A stretch of 64,000 nt of DNA from Luscinia megarhynchos. Lineage: Eukaryota; Chordata; Aves; Passeriformes; Turdidae. The notes beneath the pieces are model-generated. The model saw only the letters and a program-made list of their open reading frames with translations, was not told the origin of the DNA and searched no databases. Location of the stretch: the NCBI GenBank assembly GCA_034336665.1, contig CM067591.1:1674001-1738000 (forward strand). The letters are read 5' to 3'. Position 1 is the first letter of the stretch. The number at the start of each line of letters is the position of its first letter. This document shows, in pieces, positions 1 to 64,000 of the stretch. The translations under genes were made by a program, and so were the position numbers.

Positions 1-1040
1 CGGCCCTAACTCTGCCCCCCCAAGTGAGAGCCCCCTTTGTTCGGGGCCGGGGCCCGGCGCACACAGCCCCCTTGTGCCGGGGGGCCGAGGGCAGGAGGTC
101 GCTCCGGAGCCCCTCCCGGTGCCCCCCGGTTCCCCGGTGCTATTCCTGGCGGCGGGGGCCGCGGTGGCACGCGGCTGATAGCGGGGACGTGCCGGAGCTG
201 CCAGCGGGGCCCCGCGCTGATAACGCCCGGTCCCGCCGCGCCGCGGCGCCTTGGGGGAATGGGGGGGACCCCCAGCATCGCCCCCCGCCCACCCCCCACC
301 GCGGGCAGGTGCACCGCCCAAAAATCCCCCCGTGGGACCCTCGTTAATGATTCCCCCGTTAATGATTCTCCTGGAGGATCCGGGGGGAGCGGGTGGATGC
401 TGCCCCCCAGCACCCTGGGGGGGTTTCACGGGGGTCTCACACCCCCTGTTCCGGCCCCCCCCGCCCCTCCCCGTGCCGCTGCCATCGCAGCTGGGACCTT
501 TTTTTAGCCCCTTCCCTGCTCAAATAGCCCGGCCGGGGCGGGGGGGGCCCGAGCTCCGCCGCCCCCGGAGGGTCCCGGTTCGCACAAAGCCGCCTTTGAC
601 CGCAGCCCCCCCGCGCCGGGGCCTGAGTCACGTCTGCGAGTCTGGGGGGCCCCGCACCCTCGGTGCCCCCGGGGGTCCCGGTTTGGGGTCCCGCCCGCCA
701 CAATCGCGGCTTTGTGCGGTGCCAGGGGAGGGGGCCCCGCGCACAAAGCGGGTTCTGTGCGCCCACGGCCGGAGCGGGGCGGGGGGGGACACCGAGCCCC
801 GCGCCCCCGCGGACCCCGCGCCCCCGGAGCCGGGGGTGTCCCGGGCCCGGCCTCGGGGCGGCGGCGGGGCCGAAGTCCGGGCGGGCGTGGCGGGGCGGGG
901 GGGCCGAGCCCGAGGCGCCCGCCTTGCGCAAGGCTCGCCCGGCCGGTTCGGGCAGCGCCGGGGAGGGGAGGGACGGGACGGGACGGGAGGGGACGGGGGA
1001 GGACCCGGGGCGGGGACAGCGCTGGGGGCGGTGGGAGCGC
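1..1040 (+). other. GC-rich non-coding block upstream of ERBB3 exon 2 (probable intron 1)
   Basis: No exon 1 with a signal peptide could be found here, so this is called intron 1 or promoter-proximal DNA. It is CpG-rich and, unlike what follows, not obviously tandem-repeated. It holds two direct copies of GTTAATGATT (344-353 and 358-367), an AP-1-like TGAGTCA at 624-630, and a cluster of SOX-type ACAAAG/CTTTGT motifs at 584-748. Long open frames across it are composition artefacts. Confidence 0.5.
584..748 (+). promoter_or_regulatory. Candidate SOX-site cluster in ERBB3 5' intron
   Basis: ACAAAG at 584-589 faces CTTTGA at 594-599. ACAAT at 700-704 faces CTTTGT at 710-715. Another ACAAAG lies at 743-748. 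Paired inverted SOX core motifs are typical of SOXE dimer binding, and SOX10 is known to act on ERBB3 through an intron 1 element in vertebrates. The functional assignment here is inference from motifs and position only. Confidence 0.35.
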
Positions 1041-1440
1041 GGGGGGACACGGACACCGTGGAGGGGACGAGGACATCGTGGAAAGGACAGGGACACCGTG
1101 GGGGTGTGGAGGGGACAGGGCCACTGTGGAATGGACAGGGCCACCATGGAGGGGACAGGGCCACCATGGAAGGGACAGGGACCCCGTTATGGGGACACTG
1201 CCATAACCTGGACACCGTGGAGGGGACAGGGCCACTGTGGAATGGACAGGGACCCCGTGGGGGCACTGCCATAGCCAGGACACCGAGGGGGACACAGGGA
1301 CATTGAGGTGGGGACATGGCCATTGGAGGGGTGACAGAGCCGTCTTTGAGGGGTCATGAGCACGGCCACCATGTGCAGGACAGGGCCAGCTGGGAGGGGA
1401 CATGGCAGTGACCGTGCAGGAGGTGCTGTGGCCATGCAGG
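1041..1440 (+). repeat. Minisatellite, GGGGACAGGGCCAC type
   Basis: Degenerate tandem repeat around GGACAGGGCCACCATGGA and GACACCGTGGAGGGGACA, with roughly 18 to 30 bp periodicity, in the presumed ERBB3 intron 1. Confidence 0.8.
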
Positions 1441-2236
1441 GGTGGCCCTGGTGGCCCTGGTGTCCCTGGTGGCCCTGGTGGCCGTGGTGGTTGTGATGAC
1501 CCCGGTGGCTCTGATGGCTGTGGTGACCCCGGTGGCTATGGTGACCCTAGCGGCTGTGGTGGCCCTGGTGGCCCTTGTGGTTGTGATGGCCATGATGGCT
1601 CAGGTAGCCCCAGTGACCCTGGTGGCTGTGGTGGCCCCAGTGTCTGTGGTGACCCTGGTGGCCCTGGTGGCTGTGATGGCCATGGTGGCCCCAGTGACCC
1701 TGGTAGCCCCAGTGACCCTGGTGGCCCCAGTGGCCCTGGTAGCCATGGTGGCCTCGGTGGCCCCGGTGGCTGTGATGGCTGTGATGGCCCCGGTGGCCCT
1801 AGTAGCCATGGTGGCCCCAGTGGCTGTGATGGCCATGGTGGCCCTGGTGGCCCTGGTGGCTGTGGTGGCCCTCGTGGCCCCAGTGGCCCCAGTGGCTGTG
1901 GTGGCCCTGGTAGCCATGGTGTCCCCAGTGGCCCCGGTGGCTGTGGTGGCCCTGGTAGCCATGGTGGCCCTGGTGGCTGTGATGGCCCTGGTGGCCCCGG
2001 TGACCCCGGTGGCCCCGGTGACCCTGGTGGCTGTGATGGCCCCGGTGGCCCTGGTGGCCCCGGTGGCCCTGGTGGCTGTGGTGGCCCTGGTGGCTGTGAT
2101 GGCCATGGTAGCCATGGTGGCCCCGGTGGCTGTGATGGCCCTGGTAGCCATGGTGGCCCTGGTGGCTGTGGTGGCCCTGGTGGCTGTGATGGCCCCGGTG
2201 GCCCCGGTGGCCCCGGTGGCCCCGGTGACCCCCGCT
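1441..2236 (+). repeat. 9-bp GGTGGCCCY array in ERBB3 intron 1
   Basis: About 800 bp of GGTGGCCCT, GGTGGCTGT and GATGGCCAT units with strict 3- and 9-base periodicity. It runs to within a few bases of the exon 2 acceptor. It stays open in several frames as collagen-like Gly-Gly-Pro or Val-Ala-Leu peptides, but no coding evidence supports these. Confidence 0.9.
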
Positions 2237-2244
2237 GCCCGCAG

Positions 2245-3896
2245 TGTGCGCGGGGACGCTGAACGGGCTGAGCGTGACCGGGGACGCGCAGCACCAGTAC
2301 CAGACCCTGCACAAGATGTACAACAACTGCGAGATCGTCATGGGCAACCTGGAGATCGTCCTCATCGACCACAGCCAGGACCTCTCCTTCCTGCAGGTGA
2401 CCCTGGGCTCACGGGGGTGGCCACCGAGGGGGGGACGGGGACCACAGAGGGGACATTGCTGCATGAGCCAGGGCAGGACGTGGCCAGTTTGGAGGGGACG
2501 TGGCCACCATGGGTGCAGGACATGGCAGTGGTCACCTTGTGCAGGATGGGGCCAGTTTGGAGGGGACGTGGCCACCATGGGTGCAGGACATGGCCATGGT
2601 CACCACGTGCAGGATGGGGCCAGTTTGGAGGGGACAGAGAGCCCATGGAGAAGTTGGCTGTGGCTACCCAGGGGAGGCCGTGGCCACCACGTGCAGGCTG
2701 GTTTGGAGGCCACATGGGGACTGTGGCCATCAAAGAGAGGACACGGCCAGTTTGGAGGGGACATGGGGACCGTGACCAGCCAGGGAGGGACATGCCCGGT
2801 TTGGAGGTGACCTGGCCACCCTGTCCCCGTGGCCGTGGCCAGCCCAGTCCCCTATTCAGAGGTGACCTGGCCACCGTGGGGACCATGGCCAGTTTGGAGG
2901 GGACATGGGGACTATGGCCACCAGGGGAGCACGTGTCCAGTTTGGAGGGGACATAGGGGTCATGACCAGCCAGGGGAGGACGTGTCCAGTTTGGAGGGAC
3001 AGGGACCACATTAGGGGACCATGGCCAGTTTGGAGGGGACATGACCGTGGCCAGCCAGGGAGGGACATGCCCGGTTAGGAGGTGACCTGGCCACCCTGTC
3101 CCCGCGGCCGTGGCCAGCCCAGCGCCCCGTTCAGAGGTGACCTGGCCACCTGTCGCCGCGGCCGTGGCCAGCCCGTGACCCCGATCCCCGCAGACCATCC
3201 GCGAGGTGACCGGCTACATCCTGATCGCCATGAACGTGTTCGCGGCGCTGCCGCTGCAGAACCTGCGCGTCATCCGCGGCACGCAGTTCTACGAGGATCG
3301 CTTCGCGCTCTTCGTGCTGCTCAACTACAACCCCAACAACACCCAGGCGCTGCGGCAGCTGCGGCTCAACCAGCTCACGGGTGCGCGCGGGGACGCGGGG
3401 ACACTGGGGGGACACGGCACATGACGGGGACAGGGGGACAGCGGGAAACGGGGACACGGGGACAGGGACATGGGGGACTCGGGGGAGATACGAGTACATG
3501 GGGGACACGGGGACATGGGGGACACGGGGACATGGGGACACGGGGACAGGGACACGGGGAGGGGACATGGAGGACACGGGGGACACGGGGACACGAGGGG
3601 ACACGGGGGACAGCACGGGTGGGGACATGGGGGGCACGGGGGACGGGGGCACGGTGGGGACACGGACAGCACGTGTGAGACACCGTGGGAGGGGACAGCA
3701 GGAGGGACATGGTGGCGAGCTGAGGACGTCATGGGGCTGTCCCCTTGTCACCCCTGTCCCCTGTGGCGCAGAGATCCTGGCGGGGCGTGTACATCGAGAA
3801 GAACGCGCAGCTCTGCCACGTGGACACGGTGGAGTGGAGGGACATCATGAGGGACACGCGGCTGGAGCCACGTGAGGGACAACAGGGCACGGCTGC
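2245..3896 (+). CDS. ERBB3: ERBB3 exons 2-4: ligand-binding domain I
   Basis: Exon 2 (2245-2396, 152 bp) and exon 3 (3194-3380, 187 bp) are open and follow clean CAG acceptors with GT donors. They encode the first leucine-rich (L1) half of the ligand pocket, including VMGNLEIVL and [19 protein letters not shown]. Exon 4 (3772-3896) encodes [18 protein letters not shown] and a V-R-D-N stretch. A G is missing from a G-run near 3783-3786, which breaks the frame before VYIEKN. The correct donor is the GT at 3897, which gives the family-typical length once the missing base is counted; an earlier GT at 3872 is a decoy. Introns 2 and 3 are filled with G-rich minisatellites. Confidence 0.92.
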
Positions 3897-6800
3897 GTGG
3901 GGACAGGGACAGGGGATGGGGACACGGCTGTGTGTGGGGACAGGGACAGGGGATGGGGACACGGCTGTGCGTGGGGACAGGGACAGGGGACAGGGACAGG
4001 GGATGGGGACACGGCTGTGCGTGGGGACAGGGACAGGGACACGGCTAAAGTGGGACGGGACGGGGGAAAGGGAAAGGACAGGGACAGGGACAGGGACGGA
4101 GACAGGGGACAAGGACAGGGATGGGGACAGGGACGGGGACAGGGGACAGGAACGGGGACAGGGACAGGGGATGGGGACAGGGGACAGGGACAGGGACAGG
4201 GACAGGGACAAGGACAGGGGAGGGACAGGGACGGGGACACGGCTGTGCGGGGACAGGGGATGGGGACAGGGACAGGAACGGGGACAGGGGACAGGGGACG
4301 GGGACAGGGGGACAGGGACAGGGACAAGGACAGGGGATGGGGGACAGGGACGGGGGACACGGCTGTGCGTGGGGACAGGGGATGGGGACAGGGGACAGGA
4401 ACGGGGACAGGGGACAGGGACGGGGACAGGGGCTGTGCGTGGGGACAGAGGGGTGTGAGGTCACCCCGGGTTTGGGGGTCACCCCGGGGTTTAGGATCAC
4501 TTTGGGGTCACCCCTGGATCTGGGGTCACCTCTGGGTTCGGGGTCACCCCTAGGTTGGGGTCCCTTTGGGGTCACCCTGGGTTTGGGGTCACTCCGGGGT
4601 TTGGGGTCACTTTGGGGTGACCACTTGGTTTGAGGTGACCCCTGGGTTTGGAGTGAACCCTGTTTTTGGGGTTTCTTTGGGGTCAGTCCTTGGTTTGGGG
4701 TCACCCCTGGGTTTGGGGACTTCTCTGAGTTTGGGGTGGCTTTAGGGTCACCCTGGTTTTGGGGTCCCCTTGGGTTTGAGGATGATTCCTGGGTTTGGGG
4801 TTCCCCCTGGTTTTGGGGTCCCTTTGGGCTCCATCCTATTTTGGGGTCCTCTGGGGTGACCCACCGTGTTTGGGGGTGACCCCCTGTGTTTGGGGGTCCC
4901 TCTGGGGTGACCCCCATGTTTGGGGTCCCTCTGGGGTGACCCCCCGTGTTTGGGGTGACCCCCCGTGTTTGGGGTCCCTCTGGGTGACCCCCGTGTTTGG
5001 GGTGACCCCCCGTGTTTAGGGTCCCTCTGGGTGACCCCCCGTGTTTGGGGTGACCCCCGTGTTTGGGGTGACCCCCATGTTTGGGGCTCCCCCGTGTTCG
5101 GGGGTCCCTCTGGGATGACTCCCCCATGTTTGGGGTGACCCCCCGTGTTCGAGGTCCCTCGGGGTGATCCCCGTGTTGGGGGTCCCTCTGGGGTGACCCC
5201 CCGTGTTTGGGGGTGACCCCCGTGTTTGGGGGTCCCTCTGGGGTGACCTCCCGTGTTTGGGGCTCCTCCCCGTGTTTAGGGTCCCTCTGGGGTGACCCCC
5301 CCATGTTTGGGGTGACCCCCCGTGTTCAGGGGTCCCTCGGGGTGACCCCCCGTGTTTGGGGTGACCCCCCGTGTTTGGGGGTCCCTCTGGGGTGACTCCC
5401 CCGTGTTTGGGGTGACCCCATGTTTGGGGCTCCCCCGTGTTCGGGGTCCCTCTGGGATGACTCCCCATGTTTGGGGTGACCCCCCGTGTTCGAGGTCCCT
5501 CGGGGTGACCCCCTGTGTCTGGGGTCCCTCTGGGGGTGACTCCCCGTGTTTGGGGTGACCCCCCGTGTTTGGGGGTCCCTTTGGGGTGACCTCCCGTGTT
5601 TGGGGCTCCTCCCCGTGTTTGGGGTCCCTCTGGGGTGACTCCCCCATGTTTGGGGTGACCCCCGTGTCTGGGGTCCCTCTGGGGTGACCCCCTGTGTCTG
5701 GGGTCCCTCTGGGTGACCCCCTGTGTTCGGGTCCCTCGGGGTGACCCCCCGTGTTCGGGGTCCCTCTGGGGTGACTCCCCCATGTTTGGGGTCCTCGGGG
5801 TGACCCCTGTGCTGTCCCTGCAGGCTTCCGTGCCACGAGAGCTGCGGTGGTCACTGCTGGGGGCCGGGCCCCGAGGGACTGCCAGAAATGTGGGTACCGG
5901 GGGTCGGGGTGGGCAGACCCCCGGTGACCCCCTGGTGACCCCCTGACCCCCGTGTCCCCGCAGTGACTAAGACTATCTGCCTCAGAGTGCAACGGGCGCT
6001 GCTTCGCCAAGGCCCCAACGAGTGCTGCCACGAGGGAGTGCTGGGCGGCTGCATCGGGGCCCCTACGACGCATTTCGCTTCAGCAGCGTCTGTTCTGTCT
6101 GTTCTGTCTGGCTGGCTGTCTGTCCCTGTGCCCGTCTGACCGCCTTCCCGTGTTTGCTCTGTCCGTGTAAGTGCGCAGCTGCGTGGGCCGTCCCGGTCCA
6201 CCCCTGTGTCCGCCATCCATCCATCATCCATCATTCCATCATCCATCCATCCATCCATCCATCCATCCATCCATCCATCCATCCATCCATCCATCCATCC
6301 ATCATCCATCATCCATCATCCATCCATCCATCCATCATCCATCCATCCATCCATCCATCCATCCATCCATCCATCCATCCATCCATCCATCATCCATCCA
6401 TCCATCCATCCATCCATCATCCATCCATCCATCCATCCATCCATCCATCCATCCATCCCTGTGTTCATGCCATGTCCATCTGTCCATCCCGTGTCCATCT
6501 GTCCATCCCTGTGTCCATCCCTGTGTCTATGCCATGTCCATCTGTCCACCCCTGTGTCCGTCATCCATCCATCATCCATCATCCATCCATCCATCCCTGT
6601 GTCCATGCCATGTCCATCTGTCCATCCCTGTGTCCATCCCCATGTCCATCTCGTCCATCCCTGTGTCCCTGCCATCCATCCATCATCCATCATCCATCCA
6701 TCCATCCCCTGTGTCCATGCCATGTCCATCTGTCCATCCCTGTGTCCATCCGCGATGTTCATCCCTGTGTCCCATCTGTCCATCCCCATGTCCATCTGTC

Positions 6801-9800
6801 CATCCCTGTGTCCATCCCATGTCCATCTTGTCCATCCTCCATGTCCATCTGTCCATCCCTGTGTCCATCCCATGTCCATCTGTCCATCCCCATGTCCATC
6901 CCTGCCCCATGTCCATCTGTCTGTCCATCCCCAGGCCTGCTGCCACTTCAACGACAGTGCTCCTGGGTCCTGCTGTGCCCATGGCTGTGTCCATCCCCGT
7001 GTCCATCTGTCCCATCCCTGTGTGCCCATCCCCTGTGTCCATCCCGTGTCCATGCCGGTGTCCCATCTGTCCATCCCCGTGTCCATCTGTCCGTCTGTCC
7101 GTCCCCAGGCCTGCCGCCACTTCAACGACAGCTGCTCGTAGTGCCCCGCTGTGCCCGCAGTCGCCATCTACACAACAAGCTCACCTTCCAGCTGGGCCCA
7201 ACCCCGACACCCAAGTACCAGTACGGGGGGGGTCTGCGATGGGAGTGCCCCCGTGAGTCGGGGTCTGGGGGGTTTTGGGGCTCTGGGGGGTTTTGAGCTC
7301 GCTCGAGGTGACCCTAGGGGGTCTCCCCTGAGATAATTCGTGGTGGACCAGAGCTCGTGGGCGCCTGCCCCAACGACAAGATGGAAGTGGAGAAGAACGG
7401 GCTGAAGATTCATGAAAGCCCTGTGCGGGGCTGTGCCCCAAGGGTGCACGGCCTGGGGGTGTCCCGGGGGCTGGGGGTACCCTGGGACCCCCTGAGCCCC
7501 CCTGCCCGCCCCCGCAGCCTCATGAGGGCACCAGAGCCGGCAGCAAGTACCAGACCGTGGATTCCAGCAACATCGACACCTTCGTCAACTGCACCAAGAT
7601 CCTGGGCAACCTCGGGACTTCCTCATCACCGGCCTGGAGGGGTGAGGGCACTGGGGGCCGGGGGTGGGATTGGGGGGTCAGGGGATTTGGGGGGTTCAGG
7701 GGTGGGATTGAGGGGTCGGGGGGTTAGGGGCGTCAGGGGGGTTTGGGGGGTTCAGAGGTGGGATTGAGGGAGTTCAGAGGTGGGATTGGGGGGTCAGGGG
7801 GGTTTAGGGGGTTCAGGAGGGTTTGGGAGGGCATCAGGGAGGGCTTTGGGACTCAGATGGGATTTGGGGGAGTTCAGGGATGGGATTTGGGGGTTCAGGA
7901 TGGGGTTTGAGGGAGCTCAGGGAGGATTTAGGGGCTCAGGGTGGGATTGGGGGTCAGGGGGTTAGGGGGCGTCAGGGGGTTTGGGGGTTCAGGAGGGGTT
8001 TAGGGGTTCAGGGTGGGATTTGGGGAGCCAGGGGTGGCATTGGGAGGTCTCAGGGATGAGATTTGGGGGGTTCAGGGGTGGGATTTGGGGTGTTCAGGGA
8101 TGGGATTTGGGGGGTTCAGGGTGTGAATTTGGGGCGTTCAGGGGTGGAATTTGGGGCGTTCAGGGATGGGATTTGGGGGGTTCGGGATAGGATTTGGGGG
8201 GTTCAGGATGGGATTTGGGGCTCTCGGGATTTGGGGGAGTGCAGACCCTCGGCCCAGCCCGGCTGAGCGCTCCGGCCCCGCAGGGACCTCCTGGCGCAAC
8301 ATCTCGGCGCTGGACCCCGAGAAGCTAGAACGTGTTCCGGACCGTAGCGGGAGATCACGGGTGAGGAGGGGGCTGGGGGTGCCGAGACCCCCCTGGAGCC
8401 CCCCGGGACCCCCTGGAGCCCCCCTGGGGCCGCGCTGAGCCCGCGCTGTCCCCGCAGGGTACCTCAACATCCAGTCCTGGCCCAAGCACATGCACAACTT
8501 CAGCGTCTTCTCCAACCTCGAGACCATCGGGGACGGAGCTCTACAAGTGAGGAGCCCCCCGGCGTGTCCCGCCCCTCCCCGGCATCCCCCGGCCCCTGAA
8601 TCCCCCGGTTCCCCAATTCCTGAATCCCCCGGTTCCCCAATTCCTGAATTCCTCATTCCCCAATCCTGAATTCTGTTTCCCTCCAATTCCTGAATTCCCC
8701 ATTCCCCCAATTCCTGAACTCCCCCTTTCCCCAATCCTGAATTCCCCATTTCCCAATTCCTGAATTCCCCGGTTTCCCCAATTCTGAATTCCCCATTTCC
8801 CCAATTCCTGAACTCCCCATTTCTCCCAATTCCTGAATTCCCATTTCCCCACCTCCCGAACTCCCCTGTTTTCCTCAATCCTTGAATTTTCCATTTCCCC
8901 CAATTCCTGAATTCCCATTTCCAATTCCTGAACTCGGTTTCCCCAATTCCTGAACTCCCCGGTTTCCCCACTCCTGAATTCCCCATTTCCCCACTCCTGA
9001 ATTCGTTCCCCAATTCCCTGAATTCCCATTCCCCCAATTCTGAACTCCCCTTTCCCCAATTCCCCGAATTCCCATTCCCCACCCTGAATTTCCTGGTTCC
9101 CCAATCCCTGAATTTTCCCCACTTTTCCCACCCTGACTCATTTCAATTCCCTGACCCCCATTCGACTGAACTCCCCTGTTTTCCCTCAATCCCTGAATTT
9201 TCCATTTTCCCAACTCCCTGAATTCGCTTTTCCTTGCTCCTTGAATTCTCTACTTTCCTGAATTCTCCGAACTCCCCTGGTTTCGCCTTCCATTCCTGAA
9301 TTCCCTGTTTTCCCCAATTCCCCTGAACTCCCTCGTCTTCCCCAACCCCCGGAATTCCTGAAATTTTCCGTTTTCCCATCCCTCGGAACTATCCCTTGCT
9401 TTTCTGAATTCTGATTCCCCGAATTCTAATTCATGTTTCTCCTCTGCACTTCTGGAATTCCGTATTTCGGCCCTGGATTCTCCCTGCCCTCCCCTCCCAT
9501 CCGCCTGCTGCCGGGCTCCCGGAGCTCCTCCCCGCTTCCGCTCCTCGCTCCCTGCTCCCGATCTCATCTTCTCTGGGCATCCCCTGCACTGGTTCATCCT
9601 CCTGTCCCATGCTCTGACTCGTGGGTCTCATCCTCCTCGGTTCATCCCTGGGCTCCCGGTTCATTCTCTTTGGACTCCCTGTTCATCCTCCTGGTCTCAT
9701 CCGGGCTCTGGATTCATCCTCCCCGGTTCATCCTTTGACTCCCCGGGTTCATCCTCCTGGTTCATCCTCGCTCTCGATCTCATCCTCCCTGGGCCTGCAT

Positions 9801-12800
9801 TCATCCTGGACTCCCGGTTCATCCTCCTGGTGCATCTGGAAATTCTCGTCTGTCATCCTCCCGGTGCATCCCCCTGCCTCTCGGTTCATCTGGGCTCCTG
9901 GGTTCATCCTGGGCTCCTGGTTCATCCCCTGGGCTCCCTGGTTCATCCTCCCGGTGGATCCCCCGGCTCCCAGCTCATCCCTCTCCCGGTTCATCCCGGC
10001 TCCCGGAGCAGCTCCCTGATGCATCCCCTCGGCTCCTGGGTCGCCCACTGCTCCCGTGCAGCTCCCAGCTCGCTACGTTCATCCTCCGGCGCATCCAGCA
10101 CTGCTTCGAGCTCATCCTCGGGCTCCCGGTTCATCCCGGGAGCAGCCCTGGTTCATCGGAGCTCGTTCATCTGGCTCCGTGGATCACGTCTCCAGTGCAT
10201 CTGATTCCCGGTGCGCGGTTCCCGGGAGCGCAAATCATCCTCCTGAGCACTGCGCTGGGTGAGGCTCCACTGCTCCCTGAGCAGCTCAGAGCATCCCACC
10301 CCCGAACATCAGCACCCCAGATGCACACCTCCGAGCTGTTCCCCGAGCGAGCCCTCGGATTCGGAGGATTTCCTCCTGGCTTCCTGGACCACACACAGAG
10401 CACTGATTCCCTAGAGCACTCAGCTCCTGGAGCTCTTGGCTCCGTGAGCATCCCACGAACATTCCCCATTCCGAGGATTTCCTGGCTCCCCTGACCACTC
10501 AGAGCACACTCCCAGAGAGCACTCCACTCCCCCGAGCAGCTCGTGAGCATCCCACCACCCCGGAACATTCAGCACCCAAAGTACTCCCATCTCCTGAGCA
10601 GCTCCCGAGCAGCCCCATCTCCTGAGCACCCCCAGTTCCGGGAGCATCCCACCCCCAGAGCATCCCACTCCGAACATTCCCCATTCCCGGAGGATTTCCT
10701 GGTTCCCTGACCACCCCAGCAGTACCTCTCGGCTCCCGGAGCAACGCGGAGCATCCCAATTCTGGAACATTCCCCATTCCCGGAGGATTTCCTGGCTCCC
10801 TGACTCACCCCCCAGAGCACGCTGAACTCCCATAGAGCAGCTCGAGCATCCTGCAGTACTGAACATTCCCAGCTCCAAGAGCTACCTCTTCATCTCTGAG
10901 CCTCAGCATCTCCTGGAGCACTAGTTCTTGAGAGCATCCCCCGATTCCCTGGAGGATTTCTTTGGCTCCCCTGGCACCCCCAGAGCACGCCCCGATTCCT
11001 GCAGAGCACCCCCGAATTCCCTGGAACTCATCTCCCCGAACTCCGCTTTTCCTTTCCTTTCTGCACAGCCGCGCTCTCGCATGCTGATCATGAAGAACGA
11101 GAACGTGACGTGGCTGGGCCTGCGCTGCGGGAGGCAGAGCGCGGGCCGCGTGTACATCACGGAGAACCGGCGCTCTCTGCTTCCTGCACACCGTGCACTG
11201 GCGCGCTCTCCAGCCGCAGCCGCGCTGACCTCGGACATCCGCAACATACCGGCTCCTGCAGCAAGTGCCGTGCGTGGGCAGGGGCTGGGAGGGGGCGCGG
11301 GGACCCTGCGACCTGATGGGTGCCCCCCAGACCCCACACTTGTGGCTGTCCGTCCTATGGGGAGGGACACCAGGACCCCCAAATCCCATACTCTTTCCAA
11401 GATCCCGGCTCTGCAGCAGAGAGGGGGCGCGGGACTCGGGACTCCAGGCTGGGCGCCCCCAGACCCCCACACACACTGAGACCACCCCCGTCCGGCCCCA
11501 TGGGAGGGGACACTGGGGACAAAGTCCGCCACTGAGACTGCCCGTCCCATGGGGAGACACCGACAGACCCTCCTCGTATTGAGACATCTGTCCCGGCCAG
11601 GGAGTGTGTGTGTGGGACCCTCTGGGACCCCTCGCAGCCTCGCGCAGGAGCTCCCCCATCCCTCCGAGAGCCCCCCAGCCCTGCCTCCTCCCGACCCTTA
11701 CATGGCGTGGCTCTTGTGCCCTGTTCCCATGGGTGACGTGCTCCCACTCCTGACCCCACGTAGACTGCAGCCCCACTGTGATCTCCGTGGGTGACCCCCA
11801 GCCCCACCCCTGACCCCATGCAGTGACCCTCAGCCCCAGCCGTGCTCCCAGCCCAGCCCAAGCGGTGACCCTTCTGCTGTCGCAGAGCAAGAGGGAAGGT
11901 TTGTGACTCCGGGCCGTAGCTCGGCCGAGGGCCGCTGGGGCCGGGGCCCGGCAGTGCCTGTCCTGCCGCTACTACAGCCGGAGTCTGCAGTGTCCCACCT
12001 GCCGCCACCCAGTCAGCGGGCACGCGCGCGACATGGGGGCAATGGGGACATGGGGGCATGGGGACATGGGGACACCCGGGTGGGCACTGGGGTGGGGTCG
12101 TGGGTGGGATATCAGCCCCAGGTGGCAGTGTGGGGTGGGCATGGGGTCCCAGGTGAGATGGACGCTGAAAGAGGGACCAGGGTGGGGTGGTCACTGTCAG
12201 GGTGACTCCCAGGGGTGGGGTGTGTACACTTTTGGGGACCCCCCAGGGTGACTCCCACACCGTCAGGGTGACTCCCAGCCCTGCTGCCCACCCCTGCGCC
12301 CCTGGGCCATATCAGTGATCCCGGTGACTCCTCCCCGATCCCAGTGACTCCTGGGCCATATTATCGCGATCCTGGTGACTCCCCTCGATCCCGGTGACTT
12401 CGGGCCATATCAGTGATCCCTGTGACGGCCATTTGTGATCCCGGTGACCCTCTCCTCGGGCATATATCGCGATCCTCTGTGACTCTTCGGGCCATATTGA
12501 TCCCGGTGACCTCCCTGGGCCATAGTCATGATCCTGGTGCCCTCCCTGACAGTGACTTCTGCCATGTCAGTGATCCCCGGTGACCCCTCCGGCCATAGCT
12601 CGCGATCCCGGTGCCCCCCGCCCCTTGCAGGGACCCGCAGCTGAGTTCTCGCAGGACTCCTGGGAGTGCCCGGAGTGCCACCTGGAATGCGAGCGCATCG
12701 ACGGCATGCGCCACCTGCAACGGTTGGCATGGCTCTCGCTGTCTGCTGTCTCCTCAAGCGCTGTCTCCTGCGCTGCCCGCTGGCCCTGTCACACTTTCCT

Positions 12801-15800
12801 GACTCGCTGCGCTTGACACCTGCATCAGCTGGGCACTAGTCGCGAGCATGGGGCATGCACTGCGTGAGCGATGTCCCGACGGGGTCCTGGGCGAGCGCGG
12901 GCCCCATCTACGAAATGCGGACGTCGCGAGTCGGCCCTGCCACGAGAACTGCACTCCGTGGCGCTGCGCGCGCCCGGGCCGCACGGGCTGTCCCAAAATA
13001 TCTTTGGGAGCAAAGCGTGTCGTGGGAATCATGTTAGGGCAGTGGGTGGGGGTCCCAGTATCTTTTGGGGGAGCAGGGTGGGGGTCCTGGGGGAATCGTT
13101 AGTGCAGGGCAGGGTGGGGGTCCTAAAATCTCTTTTGGGGGAGCAGCGTGGGGGTCCCCGAATCGTTAGCAGGGTGGGGGTCCCAGTGTCTTTGGGAGCA
13201 GCGGGGTCGGGGAATCGTTAGGGCAGGGTGGGGGTCCCTGAAATATCTTTGGGGAGCAGTGATGGGGTCCTGACCACTGGGGACAGGGGTGGGGTCCGAA
13301 AACTTCTCTTTTAGGGAGGAGGATGTTCAGTATCGCTTGGGGGCAGGTGGGGTCCAAAATCTCTTTTGGGGAGCAGCGTGGGGTCCTGGGGAATCAGCAT
13401 AGGGCAGTGGTGGGGTCCCATCTCTTTTGGGGGAGCAGCGTGTCCTGGGGAAACCCACTGACAGTGGGGTCCCAAACCTCTTTTAGGAGGAGGATGGGGC
13501 CTGGGGGCATCGTTTGCAGGTGTGTGTCCCAAAACATCTTTTGGGGAGCAGGGTGGAGGCCCTGGGGAATCACTGGGGACAGGGTGTGGGGGTCCGTAAA
13601 TATTTTTAGGGAGGAGGATGGGGGTCTGTCATTGTTTGGGGCAGGGTGGGGAGTCCAAAATCTCTTTGAGGAGGGGTAGGGGGTCTCTAAAATATCTTTG
13701 GGGAGCAGGGTGTGGGGTCCTGGGGAATCATTTGGGCAGGGGTGAGTCCGGCATCGCTAAGGACAGGGTGGGGGTCCCAGTAAATCTCTTTTAGGAGTAA
13801 GGTGGGGTCCTGGGGAATCATTTGGGGACAGGGTGGGGTCCCAAAATCTCCTCCTTTTAGGGAGGAGGATGCCCTGGCGCACGTAGCGTTAGGCGGTGTC
13901 CCAGCACCCTTTGGGGAAGCAGGGTGGGGGTCCTAAAATCTCTTTTGGGGAGGAGGATGGGGGTCCGCATCACTGGGGACAGGGTGGAGGGGCTCGCAGG
14001 TTGGGGGTCCCAAAATCTCTGGGGAGCAGGGTGGGGTCCGCATCACTGCATTTCTTGGGGGTCTGGGGACCCCAAGGGGACACACGTTGGGGTCTCTCTG
14101 CTGGGGGTCCTCCTCCTCTCGCTGACCCCTCAGTGTCTCCTCCTCCCTCACTAGCTGCAGTCGCCACAAGCATGGGACTGCCTGGGGACCTCTGCCGTGG
14201 TTCAGGTACTGCGGGCGACAATGTGTGTGGGGACACCGTGACATTCCCAGTGTGGGGACCTCCTGAGGGCTGGGTGGGACCCCGAGCTGCGGGACTCCTA
14301 ACCCTGTGCCTGCCCTGTTCCCTATCATCCTGTCCCGCCCCATCCCCTCAAGTCTCCCATCCTGCTTCCTATCCCTGGGTTCCTTGGTCCCTGCTTTCTG
14401 TCCCTGTCTCTATCCTCTCGGGCCCCCTTTCCCCTCGCCTCCCTTTTCTCGCCCCCATCCTTGCCTCTCTGCCCCCATTCTGTTCTTTACCCTTTTTGGT
14501 CCCATCCTGCCTTGCTCCTGCTCACTCGCCTCCTCCCCATCCTGTTCCCATTCCCATCCCATTCTGCCTCTGCTTCCTGCTTCTTCCTGTCCCCATCCCA
14601 TTCCCATCCCGCCTCTCGCTCTCTGCCTCTCTGTCCCCATCCCTTTCCTGTCCTTGCCTCCTCGTATTCCCATTCCCATTCCCATTCCCATTCCCATTCC
14701 CTATTCCCATTCCCATTCCCATTCCCATTCCCATTCCCATTCCTATCTCCCATCCCATTCCCATTCCCATCCCATCTCTAATTCCCATCCCATTCCCTGC
14801 ATCCCTTCCCATTCCCATTCCTATTCCCATTCCCATTTCTATCATCATACTCCCATTCCCATTCCCATTCTCTTTCCCATTCCCATTCCCATTCCCATTC
14901 CTTTTCCCATTCCCATTCCCATTCCCATTCCCTATCTCCCATTCCCATTCTATCCCATTCCCATTATCCCATTCCCATTATCCCATTCCCATTATCCCTA
15001 TTCCCATTCCTCATTCCCATTTCCATTCCCATTATCCCATTCCCATTATCCCATTCCCATTATCCCATTCCCATTCCCATCTCCACCTCTCGCTCCTATT
15101 CTCTGCTCCCATTCCCTATTCCCATTCCTATTCCCATTCCCATTCCATTCCCATTCCCATTCCATTCCCACTCCGCTCCCATTCCCATTCCCATTCTCAT
15201 TCCCATCCCCTATTCCCATTATCCCATTCCCATTCCATTCGCTCTGCTCCTGTTCCTGCCCTCGTCTCGGGTCCCTGCTCTCGTTCCAGGCTACCGACGC
15301 TGATCGCGGTCATGGTGGTCGGGGCCGTTTCCTCTCGTGCTCTCTGGTGCTGCTGGCTGCTCTCACTGGCGGCAAGAAGATCCAGAAGAAAGCAGGGATG
15401 CGGCGCTACCTGAGCGAGGGCGAGGGTCAGGGCGCCGGGAACCCGGGAGGGACGGGGAGAAACCGGAGGGGAACCGGAGGGAGCGGGAGGAACCAGGAGG
15501 GAGCTCCATCTGCTCCATCCCCATCTCTGTTCTGATCCTGTTCTGTCCCCATCCCTGTTCCCATTCCCATTCCCATCCCCATCCCCATCCCCATCCCCAT
15601 CCCCATCCCCATCCCCATTCCCCATTCCCATCCCCATTCCCTTCCCCATTCCCTTTCATCCCATTCCCTTTATTCCCATCCCCATTCCCTTCCCCTAATA
15701 CCCATTCCCCGCTCCCATTCCCTTTATCCCATTCCCATCCCCATCCCCCGCTCCATTCCCATCCCATTCCCATCCCATTCCCCCACCCCCATTCCCGTTC

Positions 15801-16049
15801 CCCATCCCCATCCCCATTCCCATCCGCCCCTCATCCCCATCCCCTGTCCCCGCTCCCATCCCCATTTCCCCATCCCCATCCCCATCCCTGTCCCCATTTT
15901 CCCCGCTTCCTCGCTCTCGGCCGTGTCAGAGCCTGGAGCCGCTGGATCCCAGTGAAAAAGCCAACAAGGTCCCGGCCCGGATCTTCAAAGGAGTCGGAGC
16001 TGAAGCGCCTCAAGGTGCTGGGCCCAGGGGTCTTGGCACGACGCACAAG
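2245..16049 (+). CDS. ERBB3: ERBB3 receptor, exons 2-18 (partial gene)
   Basis: Receptor tyrosine-kinase family member that binds neuregulins and signals as a heterodimer partner at the plasma membrane; the mammalian kinase domain is nearly inactive. Exons called from AG/GT sites and homology: 2245-2396, 3194-3380, 3772-3896, 5824-5889, 5964-~6080, 7109-7252, 7333-7443, 7518-7641, 8284-8360, 8458-8546, 11069-11273, 11886-~12020, 12631-12722, ~12812-12990, 14161-14215, 15290-15425, 15930-16049. Readable peptides include [80 protein letters not shown] and LDPSEKANK, which fit ERBB3 rather than EGFR, ERBB2 or ERBB4. Exon 1 (signal peptide) is not found upstream. Exons 19 to 28 (kinase and tail) are absent before the 100-N gap. 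Most exons from 4 onward need one or more single-base corrections, so no open chain can be written; this looks like consensus error, not decay. Confidence 0.93.
2400..3180 (+). repeat. Minisatellite in ERBB3 intron 2
   Basis: Irregular units built on GGCCAGTTTGGAGGGGACAT and GTGACCTGGCCACC fill intron 2 between 2397 and 3193. Confidence 0.85.
3400..4460 (+). repeat. GGGACA hexamer arrays flanking ERBB3 exon 4
   Basis: Intron 3 (3400-3710) is GGGGACACGGGG-rich. After exon 4, 3897-4445 is a nearly pure GGGACA array with inserted GGCTGTGCGTGGGGACA units. It is strongly G-rich on the sense strand and can be expected to form G-quadruplexes. Confidence 0.9.
4451..5815 (+). repeat. 27-29 bp minisatellite in ERBB3 intron 4
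   Basis: About 1.35 kb of units like GGGGTGACCCCCCGTGTTTG followed by GGGTCCCTCT. Copies are diverged at the left (4450-4850) and more uniform from 4850 to the CAG acceptor of exon 5. Confidence 0.9.
5824..7443 (+). CDS. ERBB3: ERBB3 exons 5-8: cysteine-rich domain II
   Basis: These exons encode the furin-like domain whose dimerisation arm mediates receptor pairing. Exon 5 (5824-5889) gives [14 protein letters not shown]. Exon 6 (5964 to about 6080) gives TKTIC and CNGRC. Exon 7 (7109-7252) gives CRHFNDS then [19 protein letters not shown]. Exon 8 (7333-7443) gives FVVDQ and [14 protein letters not shown]. Exon 6 is badly scrambled and its donor is uncertain. Exon 7 carries an in-frame-looking TAG at 7139-7141 caused by a small indel after the CRHFNDS block. 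A truncated second copy of the exon 7 start lies at 6932-6995 inside the CATC repeat. Each exon needs indel repair to be read through. Confidence 0.85.
6208..7100 (+). repeat. CATC tetranucleotide and derived minisatellite in ERBB3 intron 6
   Basis: 6208-6460 is an almost pure CATC/ATCC microsatellite. From 6460 to 7100 it degenerates into GTCCATCCCTGTGTCCATC-type units. A partial copy of exon 7 with its acceptor is embedded at 6932-6995, just before the true exon 7. Confidence 0.9.
6932..6995 (+). pseudogene. Truncated duplicate of ERBB3 exon 7 start
   Basis: CAGGCCTGCTGCCACTTCAA (6932-6951) repeats the acceptor and first codons of true exon 7 (7106 onward). Similarity continues weakly to a GCTGTGCCC block and then returns to the CATC-type repeat. 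It lacks the NKLTFQL part, so it cannot replace the exon. It may be a tandem duplication or an assembly echo. Confidence 0.7.
7518..11273 (+). CDS. ERBB3: ERBB3 exons 9-12: ligand-binding domain III
   Basis: This is the second leucine-rich lobe (L2), which closes on neuregulin together with domain I. Exon 9 (7518-7641) encodes [18 protein letters not shown] and TKILGNL. Exon 10 (8284-8360) encodes [10 protein letters not shown]. Exon 11 (8458-8546) encodes [20 protein letters not shown]. Exon 12 (11069-11273) encodes [15 protein letters not shown] and the [10 protein letters not shown] motif. Exon-intron phases and order match ERBB3. Intron 11 (8547-11068) is about 2.5 kb and made of three C-rich arrays. 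Single-base gains or losses occur in each exon except most of exon 11. Confidence 0.88.
7645..8255 (+). repeat. Minisatellite in ERBB3 intron 9
   Basis: Units of GGTTCAGGGGTGGGATTTGG with GGGGTCAGGGGG spacers fill the intron between exons 9 and 10. Confidence 0.85.
8570..10940 (+). repeat. Three consecutive C-rich arrays in ERBB3 intron 11
   Basis: 8570-9440 is CCCCAATTCCTGAATTCCCC type. 9580-10050 is GGTTCATCCTCCTGGCTCCC type. 10240-10940 is GAGCATCCCACTCCCGAGCA type. Boundaries are gradual. No gene is seen inside. Confidence 0.85.
11274..11885 (+). other. ERBB3 intron 12, mostly unique
   Basis: About 600 bp of intron with only weak repetition (GGGGACACTGGGGACA-like pieces). I see no exon or RNA gene in it. 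Confidence 0.5.
11886..12990 (+). CDS. ERBB3: ERBB3 exons 13-15: cysteine-rich domain IV
   Basis: The juxtamembrane furin-like region, which in the family tethers domain II in the closed state. Exon 13 (11886 to about 12020) is recognised from CLSCRYYSR after frame correction. Exon 14 (12631-12722) gives [19 protein letters not shown], a good match to the ERBB3 cysteine spacing. Exon 15 (about 12812-12990) gives GPIYEMRDV and RPCHENCT. The acceptor expected just before 12812 is not visible: GCGCTT stands where a CAG would be. The exon 13 donor is also unclear. These are the least certain exon edges of the gene. Confidence 0.75.
12245..12625 (+). repeat. Minisatellite in ERBB3 intron 13
   Basis: Units of GATCCCGGTGACTCCTC followed by GGGCCATATCAGT, partly scrambled, up to the exon 14 acceptor. 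The preceding 12035-12240 is GGGGACAT-rich. Confidence 0.75.
13005..14060 (+). repeat. Long-unit minisatellite in ERBB3 intron 15
   Basis: Units of about 60 bp (GGGGTCCCAAAATCTCTTTT, then GGGGAGCAGGGTGGGGTCCT, then GGGAATCATTGGGGACAGG) repeated roughly 15 times with indels. Confidence 0.85.
14161..16049 (+). CDS. ERBB3: ERBB3 exons 16-18: transmembrane, juxtamembrane, start of kinase
   Basis: A candidate exon 16 at 14161-14215 sits between CTGCAG and CAG/GTACTG, is 55 bp and contains a possible DCLG. Exon 17 (15290-15425) gives the hydrophobic [10 protein letters not shown] helix followed by the basic [13 protein letters not shown] stop-transfer segment. Exon 18 (15930-16049) gives [23 protein letters not shown] and the beginning of the glycine-rich loop, ending in a T-H-K and a GTGCGC donor. 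Nothing of exon 19 onward is seen in the 1.2 kb before the gap, so the pseudokinase core and the phosphotyrosine tail are not in this assembly window. Confidence 0.8.
14650..15240 (+). repeat. CCCATT hexanucleotide array in ERBB3 intron 16
   Basis: CCCATT units, from pure to interrupted by TATCCCATTCCCATTATC, lie upstream of the transmembrane exon. A second array, CCCATC then CCCATT, follows exon 17 at 15545-15900. Confidence 0.9.
15545..15900 (+). repeat. CCCATC/CCCATT array in ERBB3 intron 17
   Basis: Pure CCCATC hexamers (about 15560-15615) grade into CCCATTCCCTTT and CCCATCCC units just before exon 18. Confidence 0.85.
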
Positions 16050-16079
16050 GTGCGCGTTTGGGGAGCCTGAGGGGCAAGC

Positions 16080-17260
16080 CTTTCATGATCCCACCCCAAA
16101 TCCCACCCCAAATCCCATCCTAAATCCTGCAACTCACTGATCTCATCCCATTGATCCCATTCCAAATCCCATCCCATTCATCCCAATGATCCCATTGATC
16201 CCATCCCAATGATCTCACTGGTTCCATCCCAATGATCCCATCAAATCCCATTCCAACCCATCCAATCCCATCCCAAATCTCTAATCCCATTGATCCACCT
16301 TGGATCCATCCCAAATCCCATCCCATTGACTCCTCATCCCAAACCCCATCCCAAATCCCATCCCGCTGATCCCATCCCATAGATCCTATCCCAAATCTCA
16401 TTCCAGTGATCCCATTGGATCCCATTGGATCCCATTGATCCCATTCTTCCCATCCCAACTCCCATCCCAAATCCCATCCTAAATCCCAACCCACTGATCC
16501 CATCCCACTGATCCCATACCAAATCCCATCCCATTGATCCCATTGGATCCCCGTGATCCCACATTCATCCCATCAAATCCCATCCCATTCATCCCATTCA
16601 TCCCATTCATCCCATCCCAAATCTCATCCTAAATCCCATTGATCCCATTGATCCCATCCCATTGATCCCATCAAATCCCAGTGGATCCCATTCTCCCAAA
16701 TCCCATTGATCCCATTCCAAATCCCGCATTGATCCCATCCATTGATCCCATCAAATCCCATTGATCCCATCCCATTGGTCCCATCCCAAATCCCATCCTA
16801 TTGATCCCATTCCAAATCCCATTGATCCCATTCCAAATCCCATTGATCCCATCCCAAATCCCATTGATCCCATCCCAAAGTCCCATTGATCCCATCCCAA
16901 ATCCCATTGATCCTATCCCATTGGTCCCATCCCAAATCCCAGCATCCTATTGATCCCATCAAATCCCGATTGATCCCATCCATTGATCCCATCCCAAATC
17001 CCATTGATCCCATCCATTGATCCCATCCCAAATCCCATTGGATCCCATCCCATTGGTCCCATCCCAAATCCCATCCTATTGATCCCATCCCAAATCCGTG
17101 ATCCCATCCCAAATCCCATTGATCCCATTCCAAATCCCATTGATCCCATCCCAAATCCCATTGATCCCATTCCAAACTTCCATTGATCCTATCAGTGGTC
17201 CCATCCCAAATCCCATCCTATTGATCCCATCAAATCCCATTGATCCCATCCATTGATCCC
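16080..17260 (+). repeat. GATCCCATT array running into the assembly gap
   Basis: About 1.2 kb of TTGATCCCATCCCAAATCCC units after ERBB3 exon 18. The array is cut by the run of N, which suggests that the repeat caused the assembly break. Confidence 0.9.
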
Positions 17261-17360
17261 NNNNNNNNNNNNNNNNNNNNNNNNNNNNNNNNNNNNNNNN
17301 NNNNNNNNNNNNNNNNNNNNNNNNNNNNNNNNNNNNNNNNNNNNNNNNNNNNNNNNNNNN
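17261..17360. other. Assembly gap, 100 N
   Basis: Exactly 100 N, the usual placeholder for a gap of unknown size. ERBB3 exons 19 to 28 and BLOC1S1 exons 1 and 2 are both missing around it. Whatever lies here is therefore likely at least several kilobases, or the two sides are not true neighbours. Confidence 0.98.
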
Positions 17361-18090
17361 AATCCCCCCCCCCTCAGGACCCCAACCCTATAAATCCCCC
17401 TTGCCAGGGACCCCCAGCCCCCCTCAGACACCCCCCACCCACCCAACGAGGACCCCCAACCCCCATAAACCCCCCTCCAGCCCCCCCTAAATCCCCCCTC
17501 CTCAAGGCCCCCAGCCCCCCAAATTCACCTACTCAGGATCCCCCATCCCCTCAAATCCCCTCTTCAGGACCCCCCAGCCCCATAATGAGGATCTACCCCC
17601 CCAGCCCCCCCCAAATCCCCCCTTCTCAAGACCCCCACTCCCCCTAAATCCCCCTTCCTCAAGACCCCCAGCCCCACAAATCCCTCTTCCCAGGGACCCC
17701 CAGCCCTACAAATCCCTCTCCTCAAGACCCCTCCAGCCCCACAAATCCCCTCTTTCTCAGGACCCCCCATCCCCTCAAATCCCCCTACTCAGGACCCTCA
17801 GCCCCCCAATTCCTCCTCTTCCCAGGGACCCCAGCCCTACAAATCCCCTTTCTCAGAACCCCCAGGCCCCCAAATCCCCCCCTCCCTCAGTACCCCTCAG
17901 CCCCCCCAAATCCCCCCTCCCTCAAGACCCCCAGCCCCCCCAAATCCCCTTTCTCAGAACCCTGAGCTCCCAAATCCCCCCTTCCCAGGGACCCCAGCCC
18001 CACAAATCCCCCCTCCTCATTATCCCCAAATCCCCCTTCCCATGGACCCCAGCCCCCCAAATCCCCCCTCCTCAGTACCCCAGGTCCCCT
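17361..18090 (+). repeat. C-rich minisatellite upstream of BLOC1S1 exon 3
   Basis: Units such as CCCCAGCCCCACAAATCCCC plus CTTCTCAGGACC over about 730 bp. No BLOC1S1 exon 1 or 2 can be seen in it. Confidence 0.85.
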
Positions 18091-18164
18091 CCCAGCTCCC
18101 TCCCTCGCCCCCGCCGGGGGGTCTCCGCTCTGTGGGGGGCGTGGGGTGACCCCGGTGCCCCCAG

Positions 18165-19509
18165 GGTGGCTCAGGCCTACGTGAACCAGCGCAAGCTGGA
18201 CCAGGAGGTGAAGGCGCTGCAGGTGCAGGCGGCGCAGTTCGCCCGCCAGAGCGGCCACTGGGTGGCCATGGTGGAGAGCTTCAACCAGGCCCTCAAGGTG
18301 AGACCCCTCCCCAAAACACCCCGGTGACCCCCGCCCCAAAAAACCCTGGGGACCCCCGCCCCAAAAACCCCCCGGGGGTGTGACTGGGGAGGGGGCGCTT
18401 GGGGACCCTTGGGGATGGGGGGGAGGAACTGGGAGGGGCCAGTGGGGACTGGGAGCACTGGGAGGGGGAGTGGGGGGGGAATGAAGCCCCCAGACCCATG
18501 AATGGAGAGAGGGATGAAGCCCCCAGACCCTTTTAGGGAGGGAATGAAGCCCCCAGACCTACAAATGGAGGGAGGGATGAAGCCCCCAGACCCTTTTAGG
18601 AAGGGAATGAAACCCCCAGACCCATGAATGAAGAGAAGGATGAAGCCCCCAGACCCTTTTAGGGAGAGGATGAAGCCCCCAGACCCATAAATAGAGGGAG
18701 AGATGCAGCCCCCAGAGCATAATAGGACGGGAGTGAAGCCCCCAGACCCATGAATGGAGTGGAGAATGAAGCCCCCAGACTCTTTTAGGGAGGGATGAAG
18801 CCCCCAGACCCATAAATGGGGGAAGAATGAAGCCCCCAGACCCCTGGGTTCGTGCTGGAGTGCCTGGGGAGCACTCAGGGGTCCCAGGGGGTTTGAGCAG
18901 CACCCAGAGGGTCTCAGGGGATTAATTTTGGGGTTTGTTTCTGGGGTTGTTTTGGGAGTTTGTTTTTGAGGTTTATTTTTGGGGTTTATTGGCAGGGTTT
19001 ATTTGTGGGATTTTTTGGGAGGGTTTGTTTTTGGAGTTTCTTTTTGGGATTTATTTTTGGGGTTACTTTTGGAGTTTGCTTCTGGGATTTATTTTTGGGA
19101 TTTACTTTTGGGGTTTGTTTTTGTGGTTACTTTTGGCGTTTTCATTTAGGGAGTTTATTTTGGGGGTTTATTTGTGATCACTTTGGGGTGACCCCCCTTC
19201 CCCAAAGCCCCTGAGCCCCCTCCCCAAATCCCCTGAACCCCCTCCCCAAATTCCTGCTGGAGATTGGGGATGTGGAGGGGTGACCCCTCCCCAAATCCCC
19301 CTGAGCCCCCCTCCCCAAATCTCCTGAGCCCCTTCCCCCAAACCCCCTGGGCCCCTCCCCCAAAGCCCCCTGACCCCTCCCCCAAATTCCCCCAGGAGAT
19401 CGGGGATGTGGAGAACTGGGCTCGCAGCATCGAAAGCTGGACATGAGAACCATCGCCAGCGCCCCTGGAGTACGCCTGCAAGGGGCAGCTGCAGCCCTCC
19501 TGCTCCTGA
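18165..19509 (+). CDS. BLOC1S1: BLOC1S1 (GCN5L1), last two coding exons
   Basis: BLOC1S1 is a small coiled-coil subunit of BLOC-1 and BORC, which act in lysosome-related organelle biogenesis and lysosome positioning; it also has a reported mitochondrial acetylation role. Exon 18165-18297 (133 bp, after CCCCAG, before GTGAG) encodes VAQAYVNQRKLDQEV, LQVQAAQFARQSGHW and VESFNQALK. Exon 19396-19509 encodes EIGDVENWARSIE, DMRTIA, ALEYACKGQLQ and ends SCS-stop. Two one-base errors (a loss near 19432, an extra C near 19473) shift the frame between SIE and ALEY and cancel. The N-terminal exons (about 47 residues) are missing at or near the gap. It lies directly upstream of RDH5 on the same strand, as in mammals, where read-through BLOC1S1-RDH5 transcripts are known. 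Confidence 0.93.
18482..18850 (+). repeat. GAAGCCCCCAGACCC array in BLOC1S1 intron 3
   Basis: About 12 units of ATGAAGCCCCCAGACCCAT with alternating AAATGGAGGGAGG or TTTTAGGGAGG linkers. It is followed at 18915-19170 by a T-rich array of GGGATTTATTTTTGGGGTTT units, an AT-rich island in this GC-rich sequence. Confidence 0.85.
18915..19172 (+). repeat. TTTTTGGGRTTTATT array
   Basis: About 260 bp of T- and G-only sequence with units near 20 bp (TTTTTGGGGTTTATTTTTGG). Its purine/pyrimidine strand bias differs sharply from both flanks. Confidence 0.8.
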
Positions 19510-19672
19510 GGGACCCCAAAACCCCCCAAAACACACCTGGGACCCCCAAAAACCTGCCTGGGACCCCCCAAAACCACCCAAAACCCACCTGGGACCCCCT
19601 AAAAACCACCCAGAACCCCACAGTGCCCTGGAGTACGCCTGCAAGGGGCAGCTGCAGCCCTTCTGCTCCTGA
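19475..19672 (+). repeat. Tandem duplicate of the BLOC1S1 C-terminal codons and stop
   Basis: CTGGAGTACGCCTGCAAGGG onward to the stop is present at 19475-19509 (true exon) and again at 19627-19672, with one codon changed (TCC to TTC). The second copy also ends in a TGA. The spacer is an AAAACCCACCTGGGACC array that continues to about 20040. Confidence 0.85.
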
Positions 19673-20050
19673 GGGACCCCCAAACCCACCTGGGACCCCC
19701 AAAAACACCCCCAAAACCCACCTGGGACACACCAAAACCCACCTGGGATACTCCAAAACCCACCTGGGACTCCCTAAAACCCACCTGGGGGACCCCCCCA
19801 GAACCCACCTGAGACACACCAAAACCCACCTGGGACTCCCTAAAACACCCTGGGACCCCCAAAAACCTACCTGGGACCCCCAAAACACCCTGGGACCCCC
19901 CAAAAACCTACCTGGGACCCCCAAAAACACCCTGGGACCCCCCAAAACACCCCCAAAACCCATCTGTGACCCCCAAAAACCCACCTGGGACCCCCCAAAA
20001 CCCCCTCCAGAACCACCCAGAAACCTCCAGAACCCCCAGGAAATTTCCCA
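19510..20050 (+). repeat. AAAACCCACCTGGGACCCCC minisatellite in BLOC1S1 3' region
   Basis: About 20 to 25 units between the BLOC1S1 stop codon and its poly(A) signal, so it would be transcribed as 3'UTR. Confidence 0.85.
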
Positions 20051-20122
20051 AAACCCCCCAGGCCCCCCCAGGACTGGGGTCTCCCCACGGTGCCCTGCCC
20101 CCCCCGGCTCTGGGCTCCATGG

Positions 20123-20128
20123 AATAAA
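20123..20128 (+). terminator. BLOC1S1 polyadenylation signal
   Basis: AATAAA about 610 bp after the BLOC1S1 stop, followed within 30 bp by a G/T-rich stretch. Confidence 0.7.
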
Positions 20129-20269
20129 GCGGGGGGCCCTGGGGGTGGGGGGTCAGGCCGTGCCCTGGCACAGCCCCCCAAATCCCCCCCTAAGCCCCCT
20201 CATCCCTCTTTAGTGCTCAGCTGGGCTCTGTTCAGCCACACAAAGGGGCCTTTTGGGGCTGCATTCCCT

Positions 20270-20800
20270 TTTGGGGGTTAAATCCCCTCCTGGGGGGGTT
20301 AAATCACCTTCTGGGGGGTTAAATCCACTTTTGGGGGCTGAATCACCTCCTGGGGGCTGAATCCCCTCCTGGGGGGCTGAATCACCTTTTGGGGGGCTGA
20401 ACCCCGGCCCTGGGAGGACGAACCCCTTTCTGGGGGGCTGGATCCCCTTTTGGGGGCTGAGTCCCCTCCTGGAAGGGGGGTTAAATCCACTTTGGGGGGC
20501 TGAATCACTTTTGGGGGCTGAATCACTTTTGGGGGGCTGAATCCCCTCCTGGGGGGCTGAATCCACTTTCGGGGGGCTGGGCCCCCCAAATCCCGGCGTG
20601 GAAGGGGTTAATTCCTTCTTGGGGGGTCAGGGTTGCATTTTGGGGCGAGGCCCCCCCCAGATCCCGGCGTGGAAGGGGTTAATTCTCTTTGGGGGGTCAG
20701 CACCCCATTTTTGGGGGTGCCCCCCAGATCCCGGCGTGGGAGGGGGTCACGCCTCCGGGGGGTCAGAGCCGCATTTTTGGGGTGACACCCCCATCTCCCA
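20270..20800 (+). repeat. GGGGGGCTGAATCCCCTCCT array between BLOC1S1 and RDH5
   Basis: About 15 units of 25 to 30 bp to 20590, then three longer units with GATCCCGGCGTGGAAGGGGT at 20590-20740. Intergenic. Confidence 0.8.
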
Positions 20801-22160
20801 GATCTGGGGGGGGCTTCACTTCCCTGGGGGAGGGGTCCCAGCCCCCCAAATCCAAGCACTGGCAGGGGTCCCGGCGGGGGGCTCACCCAGGGTGAGGGTC
20901 CCCAACAAAGCCCCCTCCCCCAAAAAAGGTGCTAAACCCCCCTCCCCCCCGGAGCGCTCAGGGAGGGGTCTGGGGGGCTCCACCCCCGGGAGATTTGGGG
21001 GCCCCAATCCGCGGAGCTCCGGCGGTGCCGGGCACGGGGAGGAGCGGCCGCGCCCCCCCAAATCTCACAGACCCCTCCCCTGCTCGCGCCCCCCCCGGCT
21101 CACTCGGGCCCGAGGCCACGGCCGGAGCAGCTCGCGACCCCCGAGGTGCGTGGGGGACCCCCCTGAGCCCCCCCGAGACTTGGGGACCCCCTGAATCCCC
21201 CGAGACTCGGGGATCCCCTTGAACCCCCCAAGGGACGTGGGGACCCCTTTGAACCCCCCGAGGTGCGTGGGGACCCCCCTCTGGCCCCCCAGATAGATGT
21301 GGGGACCCCCCTGCACCCCGGGGCGCGTGGGGACCCCCCCCCGTCTGCTGTCCCGGGGGGCTCTGGGCACGTGGGATGGACCCCCGGGGTCACCCTCAAA
21401 TCTGAGACCCCCAAATTCCGCCCCCTCACCCCCAAGCGGAGCTGCTGGGGGGGGGCGCGACCCCCCCAAGAGATTCTGCGTGTCTCCCCCTCAGTGCTCC
21501 CCAAATCCGGGAGGGAATTCGGGGGTTCCCCCCCCCATTTTGGGGGTCCCGCGCTGTGAAACCCCCAAACCAACAATGGGCGGGGGGTCCTGACCCCTTA
21601 AATAATGGGTGGGGGGTCCCGCAGGGGGGCACAGGACCAATCCCGGGTGTCCCCCCCAAAATCCGGGCGGGAATTCCAGGGGTTCCCCCCTTTTGCGGGT
21701 CCCAAACCAACAATGGGGGGTCCTGCCCCCAATTAATGGGTGGGGGTCCCGCAGGGGGCGTGGGCACACGCACCCGCGGCTCCTCTCGGGGGGGGCTGTG
21801 CTGGGTCGGGGGGTCGCGGGCAGGGCGGGGTGGGGGGCCGGGGGTCGCGGGTGGGGGGTAGGGGCGCGGAGGGGACCCCCGGAGCCCCCCGTCCCCCCCG
21901 TCCCCCCGAGCCCCCCCGGCCGCGGTGACGCGCGGCCCCGCTAATCCCTGGCTCGGCCCCGCCCGGCCCGGGCAGCAGGGCTGGGGTCCCGGCCCGGGAG
22001 GGGGCAGGGGGCCTCCCGACCCCCCAGAGCGCGGGGACCCCCCGAGTGACAGCGGGACCCCCGAGTGACAGCGGGACCCCCCCCAGGTGACAGAGAGGCC
22101 CCCCCAGGTGACAGTGACCGGAGCCCGGCTGGGGTCAGCGCTGTGACCGCCCCTGCGGAC
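20800..22160 (+). other. GC-rich intergenic block before RDH5
   Basis: CpG-rich stretches (20950-21130 and 21760-22000) alternate with short repeats (GGGGACCCCCTGAACCCCC at 21150-21330; GGTCCCGCAGGGGG at 21540-21770). It probably contains the RDH5 promoter and a non-coding first exon, but I cannot place the start site. Confidence 0.4.
21942..21947 (+). promoter_or_regulatory. Candidate OTX/CRX site near RDH5 promoter
   Basis: TAATCC followed closely by a GC box (CCCCGCCC) in the most CpG-rich part upstream of RDH5. OTX2 and CRX bind TAATCC, and RDH5 is a retinal pigment epithelium gene. A single hexamer is weak evidence. Confidence 0.25.
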
Positions 22161-23890
22161 AGAGGGGGGGCGTGTTTGGGGGTCCTGGGGGTCCCACCGG
22201 GTGTTTGGGGGTCCTGGGGGGTCCCACCGGGTGTTTGGGGGGTCCTGGGGGGTCCCGCGTGTCCCCTGGGGGTCGCCAGCGTGTGGGGGTGGCTGGTGAC
22301 ACTGGTGGGACCCCCCGTGCTCCGGGCAGGGTGGGGGGTCACCGCAGGGGGGTGAGGGGCTGCGGGGGGTCCTGGGGGGGGTCCCACAGGGTGGGGGGTC
22401 CCTCTGTCCCAACTCGGGGGGTCCTGCTGGGGGGTCCCACGTGTCTCCTGCCCCACCCCCAGGCCATGTGGCACTGGTGACACTGGTGACACTGGTGACA
22501 CTGGGGGAGGGGACACGTGGGACCCCCGAGGTCCGGGCGGGGTGGGGGTCCCGGGCGGGGGTCCCACAGAATGGGGGGTCCTTGCAGGTGGGTGAGGGGC
22601 TGCAGGGGGTCCCGGGCGGGGGTCTCACAGGGTTGGGGGTCCCTACATACCCACTCGGGGGTCCTGCTGGGGGTCCCACGTGTCCCCTGCCCCCCCAGGC
22701 CATGTGGCACTGGTGACACTGGGGGGTGACACGTGGGACCCCCCGTGCTCCGGGCAGGGTGGGGGTCTCTCCATCCCCACTCGGGGGTCCTGCTGGGGGT
22801 CCCACGTGTCTCCTACCCCCCCAGGCCATGTGGCACTGGTGACACTGGTGACACTGGGGGGCGGTGACACGTGGGACCCCCGAGGTCCGGGCAGGTGGGT
22901 GAGGGGCTGCAGGGGGGTCCCGGGCGGGGGTCCCACAGGGTGGAGGTTCCTCTATCCCCCACTCGGGGGTCCTGCTGGGGGTCCCACGTGTCTCCTGCCC
23001 CACCCCCAGGCCATGTGGCACTGGTGACACTGGTGACACTGAGGGAGGGGGGTGACACGTGGGACCCCCGAGGTCCGGGCAGGCTGGGGGTCCCTCCATC
23101 CCCACTCGGGGGTCTCGGGCAGAGGTCCCAAGTGTCCATTTTTGCCTCCCCAGGCCAAGTGGCACTGGTGGCACTGGGGGTGACACTTGGGACCCCCGTG
23201 CTCCGGGCAGGGTGGGGGTCCCTCCATCCCCGCAGGAGGATCCCGGGCGGGGGTCCCACAGAATGGGGGTCCCTGCAGATGGGTGAGGGGCTGCAGGGGG
23301 GATCCCGGGCGGGGGGTCCCACGTGTCCCTTTTTGCCCCCCCCAGGCCATGTGGCACTGGTGACACTGGTGACACTGGGGGGCGGTGACACGTGGGACCC
23401 CCGAGGTCCGGGTAGGGTGGGGGGTCCCTGCAGGTGGGTGAGGGGCTGCAGGGGGGTCCCGGGCGGGGGTCCCACAGGCTGGGGGTCCCTCCACCCCCAC
23501 TCGGGGGTCCCGGGCGGGGGTCCCACAGGCTGCGGGTCCCTCCATCCCCCACTCGGGGCTCCCGGGCGGGGGTCCCACAGGCTGGGGTCCCTCCATCCCC
23601 ACTCTCGGGGGTCCCGGGCGGGGTCCCACAGGCTGCGGGTCCCTCCATCCCCACTCGGGGGGTCCCGGGCGGGGGTCCCACAGGCTGCGGGTCCCTCCAT
23701 CCCCACTCTCGGGGCTCCCGGGCGGGGGTCCCACGGGGTGGGGGTCCCTCCATCCCCACTCGGGGGTCCCGGGCGGGGGTCCCACAGGCTGGGGGTCCCT
23801 CCGTCCCCACTCGGGGGTCCCGGGCGGGGGTCCCACAGGCTGCGGGTCCCTCCATCCCCACTCGGGGGTCCCGGGCGGGGGTCCCACGCG
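22160..23890 (+). repeat. Complex minisatellite carrying copies of the RDH5 start-exon edge
   Basis: Units of about 120 to 190 bp made of GGTCCCACGTGTCTCCTGCC, then CCCCAGGCCATGTGGCACTG, then GTGACACTGG repeats and CCGGGCGGGGGTCCCACAG. Five units contain an acceptor plus ATGTGG (ATG at 22466, 22702, 22828, 23013 and 23349); a sixth has AAG instead (23157-23159). The true RDH5 ATG at 23908 lies in the same CCCCAGGCCATGTGG context. Confidence 0.9.
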
Positions 23891-23907
23891 TGCCCTCCCC
23901 CCAGGCC

Positions 23908-26900
23908 ATGTGGCTGTACGTGGCGCTGCTGGCCGCGGCCTGGGCGCTGGGCTGGCTGGTGCGGGACCGGCGCACGCTGCCCACGGTGACCGACAAGCAC
24001 GTGTTCATCACGGGCTGCGACAGCGGCTTCGGCAACCTGCTGGCGCGGCGGCTCGCCCGGCGCGGGTACCGCGTGCTGGCGGCGTGCCTGACCCCGCAGG
24101 GAGCCGAGCGCCTGCGCGGGGACAGCGGCGGGGGACACCTGCGGACCACCGTGCTCGATGTCACCCGCAGCGACAGCATCCGCCGCGCCGCAGAGTGGGT
24201 GCGCGGAGAGGTGGGGGAGAAAGGTGAGGGGGGGAAATGGGGATGGGGGCGTGGGGAGGGGTGGGGGAGAAAGGTGAGGGGGGGGAAATGGGGATGGGGG
24301 GCGTGGGAGGGGTGGGGGGAGAAAGGTGAGGGGGGAAATGGGGATGGGGGGCGTGGGGAGGGGTGGGGGGAGAAAGGTGAGGGGTGGGGGAAATGGGGCT
24401 GGGGGAGCGGGGGAGGGGTGAGGGAAATGGGGCTGGGGGCGCGGGGGAGAGGGTGGGGGGACACGGGGAAGGATGGGGGAAATGGGGGGCTGGGGGGCGT
24501 GGGCAGGGGTGGGGGAGAAAGGTGAGGGGTGAGGGAAATGGGGATGGGGGGGGGGAGGGGGCAGGATGGACCCCCGGGGGTGCCATGGGGGGCACGGGGG
24601 GACAGGTCAGGACCGCAGGGACAAGGAGGAGGGGCACAGGGGCACAGGGGGGCAGGTCCTGCCAGGTCACCCTGGGGACACCCTGGGGACACTCTGGGGG
24701 TGCCACTCTGGGTGTGCCATCCCCTCTATGCCCCAGGGCTGTTCCCTATGGGGACAGGTCCTGCCTGGGGACACCCTGGGGACACCCTGGGGACACCCTG
24801 GGGGACACTCTGGGGACACTCTGGGTGTGCCAGCCCTGTGCCCCCAGGGCTGTTCGGGCTGGTGAACAACGCGGGCGTGGCCAATTCCATTGACCCCAGG
24901 TCACTCTGGGGACACTCTGGGGGTGCCAGGGGACACTGGGGACACCCTGGGGACACTCTGGGGGTGCCAGGGGACAGTGGGGGTGCCAGGGGACACTCTG
25001 GGGGTGCCATTTTGGGGATGCCAGGTCACCCTGGGGACACTCTGGGGGGTGCCATTCTGGGGATACCAGGTCACTCTGGGGACACTCTGGGGACACTCTG
25101 GCTGTGCCACCCCTCTGTGTCCCCCAGGGCTGTTCCCCTACGGGGACAGGTCCTGCCTGGGGACACCTTGGGGACACTCTGGGGGTGCCAGGGGACACTG
25201 GGGGTGCCAGGGGACAGTGGGGACACCCTGGGGACACTCTGGGGGTGCCAGGGGACACTGGGGGTGCCAGGGGACAGTGGGGGTGCCATTCTGGAGGTGC
25301 CAGGGGACACCCTGGGGACACCCTGGGGACACCCTGGGGACACTCAGGGGACACTCTGGGGACACTCTGGCTGTGCCACCCCCTCTGTGCCCCCAGGGCT
25401 GTTCCCTACGGGGACAGGTCCTGCCTGGGGACACCCTGGGGACACTCTGGGGGTGCCAGGGGACACTGGGGGTGCCAGGGGACACTGGGGACACCCTGGG
25501 GACACTCTGAGGACACCCTGGGGACACTCTGGGTGCCACCCGTGTGCCCCCAGGGCTGTTCGGGCTGGTGAACAACGCGGGCGTGGCCAACCCGATCGGC
25601 CCCACGGAGTGGATGGACATCGAGGATTTCCGGCGGGTCCTGGCCGTGAACGCGCTCGGCGCCATCGAGGTGACGCTGGCGCTGCTGCCGCTGCTGAAGC
25701 GCGCGCGGGGCCGCGTGGTGAACACGTCCAGCGTGCTCGGCCGCCTCTCGGCCAACGGCGGCGGCTACTGCGTGTCCAAGTTCTGCATCGAGGCCTTCTC
25801 CGACAGCCTCCGGTGCGTGAGCCCCCCGGCTGGCCTGAGACCCCGGCACAGCCTGAGACCCCTGAGCACAGCCTGAGACCCCTGAGCACAGCCTGAGACC
25901 CCCGGAGCACGGCCTGAGACCCCTGAGAGCACAGCCTGAGACCCCCTGAGCACAGCCTGAGACCCCACGGGCACGCCTGAGACCCCGGGCATGGCCTGAG
26001 ACCCCTGAGCACGGCCTGAGACCCCTGGAGCACAGCCTGAGACCCCCGGGCACAGCCTGAGACCCCGGGCACGGCCTGAGACCCCCTGAGCACAGCCTGA
26101 GACCCCGGCACAGCCTGAGACTCCCCGGGCACAGCCTGAGACCCCGGGCACAGCCTGAGACTCGCACGGCCTGAGACCCCGGGCACAGCCTGAGACCCCC
26201 GGGCACAGCCTGAGACCCCCTGAGCACAGCCTGAGACCCCTGAGCACAGCCTGAGACCCCGGCACAGCCTGAGACCCCCGGGCACAGCCTGAGACCCCGC
26301 ACAGCCTGAGACCCCTGAGCACAGCCTGAGACCCCGGCACAGCCTGAGACCCCTGAGCTCACCCTGAGACCCCGGGCACGCCTGAGACCCCTGGCACCTG
26401 CCTGAGACCCCTGAGCTCACCCCTGAGACCCCCCGGGCACTCCCTGAGACCCCTGGAGCACAGCCTGAGACCCCCGGCACACCCTGAGACCCCTGAGCAC
26501 AGCTCTGAGACCCTCGGGCACAGCCTGAGACCCCCCGGGCACAGCCTGAGACCCCTGAGCACACCCTGAGACCCCCGCACACCCTGAGACCCCTGAGCAC
26601 AGCCTGAGACCCCCGGCACACCCTGAGACCCCCTGGCACAGCCTGAGACCCCTGAGCACAGCCTGAGACCCCCGGCACACCCTGAGACCCTTGGTCACAC
26701 CCTGAAACCTCTGACCACACCCCTGAGCTGAGCCCCCGGCCACACCTCTGACCCTTCTGACCACACACCCTGAGCTCTATGGCCACTCCCTGACCATCCC
26801 AGCCATGCCTTGCCCCCCTGACCACCCCCCGACTCTTCTGGCTGTCCCCTGACCACCCTCTGATCACCCTCTGACCATCCCAGCCACCTCCTGAACCCCC

Positions 26901-29900
26901 TGAGCACCTCCTGATGTGTCTGGCCATCCCCTGACCCCTCTGACCCTCCCTGCCCACCCCCTGCCCCCCAGGCGGGACATGCGCACTTTGGGGGTCAAGG
27001 TCAGCGTGGTGGGAGCCCGGGTTCTTCAAAACCAACGTGACTCGACCTGGACTCGCTTGGAGGCGTCGCTGAGGCAGCTGGGGAGGCTCTGGAGCCTGGA
27101 GACCCGCAGCAGCTACGGGGAGCACTTCTTACCCCAGTGTGAGTCACTGATCCCAGTGTGAGCTCACTGTGATCCCAGTGTGAGTCACTGATCCCAGTGT
27201 GAGTCACTGATCCCAGTGTGAGTCACTGATCCCAGTGTGAGTCACTTCTTACCCCAGTGTGAGTCACTGCTGGTCCCAGTATGAGTCACTGCTGGTCCCA
27301 GTGAGAGTCACTGATCCCAGTGTGAGTCACTGTGATCCCCCAGTGTGAGTCACTGCTGGTCCCAGTGTGAGTCACTGTGATCCCAGTGTGAGTCACTTCT
27401 CTACCCCAGTGTGAGTCACTGTGATCGCAGAGTCACTTCTTACCCCAGTGAGAGTCACTGCTGGTCCCAGTATGAGTCACTGATCCCAGTGAGAGTCACT
27501 GATCCCCCTCAGTGTGAGTCACTGCTGGTCCCAGTGTGAGTCACTGATCCCCCAGTGTGAGTCACTTCTACCCCAGTGTGAGTCACTGTGATCCCAGAGT
27601 CACTTCTACCCCAGTGAGAGTCACTGCTGGTCCCAGTATGAGTCACTGATCCCAGTGAGAGTCACTGATCCCCCAGTGTGAGTCACTGCTGTTCCCAGTG
27701 TGAGTCACTGCTCATCCCAGTGTGAGTCACTTCTTACCCCAGTGTGTCACTTCTTATCCCAGTGTGAGTCATTTCTTACCCCAGTGCGAGTCACTGAGAT
27801 CCCAGTGAGAGTCACTGCTGGTCCCAGTGAGAGTCACTGCTGGTCCCAGTGAGAGTCACTGCTCATCCCAGTGAGAGTCACTGATCCCCCAGTGCGAGTC
27901 ACTGATCCCAGTGTGAGTCACTGTGATCCCAGTGTGAGTCACTGCTCATCCCAGTGAGAGTCACTGCTGGTCCCAGTGTGAGTCATTTCTGATCCCAGTG
28001 AGAGTCACTGATCCCAGTGTGAGTCATTTCTGATCCCAGTGCGAGTCACTGATCCCAGTGTGAGTCACTGTGATCCCAGTGTGAGTCACTGCTCATCCCA
28101 GTGTGAATCACTGTGATCCCAGTGTGAGTCACTGTGATCCCAGTGTGAGTCACTGCTCATCCCAGTGTGAGTCACTGCTCATCCCAGTTTGAGTCACTGG
28201 GGCTGGGGGCCCCCCGGGTCACCCCCAAACCCCAGAATTCAGTGTCTCACCCCTGCCTCAGTTTCCCTTTTCCTAAATCCCCCAAACCCCAGAGTGCAGC
28301 ATCTCACCCCTGCCTCAGTTTCCCCTTTCCTGATCCCCCTTTTTCCTGCATCCCCCAAACCTCAAAGTTCAAGGATCACCTGCCTCAGTTCCCCCCTCCC
28401 ACAGACCCCAAACCTGCCTCAGTTTCCCTCTTTTCCCAACCTCCCTTTTCCTCTCTACCCCAAACCTCAAAATTCAGAATCTCCTCCTTCAGCTTCTCCT
28501 TTCCTGGCTCCTTTTCCACCTCCACAAACTCCAAAGTTCACCATCCCACCCCTGCCTCAGTTTTCATTTTCCTGCATCCCCCAAACCTCAAAATTCAGTG
28601 TCTCACCCTGCCTCAGTTTCCTTTTTCCTGCATCCCCCAAACTCCAAAGTTCACCATCCCACCCCCCCCACCCATTTCCCCTGTCCTTGCCCTTTCCACC
28701 CCCCACAAACCCCAAAATTCAGCATTTCATCTCGTGCCTCAGTTTCCCTTTTTCTTACATCCCCCAAATCCAAGTTCAGCATCTCACCCCTGCCCCACTT
28801 TCACTTTTTCCTGCCCCTTTCCCCACCTCCCCAAACCCCAAAAATTCACCTCATCCCACCCCTGCCTCAGTTTCCCTTTTCCTGATCCTTTTCCTGCATC
28901 CCCCAAACCCCAAAATTTAGTGTCTCACCCCTGCCTCACTTTCTCTTTCCTGATTTCCCTTTTCCTGCATCCCCCAAACCCCAAAAGTTCAGCATCCCAC
29001 CCCTGCCTCAGTTTCCCTTTCCCTGACCCCCAAACCTCCCCATCCCCACCCCTCCCTCCGTTTCCCTTTTCCTGATCCCCCAAACCCAAGTTCAGCATCT
29101 CACCCCCTGCCTCAGTTTCCTTTTTCCTGCCCTTTTCCACCTCCCACAAACGCCAAACCTCTCTATCCCACCCCTGCTCAGTTTCCCTTTTCCTGACCCC
29201 CACAAACTCCAAAATTCAGCTGTTTTATCCGTTCCTCAGTTTCCTTTTCCTGTATCCCCCAAACCCCAAAATTCAGCGTTTTGATCCCTGCCTCAGTTTC
29301 CCTTTTCCCTGACCCCCAAACCCCCAAAATTCAGCGTTTTATCCCTGCCTCAGTTTCCCTTTCCCTGACCCCCCCAAAACCCCCCAAAATTCAGCGCTTT
29401 TATCCCTGCCTCAGTTTCCCTTTCCCTGACCCCCCAAACCCCCAAAATTCAGCATTTTATCCCTGCCTCAGTTTCCCTTTTCCTGTATCCCCCCAAACCC
29501 CAAAATTCAGCCGTTTTATCCCTGCCTCAGTTTCCCTTTTCCTGTATCCCCCAAACCCCCAAAATTCAGCATTTTTATCCCTGCCTCAGTTTCCCTTTTC
29601 CTGTATCCCCCCAAACCCCAAAATTCAGCATTTTTATCCCTGCCTCAGTTTCCCTTTTCCTGTATCCCCCAAACCCCAGAATTCAGCGTTTAATCCCTGC
29701 CTCAGTTTCCCTTTCCCTGACCCCCCAAACCTCCCATCCCACCCCCTGCCTCAGTTTCCCTTTTCCTGCATCCCCCCAAACCCAAGTTCACCATCTCACC
29801 CCTGCCTCAGTTTCCCTTTTCCCTGACCCCCCAAACCCCCAAAATTCAGCGTTTTATCCCTGCCTCAGTTTCCCTTTCCCTGATTCCCCAATCCTCCCCA

Positions 29901-30212
29901 TCCCACCCCCACCTCCGCCCCCCCTTTCCGCCCGTCCCCCTCCCACACCCCCCAAAACTCACAGTGCCGCCCCTGCCCCTGCCCGCAGACCTGAAGGTGC
30001 AGCGGCTGCTGCTGTCGCTGCTGTGCGACCCGGACCTGGCCAAGGTGACGCGCTGCATGGAGCACGCGCTGCGGGCGCGGCACCCGCGCAGCCGCTACAG
30101 CGCGGGCTGGGACGCCAAGCTGCTCTGGCTGCCCGCGTCCTACCTGCCCTCCGCCCTGGTGGACCTGGGGCTGGCGCTCATCCTGCCCCGGCCGGCCCAG
30201 AGCGTCCCCTGA
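23908..30212 (+). CDS. RDH5: RDH5, 11-cis retinol dehydrogenase
   Basis: Short-chain dehydrogenase that oxidises 11-cis-retinol to 11-cis-retinal with NAD in the visual cycle, on the smooth ER. Coding exons: 23908-24223, 25554-25812, 26972-27138, 29989-30212; they sum to 966 nt, about 321 residues, close to the usual 318. Seen: N-terminal hydrophobic anchor (residues 2-18), cofactor motif TGCDSGFG (35-42), [26 protein letters not shown] with the catalytic Tyr-x-x-x-Lys, and a C-terminal membrane segment near [20 protein letters not shown]. Exon 4 carries about three net extra bases, scrambling the segment that should read V-E-P-G-F-F-K-T before the frame returns at [11 protein letters not shown]5 is preferred over RDH16 and HSD17B6 because of its sequence and its place between BLOC1S1 and CD63. 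All introns are tandem repeats that include pieces of its own exon edges. Confidence 0.94.
24224..24560 (+). repeat. GGTGAGGGGGGAAATGGGGA array at RDH5 donor
   Basis: Units of GGGGGAGAAAGGTGAGGGGG start exactly at the exon donor (AAAG/GTGAGG) and repeat that donor sequence about five times (24224, 24271, 24324, 24374 and 24520 areas). This gives a ladder of possible 5' splice sites. Confidence 0.8.
24640..25545 (+). repeat. GGGGACACCCT minisatellite with echoes of RDH5 exon 3
   Basis: Units of GGGGACACTCTGGGGGTGCC. Embedded are a strong copy of the exon 3 start (24846-24898, identical through [12 protein letters not shown]) and three degenerate copies with CCCAGGGCTGTTCCC (about 24734, 25125 and 25394). 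Confidence 0.9.
24846..24898 (+). pseudogene. Partial duplicate of RDH5 exon 3 start
   Basis: The CAG acceptor plus about 45 nt encodes [14 protein letters not shown] as in the true exon at 25554. It then diverges into GACCCCAG/GTCACT, which could serve as a donor. Use of this copy as an exon would add or replace about 15 codons. No catalytic Tyr or Lys is present. Confidence 0.8.
25850..26700 (+). repeat. GCACAGCCTGAGACCCC array in RDH5 intron 3
   Basis: About 45 units of 17 to 20 bp (GCACAGCCTGAGACCCCTGA). It grades into diverged GACCACCCCTGAGC units up to the exon 4 acceptor at 26971. Confidence 0.9.
27125..28195 (+). repeat. Array made from the RDH5 exon 4 splice donor
   Basis: The exon 4 end reads CTTACCCCAGT/GTGAGTCACT. 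The same CCCAGTGTGAGTCACT string, with linkers GATC, GCTGGTC, TGATC or TCTTACC, repeats about 50 times for 1.07 kb. Many units keep a consensus GTGAGT donor. Confidence 0.93.
28215..29890 (+). repeat. CTGCCTCAGTTTCCC array in RDH5 intron 4
   Basis: About 30 units of 50 to 65 bp: CCCTGCCTCAGTTTCCCTTT, TCCTGATCCCCCAAACCCC, AAAATTCAGCGTTTTATC. Each unit holds a pyrimidine tract and CAG, so it resembles a 3' splice site. Confidence 0.9.
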
Positions 30213-31060
30213 GAGCCCAAACTCAAAAACCCCCAGACCCAAATAAACAACCCAGAGAGGGGAATGAACACCCCGAACTGGCTCGTCTTTGTGGTGGAAA
30301 TGGGATCTGGGGACACTGGGGTGACACACACAGACCCCCGTGGACATGGACCTGCCTCTCATCCTGCCCCGGCCGGCCCAGAGCGTCCCCTGAGAGCCCA
30401 AACTCAAAAAAACCCCCAGACCCAAATAAACAACCCAGGGTGGGGAATGAACACCCCGAACTGGCTCATCTTTGTCATGGTGGAAATGGGATTTGGGGAC
30501 ACTGAGGTGGCACTTGGGGACTGATGGAGCTGGGCCTGGCCCCTCATCCTGCCCCGGCCGGCCCAGAGCGTCTCCTGAGACCCCAAACTCAAAAAAACCC
30601 CCAGACCCAAAATAAACACCCCAGGGTGGGGAATGAACACCCCGAACTGGCTCGTCCTCGTTGTGGTGGGAGTGAGGTTTGGGGACACTGAGGTGGCACC
30701 TGGGGACTCATGGAGCTGGGTCAGAGCATCCCCTGAGAGCTCCTGGACCCAAAAAAAACCCCAGACCCAAAATAAACCCCCAGACCCAAAATAAACCCCC
30801 CAGACCCAAAATAAACACACCAGGGTGGGGAATGAACACCCCGAACTGGCTCGTCCTCGTCGTGGTGGGAGTGGGATTTGGGGACACTGAGGTGACACAC
30901 ACAGACCCCCATGGACATGGCCCTGGCCCTCATCCTGCCCAGAGTGTGCACTGAGAGCCCCCAGACCCAAATTAAACCCCCAGACCCAAAATAAACCCCC
31001 CAGGGTGGGAATGAACACCCCGAACTCGCCTGTCCTTTTTCGTCTCGGGGTCGTGATGGG
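30185..31060 (+). repeat. Tandem duplication of the RDH5 stop and poly(A) region
   Basis: The 3' end unit (CATCCTGCCCCGGCCGGCCC, AGAGCGTCCCCTGAG, CCCAGACCCAAATAAAC, then GGGGAATGAACACCCCGAAC) occurs about five times. AATAAA copies lie at 30242, 30425, 30611, 30771, 30790, 30810 and 30990. The first copy carries the true stop (30210-30212). Confidence 0.92.
30242..30247 (+). terminator. RDH5 proximal polyadenylation signal
   Basis: AATAAA 30 bp after the RDH5 stop codon; the first of at least seven AATAAA copies created by the tandem duplication of this region. Confidence 0.7.
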
Positions 31061-31424
31061 AACAGGATTTGGGGACATTGGGGTGGCACGTGGGGATTTG
31101 GGGACACTGAGGTGACACTCACAGCCCCCCCAGAGCCAGCAGGACCAGCCCCTGGCACCACAGGGTCAGAGGGGCACGGGGGGGCCCCAAAACTCCAGGA
31201 TGGACCCCCCCAAACCCATCAGAGACCCCCAGACCCCACGAGGGTTCCTGTCCCACCCACCAGGGACCCCCCACCCCAAACATCCCCCAGACCCCTCCGA
31301 GGGACTCCCCCCAACCCAAACACCCCCCAGACCCTCAGAGGGACCCCCCCCAAACCCATCAGACACCCCCCCAACCCCACAGGGGACCCCCCAATCTCGC
31401 TCGACTCTCCAGAAGCTTCTCCTC

Positions 31425-31430
31425 TTTATT
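31425..31430 (-). terminator. CD63 polyadenylation signal
   Basis: TTTATT on the + strand is AATAAA on the - strand, 66 bp beyond the CD63 stop at 31496-31498. Confidence 0.75.
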
Positions 31431-31495
31431 GCTTACCCCAGGGCTCCCCCCATGCCCCGGGACCCCCGGGGAGGGGCAGGAATTTGGGGGGGGGG

Positions 31496-34400
31496 CTACA
31501 TGACCTCGTGAGTCAGCCATGGATCCCCCGCATGAGGCAGCAGGAGAGGACAACGCCCAAAATCTGGGGGGACAGGGACAGGGTCAGGGACACTTTTGGG
31601 GGTCAGGGACACTTTTAGGGGGGACAGGGGTCAGGGACAATGGGGGGTCAGGGACACTTTTGGGGGGACAGGGACACTTTGGGGGACAGGGACATTTTGG
31701 GGGATCAGGAACATTTTTGGGGTGTCAGGGACAGGGACAGGGACACTGGGGGGTCAGATCTGGGGGTTCAGTGACAATTGGGGGTCAGGGACACTTTTGG
31801 GGGGACAGGGACACTTTTAGGGGGACAGGGACACTGGGGGGTCAGCCAGCCCCAGTTTGGGGGGTCTGAACTTTAAACTGAGGAGGGGTCTCAGCCCCAT
31901 GCTGGGGGGGTCACCCCAAACTCAGGGGGGTCTCACCCCACATTTGGGGGGTCTCCCTCCCACACCCAGGGGGTCTCACCCCACATTTGGGGGGGTCTCA
32001 GCCCACATTTGGGGGGTCTCACCCACATTTGGGAGGGGTCTCACTCCCACACCCAGGGGTCTCACCCCACATTTGGGAGGGTCTCACCCCACACCCACGG
32101 GGTCTCACCCCACATTTGGGAGGGGTCTCACCCCACACCCACGGGGGTCTCACCCCACATTTGGGAGGGTCTCACTCCCACACCCAGGGGGTCTCCCCCC
32201 ACATTGGGGGTGTCCCCCCACATTTGGGAGGGGTCTCACCCCACATTTGGGGGTCTCACCACACCCACGGGGTCTCACCCCACATTTGGGGGGGTCTCCC
32301 CCCACATTTGGGAGGGGTCTCACTCCCACACCCAGGGGGTCTCACCCCACATTTGGGGGGGGGTCTCAGCCCCACATTTGGAGGGGTCTCACTCCCACAC
32401 TCAGGGGGTCTCACCCCACACCCAGGGGGTCTCCCCCCACATTTGGGAAGGGTCTCCCCGCACCCCCCGCCCCTCACCTCGAAGCAGGCCACGCCCAGCG
32501 CCAGGGCCGCCAGCAGCGCCAGGTTCCGCCGCAGCCACGCCTGGACCGGGAGCAGGCAGCCCTGGGGGGCGAGGGCGGGTCAGGGCTGGGGGCTCCCCGC
32601 AGGACTGGGGAGGGGTCGGGGGGCTGGGGGGGCTCCCCGCAGGACTGGGGAGGGGTCGGGGGGGCTCCCAGCAGGACTGGGGAGGGGTCGGGGGCTGTGG
32701 GGGGGCTCCCAGCAGGACTGGAGAGGGGTCGGGGGGTCGGGGGGCTCTGAGCAGCAACTGGGGAGGGGTCTCACCCTCTTGAACACGCTAAGCCAGGCTG
32801 GGCAGGGCTCAGCATTTGGGGAGGGTCTCGGATCAGATTTGGGGAGGGGTCAGGGGTCTCAGTGTGATTTGGGAGGGGTCTCGGTGTGATTTGGGGGAGG
32901 GGTCTCAGGGTCTCGGTGTGATTTGGGGGGTCTCACCGTGCCGAACACACCCGTGCCGGGCCGGGCGGGCAGGGCTCAGCATTTGGGGAGGGGTCTCGGT
33001 GGGATGAATTTGGGGAGGGGTCTCAGGGGTCTCGGTGTAATTTGGGGAGGGGTCTCGGTGTAATTTGGAGAGGGGTCTCAGGGATCTTGGTGTGATTTTG
33101 GGAGGGGTCTCAGGGCGTCTCGGATCAGAATTTGGGGAGGGTCTTGGTGTAATTTGGGGAGGGGTCTCGGTGTGATTTGGGGAGGGTCTTGGATCAGAAT
33201 TTGGGGAGGGGTCTCAGGGGTCTCGGTGTGATTTGGGGGAGGGGTCTCGGTGTGATTTGGGGGAGGGGTCTCAGGGTCTCGGTGTAATTTGGGAGGGTCT
33301 CGGTGTGATTTGGGGAGGGGTCTCACCGTCATGGAACACGCCAGCGCCGGGCCGGGCAGGGCAGGGCCTGGCATTTGGGAGGGGTCTGGGTGTGATGAAT
33401 TTGGGAAGGGTCTCCGGTGTGATTTGGGGAGGGGTCTCGGTGCGGTATCAGAATTTGGGGGAGGGGTCTCGGTGTGATTTGGGGGGTCTCAGGGGTCTCG
33501 GTGTGGTATCAGAATTCGGGGAGGGGTCTCACCGTGCGGAACACGCCGCGCGTGGGCCGGGCGGGGCAGGGCTCAGCATTTGGGGAGGGGTCTCGGTGTG
33601 ATGGATTTGGGGGAGGGGTCTCAGGGGGTCTCGGTGTGATTTGGGGGAGGGTCTCGGTGCGGTATCAGAATTTGGGAGGGGTCTCAGGGGTCTCCCGGTG
33701 TGATTTTGGGGAGGGTCTCGGTGCGGTATCAGAATTCGGGGAGGGGTCTCACGCGTGTGGGTCTCGCCGGGCCGTGGCGGGGCAGGGCTCAGCATTTGGG
33801 GAGGGTCTCGGTGTGATGGATTTGGGAGGGTCTCGGTGTGATTTGGGGGAGGGTCTCGGTGTGATTTGGGGAGGGTCTCACCGTCGCGGAACACGCCCGC
33901 GCCGGGCCGGGCGGGGCAGGGCTCAGCATTTGGGGAGGGGTCTCGGTGTGATGAATTTGGGGAGGGGTCTCGTGTGATATCAGAATTTGGGGGAGGGGTC
34001 TCAGGGGTCTGGGTGTGATGGATTTGGGGAAGGGTCTCAGGGTGTGATTTGGGGGAGGGTCTCGGTGTGATTTGGGGAGGGTCTCACCGTGCGGGACACG
34101 CCAAGGCCGGGCCGGGCGCAGGAGCTCAGCATTTGGGGAGGGTCTGGGTGTGAATTTGGGGGAAGGGTCTCGGTGTGATTTGGGGAGGGTCTCGTGCGGT
34201 ATCAGAATTTGGGGAGGGGTCTCACCGTGCGGGAACACGCCCGCGCCGGGCCGGGCGGGGGCAGGGCTCCCCGCCGCCGCCCCGCAGCAGGACGCGGGCA
34301 CGGTGCCGTTGGCCCCCGAAAGGGCTCCACGCCCGCCCAGTCCGTGTAGTTGTTGACGCCGCAGCACGAGAACTGCCCAGAGCCGTCAGCGATTGGGGGG

Positions 34401-37400
34401 GTCTCCCGAGCAGCCCCCTCCCCAAATCAGCGCTGCTCACCTTCTGCTGCAGCTGCAGCCCAGCCCTTGGCGCCACGGGGTCCCCAGCTCGTGGCGTCGC
34501 GACGCGCTCCCCAGAGCCAGCCGGCAGCAGCCCCGGCACCTGCGGGTCACGCGGGGGTCACGGGGGTCACGGGGGTCACGGGGGGGTCACGGGGATCACG
34601 GGGATCACGGGGGATGGAGGGGTAAGAGGGAGTCACGGGGGTCACGCGGGGGTCACGGGGGGTCACGGGGGGTCACGAGGGGGTCCGCAGGGGATCACGA
34701 GGGGATCACGGGGGGATGGAGGGTAAGGGGAGTCACGGGGGTCACGGGGGTCACAGGGGGTCAGCAGGGGGTCGGGGGGTCACGGGGGTCACTGGGGTGA
34801 TGGGGGGGTCAGGGGGTCACAGGGGTTAGAGGGGTCAGGGGGGTCACGGGGGGTCACGGGGATCACGGATCACGGGGGGATGGGAGGGTCAGGGGGTCAC
34901 GGGGTCAGCACGGGGGGTCACGGGGGGTCGAGGGGGTCATGGGAGGTCAGGGGCTGGGGGTCATTGGGGGATGGAGGGTCAGGGGAGTCACAGGGGGGTT
35001 AGCAGGGAGTCAGGGGGTCAGGGGGTGATGGGGGTGTCAGGGGGGTCACGAGGTCACAGGGGGGGTCAGGGGGTGATGTGGGGGTCAGGGGGGTCATGGG
35101 GGGTGATTTGGGGGGTCAGGGGGGTCAGGGGGTCAGGGGGGTCGGGGGTTCACAGGGGTCATGGGGTGATGGGGGGTCAGGGGGGGGTCACAGGGGTCAG
35201 GGGAAGTCAGGGAGGGTCAGGGGGTCACAGGGAGGTCAGGGGGTGATGGGGGGTCACGGGGGTCAGGGGCCAATGGGAGATCAGGGCTCAGAGGGATGGG
35301 GGGTCAGGGGGGTCAGGGGGTGTCAGGGGGGGACTCAGGGGGTCACAGGGGTTGGGGGGGGTCAGGGGGGTCAGGGGGGTGATGGGGGGGGGGATGGGGG
35401 GTCAGGGGGGTCACAGGGGGTCGGGGGGGGTCAGGGGGGGTCAGGGGGGTGATGGGGGGATGTGGGGGGTCGGGGGGGGTCACAGGGGTCGGGGGGTCAG
35501 GGGGTGATGGGGAGATGGGGATGGGGGGTCAGGGGGGTTGGGGGGGTCGGGGACGTCAGAGGGGTCCCTAGGGGGTCGGGGGTTTCAGGAGGTCAAGGGG
35601 TCAGGGGGTCACAGGGGTCACAGGGTCAGGGGGTCAGGGGGGATCAGGGTGGTGATGGGGGTCAGGGGGTCAGGGGGTGTCAGGGGGTCAGGGGTGTCAG
35701 GGGGTCACAGGGGGTCACAGGGGGTCAGGGAGGGACCCCGCGGGGGCAGGGACCCCCACCTTGTCCCTGTAGACGTGGCCGGCGATGGCGGCGGCGATCT
35801 CCTACCAGGAAGATGAGGGCTGAGCAGGACGGCTGAACTGGGGGGGGGGCACGGGGGGGCACACAGGGGGTTTGGGGGGGTCACAGAGGGGGTTTGGGGG
35901 GTCACACAGGGGGTTTGGGGGGTCTCAGGTGGGTCCCGATGTGTCCCGAGGGTCTCAGGGGGTCCCGGGGGCTCTCAGGGGGGTCCCGAGTGGCTCTCAG
36001 GGTTTGTCCCGGGGGTCCCAGGGCTCTCAGGGGGTCTCAGGGGGTCTCAGGGGGTCTGGGGGGTCACAGGGGGTTTGGGGGGGTCTCAGGGGGGTCCCGA
36101 TGTGTCCCGAGGGGTCCCAGGGGGTCCCGGGGGGGTTCCGGTGAGGGGGCTGGGTCAGGGGTTCCGGGGGGTTCTGGGGGGGGTCCTGAGGGAGTTTCAG
36201 GGGGTCCCGGGGTTGTCCCGAGGGTCTCAGGGGGTCCCGGGGCTCTCAGGGGGTCGGGGGTCCCCGGGTTGTCTCAGGGGGTCCCGGGGGCTCTCAGGGG
36301 GCTCTCAGGGGGTCCCGGGGGTCCCAAGGGCTCTCAGGGGGTCCCGGGTTGTCCCGGGGGTCTCAGGGTTTGTCCGGGGGTCCCGGGGCTCTCAGGGGTC
36401 CCGGGGGGGTCCCGTCTCAGGGGGTCCCGGGGGTCTCTCAGGGGGTCCCGGGGGTCCCGGGGGTCCCAGGGGGTCTCAGAGTTTGTCCCGGGGGGTCTCA
36501 GGGGGGTCCCAGGGGTCCCGAGGGTCCCAGGGGTCTCAGAGTTTGTCCCGGGGGTCTCAGGGGGTCCCCAGGGGGGTCCAGCGGGGGTCTCAGGGGGCTC
36601 TCAGGGGGTCCCGGGGGTCCCGGGGGGGCTCTCTGGGGGTCCCAGGGCTCTCAGGGGGTCCCAGGGGGGTCCCGCTCTCAGGGGGCTCTCCCAGGGGGTC
36701 CCAGCGGTGTCAGCGGCTCACCGCGGTCAGCATGCCGTGGCTCTCCGCCAGGCGCCGCAGCAGCCCCAGAGCGCCGTGCCCGCGATGACGACCCCCAGCG
36801 CCGCGACCCCCGCGGGGCTCCAGCCGGGCGCGGCCAGCGGGGCGCGGGCCAGGGCGAGCAGCACGAGCGAGCCCGCGGCGAGCAGCGCCACGCCGCACAG
36901 CTGGGGGCGCCAGGACCCCTCCTCAAATGCACCCCCAGGATCCCCCTCCCCAAATTCACCCTCCTCAAATGCACCCCCAGGATCCCCCTCCCTCAAATGC
37001 ACCCCCAGAATCCCCTCCTCAAATTCCGCCTCCTCAAATCCCACCTCAGACACCCCGCCTTCTCAAATTCACCCCCTGCAGAAACCCCCTCCTCAAATTC
37101 ACCTACAGAAACCCCCTTCCCAAATTCCCCTCCTCAAATCCACCTACAGAAACCCCTCCCCAAATTCACCCCAGAATCCCCCTCCCCCAAATTCCCCTCC
37201 TCAAATCCACCCTCAGACACCCTCTCCTCAAATTCCCCTCCTCAAATCCACCCCCAGAATCCCCTCCTCAAATTCCCCTCCTCAAATCCACCCCCAGAAT
37301 CCCCTCCTCAAATTCACCCCCAGAAACCCCCCTCCTCAAATCCACCCTCAGACACCCCCTCCTCAAATTCCCCCTCCTCAAATCCACCCAGAAACCCCCT

Positions 37401-38538
37401 CCACAAATTCACCCACAAACCCCCTCCTCAAATTCACCCCCTGCAGAAACCCCCTCCTCAAATCCACCCTCAGAAACCCCCCTCCCCAAATTCCCTCCCT
37501 GCAGAAACCCCCTCCTCAAATTCACTCTCAGACACCCCCCTCCCCAAATTCACCTACAGAAACCCCTCCCCAAATTCACCCAGAAATCCCCTCCCCAAAT
37601 TCACCCCTGCAGAATCCCCCTCCCCATGCAGAACCCCTTCCCAAATCCCCTTTCCCAAATCCCCCTCACCAAATTCCCCTGCAGAACCCCCTCCCCCAAA
37701 TTCCCTCTGCAGAATCCCCCTCCCCAAGTCCCGCTGCAGAATCCCCCTCCCCATGCAGAACCCCCTCCCCAAATCTCCGCCCGCCGCGTCCCGGCTCCAA
37801 TTTTGGGGACAAATTAAAGGCTGGGGGGGACACCGGGAAGGGGACACGGGAGGGAGCACAGGGACGGACACACGGACACGGGGGGGGCAGCGCCCAGCCC
37901 AGGAAGTGTCCGGCCTTCCGGCTACGCGCGAGCCGCGGGGGGGGGGGGGGGGCTGCGCCGGCCCCCTCGGGGGGTCCCCCGGCGGACCGGGGGGGGGTTC
38001 ATCCACCGGGACCCCCCAGCCCCCCAGCCCCCTCCCCGCGGGGCGCTGGCGCCGTGTCACCGTGTCACCCGTGTCACCGTGTCACCGTGTCCCCCGCGCC
38101 CCCCGCGGCCCCGCCGCTCCGGGGGTGACTCAGCCCCGGCGCCGCCAGGGTGGGGACAGCCCGGGGGGGCAGGAAGGGGCCCCGTGTCCCCCGTGTCCCC
38201 CCGTGTCCCCGCTTATCTCCCGTGCCCCCCGCGCCCCCCGCTCCGGCCGTTGCTCCCGCCGCTCTTTCCCTCACCCCGACTTCCCCAAACTCTCGGGGGT
38301 CCCCCCCGCCCCGCCCCCCCTCGCCTTTGGGGGTCCCCTGTCCCCCCCATCCTGCTGGGGGACAGGGATGTGGCTTCACCCACAGCGACAACAACCCCCC
38401 GCCCCCGGCACCCGGGACCCCCAGACCGGGGAGGGGCGGCCGGGTCCCGGCCCGGTTCGGCCGCGGACTCACCCCGAAGATGAAGTTGAAGAAGAACAGC
38501 AAGAACTTGACGCACTTCATGCCCCCCTCGACCGCCAT
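31496..38538 (-). CDS. CD63: CD63 tetraspanin
   Basis: Four-pass tetraspanin of late endosomes, lysosomes, melanosomes and exosomes; organises membrane cargo and carries a C-terminal GYEVM lysosomal targeting signal. Coding exons in gene order: 38538-38473, 36900-36722, 35832-35760, 34539-34441, 34372-34226, 32561-32478, 31563-31496. Seen: MAVEGGMKCVKFLLFFFNF (TM1), GVALLAAGSLVLLALA, ALWGCCGAW with the tetraspanin CC, ALIFLVEIAAAIAGHVYRDK (TM3), FSCCGVNNYTDWA with the CCG signature, PASCCGA, WLRRNLAALAALALGVACF (TM4) and LGVVLSCCLMRGI, ending EVM-stop. Single-base errors break the frame in the second, third and last exons (the Tyr of GYEVM is lost to one), so no continuous frame can be written. 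It converges on RDH5 as in mammals. Confidence 0.93.
31565..32450 (-). repeat. Arrays in last CD63 intron
   Basis: 31570-31850 on the + strand is GGGACAGGGACACTTTTGGG. 31880-32450 is GGGGTCTCACCCCACATTTG with CACACCCAGG or CACACCCACGG linkers, about 22 units. GGTCTCAC on the + strand reads GTGAGACC on the gene strand, a donor-like core. Confidence 0.88.
32565..34225 (-). repeat. Arrays carrying the CD63 exon 34226-34372 donor edge
   Basis: Units of roughly 200 bp: the gene-strand string GGCCCGGCGCGGGCGTGTTC, a G-T-G-A-G-A donor and intron sequence (TCTCGGTGTGATTTGGGGAG on the + strand) recur from 32775 to 34225. Copies of the exon end plus donor are near 32770, 32936, 33327, 33531, 33750, 33881, 34086, and the true one is at 34226. 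Confidence 0.9.
34545..36715 (-). repeat. GGGGGTCAC / GGGGTCTCAG arrays in CD63 introns
   Basis: 34545-35740 is a 9- to 20-bp array of GGGGTCACGGGG and GGGGTCAGGGGG. 35850-36715 is GGGTCTCAGGGGGTCCCGGG. The exon 35760-35832 stands alone between them. Confidence 0.9.
36905..37790 (-). repeat. CCCCCTCCTCAAATTCACCC array in CD63 intron 1
   Basis: About 40 units of 18 to 25 bp with AGAAACC, AGACACC or AGAATCC linkers between the first and second coding exons. 37800-38470 is unique GC-rich intron in which I see no gene. Confidence 0.9.
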
Positions 38539-38619
38539 GGCCGCTCCGTCCTGCGGAGCCGCCGCTCAGCACCGGCACCGCCGGCCCGGACCGCTACCGG
38601 CGCCTGTGAGCGGCACCGG

Positions 38620-39290
38620 CACCGCTCCGGCCCGGCGTGGCCCGGTACCGCTCCCGGTACCGCTCCTGGTGCCGCTCCCGGTACCGCCCCCTCATCCCCC
38701 GTGCTCCCGGTACCGCTCCCTCATGCTCCCCGGTACCGCTCCCGGTGCCGCTCCCGCCGCTCCCTCAGCCCCGTGCTCCCGGTACCGCTCCCGGTACCGC
38801 TCCCTCACTCCCCGGTGCTCCCGGTACCGCCCCCTCATCCCCCGTGCTCCCGGTGCCGCTCCCGCTGCTCCCGGTACCGCTCCCGGTACCGCTCCCTCAC
38901 TCCCCCGGTGCTCCCGGTACCGCTGTCGGTGCTCCCGGTACCGCTTCCTCATCCCCCGGTGCTCCCGGTACCGCTCCCCCTGCTCCCGGTACCGCTCCCT
39001 CATCCCCCGGTGCTCCCGGTACCGCTCCCGCTACTCCCGGTGCTCCCGGTACCGCTCCCTCCCCACTCCCGGTCCCGGTTCTGCTGCTCCCGGCGGTCCC
39101 GGCGCTGCTCTCCCCCTGCCCCGTTCCCGGTGCCGTTCCCTGCCCGATTCCCGGTGGTCCCGGTACCACTTTTCCCCCGGTCCCGGTGGTCCCGGTGCCG
39201 TTCCCTGCCCGGTTCCCCGCGGTCCTGGTGCCGCTCCCCACCCGGTCCCGCTCCCGGTCCCGCTCCCGGTGCCGCTCCCGGTGCCGCTCA
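38620..39290 (-). repeat. GCTCCCGGTACCGCTCC array upstream of the CD63 ATG exon
   Basis: About 35 units around CCGGTACCGCTCCCGGT with TCATCCCC spacers. An acceptor-like CAG on the gene strand (complement of 38551-38553) suggests a non-coding first exon further upstream, near 39300-39420. Confidence 0.85.
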
Positions 39291-39316
39291 CCGCCGCCCT
39301 TCCCGAGGGCTCCCGA

Positions 39317-39324
39317 TCATGTGA
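39317..39324 (-). promoter_or_regulatory. M-box-like E-box upstream of CD63
   Basis: TCATGTGA, the core bound by MITF/TFE factors, lies in unique GC-rich sequence 780 bp before the CD63 start codon, next to GTGACGGGGGCGAGTCA. CD63 is a lysosome- and melanosome-membrane gene, so this fits a CLEAR/M-box control site. Inference from the motif. Confidence 0.35.
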
Positions 39325-39421
39325 CGGGGGCGAGTCAAGAGGCCACCGGGACCGCCCCGGGCCCGCCCCGGGACCGGCACCGCCCCCGGCCCGGCGGGAC
39401 ACGGGCGGCTGCGAGGGAGCG

Positions 39422-39427
39422 TTTATT
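39422..39427 (-). terminator. Polyadenylation signal of the INPP1-like gene
   Basis: TTTATT on + (AATAAA on -) 760 bp beyond the stop codon. The 3'UTR between (39430-40189) is a CCCCGGGGTCCCTGTGACCC array, then GGGGTCCCAGCCCCC units. Confidence 0.6.
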
Positions 39428-39429
39428 GG

Positions 39430-40185
39430 GGGGACACCGGGGACAGCGAGGGGACACCGGGGGTCCCACGCAGGGGACCCGGGATTCAGCTCCAACCGCG
39501 ACCCGCACCTCGGGGTTCCTGTGACCCCTGACCCCGCACCGGGGTCCCTGTGACCCCTGACCCCGAACCCCGGGGTCCCTGTGACCCCTGACCCCGCACC
39601 CCGGGGTCCCTGTGACCCCCGACCCGCACCCCGGGGTCCCTGTGACCCCCGACCCGCACCCCGGGGTCCCTGCTGTCCCCCCGTCCTTGGTCCCTGCCAC
39701 CCTGGTCCCGCACCCCAAGGTCGCTCGGGATCCCCCCATCCCCACCCTGGGGTCCCAAACCCCCTGGACCCTGCTGTCCCGGGGTCACAGCCCCTCCTGA
39801 CCCCCCACCCTGGGGTCCCAGCCCCCAAATCCGCCATCCCAGTGTTCCCCAGCCCCCCCAAATCCCCCACCCCCAGTGTCCCCCAGCCCCCCAGCCCGAG
39901 GTCCCTGCCTCCCCCTACACTTCACTGCGGGGTCCCATCCCCCCATACCCCCACCCTGGGGTCCCCAGCCCCATCACACCCCCACACCGCGGGGTCCCAG
40001 CCCCTAAAATCCCCCATCCCCCAGGGTCCCAGCTCCCCAAATCTCCCACCCCCGGGTTCCCCAGCCCCCCACCCCACACCGCGGGGTCCCAGCCCCCAAA
40101 CTCCCCACCCCAGGGTCCCAGCCCCCCAAAGCCCCTCCACCCCGGAGTCCCAGCCCCCCCAAACCCCCCACCCCAGGGTCCCCCT
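39430..40185 (-). repeat. Minisatellites in the INPP1-like 3'UTR
   Basis: 39535-39670 has five 34-bp units of CACCCCGGGGTCCCTGTGAC. 39730-40185 has CCCACCCTGGGGTCCCAGCC units. Confidence 0.8.
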
Positions 40186-40189
40186 GGTG

Positions 40190-43100
40190 TCACGACCCGG
40201 GCAGCTCTCCCAGCTCTCCCAGCTCTCCCAGTTCTCCCAGCTCGCCCAGCTCGCCCAGCGCGCCCAGCACGGCCCGCAGGTGCTGGGGGGTGCACGAACG
40301 CCACCAGCCCCCGCTGTTGGCCCAGCGCTCGGGCCCCGCTCGGCCCGGCCGCGGCCGGTGATAAACCAGCTCGGGGGGCTCCGCCGCGCCCCCCGCCCGC
40401 AGCGCCCCCTCCAGCGCCACCACGCCGCCCCCCAGCGCCCGCAGGATGGCGTGGGGCGCGCACGAGTCCCAGACGAAGGTGGTGGCCTGCGACAGCACGA
40501 AGGCGTCCGCCAGCCCCAGCGCCACGCAGAGCAGCTTGTAGCCCGCCCCGGCGGCGAAGAGCGGGGGACCCCCGCCCAGAGCGGCCAGAGCCCCCCGCAC
40601 CGCCGCCCCCTCGGCCCGGCTCAGCACCACGCGGGGGCGCGGCCGGGGGGCGGGGGGCGACAGCGAGCACAGCCGCGTGTCACCGTGCGCCACCCCCCAG
40701 TGGTAGCGACCCTGCCACCTGCGGGGAGCGGAGGGGAGGGGTCAGCGGGGGGACCTGAGGGGGTGGGACCCCGGGGTGCGGGGATATGGGGGATGGGACC
40801 CCAGGGGTGGGGGATATGAGGGGGTGGGACCCCAGGGGTGGAGGGTCAGGGTGACAGGGACCCCCGGGGTGGGGATATGGGAGGTAGGACCCTGGGTGAG
40901 GGGTCAGGGGGGACAGAGACCCCTGGGATGAGGGGTCAGGGGGATATGGAAGTTGGGACGCTGGAGTAGGAGGGCCTGGGACCCCCCGGGACGTGGGGTA
41001 TGGGGGAATGGGGACCCCAGGGTCGGGTGTGAGAGGGACCCCAGGGTGTGGGGTATGGGGTGACAGGGACCGCAGGGTGGGGGGTCAAGGGGTGACAGGG
41101 ACCCCCAGAGCAGGATCAGGGGTGACAGGGACCCCGGGGTGTGGGGTATGGGGTGTCAGGGATCCCGTGGGGGGTCAGGGGTGTCAGGGACCCCCAGAGC
41201 AAGATCAGGGGACTCAGGGACCCCGGGGTGTGGGGTATGGGGTGCCAGGGATCCCGTGGGGGGGTCAGGGGTGGCAGGGACCGCGGGCTGCGGGCTCCGG
41301 CTGCACCTGCGGGTCTGGGGGTCCCTCTGGAAGAAGGGCTCGTTGATGACGCCCAGCACGGGGGTCCCGGTGCGGCGCTCGAAGGCGCCCACGAGCACCA
41401 GGGCGGAGCGCAGCCCCCCGGGCGCCACGCCATCCACGGCGGCCACGTCCTCGCGCCCCCCGATGAACTCGTTGGTGGAGTCTGGGGGGTTTGGGGGGTT
41501 TGCCGGGGGGTCTGCGGGGTCCCAGCCCGGCCCTGCCCCATCCCACAGCCCCTGGCACTGCTCCCATCTCTGTTCTTCTTCCTATCCCCTCCATCCCATC
41601 CCATCCCCGTCGTCCTTTCCTTTCCTTTCCTTTCCTTTCCTTTCCTTTCCTTTCCTTTCCTTTCCTTTCCTTTCCTTTCCTTTCCTTTCCTTTCCTTTCC
41701 TTTCCTTTCCTTTCCTTTCCTTTCCTTTCCTTTCCTTTCCTTTCCTTCCTTTCCTTCCCTTTCCTTCCCTTTCCTTCCCTTTCCTTCCCTTTCCTTTCCC
41801 TTTCCCTTTCCTTTCCTTTTCCTTCCCTTTTCCTTTTCCCTTTCCTTTCCCTTTCCTTTCCTTTCCTTTCCTTTCCTTTCCTTTCCTTTCCTTTCCTTTC
41901 CTTTCCTTTCCTTTCCTTTCCTTTCCTTTCCTTTCCTTTCCTTTCCTTTCCTTTCCTTTCCTTTCCTTTCCCTTTCCTTTCCTTTCCTTCCCTTCCTTCC
42001 CTTCCCTTCCTCCCTTCCCTTCCCTTCCCTTCCCTCCCTTCCCTCCCTTCCATCCATCCCATCCATCCCATCCCATCCTGTCCCTGTCCCTGTCCCTGTC
42101 CCACAGCCCCTCCCCCTCACCGATGGGGTCAATCCAGATTCCCACGTCCCCCGGGGACACTCCGGGCTCGACGTCAGCCAGCTCCGTGTCCCCAAGTGTC
42201 ACCTCCCTGTGCACGGTCTCCGCCAGCAGCTCGGCCGCCCTCGTCTGCTCGGGGCCCAGCACGGCCACCAGCAGCGCCGCCGTGTCCGCCGGGGTGGCAC
42301 CGACCCGCACTGTCACCGTGCCACCTGCGGGGACACAGATCAGCCAGGGAATGGCACAGGGACCCCCGGGGTGGCACCGACCCGCACTGTCACCGTGCCA
42401 CCTGCGGGGACACAAATCAGCCAGGGAATGGCACAGGGACACTGGGGTGGCACCGACCCGCACTGTCACCGTGCCACCTGCGGGGACACAAATCAGCCAG
42501 GGAATGGCACAGGAACCCCCGGGGTGGCACCGACCCGCACTGTCACCGTGCCACCTGCGGGGACACAAATCAGCCGGGGAATGGCACAGGGACCCCCGAC
42601 TGAGCCCCACAGATCCCGGCGTGGGGACCCTGGGACATGGGGACAGGTGACACTTGGGACATGGGGACATGGGACATGGGGGCAGGTGACACTGGGACAT
42701 GGGACATTGGGACCTCCCTCCTCAGCCTTGGCCTCGCGTCCCCCAGAGATGTTCCCACCCCACTGTCCCCACTCTGTCCCCGCTGTCCCCACACTGTCCC
42801 CACTCTGTCCCCACTCTGTCCCCGCGCTGTCCCCTCCCTGTCCCCACTGTCCCCACACTGTCCCCACTCTGTCCCCGCTTTGTCCCCACCCCTGTCCCCG
42901 CTGTCCCCGCTGTCCCCACTCACCCTCCGCGTCCCTGAACTCGTTGTTCTCCTCCCCATGGATGTGTCCCCGGAGCTCGGGGAACTGCGGGGACACCGTG
43001 GGGACACCGGGGGGCTCAGGGGAGGCCCGGGCGGTGCCAACCCCACCTCGGCCACCCCCGGGCTGTCCCCACCTGTGTCCCCAGGTCGTGCTTGATGACC

Positions 43101-43276
43101 TCCTGGATCAGGACATCCGCCAGCGTCTTGAAGTCCCGCGGGAACCGCGCGTTCCGGTCGGGTCCCGTCTTCTCGGCCACCAGCAGCCGGAACAGCGGCT
43201 CCTCCGCCCGGCACAGCCGCGCCACCTCCGCCGCCTTCTGCGACACCGCCACCAGCGCGGGCAGCAGCCCCGCCAT
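40190..43276 (-). CDS. Inositol polyphosphate 1-phosphatase-like (INPP1 paralog), intact
   Basis: Best fit is INPP1, the Mg-dependent, lithium-sensitive enzyme that removes the 1-phosphate from Ins(1,4)P2 and Ins(1,3,4)P3. Coding exons in gene order: 43276-43073, 42984-42924, 42324-42121, 41481-41307, 40718-40190; lengths 204, 61, 204, 175, 529 sum to 1173 nt (390 residues; human INPP1 has 399) with no frameshift. Seen: DFKTLADVLIQEVIK, the acidic GEENNEF, the split metal motif GIWIDPI/DST across exons 3 and 4, GTPVLGVINEPFFQRDP, AAGAGYKLLCVALGLADAF (starting FAAGAG), and WDSCAPHAILRALGGG. Catalytic Asp, Glu and Thr positions are kept. The C-terminus has a run of GEL repeats. It lies between CD63 and GDF11, where I recall no gene in mammals; canonical INPP1 sits near MSTN. 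It may be an ohnolog, or a translocated INPP1. Confidence 0.9.
40740..41300 (-). repeat. GGGACCCCGGGGTGTGGGGT array, INPP1-like intron 4
   Basis: Units of GGGGTCAGGGGTGACAGGGA and CCCCGGGGTGTGGGGTATGG between the last two exons. Confidence 0.8.
41608..42055 (-). repeat. CCTTT pentanucleotide microsatellite, INPP1-like intron 3
   Basis: About 430 bp of CCTTT units, pure over 41608-41745 and 41850-41970, with CCCTTT and CCCTT variants between and at the right end. It is a strict polypyrimidine/polypurine strand asymmetry, prone to triplex (H-DNA) formation and length change. Confidence 0.95.
42292..42600 (-). repeat. Four tandem copies of the INPP1-like exon 3 acceptor edge
   Basis: The + strand unit GGGGTGGCACCGACCCGCAC, TGTCACCGTGCCACCTGCGG, GGACACAAATCAGCCAGGGA, ATGGCACAGGGAC is about 80 bp and occurs four times. 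Only the first (exon end at 42324) joins the rest of exon 3. The others each keep the CAG acceptor and about 35 coding bases. Confidence 0.92.
42750..42920 (-). repeat. CTGTCCCCACTCTGTCCCC array, INPP1-like intron 2
   Basis: About 12 units of 12 to 18 bp between exons 2 and 3. Confidence 0.8.
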
Positions 43277-43399
43277 GGCCGCGACAGCGGGGACGGACCG
43301 CGGGGACAGCGGGGACACACAGCGGGGACAGCGGGGACACACAGCGGGGACACCTGCGGGGCGGCGGCGGGTCAGGGACGCGCTCCGACAATTGTCCCA

Positions 43400-43960
43400 A
43401 TTGTGGAGGGGGAGGGAGAGACGGGGGGATTTGGGGACAAGGGGACACTGGGAGTGGGGACATGGGCATGGGGACACGGGCATTGGGATGTGGGGACAGG
43501 GGGATACTGGGATTTGGGGACAGGGGGACACTGGGAGTGGGGACACGGGCATTGGGATGTGGGGACAGGGACAGAGCGCCACGGGGACATGGGGACATAA
43601 GTGTGGGGACAGGGTGACGTGGGGACATAGGGGTGTGGGGATGTGGGGACACGGACACTGGGAGTGGGGACAGGGGGGACACTGGGACACGGCCATGTGG
43701 GGATTTGGGGACAGGGGGATGTGGGGACACGGGGCTGTGGGGACACGGGGACAGGGGGACACGGGGCTGTGGGGATGTGGGGACACGGGACACGAGGGTT
43801 TGGGGACACGGGACACGCGGGTTTGGGGACACGGAGCTGCGGGGATGTGGATTTGGGCACAAGGGGACACGGGGACAGGGGGGACACGGGGGTGTGGGGA
43901 CACGCGGGGCGTGGGGACACGGGGACACGGGCTGGTGGCGATGCCAATCCGGGCACGGGG
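43400..43960 (-). repeat. GGGGACACGGG minisatellite upstream of the INPP1-like ATG
   Basis: Units of GGGGACACGGGCATTGGGAT and GGGGACACGGGGCTGTGG in the presumed 5'UTR or first intron. Confidence 0.85.
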
Positions 43961-43969
43961 GGGACACGG

Positions 43970-45740
43970 GGACACAAAGACGCGGCCGCACGGCCCCGGG
44001 GAAGCGGCCGGGGCGCTGCGGCTGCGGGGACGCCGCGCTGTCCCCAGCGTGTCCCGGGGGTGGCTCCGTCCCGCGGGGACAGGACGCGCTCGGGGCGGGG
44101 GGTCCCCGCTGTCCCCCCGGAAGGCGCGGGGCGATGCGGCCCCCCCGGAACGGGCCCGGAACGGCCACAAACTTCCCCCCCCCGCCACCGCCACGCCGGG
44201 GACACCCCCCAGAGCGGGTCCCCACCCCCGGGGACACCCTGGGGACACCCCCGGGACACCCAGGGGACCCTCGGGCCGCCCCCCGCCCGCGCTGCCGTTA
44301 CCGGGGCCGCTGACAGCTCCTGCGGGCGGCCCGGGGGCGGGGACGGGGCCGCGTCACGGCCGCGCTTAACCCGCTCGCTGCCGCGGCCCCGCGCGTCCGG
44401 GGACACCCCGGAGTGCGGCGACACCGGGGGGTGTCGCGACACCGGCGGGGAGGGGACGCGAACCCCCCTTCCCCAAATCCCGCGAGCGCCGCTCCCCGGG
44501 ATGGTGGCACCGGTGACACCGGGGCGGCGGGGGACGCTCGGTGGCGGTGGGGGGGTCCCGTGTCGCGTGTCCCGTGTCGCGTGTCGCGGGTCCCCAGAGC
44601 GCCCCCGCTGCAGTTCCGCCCCTCGCCGCGCGGGGGAGCGCTGCCGAGCGCTGCGGTACCGGCACCGCCCCCCCGGGGCAACGGGGCCGCTCCCCCCTCC
44701 CCAAAACCCACCGGGACCCCCCAGGGCCGTGTCCCCCCCCGGGACAGCCCCCCCGGTGGGTTTTGCCCTCTCCGTGGTTCTGATGGGGCGGGAAAAGGGC
44801 GGGGGGGGTCCCCGGTCACTCGGGGGGTCCCCGCGATGGTCGCAGGTCCCCTCGTTCCCCCCCTGGCTCCTCCTGGAAGCGCTGCCCGGGGCCGGTGCGG
44901 GTGGGTGGGCTCCCCCCGTGCCCCCCAGAGCGCCCCCCGCTGTGGGGCAGCACCCCCGTGACCCCCGGGGGGTCCCCGTGCCCCCAAGCCGCGGCCGGGA
45001 TGTCCCTGTCACCCTCCTGCAGCGCCAGGACGCTCCAGACCGGGCAGCCTCACACCCCCTCCCCGAGTTTCCAGCCCCCCGGGGGTCTCCGAGCCCCCCA
45101 ACTCCGGCCGGGCACCCCCGGGCCGGGATCCGCCGGTCCCGGTCCGTTCTGGAACCTCCCGCTGCTCCTGCAGCGCTTCCCGGTGCCGGGACCCTCCCGG
45201 AGCGGGCACTCACCCCCTCCCCACCCGCTGGAGCTCCCCCGGGGGTCTCCGAGCCCCCCAAACTCCCGGGACCCGCCGGTGCCGGTCCCTCCCGAGCGAT
45301 GCTCCCGCAGCGCTCCCCGGCTCCAGGATGCTCCAGCCTGGGCAGCGCCGCCCCCTCCCCGAGTTTAACCCCCCCGGGGGGGTCTCCGACCCCCCAACTC
45401 CCGGCCGGGCAGCCCCGAACCGGGACCCGCCGCTGCCGGTCCGTTCTGGCGGAACCCGCCGGTCCCCGGTTCTGCGGGCCCGGCACCGGCGGGGGGGGTC
45501 CCGGGGGGCGGCCGCACTTGCCGGGACGCGCATCCATCCCGCCGCACTTGCCGGGAGCCGGGGCCGCCCCCGCGCCCCCCCGAGCCGAGGGGCGGGCAGG
45601 GGGTGCCCGGCGCACCGGGCGGCGGCGGGGCCGGCACCGGGGCTCGGGGGGCCGGCGGCGGCTGGTGCCAAGCCCCTGCCAGAACCTCTTTTGTGCGCCC
45701 GCAGCCAATCAAGGCCGCTGACGACACACTTCTCTTGGGG
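43970..45740. promoter_or_regulatory. CpG-rich divergent promoter region, INPP1-like (-) / GDF11 (+)
   Basis: About 1.8 kb of very CpG-rich DNA between two head-to-head genes. It includes GC boxes and a three-unit tandem repeat of about 150 bp at 45020-45480 (GGGGGTCTCCGAGCCCCCCA followed by ACTCCGGCCGGGCA). No conserved protein is seen; long open frames here are composition artefacts. The INPP1-like start site is probably near 44000-44350 but not located. Confidence 0.5.
45020..45480 (+). repeat. ~150 bp tandem repeat upstream of the GDF11 promoter
   Basis: Three units share CCCCGAGTTT, GGGGGTCTCCGAGCCCCCCA and CCGCCGGTCCCGGTCCGTTC blocks, with starts near 45055, 45225 and 45355. The repeat ends about 250 bp before the TATA box. 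Confidence 0.75.
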
Positions 45741-45747
45741 TATAAAA
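45705..45747 (+). promoter_or_regulatory. GDF11 core promoter: CCAAT box and TATA box
   Basis: CCAAT at 45705-45709 and TATAAAA at 45741-45747 (context GGGGTATAAAACCCC) are spaced as in a classical TATA promoter and place the start site near 45770. A pyrimidine-rich 5'UTR follows to the ATG at 46039, with a poly-T tract at 45959-45977. Confidence 0.75.
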
Positions 45748-46038
45748 CCCCGGGGCCGCCGCTACCGCCGCTTTTTTTCATCCCCCCCCCCCTTCGGCCC
45801 CCCCCGGGGTCCCCGCTTCCCCGCCCCCGCCGCCGTTACCGCCTTCCCCCCCCTTGCGCGCTGCGGTGGAAGCGGGGCGGGGGGGCGGCCCGGTGGGGAA
45901 GGGTTTGCTTATTTTATTTATTTTTTTTATTATTTTGTTTCCTCCTCCCTCTTGTTTCTTTTTTTTTTTTTTTTTTTCTTTTTCTTTTCTTTTTTTCCCC
46001 CTCGTCCTCCCGATGTATTTTTTGCTGTCCCCCCCGGC

Positions 46039-49000
46039 ATGGCCCCGCTGTGGTGGCTGCTGGGCTCGCTGGTGGCCGCGGTGGCGGGGGGGTCGGTGGA
46101 GCAGCCCCCCGCCTCCGAGCCCGCCTGCCCCGTGTGCCTGTGGCGGCGGCAGAGCAAGAGCTGCGGCTGGAGAGCATCAAGTCGCAGATCCTGAGCAAGC
46201 TGCGGCTGAAGGAAGCGCCCAACATCACCCGGGAGGTGGTGAAGCAGCTGCTGCCCAAGGCCCCCCCGCTGCAGCAGCTCCTGGACCTCCACGACTTCCA
46301 GGGGGACTCGCTGCAGCACGACGAGTACCTGGAGGAGGACGAGTACCACGCCACCACCGAGACCGTCATCAGCATGGCCCAGGAAAGTCAGTGCCGCCCT
46401 TTGTTCCGCTGCAAACTTCGCCGGAGGACTCCCCCCCCCTCCCAGCCCCGAGCCCCCCACCCCGGGTCCCCTCTCGGTCCCCCCGCTCGTCACCGGTGTC
46501 CCTGCGGGGCGCCCCGTCCTCCGCCGAGCCCCCCCCGGTGCTCCCCGAGCGCCCCCGGGGCTCTGAACCCCCCGCGGGCCCTTCTGGTCCCCCCCCGGTC
46601 CGTGCGGGTCCCGCGGGGACCCTCGGTGTGCGCGGGGACGGGGGGGACAGAAGGGAGAGGGGACAGAGGGACAAGGGGACAGGGGACGGAGGGAGAGAGG
46701 GACAAGGGGACAGAGGGACAAGGGGACAGAGGGACAAGGGGACAGGACAGCGCAGCCGGAACTGGGAGAGCAGACTGGGACTGCCCGCCGGGGACTGGGA
46801 GAGGGGCCCGGTACTGGGGACCAGGAGTGGCACCGGGTGCTGGGAGGTGGCGCTGGGGACACAGGATGGCACTGGGGACACAGGATGGCACTGGGGACTG
46901 GGAGCGGGTGCTGAGTGCTGGGAGCTGTTACTGGGAGCTGGCACTGGGAGCTGGACTGGGGAGCAGCAGCTGGCACCGAGTGCTGGGCTCGGGGACCGGG
47001 TGCTGACACCGAGGACGGGGAGCTGGTACTGGGATTGAGGACTGGGAGCTGGGACTGGAACGTGGTACTGGTACTGGGATTGAGGACTGGGACTGGGACT
47101 GGGACATAGTGCTGGTACTGGGATTGAGGACTGGGACTGGGACTGGGACTGGAACGTGGTACTGGTACTGGGATTGAGGACTGGGACTGGGACATAGTGC
47201 TGGTACTGGGATTGAGGACTGGCAGCTGATTCTGAGTGCTGGGACCTGGTGCTAGAGCATTGTACTGGGACTGGGACATGGTACTGGGACGTGGGACTGG
47301 GGGACTGGGACATAGTACTGGGACTGGGACGTGGGACTGGCACTGGGAGCTGGCAGTAGCACCTGGCCCAGCACCAGCACTGGGACCTGGCCCTGGGTGC
47401 TGGGAATTGGGAATGGGGACTGGGATTAGGAACTGGGACCAGGAACTGGGAGCTGAGAGGACACTGGGAGCGGGAACTGAAACTGGGAACTGGGGAGTGG
47501 GACTGGGAGCTGGGAATTGGCAGCAGGGACCGTGTGTGCTGGGACCTGGCACTGGGGCTGGGGACTGGGACTGGGACTGGGAGACTGGGACCTGGCACTG
47601 GGACTGGTGACTGGGACTGGGGACTGGGACTGGGAGACTGGGGACTGGGACCTGGGACTGGGACCTGGCACTGGGGACCTGGCACTGGGACTGGGGACCT
47701 GAGACTGGGGCTGGGACTGGGGACTGTCACCAGGCACTGGCACCGCTCAGCAGTGGCACTGGGGACACACGGCAGGTGGCACGGTGACCTCGCGCTCCCC
47801 AGGGCGTGTGGCAGGGTGACAGCAGGGTGACAAACAGGGTGACAGCAGGGTGACGCTACGGTGCCATCAGGGTGACGTCAAGGCCACAGCAGGGTGACAG
47901 TGTGACAAACAGGGTGACAGCAGGGTGACAGCAAGGCCACAGCAGGGTGACAGCAGGGCGACAAACAGTGTGACAAACAGGGTGACAGCGGGGTGACAAA
48001 CAGTGTTACAGCAGGGTGACAAACAGTGTGACAAACAGTGTGACAGCAGGGTGACAGCAGGGTGACAACAGGGTGACAAACAGGGTGACAAACAGGGTGA
48101 CAGCAGGGTGACAGCAGGGTGACAAACAGTGTGACAGCAGGGTGACAAACAGGGTGACAAACAGGCCGTGCTGGGGGTCCCCGCGGGGACAGCGGGGAGG
48201 GGTCTCGGGGACTCGGCCCCGCCCCTGCCTCAGTTTCCCCCGGGATTTCTCCACCTGCTCCCGGCGCGGGACCCCCGGGGGGGCGAGGGGCCGGGGGCGA
48301 AGGGCGAGCGGAAGGGAGGGAGGTGTGAGCCGCTGCCGCCCCCTCCCCGAATTTCCTTCCCAGGCATTAAATGCACTCGGGCGGCTTTGAAATTTTATTA
48401 CCCATAAAATTGACGACACGCTGGGGTTTTCCTCCCCGGGCCTCGGGCCCCCCCTCCCCGCCCCTTTCGCAGCTCGGGGGCCCCCAAAATAAAGGGCAGA
48501 GCCCCTCCCCCCGCGCGGGGGTCCCGCGGGCCCGGACCCCCGGCCGGATGCTCCCCGGGGGGGGACGGGGGGCTCCGCTCCGTTATTATTTTGATTTTTT
48601 TCCCCCTCTCCGCTCGCCCCCCCCCCCCGGGCAATTGTGGGGTTTTTATGGTTCCTGAACAGAAGGAGGGGAAGGGGCTTTATGGGCGCAGCGGAGCCAT
48701 AAAGCTCTCGGGTTCCCCCGGCGCCCCCCGCCCCCCGAGCCCCCCACCCTGCCGAGGGGGGGCTGGACTGCGGGAGGAGCCCGGGGAGGTTAATTGGCTC
48801 CTAAACCCACCGAGGGGCTACCCGTGACCCCCGCGACCCGCGGGGGGTGGGGAGCTTAATGAGGCCCGGGGGGGGCCGGGGGGGGCCCGGGGGGCGCCGC
48901 TCAAGGTCAGCGGGACACGGTTGGGGACACAAGGGTTGGGGACACGGGGACAGCGCCGAGCACCTCGAGGGGGGGCCCGGGGTGGGGGGGGGCCGCGCTC

Positions 49001-52000
49001 GGGGGCCCCGAATGCGGGAACAAAGAGCGGGGGGGGTCCGGGGCCGCCCCCCGCCCGGCACAGGCCCAGCTGGGCCCGGTGTCCCGGTAACCTTTATCCC
49101 CCGTTGCCACAGCGACGGGACGAGCATCCTGGCACCGCGGCCAGCGGGGCACGGCCCCCCCGCGGGACCCCCCCTCACCGCCGGTGTCCCCCGGGGGGGG
49201 CAGAGGGACAGCGCTGTCCCCGGCGGCGCCGCTCCCCAGGACTGGAGACCCCCAAATCCCCCCCCCAACACCCCACCGCAGCCCCGCGGTGTCACCTCAG
49301 CCCTGTGACAAAGCCCCCCCCGAGGTGCCGGGGGGGGTTCCCAGAGCCCCCAGCCCCATTTGCGAGCGGCGGGGATGGGCTGCGGAGGGGAGGCGACATT
49401 CCCGGTGTCGTGACCCCCGCGGGGCCGGCGGGGCCGCGCGCAGCAAATGGCCCCGCGCTGCAGCTGGGCGCTATTAAACCTGACCGGTGCGGGCAGGGGG
49501 CGGGGGGCTGACCGGGGGGGGCGGCAAATTCCCAGCTCAATTCGACACAGATGTGGGGCCGGGCCGGGAGGGGACCCCCGGGGCCGGGGGATGCTCGGGG
49601 GTGTCACCGCCCCGGGTTTGGGGGGGCTGTTGGAGCCCCCCATGAGCTGTGGGGCTGCGGGGGGGTGTGGGAGGGAGGGCGGCCCCCAGCAGGTGCTGCG
49701 GGCCCGGAGCCCCCCGCCCCACGCAGCCCCGGGACCCCCCCGGGCCGCTCGGAGCCCCCCGGGGCCGCGGGTCAGGGGGCGAGCGGGGACCTCCTCGGGG
49801 GCGACCCCCGGGGCGGCCTCTGACCCGACCTTCACCTCCTAACGAGCGAGGAGGGGCTGCCCCGACCCCGCGCCGCTCGGGGGTCCCGCGATGGGGCTGG
49901 GGGGGGCTCGGAGTGCGGCTCGGGGGTCCCAAGGGCCGGGGGAGTCACGGAGAGGAGCGAGGGGGCACCAGAGTGGGGCTGGGGGATCCTGGAGTGCTGC
50001 TTGGGGGTCTCAGCACGAGGCTGGGGGATCCTGGAGAGCGTCTTGGGTCATGGAGTGAGGGTCGGGGGTCCCGTCACGGGGCTCGTGGGTTCAGAGTGCG
50101 GTGAGGGGGTCCCAGAGTGGGACTGGGGTGTCCCAGAGAGGGTCTCGGGTCCCATCACGGGGCTCGGGGGTCCCGGAGTGGGACTGGGATGTCACAGAGT
50201 GAGACTCAGGGGTCCCATCACGGGGGTCCGGGGTCCCAGTGTGGGGCTGGGGGGTCCCAGAGGGGATCCCGGGTCCTGGCACAGGGGCTCGTGGGTTCAG
50301 AGCGCGGCTCGGGGGTCCCGGTGTGGGATCGGGGTGCCCAGAGCTGTCGGGGGCTCAGGGGGTCCCGGTGTGGGATCGGGGGTCCCGGTGTGGGACTGGG
50401 GGTGTCCCAGAGTGCGGCTCGGGGGTCCCCAGTGTGGGATCGGGGGTCCCGGTGTGGGATCGGGGGTGCCCAGTAGCGCGGCTCGGGGGTCCCGGTGGTC
50501 GGGGCTGTGGGACTGGGGGGTTCCCAGAGCGCGGCTCGGGGGTCCCGGTGTGGGATCTGGGGGGTTCCCAGAGCGGGACTCGGGGGTGTCCCAGGCTGTG
50601 GGACCCCAGGGGGTCCCGGTGTGGGACTGGGGTGCCCAGAGCGCGGCTCGGGGGGTCCCCACACGGGTCCCAAAGCCACCCCTGACCCCCCCCCCCTCCT
50701 CCTCCTCCCCCGCAGCGGACCCGGCGGTGCAGATCGAGGGCAGCCCGCACTGCTGCTTCTTCAACTTCAGCCCCAAGATCATGTTCACCAAGGTGGTGAA
50801 GGCGCAGCTCTGGGTGTACCTGCGGCCGGTGCAGCACACCTCCACCGTGTACCTGCAGATCCTGCGCCTCAAGCCCGTCACGGACGAGGGCAGCCGCCAC
50901 ATCCGCATCCGCTCGCTCAAGATCGAGCTCAACTCGCGCGCCGGGCACTGGCAGAGCATCGACTTCAAGCACGTCCTGCAGAACTGGTTCAAGCAGCCGC
51001 ACAACAACTGGGGCATCGAGATCAACGCCTTCGACCCCAACGGCAACGACCTGGCCGTCACCTCGCTGGGGCCCGGCGCCGAGGGGGCTGGTGGGTGGCG
51101 CCGCCCGGGGCGGGCGGGGGGCTCGGGGGGTCCCCGGGGGGATCGGCGTGTCCCCAAGGGGGCTCAGGGGGGTCCCCGGGGGGATCGGCATGTCCCTAGG
51201 GGGGGGATCGGGGGTGTCCCCGAGGGGAGCTCGGGGGGGTTCCTGGGGGGTCGGGGGTGTCCCCAAGGGGGGCTCAGGGTGTCCCCAAGGGGGACCGGGG
51301 TGTCCCTAGGGGGGCTCAGGATGTCCCCAGGGGGTCCCCTGGGGAATCAGGGGGGCTCGGGGTGGGTGGTGAGGTGTTTCTGGGGGGCAGGTGACAGGTC
51401 TGGGGGACAGTGACAGCTCCGAGGGGGCTGGGGACAGGTCTGGGGGGGTGGTCACAGGTCTGGGAACAGTGACAGCTCTGTGAGGATGGTCACAACTTTA
51501 TGGAGGCAGTGACAGGTCATGGGGACAGTGACAGCTCTGTGGGGCGGGTGGCAGCTCTGTGGCGACAGTCAGAGGTCCAGGAAGGGAGACAGTGACAGCT
51601 CCGTGGGGACAGTGACACTCCCGCAGAGGGGTGGCAGTTCTCTGGGCCTGGTGACTGCCCGGGGGATTGCAGGTGTGGGGGACAGTGACAGCTCCGAGGG
51701 GCTGGGGACACCCGGGCAGGGCTGGGGACACCCGGGCGGGGCTGGGGACACCCGGGCAGGGCTGGGGACACCTCCAGGGGATGCCACCACCCCCTGGCAC
51801 CTCCTCCCCGGCACAGCGCAGCCGGGCTGGGCGGAGAGTGCAGTGGGGCTGGTGTCTCACCGGTGTCCCCTCTACATTGTCCCCATGTCCCCTTGCTACT
51901 GTCCCCTGTGTCCCCTCGCAATTGTCACCTCACTGCTGTCCCATGTCCCCTCACCGCTGACTCCTCACCATTGTCCCCCGTGTCCCCTCATCATTATCTC

Positions 52001-52801
52001 TCATGTCCTCTCACCGCCGGCACCTCTGCTGTCCCGTGACCCCTCACCATTGTCCCCTCACTGCTGTCCCCATGTCCCCTCACCATTGTCCCCTCACTAT
52101 TGTCCCCCATGTCCCCTCACCATTGTCCCCTCACTGCTGTCCCCATGTCCCCTCACCATTGTCCCTGTGTCCCCTCACCGCTGTCTCCTCACCCTGTCCC
52201 GTGTCTCTCACCCTGTCCCGTGTCCCTCACCCTGTCCCGTGTCCCTCACCCTGTCCCGTTTCCCCTCACACTGTCCTTGTCCCTCACGGTGTCCCGTGTC
52301 CCTCACGCTGTCCCGTGTCTCTCACCCTATCCCGTGTCCCCTCACCCTGTCCCGTGTCCCTCACGCTGTCCCGTGTCCCTCACCCTGTCCCGTGTCCCTC
52401 ACGCTGTCCCGTGTCCCCAGCACCCCTTCATGGAGCTGCGGGTCCTGGAGAACAACAAGCGCTCCCGGCGGAACCTGGGGCTGGACTGCGACGAGCACTC
52501 GACGGAGTCGCGCTGCTGCCGCTACCCGCTCACCGTGGACTTCGAGGCGTTCGGCTGGGACTGGATCATCGCCCCCAAGCGCTACAAGGCCAACTACTGC
52601 TCGGGCCAGTGCGAGTACATGTTCATGCAGAAGTACCCGCACACGCACCTGGTGCAGCAGGCGAACCCGCGCGGCTCGGCCGGGCCCTGCTGCACGCCCA
52701 CCAAGATGTCCCCCATCAACATGCTCTACTTCAACGACAAGCAGCAGATCATCTACGGCAAGATCCCCGGCATGGTGGTGGATCGCTGCGGGTGCTCCTA
52801 G
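46039..52801 (+). CDS. GDF11: GDF11 (BMP11), three coding exons
   Basis: TGF-beta-family ligand that signals through ACVR2A/B and ALK4/5 to SMAD2/3; it patterns the trunk-to-tail transition and neural and retinal progenitors. Exons: 46039-46386, 50716-51090, 52421-52801. Seen: short hydrophobic signal peptide [67 protein letters not shown] (exon 1); [49 protein letters not shown] (exon 2); [13 protein letters not shown] furin site, then a 109-residue mature domain with all nine cysteines ending DRCGCS (exon 3). [14 protein letters not shown] and PGMVV identify GDF11, not MSTN. One base is off after VCLWRRQS in exon 1 and one G is extra at 51083-51087. The prodomain start is shorter than in mammals and lacks the alanine run. 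Confidence 0.95.
46630..48165 (+). repeat. GDF11 intron 1 left arrays
   Basis: 46640-46760 is GGGACAAGGGGACAGA. 46770-47750 is GGGACTGGGACTGGGAC with GGTACTGGGATTGAGGACT units. 47810-48165 is GGGTGACAGCAGGGTGACAA, about 25 units of 13 to 26 bp. Confidence 0.88.
48340..48720 (+). promoter_or_regulatory. Non-repetitive intron 1 block with CDX/posterior-HOX motifs
   Basis: Within the GDF11 intron this is a repeat-free, locally AT-richer block. CCATAAA occurs at 48402-48408 and 48697-48703, and its complement TTTATGG at 48645-48651 and 48679-48685. This heptamer is the CDX and posterior HOX recognition core. Candidate enhancer; inference from motif clustering. Confidence 0.4.
48720..49930 (+). 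other. GDF11 intron 1, unique GC-rich part
   Basis: About 1.2 kb with little tandem repetition and several AT-containing islands (GGTTAATTGGCTCC at 48789, GCTTAATGAGG at 48853, CTATTAAACCTGACC at 49471). No exon is evident. It may hold regulatory elements. Confidence 0.4.
49905..50660 (+). repeat. GDF11 intron 1 right array
   Basis: Units of CGGGGGTCCCGGTGTGGGA and CCCAGAGCGCGGCTCGGGGG, about 25 to 45 bp, up to 55 bp before exon 2. Confidence 0.88.
51100..52418 (+). repeat. GDF11 intron 2 arrays
   Basis: 51110-51350 is GGGGTGTCCCCAAGGGGG. 51390-51780 is GGGGACAGTGACAGCTCTG, then CACCCGGGCAGGGCTGGGGA. 51880-52200 is CCCCTCACCATTGTCCCC. 52200-52418 is CCCTCACCCTGTCCCGTGT, which merges into the polypyrimidine tract of the exon 3 acceptor. 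Confidence 0.88.
52472..52798 (+). CDS. GDF11: GDF11 mature ligand domain
   Basis: Starts at [10 protein letters not shown] directly after the RSRR furin site and runs to CGCS. It holds the cystine-knot cysteines, the inter-chain cysteine (PCCTP) and the [10 protein letters not shown] wrist region. This stretch is open and error-free, in contrast to exon 1. Confidence 0.96.
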
Positions 52802-53095
52802 AGCCGCCCCGCCTCCCCGCCTGCCTCCCTCCCTGCCTCCTTCCCTCCCTCCCCCCCCAAAAAAAAAAGCGCCGGGGGCGCCCCTCCGAGCGACCCCCCC
52901 GCCCCCCGCGCCGCCGCCGCTGCGGACTCCTCATTTTTCCGCTTTTTTTTTAATTTTTTTTTGTTGTTGTTGGTTCGGGGCGGGGCGGGAAGCGAAAAGT
53001 GACAAAGGCCAAGCGTTGAAATCGGTTTGGATGGTGGAGGAGAGAGGAGGAGAATCCCACAGAGCGGCGAGCCCGCGATCCCACGCGCATTGTGC

Positions 53096-53101
53096 AATAA
53101 A
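53096..53101 (+). terminator. GDF11 proximal polyadenylation signal
   Basis: AATAAA 295 bp after the stop, in the context TTGTGCAATAAAAGCG. Confidence 0.65.
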
Positions 53102-53390
53102 AGCGAGCGGACGGAGAAGGGAAAGGGGGGGGGCCGGGACCCCCAGGCCGCGGTGGCGACACGGGGACACCGCGGGGACACGGCCCCGGGTGGCGGCTCC
53201 GCGGGGAGAGCAGCAGCAGCAGCAGGAGGAGGAGGAGGAGGAGGAGGAGGAAGAGCGAGCGCGCCCCTCCTGGAGCAGCGCCGGGACCCCGCTGGTGCCA
53301 CCCGCGGGGGGGTCACCCCGTCCCCGTGGCCGCAGCGAGGTCCGGCCGCGGGACCCCCGGCACCGGGAGGGAAGCGCCTCCCTTCTTTTA

Positions 53391-53407
53391 ATTTATTTAT
53401 TTATTAA
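53391..53407 (+). promoter_or_regulatory. AU-rich element in GDF11 3'UTR
   Basis: ATTTATTTATTTATTAA, overlapping AUUUA pentamers with the UUAUUUAUU nonamer, is the class of element that destabilises mRNA. It lies downstream of the proximal poly(A) signal, so only long transcripts carry it. Confidence 0.55.
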
Positions 53408-53857
53408 TCACCCTCCCGGCCGGCGCTCGCCCCGCTCCCTCCCCTCGTAGCCCGGGCCGGCTGCAGCCCGGAGACCCCCGGGACCCCCGGGCGGGAGGGG
53501 CCGCAGGCTCCGCCGGGCTCTGCCGCAGCCCTGGCACCGGCCCCGGGGCTCCGCCGGGGGTGAGGGCGGTCCGGCCGCCCGGGGGTCACCCGGAGGCGAC
53601 ACCAGAATTGTTGGGAGGCTCCGGCTGGGGCTGAAATTCCGCTTACGCCGCACATTCGCCTCCCGCTGCCCTCGGAGGGGTTTGGTGGGTTTTTTTTTTG
53701 TTGTTTTTTTTCTTTCTTTAATTTTTTTTTGTTGTTGTTGTCGGTGTTTGTTTCACGTGAGAACGAACCCCCCGCGTTTCCCGAGGCTCCTGCGGGTCCC
53801 TCCCGGCCCCGAGCGCGGCGCGGAGGCTCCGGGAGGGGGAGAAGCCCCCGCGGCCGC

Positions 53858-55174
53858 AGCACTTATCGGGGGGCGCCGGGGGGGCTCCGCAGCACTTAGG
53901 GGGACACGAGAAGGGCCGGGGCCACTCGGGATTTTAGCACTTGTCGCCGGCTCCCCGCGGAGCCCCCGAAGCGCTTCCGGGGACGAGGCGGCCGCGGGAG
54001 GAGGACGCGCCCCCCCCGCCCCAAATTCCCCTGCCCGGGCCCCCCCTCCTGGCGCCGCAGCACTTAAGGGGCCCCTGGTGCCAGGCTGGTGCCACTCGCC
54101 CGCTGTCACCGCCCTGGTGGCGCCGGGGGCCGAAGCGAGGGACGGGGACGGGGACAGCGGGGGGGCCGCGGGAAGGGAGAGGAGCGGCCGCCCGGCCCCC
54201 AGCACGGTCCTGTGGCCACCGGCCGCGAGCCGGGGATGCAAGTCGGGGGTCGGGGGCTGGCAGGGGGTGACACCCGCCGGGAAGCGTCCAGAAGGGACTG
54301 GGATGGGACTGGGACCGGACTGGGACCGGACTGGGAAGGGCCCGGCCCTGGAGGGGCCACGGAGCCCCAAAAGCCGCGGCCCCGCACCCCAAAAACCGCC
54401 GCGAGCCCCGGGGCTGTCACGGGCCGGGGGCACTGAAGGGGACGGGACGGGGAGGGCGGGGCACTGGGACCAGTCAGTCACGGGCACTGGGACCAGTTCA
54501 GGACTGGAAACTGGAACCCAGCAGCTCCAGGCACTGGGACCAGTTACCCCCGGGTACTGGGACCAGTTCAGGGCTGGGACCAGTTACCCTCAGGCACTGC
54601 ACCAGCTCCCTCAGTGGGCAGCACTGGTCCCAGTACCCAGCCCTGACTGGTCCCAGTATCCAGCGCTGACTGGTCCCAGTGCCCAGCCCTGACTGGTCCC
54701 AGTACCCAGCTCTGACTGGTCCCAGTGCTGGTTCTGACTGGTTCCAGTACCCAGCGCTGACTGGTCCCACTGCCGATTCTGACTGGTTCCACTACCCAGC
54801 TCTGACTGGTCCCAGTACCCAGCTAACTGGTCCCAGTACCCAGCTCTGACTGGTCCCAGTGCTGGTTCTGACTGGTCCCAGTACCCAGCCCTGACTGGTC
54901 CCGGTGCTGGTTCTGACTGGTCCCAGTACCCAGCCCTGACTGGTCCCGCAGGCAGGGGGGTGGCAGGGGGTGGCAGCCCCCCGAGTATATTATTATTATA
55001 ATTATTATAATTATTCTAATTATTTCCCGCTCTCGGTCTGTGCGTGACGTCTTAGGTTCCTTTTCTGTTGGTCCGTTCGTTGTTTTTGTTCCTCGTTCTG
55101 TCGCTCCGGGAGGGCCCGGGGGGGTCCCGGGGGGGTCCCGGGGGAGGGGGGGGCGGGGCCGAACTCAGCACTTG
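53858..55174 (+). promoter_or_regulatory. Cluster of AGCACTTA/AGCACTTG seed matches
   Basis: AGCACTTA at 53858-53865, 53891-53898 and 54059-54066; AGCACTTG at 53936-53943 and 55167-55174. AGCACUU is the complement of the AAGUGCU seed shared by miR-302/372/427/430; the terminal A makes an 8-mer site. The three A-ending copies share a CCGCAGCACTTA context, so they could derive from local duplication. Confidence 0.4.
54600..54950 (+). repeat. CTGACTGGTCCCAGTACCCA minisatellite
   Basis: About 16 units of 20 to 24 bp in the distal GDF11 3'UTR. Confidence 0.9.
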
Positions 55175-55198
55175 AACAGCAAAAATATAAAAAGAAAG

Positions 55199-55204
55199 AA
55201 TAAA
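55199..55204 (+). terminator. GDF11 distal polyadenylation signal (candidate)
   Basis: AATAAA within a strongly A-rich tract (55170-55260), after an AT-rich TATTATTATTATAATTATT block at 54988-55022. Confidence 0.45.
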
Positions 55205-55599
55205 CAAAAAAATTCAAAAAAAAATTAAAAATGTTTTTTAAAAAAGGAGAAATAATCCGAGAGTTGCGAGGTTTGAGCTCCACCCCCGGCGCTCTGCGGG
55301 GGGATGGGGCCCGGGGCGAGGTCCCCATTGTCACCTTTGTCACCTGCGGGGGGCGGGGGAAGAGACCTTGGGGGTGACAGCGGGGCGGGGGCGCTGGGAC
55401 AGCCCCGACAGCCCCGGGGACGGGGGGTGACGAACACAGGGGACACAGGACACCCCACAGGCCCAGGCTGGCACGGGGACAACGGCCCCTGGAGCCTTGG
55501 GGACACCTGGCATGGCGACATGGGCATGGGGACATTGCCACTGCCCCACGTGGCTCCATGGCACAGCTCCCCGGGCGATGTCACCGTCCCCAGGTGTAG

Positions 55600-55985
55600 G
55601 GGACAGGGCTGGGGACACTCGGGACGGGGCTGGGGACACTCGGGATGGGGCTGGGGACATTCAGGACAGAGCTGGGGACACTTGGGACAGAGCTGGGGAA
55701 ATTCAGGACAGAGCTGGGGACACTCGGGACAGGGCTGGGGACACTCGGGATGGGGCTGGGGACATTCAGAGTCCCAGCACGGCCTCCCTACTGTAAAAAG
55801 GGATTTTAGGGGGGATCTTTAAGGGGGATTTTTAATGGTGGATTTTTAATGGGGGGTTTTAAGGGGAATTTTTAAATGGGATTTTTTAAAGGGAGGATTT
55901 AGGGGGGAATTTTTAATGGGGAACTTTAAGTGAGATTTTTAATGGGATTTTTTAAAGGGAGGATTTTAGGGGGAGTTTTAAGGGA
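55600..55985. repeat. Short arrays between GDF11 and SARNP
   Basis: 55600-55770 is GGGGACACTCGGGACAGGGCT. 55795-55985 is GGGATTTTTAATGGGG, T- and G-rich. Confidence 0.8.
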
Positions 55986-56080
55986 TTTTACGAGCGGCCC
56001 CAGGAGCCGCGCTCGGGGCTTTATGGAGCCTCATTAGGGGCGGCAGCTATGCCGGGAATGTCCCGGCTAATTAGGGCCGC
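55985..56080. promoter_or_regulatory. Homeodomain-motif block downstream of GDF11
   Basis: TTTACGAG (55987-55994, HOX13-type core), TTTATGG (56020-56026, CDX/HOX), TCATTAG (56031-56037) and the palindrome CTAATTAG (56067-56074) fall within 90 bp of unique sequence between two repeats. Candidate GDF11 regulatory element, by motif only. Confidence 0.35.
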
Positions 56081-56399
56081 CCGAGGGGACAGGGGGTGTC
56101 ACCTGGGGAGGGGACAGGGGGTGTCACCGCGGGAGGGGACAGGGTGGGCAGTGACCCTCCAGTGTCCGAGCGAGGACTGGACACAAGGACGTGGCTCCAG
56201 CTGGGTCAGTGGTCCTGCCAGGTTGGTGGCCCCGTGGCCACTGGTCACGTCCCCAGTGTCCACTCCAGATGTGTCCCCTCTGTCCACTCCAGTCAGACCC
56301 TCCAGGACACCTCCGAGGCCTCCCCGGCCCCTCCCCACGCAGGTGTGGCCACCTCTGAGTGACCACTGTCCACTCCAGCCTGGGGGGGGCGCGGCTTTG

Positions 56400-57350
56400 T
56401 CGGGACCGGAACCCCCGGAGTGACCCCGCAGTGACCGTGGGGACACCCCCGCAGTGACCGTGGGGACAGCCCCGCAGTGACCCCGCAGTGACCACGGGGA
56501 CAGCCCCGCAGTGACCGTGGGGACACCCCCGCAGTGACCGTGGGGACAGCCCCGCAGTGACCACGTGGGGACACCCCGCAGTGCCCACAGCCCCAGCCCC
56601 GGCCCCGAGCGCTCCGCGGGCACCGCCCGGCCGAGCCCCGGGGCACTGCGGATCTCGCTTTCTGTTTCTCCAATCCGAGCGCTTTAACGAGCGCTCGCTT
56701 TTGTTCCGCCCTCCTGCCCCGTTCCCTGCCCCGTTCCCATTCTCATTTTCCCCTTGCATTCCCATTTCCTCATTCCCGCTATTTCCTATTTTCCTGTTTC
56801 CCCATTCCCATTCCTGCTCCCATTTCCCCATTCCCGTTCCCTGCTCCCCCATTCCCATCCCCATCCTTCCCCCGTTCCCATTCCCATTCCCATTCCCGTT
56901 TCCCCATTCCCATTCCTATTCCCGTTCCCATTTCCCCATTCCCATTCCCGTTTCCATTCCCATTCCAGTTCCCGTTTCCCCGTTCCCATTTCCCCGTTCC
57001 CCATTCCCATTCCCGTTTCCATTCCCATTTCCCCATTCCCATTTCCCCATTCCCGTTCCCGTTTCCCCGTTCCCTTTCCCATTCGCCTTCCCATTTCCTA
57101 TCCCCGTTCCCATTTCTCCATTCCCATTCCCATTTCCCCGTTCCCATTTCCCCATTCCCATTCCCGTTCCCGTTCCCATTCCCATTCCCCATCCCCGTTC
57201 CCATTCCCCATTTCCCCATTCCCATTTCCCCGTTCCCATTTCCCCCATTCCCGTTTCCATCCCGTTCCTGTTCCCGTTCCCATTTCCCATCCCCGTTCCC
57301 ATTCCCATTTCCCATTCCCGTTTCCATCCCCGTTCCCGTTTTCCCCGTTC
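56400..57350. repeat. Intergenic arrays: GTGACCGTGGGGACACCCC and CCCATTCCCGTTTCC
   Basis: 56415-56580 has about eight 30-bp units of CCGCAGTGACCGTGGGGACA. 56740-57350 is a CCCATT/CCCGTT hexamer array like those in ERBB3 introns 16 and 17. Confidence 0.88.
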
Positions 57351-57359
57351 CCGGCCCCG

Positions 57360-57560
57360 CTCCCCCTGACCTAATTCGCAGCCCCGGGGTTGTGACACAA
57401 ATGAGGCCCGGGGACATCCGGGGGCCACCCACGGTGACAGCGGCTCCCCGGAGCGTCCCCGGGGCGGCAGCGGCCGCGGGCGACATCGGCGCTAATGAAC
57501 GCAATTAACGCAATTAACGCGGCCGCGGGGCTTGGCCGCGCTCCACCCGCCTGGAGCGGA
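57360..57560. promoter_or_regulatory. Unique block with tandem CAATTAACG motifs
   Basis: Non-repetitive 200 bp containing GACCTAATTCGC, ACACAAATGAGG, CTAATGAAC, then two CGCAATTAA copies spaced 10 bp apart (57500-57520). This is a homeodomain-like configuration in otherwise GC-rich DNA. No gene is seen. Confidence 0.3.
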
Positions 57561-57589
57561 GCCACGGCGAGCGCTGGGGAACGGCGGGA

Positions 57590-58740
57590 GGGGACAGCGG
57601 GGGGACAGGGGGGTGGCACTAAGGGACAGCGGGGACAGAGGGACAGCAGGGACAGGGAGGACAGAGAGGGGACAGAGAGGGGACAGGGGGGTGGCACTAA
57701 GGGGACAGCGGGGGACAGAGAGGGGGACGGGGGGGTGGCACTAAGGGACAGCGGGGGACAGAGAGGGACGGGGGTGGCACTAAGGGACAGCGGGGGACAG
57801 AGAGGGGACAGAGAGAGGGGACAGTGGGGAAAAACACCCACAAATTCCTGGGAAAAGAGCCACAAATTCCTGGGAAAATACCCCAAAATCCCTGGAAAAA
57901 GAGACAGTGGAGACAGTGAGGACAGTGGGGACAGTGAGGGGGACGGGGATTTGGGGCCATCCCAAAAATTCCCAAAGAATTTCAGGATCCTTGAGTTCCA
58001 GTCCCCAAAGTGCCTCAGGAGCAGGGTTTGGTGCCATCCCAAATATTCCCAAATTATCCCGGAATTCTGGTGGTTCAGTCCTAGATAGCCCAAAAATCCC
58101 AAAATTCCCTGTGCCCTCCTCTGGAAAAAGCTCAGGAATTCCTGGAAAATCAAGGGAACACCTGGAAAACCTCAGGAAAACCTTGAGAAAACCTGGATTC
58201 AACCCCAGGAATTCCTGGATAAACCTTGAGAATATCTCGGTAACACCAGGAAAACTTCAGGAATTCTTGGATAATACCAGGAAAACATTGAAAAAACCTC
58301 AGGAATTCCTGGAAAACCTCGGGAAGACCTGAAAAAGCTCAGGAGTTCCTGGATAACACCAGAAATTCCTGGCAAACTTCAGGAACTCCTGGATCTTCTC
58401 AGAAACACCTGGAAAACCTCAGGAAAACGTGGAAAACCTGGATTTAACTCCAGGAATTCCTGGAAAACCAGAGAACAGCTGGAAAACACCAGGAACACCT
58501 GGAATATTCTTTGATAAGCTCAGGAATCTCTGGATAAGATCTTGAGCAAACCTGGATTTAACTCCAGGAATTCCTGGATAAGATCAGGAATTCCTGGATA
58601 ACACCAGGAAAATGTGGGAAACCTCAGGAATTCCTGGATAAACTCAAGAAAACATGGAAAATCTTGAGCAAACCTGGATTTAACTCCAGGAATTCCTGGA
58701 AATTCCTCCAGGAAAGGAAGGAATTCCAGGGGCTTTTCCC
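57590..58740. repeat. Arrays before SARNP: GACAGCGGGGGACAGAGAGG then GGAATTCCTGGAAAACC
   Basis: 57590-57830 is G-rich. From about 57830 the base composition changes to A-rich AATTCCTGGAAAA units, which dominate to the window end. No gene is seen between. Confidence 0.85.
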
Positions 58741-58810
58741 ACAGCTCCATCCCCGCATCCAAACCCCTGGAAAAAATTGGGATTTCCTTGGAAAAGGGAA
58801 TTTTTTTTTT

Positions 58811-58816
58811 TTTATT
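58811..58816 (-). terminator. SARNP polyadenylation signal (candidate)
   Basis: TTTATT on + (AATAAA on -) directly beside a run of T on the + strand. It lies 1.5 kb beyond the SARNP stop, so the 3'UTR would be long or contain an intron. Confidence 0.45.
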
Positions 58817-59329
58817 GGGAAATGTGGGATGAGAGGCAGCGCCCGACCCTTCCGAGGGAAAAACCGGGAAAAATAGAAAAAATGGGAATACAAAACCCAG
58901 CAATGGCTGGAATGCTGGGAAAATGGGAAAAACTGGGGAAAACTGGGAATGAGGGAGGAGCCAGGGAGCCACCAGGACATGGGGATGTCCCTGGATCCCG
59001 AGGATTTTGGGATGGGAAGGAGCATCCCGGGAATTTCCCGGAGTGTCCGAGGTTCCCGAGGGTGGGGAACGCTCGTGGAAAAGGAGAATTCCCAAAAAAA
59101 TAGAATCTCTTGGCCTGGGAATGGCCCCAGAACTCTGGGAATGGCCCTGGCCTCGCTGCTCCCAACGCTCCGGGATGAGATTCCTGAAATTCCCGCCGGG
59201 AATTCCAAATCCTGGGAGCTCAAGTCTTCAACAGGGGAAGGGTTCAGGCAGCGCCCACCTGGAAATCCAAGAAATCTCTGGGATTGCTGCTCTGATTCAT
59301 TGGGAAGCTCCCAAAAATCCCATGGGATT

Positions 59330-60165
59330 GGGATCCCATGTTTCTCCATAAATTCCCACAAAATCCCTGTAAAAACAGCCCCAAAATCCCTGGAAAAATA
59401 ACCCCAAATTCCTAGGAAAATAATCCCAAATTCCTGGGAAAACAACCCCAAAATCTCTGGAAAAACAACCCACAAATTCCTGGGAAAAGCAACCCCAAAT
59501 CTCTGGAAAAAACAACCCCAAATTTCTGGGAAAAGAGCCACAAGTTCCTAGAAAAACACCCCAAATCCATGGAAAAATACCCCAAAATCCCGGGAAGAAA
59601 CAACCCCAAAATGCCCTGGAAAAAATAACCCCAAAATCTCTGGAGAAAACACTCACAAATTCCTGGGAAAAGAGCCACAAGTTCCTAGAAAAATACCCAA
59701 AAAATCCATGGAAAACCACCCCAAAATCTATGGAAAAATAGCCACAAATTCCTAAAGAAACACCCCAAAACCCTGGAAAAACAACCCCAAATTCCCTGAG
59801 AAAAGAACCACAAATTCCTAGAAAAACAACCCCAAATCCATGGAAAAACACCCCAAAATCCCTGGAAAAAACAGCCACAAATTTCTGGCAAAAGAACCCT
59901 AAAATTTCTAGAAGTCCACTGCAAAATTCCTGGAAAAACACCCCAAAATCCCTTGGAAAAAACAGCCACAAATTCCTAAAAAATGACCCCAAATCCCTGG
60001 AAAAACATCCCCAAAATCCCTGGGCAAAAAGCCCCAACTTCTTGTAAAAATGGCCACAAATCCTTGGAAAAAAAGCCCCAAATCCTTGGGAAAAAGCACC
60101 ACAAAATTCTACAAAAACAATCCCAAATCCCTGGAAAACCCTGACATTTTGGGAACTCTGCCTAG
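59330..60165 (-). repeat. CCAAATTCCTGGGAAAA array in SARNP 3' region
   Basis: About 40 units of CCCCAAAATCCCTGGAAAAA and CACAAATTCCTGGGAAAAGA between the stop codon and the candidate poly(A) site. Confidence 0.88.
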
Positions 60166-60336
60166 GATTTGGGAATTCCTCCCTCCCAAGCCCAGCCCCT
60201 CCTTTTCCCCCCAGATTTTTCAGGAAAAATGCCCAAAGCTGAGGAGAGAATTCTCTGAGGAAAGGGGAATTCCATGGAAAATGGGGAATGAGGGAAAGGG
60301 GCTCCTGACCTGAGGGGGTGCAGAGCTGTGAGTGGC

Positions 60337-63300
60337 TCAGACGATCCCGAACCTTTCTGCCCTTTTCCTCTTCTTTGCCTGCATTTGGGAACAGCCAAAA
60401 AGAGGGAAAATCCTGGAATTCCATGGGGGAGAATCCCAGGGAAGAGTGGGAGAGGGAGGGGGGTGGGAACTGGGGAATTCCTGATCACCAAGGGCAGGAA
60501 AATCCTGGGATCTGGGGGGGTTTCCTGAGGAAAAGAGGCTCAAACCACAGAGAATTCCAAAATCCAAATTCCTGGGAAAACGGGCCCCAAATTTGTGGAA
60601 AAATGGTCCCAAAATCCCTGGGAAAAATGGCCCTAAAATCCATGGAAAAATGGCCCAAAATCCATGGAAAATGGTCCCAAAATTCCTGGGAAAACAGGCC
60701 CCAAATTTTGGAAAAATGGCCCAAAATCCCTGGGAAAATGGCCTCAAAATTCCTGGGAAAACAGGCCCTGAATTCTGGAAAAATGGCCCAGAAATCCATG
60801 GAAAAATGATCCCAAATCTCTGGAAAACCACCCCAAATCCAGGGAACCCCCTCCCCCAAAATCCAAGGAAAATCTCCCTAAATTCAGGGAAAATGGGACA
60901 AATCCCTGGGAAAATGGCCATAAATTCCTGGGAAAACAGACCCCACATTCTGGAAAAATGGCCCCAAAATCCACAGAAAAATGATCCCAAATCCATGGAA
61001 AACCCTCAAGGGTTGGGAATTGGGAAGTGGTTTTGGGATGAGCCCAGGGATTTCTGGGAATTCCCAGCCCCAAATCCCAGAATTCTGCCCCACCTCGGAA
61101 TCCTCGGCAGCCCCGGCTCCGGTGACGATCCCGAACCTTTCCTTCCTCTTCTTCAGCTTCTCATCCTCCTCACTCTGGGAATGTTTGGAATGTTGAGAAT
61201 GGGATCAGGAATTCCCCAAAACCCCAATTTCCAAACCCCCAAATTCCTGAAAAACGCCAATTCCCAAAAACCCAAAATTCCTGAAAAAGCCGATTTCCCA
61301 AACCCTAAAGTTCCTGAAAAACCCCAATTCCCAAAAATCCCAATTCCAAAAATCCCAAAATTCCCTAAAACCCCAACTCCACAAAACCCCAAAATTCCTC
61401 AAAAACCAAAATTCCCTAAAAACCAAAATTTCCCCCAAAAAACCCCCAGAATTCAAAAAAACGAAATTCCAAACAAACTGAAATTCCCAAACCCCCAAAT
61501 TCCCTCAAAACCTGATTTCCCAACCCCCTAAAATTCCTGAAAAACCTCAATTCCCAAAAAACCAAAATTCCCCAAACCCCAAAATTCCCAAAAATCCAAG
61601 CCCAGGGAAGGCTGGAGCTGGCAGGGCTGGAAAACTTTTGGGATTTTGGGATAATCCAGTCCTTGGCATTCCCAGAATTCCCCAAATTCCCGACTCTCAC
61701 CTTCTTGGAGAGGGAGGAGACGTTGAGGCCAAACCTCTGGGCCCTTTCCTTGAGCTTTTCCAGGTTTATCTGGGAACAGGAAATTTGGGATTTGGGATTG
61801 GGGGTGAGGCCTCGACTCCCAAAGGAGAAAAATTCCAAAATAAACTCCTGGAAAATTTCCCCCATTCCTGAGCTCCAGAGGGGCTGGTCCTGGAAAAGCC
61901 CCAGGGATTTCTGGGGAATTCCAACCCAAAATCCAGCTGTGATCCCAAAATTCCAGGTCTGATCCCAAAATTCCTGCTCCTGATCCCAAAATTTCTGCTT
62001 CTAAAATTCCAGCAGAGTTCCCACCCAAAATTCCAGTTGAGATCCCAAAATTCCACCTGAGATCCCCAAAATTCCAGGTCTGGTCCCAAAACTTCAGTTG
62101 CTATCCCAAAATGCCTGTTCCCAAAATTCCCACTCTTGTTCCCAAAATTCCAGCTGAGATCCCACCCAAAATTCCTGTTCCCAAAATTCCCATTCTTGAT
62201 CCCAAAATTCCAGCTGAGATCCCACCCAAAATTCCACTGGAATTCCCAAAATCCCATCCAAATTCCCAAAATCCCAGTTTTCCTCACCGTGGGTTTGGAA
62301 TCTGCAGAGAGCCCTGGGAAAAGGAGGGAAATTCCATCAGGAATGGCCCCAAATTCCTGGATTTTACCCCAGGAATGGGAATTTGGGGACATCCCAAAAT
62401 TCCATCCCCAAATCTGCCCCAATCCCTGGTTTTTTTTGGGATGAGAAATCCCAGAAAGATCTGGGAAAATTTCAATTCTGAAATTCCTGCTCCCCAGAAA
62501 TGTGGGAAAAGGGAAATTTGTGATCCCAGAGAATCCAGAATTCCAGGAATTCCCATTCCCTGCTCCTTCTCCTCACCTTTTGTGGGAATTGTGGCCAAGC
62601 CAAACCTGTGGGAATGAAAAAAAAACAGGAATTAAGGCTGGAATTTTGGGAATTCTCCTTCCCAGGATCTTCCCTGGGTTTGGATTGACTGGAAAATGTT
62701 TGGAATTCCTGCAGGGATTCCCAAATTTTGTTTTTCAGCTTCATCCAGGAAAGGATTTTCCATGGAAAAATCTGGGAATGGGATGGGATAGGAAGGAACA
62801 GAAATCCTGCAAAATTCCCACAAGATACCAAAATTTCTCTCAAAATCCCACAAATTTTCCCCAAAGTCCCAACAAAATCCCATGAATTCCCCCAAGGTTC
62901 CCACAAAATCCTCTCAAATTCCCCAAAATTCAAAAAACAATCTCCCAAAATCCCCAAAATTTACCTCAAAAATCTCTGAAAAATCTCAAAAATTCCCTCA
63001 AAATCCCCAAATTCCCCCAAGATTCCCCACAAAATTCTCCCAAAATTCCCCCAAAGTCCCACAAAACTCCCTCAAAATCCAAGAAATTCCCACAAAACTC
63101 CCTCAAAATCCAAGAAATTCCCATAAAACTCCCTCAAAATCCAAGAAATTCCCACAAAATTCCCTCAAAATCCAAGAAATTCCCACAAAATTCCCTCAAA
63201 ATCCAAGAAATTCCCACAAAATTCCCTCAAAATCCCAAAAAAATTTGCACACAATCCCCCAAAATTCCCAACAAACCCCCGGCATTCTCCCATCCCTGAC

Positions 63301-63635
63301 CCTCCCAGGCATGCCAAATTCCCCCCAGAATTCCTAAAATTCTCCCAGAATTCTGCCCAGAATTCCCAAAATGCCCCAGAATTCCCAAATTTCCCCCCAA
63401 ATTCCCAAATTCTGGCCCCACCTCGCTGCCCTCGCTGCCTTTTTGCTCTCCAGGCTCACGGGGACATTGAACCTCTCGGCCCTTTTCTGCATCCTCTGCA
63501 AAACAGGGAAAGGGACAAGGGAATTTTGGAAATTTTTGGGTGGAAAAGAGGGATTTTTCCAGTGAAAGTCGGGATCAGGGAATTTTTTACCTCCATCTGG
63601 GAGATTTCTGAGGAGATTTTCACCACTTTCTTCTC
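60337..63635 (-). CDS. SARNP: SARNP (Hcc-1/CIP29), last seven coding exons
   Basis: SARNP is a nuclear mRNP protein of the TREX export pathway that works with the helicase UAP56/DDX39B. Exons in gene order: 63635-63591 (EKKVVKISSEISQME), 63495-63422 (RMQKRAERFNVPVSLESKK and AARAAR), 62605-62577 (FGLATIPTKG), 62313-62288 (LSADSKPT), 61769-61701 (INLEKLKERAQRFGLNVSS and LSKK), 61174-61094 (SEEDEKLKKRKERFGIVTG and AAEDSE), 60378-60337 (AKKRKRAERFGIV-stop). The repeated K-R-x-R-F-G helices that contact the helicase are all present. All exons have AG/GT sites and no indels. The N-terminal SAP domain and acidic exons lie beyond the right window edge. It is tail-to-tail with GDF11, as in mammals. 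Confidence 0.94.
60585..61010 (-). repeat. AAATGGCCCCAAAATCCATGG array, last SARNP intron
   Basis: About 18 units of CCTGGGAAAATGGCCCCAAA and CCATGGAAAAATGGTCCC. Confidence 0.88.
61200..61600 (-). repeat. CCCCAAAATTCCTGAAAAACC array, SARNP intron
   Basis: About 25 units of CCAAAATTCCCAAAAACC between the fifth and sixth exons listed for SARNP. Confidence 0.88.
61915..62280 (-). repeat. GATCCCAAAATTCCAGCTGA array, SARNP intron
   Basis: About 18 units of 20 to 30 bp with alternating CAGCTGAGATCCCACCC and CTGTTCCC linkers. Confidence 0.88.
62810..63405 (-). repeat. CCCTCAAAATCCAAGAAATT array, SARNP intron
   Basis: A highly regular 30-bp core (CCCACAAAATTCCCTCAAAA then TCCAAGAAATT) at 63070-63235, with diverged CCCCAAAATTCCC flanks. 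Confidence 0.9.
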
Positions 63636-63689
63636 CTGGATGCTGGAAAGGTTTGGGAAAAGAAAGGGAAAGGTCAGGGATGCTCCAGG

Positions 63690-64000
63690 TGGGATTTGGG
63701 ATCCAGGAATTCTCAGCCCCAAGAGTCCCAAATCCAGGGAATCCCAACCCCACAGAATCTCAAATCCAGAAATTCCATCCCTAGGAATCCCAAATCCAGG
63801 GATCCCAAATCTAGGAATTCTCAGCCCCAGGAATCTCAAATATACCAAATTCCAAATCCCAGGAATCCTAAATCCAGGAATCCCAAATGCAGGGATCCCA
63901 ACCCTAGGAATTCCAAATCCAGGAATTCTTAGCCCCAGGAATCCCAAATCTGCAAAATTCCAACCCCAGGAATTCTCAGCCCCAGGAATCCCAAATCCAG
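63690..64000 (-). repeat. AATCCCAAATCCAGGAATT array at window end
   Basis: About 20 units of CCCAGGAATCCCAAATCCAG run off the right edge inside a SARNP intron. Confidence 0.88.

Follow-up and report, generated by a model that had tools for sequence, protein, structure and literature searches.

The INPP1-like gene in the Luscinia megarhynchos window (the whole stretch of DNA that was analysed, 64,000 nucleotides) is, we hold it highly probable, INPP1-beta, one of two copies left by a duplication that predates the living jawed vertebrates and most likely belongs to the genome doublings that made MSTN and GDF11; mammals kept the other copy, INPP1-alpha, and sauropsids kept beta. The gene is an ordinary enzyme, real and already annotated. 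More interesting than the gene itself is that 'INPP1' in sauropsids and 'INPP1' in mammals are, on this reading, paralogues hidden under one name, a further example of a pattern already known.

Gene model and predicted activity

The five exons of INPP1-beta (Table 1) join into 1173 nt that encode 390 amino acids and a stop, and the spliced translation of the window has no internal stops. All four introns are GT-AG, GC3 is 92%, and the DPIDST motif, cut by the boundary between exons 3 and 4, is rebuilt on splicing. The product matches PF00459 (Inositol_P) in Pfam with an E-value of 7.4e-29 and 101.5 bits, against a curated cut-off of 27. Among solved structures, bovine INPP1 (PDB 1INP; E 3.7e-94, residues 1-364) is the closest sequence match and settles the predicted fold of the window protein.

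Table 1. Features of the INPP1-beta locus and its flanks, in window positions
Feature	Position	Strand	Remarks
INPP1-beta exon 1	43073..43276	-	204 nt; start codon 43276; metal ligand D54
INPP1-beta exon 2	42924..42984	-	61 nt; E79/E80
INPP1-beta exon 3	42121..42324	-	204 nt; ends within DPIDST motif
INPP1-beta exon 4	41307..41481	-	175 nt; starts with remainder of DPIDST
INPP1-beta exon 5	40190..40718	-	529 nt including stop; K276, WDSCA motif with D299, C-terminal 9-bp repeat
Out-of-frame block between compensating one-base homopolymer changes	40283..40312	-	frame comparison and pattern of relatives
GDF11 exon 1	46039..46387 (end approximate)	+	carries a one-base frame change
GDF11 mature domain, last coding exon	52484..52798	+	bit scores against GDF11 and GDF8
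CD63-like tetraspanin, first coding exon	38473..38538	-	exon ends by eye; tetraspanin domain

The INPP1 literature (PMC7948987) names D54, E79, E80, D153, I155, D156, D317 and T158 for metal binding or catalysis, and S157, E269, G290, A291 and K294 for the substrate. When these thirteen positions and P154 of DPIDST are aligned, the window protein is identical to bovine INPP1 at 14 of 14. The first-pass annotation had described a five-exon gene of 1173 nt in one frame with its motifs kept, and the gene model, the PF00459 match and these 14 positions confirm it. Among 22 compared relatives, S157 is replaced by Ala in three, all of them ray-finned fish.

According to PMC7948987, INPP1 works by a metal-dependent mechanism and is inhibited by lithium acting at the D54/E80 site. 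The enzyme opens the route from Ins(1,4)P2 and Ins(1,3,4)P3 to lower inositol phosphates. INPP1-type action is likely for beta because the catalytic and lithium-site residues are kept. Beta is thus most likely a Mg-dependent, lithium-inhibited 1-phosphatase of Ins(1,4)P2 and Ins(1,3,4)P3, with both activity and inhibition predicted from sequence.

Several repeats lie within the gene. Each of the four copies of a 77-bp tandem repeat (42289..42598) includes the acceptor of exon 3 together with the first part of that exon; the acceptor at 42477, if used, would add 51 residues in frame with no stop. The C-terminal 9-bp repeat (40202-40268) encodes six GEL units, compared with three in zebra finch and one or none in seven other compared relatives. 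Intron 3 of INPP1-beta contains a TCCTT array of ~420 bp (41613-42035), where assembly errors are likely.

An out-of-frame block near the C terminus

The conserved block WANxGGLVAF reads WANSGGWWRSC in the window, and the neighbouring frame gives RGLVAFVHP. Runs of G and C hold a -1/+1 pair of shifts that compensate each other and turn LVAFVH into WWRSCT, altering six residues within the block listed in Table 1. Among relatives, the pattern W[AC]N..G[LVI][VLI]A is present in 131 of the 138 alphas and 113 of the 122 betas. A consensus error is the simplest cause and a plausible one, because elsewhere in the window GDF11 exon 1 likewise shifts frame by one base; a real change in the lineage is the alternative. 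The GDF11 shift separates SK from ELRLES; the rest of that gene is conserved, and the shift is probably itself a consensus error.

The displaced block with its six changed residues, the expanded C-terminal repeat and the exon 3 acceptor duplicated by the tandem repeat might be taken as marks of a decaying pseudogene in Luscinia megarhynchos. We regard decay as very improbable: the frame has no stop, all four introns are canonical, the 14 functional positions are kept, the protein is 90% identical to that of Catharus, and the frame change in GDF11 exon 1 suggests consensus errors instead. The earlier description of the gene as intact therefore stands for the absence of internal stops and for the canonical introns, and fails for the six residues near the C terminus that are out of frame.

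Genomic neighbourhood

GDF11 is oriented head-to-head with INPP1-beta, and the two start codons are ~2.8 kb apart. For its mature domain the match to GDF11 reaches 252 bits, against 239 for GDF8. On the opposite flank a tetraspanin domain was found on two joined exon pieces, and more tetraspanin-like pieces lie on the minus strand at ~36.7 kb and, weakly, at ~34.3 kb (E 0.0022, below the Pfam cut-off). We take this tetraspanin to be CD63 from its N terminus. The position of the INPP1-like gene between a CD63-like tetraspanin and GDF11, head-to-head with the latter, is thus as first reported, on the evidence of the tetraspanin domain and the GDF11 bit scores.

Farther out, a short-chain dehydrogenase gene that resembles RDH5 starts at 23908; the human 12q13 order is presumably RDH5-CD63-GDF11. 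For two pieces, at ~8.4 and ~11.0 kb, the best match is erbB-3, with E-values of 9e-12 and 3e-4. On the plus strand, ERBB3 ectodomain pieces extend over 2229-11201; the signal is clear at 8.4 kb and weaker at 11.0 kb, and the N terminus was recognized by eye and by a weak Pfam match. They lie ~13-22 kb ahead of the RDH5-like gene; in human, ERBB3 presumably lies at a greater distance. The window also holds a 100-N run (17261-17360), probably a scaffold gap, and a sharp fall in GC from ~64% to ~45% in 58000-64000. An ARAGORN call of tRNA-Leu was set aside as a likely chance match.

Relatives and existing annotation

In the search with the window protein, only the 7990 candidates that share most words with it were scored, and the best 120 of 381 matches were examined. 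They come from birds, a crocodilian, turtles, squamates, tuatara, a caecilian, lungfish and ray-finned fish, and most are annotated as 'inositol polyphosphate 1-phosphatase' or an INPP phosphatase. The first-pass annotation had suggested that the gene could be undescribed; its orthologues are in fact widely annotated, since named birds or reptiles supply 86 of the 120 matches listed. No named mammal is among these best 120 of 381, and the 7 species-unlabelled matches group with birds, turtles, lizards or fish in the tree.

The search with bovine INPP1 (best 120 of 869) returned mammals and then amphibians at 62-64%, no named sauropsid, and species-unlabelled matches that fall among mammals, frogs or salamanders in the tree. 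A mixed profile of 8 sequences (7991 candidates scored, best 120 of 855 matches examined) added two sharks, a ray, more frogs, a second caecilian and a sturgeon. No sauropsid alpha is among these best 120 of 855, where sharks are present.

Two ancient INPP1 clades

Alpha and beta separate at 100/100 in both trees built from rows hand-chosen for spread, one of 56 rows (55 of 240 proteins and the window) and one of 41 (40 of 260 and the window). Each clade is in roughly species order. In the 41-row tree, in which the window and five other birds have odd amino-acid composition and the lungfish branch is long, alpha has sharks (with a ray) first, then salamanders, frogs and mammals as an unordered set. 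Beta runs from ray-finned fish (sturgeon, bowfin, teleosts) through lungfish, caecilians, squamates with tuatara, turtles and alligator to birds, and the window stands beside Catharus within it.

A FastTree analysis of 262 rows (260 proteins, the window and bovine INPP1), cut at the longest of the inner branches that separate bovine INPP1 from the window, gives 139 alpha and 123 beta sequences. The 139 comprise 111 from mammals, 23 from frogs, 2 from salamanders and 3 from sharks or rays, with none left over even when species-unlabelled rows are counted. DVLIQE is found in 91 of the 123 beta sequences and in none of the 139 alphas; DVLVQE is found in 128 of the 139 alphas and in none of the 123 betas. 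Class-specific residues stand at bovine positions 57, 71, 152, 182, 183 and 308, none of them among the 14 functional positions.

The approximately unbiased (AU) test rejects amniotes as one clade on the 41-row set (p-AU 5e-5, lnL 168 lower), and likewise amphibians as one clade (p-AU 7e-5, lnL 146 lower) and tetrapods as one clade (p-AU 5e-4, lnL 71 lower); all three are standard taxonomic groups and were tested once a first tree was known. With the amniote clade rejected, the window does not group as the species tree demands of an orthologue of mammalian INPP1. The root was set between alpha and beta by fit to the species tree, and BPNT1 was passed over as an outgroup because it is too distant. 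Under that root, sharks in alpha and ray-finned fish in beta place the duplication before the living jawed vertebrates; the clades match the species tree only if the root separates them, which dates the duplication to before sharks and bony fish parted.

The first-pass annotation had proposed that the lack of any other INPP1 near MSTN, together with a place inside avian INPP1 in the tree, would mark a translocated single copy rather than an ohnolog. The first of these conditions may well hold. The window does group with avian 'INPP1', yet the avian 'INPP1' proteins seen are themselves beta, the same paralogue, so that the placement is uninformative as a refutation. A single INPP1 gene that moved beside GDF11 in birds and reptiles and then diverged fast would be in keeping with the skewed composition of the birds in the tree and with the one type per amniote lineage seen among the matches listed. 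It would also have to explain why the amniote, amphibian and tetrapod clades are each rejected, why caecilians go with sauropsids but frogs and salamanders with mammals, and why class-specific residues persist across the 262 rows. We give this reading next to no credence, and a single translocated INPP1 is ruled out by the AU tests under the model used.

Chicken 'INPP1' expression data

Chicken 'INPP1' (XM_015272577) has been measured by qPCR in broiler blood and feather (PMC7333251). The primer pair printed there fits window exon 1 at the printed 59-bp spacing with 7 mismatches in 39 bases, compared with 17 at the next best place. The reverse primer alone has 2 mismatches there against 7 at the next place; the forward primer alone is unspecific, as other places in the window also match it with 5 mismatches. 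The chicken primers spell RNQRF and DVLIQE, of which RNQRF is found in 4 of the 123 beta sequences and in none of the 139 alphas. In line with the primer, P0060, which groups with a Muscovy duck protein, reads RNQRFS; its frame has 407 residues and its contig no more than 1329 bases. On the strength of the printed primers, the chicken 'INPP1' of PMC7333251 is very probably beta, and expressed. Because the primers match beta, the published chicken qPCR values would be beta data. Short contigs with whole frames, such as P0009 (1345 bases, through all five exons), look like spliced transcripts.

Proposed origin and probable reciprocal loss

We propose the following course of events. First, a duplication before the living jawed vertebrates, most likely part of the genome doublings early in vertebrate history, would have produced INPP1 alpha and beta. 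Second, mammals would have kept alpha, presumably beside MSTN. Third, sauropsids would have kept beta beside GDF11, a position seen in one songbird, and probably lost alpha.

Whole-genome doubling is the most likely source of the duplication, and an ohnolog origin is the best reading because GDF11 adjoins beta. GDF11/MSTN and ERBB3/ERBB4 are sister pairs of 12q and 2q, and we take INPP1 to lie close to MSTN at human 2q32. The timing by itself would suit an old local or segmental duplication before the jawed vertebrates equally well. Such an event would leave aside that beta adjoins GDF11, whose sister MSTN presumably lies near alpha, and that ERBB3 is in the same window, with its sister ERBB4 presumably on 2q; we judge it unlikely. 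The proposal that the gene is an ohnolog of INPP1 thus holds in that it is an ancient paralogue outside the mammalian-type clade in the trees, located at GDF11; genome doubling is its most likely origin.

The matches listed among predicted proteins suggest that sauropsids have lost alpha and mammals beta. A sauropsid alpha of ordinary rate should outscore the amphibian alphas, which reach 516 bits and up to bovine INPP1 among the matches listed, and a mammalian beta should outscore the fish betas. Neither is listed, a sound though indirect sign of reciprocal loss. No species with both copies was seen among the matches listed.

The first-pass annotation had taken the gene for a second INPP1 of the bird lineage, and there is some ground for supposing that the bird retains both copies: one turtle and two caecilian betas are named '-like', which is often so when another gene has the main name. 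Three shark and ray alphas are named '-like' too. A sauropsid alpha of ordinary rate would be expected to score at least 516 bits to bovine INPP1, and none is in the best 120 of 869; none is in the best 120 of 855 either, where sharks appear; and chicken XM_015272577 looks like beta by its primers. Retention of both is accordingly improbable in our estimate, and a second INPP1 is doubtful; with no sauropsid alpha among the matches listed, beta is more likely the sole copy.

We further think it likely, with less assurance than the identity of the gene as INPP1-beta, that all sauropsids are without alpha, and that their lithium-sensitive 1-dephosphorylation of Ins(1,4)P2 and Ins(1,3,4)P3 is carried out wholly by a paralogue that mammals lost, head-to-head with GDF11. 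If so, results on 'INPP1' would not be transferable by orthology from chicken or zebra finch to mouse or human, or the other way, and avian INPP1 measurements and cross-species lithium comparisons would have been made on non-orthologous genes. The locus would then offer a clean natural experiment, with two old enzyme copies swapped between amniote lines and with amphibians and fish showing each copy elsewhere.

Comparison with known systems

BPNT1 (3'(2'),5'-bisphosphate nucleotidase) is in the same Pfam superfamily as INPP1. It matches residues 144-319 of the window protein with an E-value of 5e-14, compared with 4e-94 for INPP1. With mammalian INPP1 (bovine 1INP), beta shares PF00459, a similar length and D54, E79, E80, DPIDST, E269, G290, A291, K294 and D317; it differs in belonging to the other paralogue clade and in one loop that is ~20 residues shorter. 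The betas are 48-53% identical to axolotl alpha. The avian and reptilian proteins named 'inositol polyphosphate 1-phosphatase' are orthologues of the window gene, full-length oscine songbirds being mostly 83-89% identical to it, and they bear the mammalian INPP1 name though the tree does not make them orthologous to mammalian INPP1.

We found no report of INPP1 alpha/beta paralogy among the open-licence papers listed for INPP1, GDF11/MSTN synteny and avian gene loss. The main text of three papers on missing or elusive avian genes (PMC12954441, PMC5901865, PMC8449477) has no word beginning with INPP, and 'inositol', 'GDF11' and 'CD63' are absent from the main text of PMC4290089. Reciprocal losses between birds and mammals, for example of ATP6AP1L2, are described there (Lovell et al. 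2014, PMC4290089). In those cases, as probably for INPP1, one member of an old pair survives in sauropsids and the other in mammals, and some avian members are misannotated as the mammalian one that is missing. Unlike the losses treated by Lovell et al. 2014 (PMC4290089), the loss of mammalian-type INPP1 seems to extend to all sauropsids and not to birds alone.
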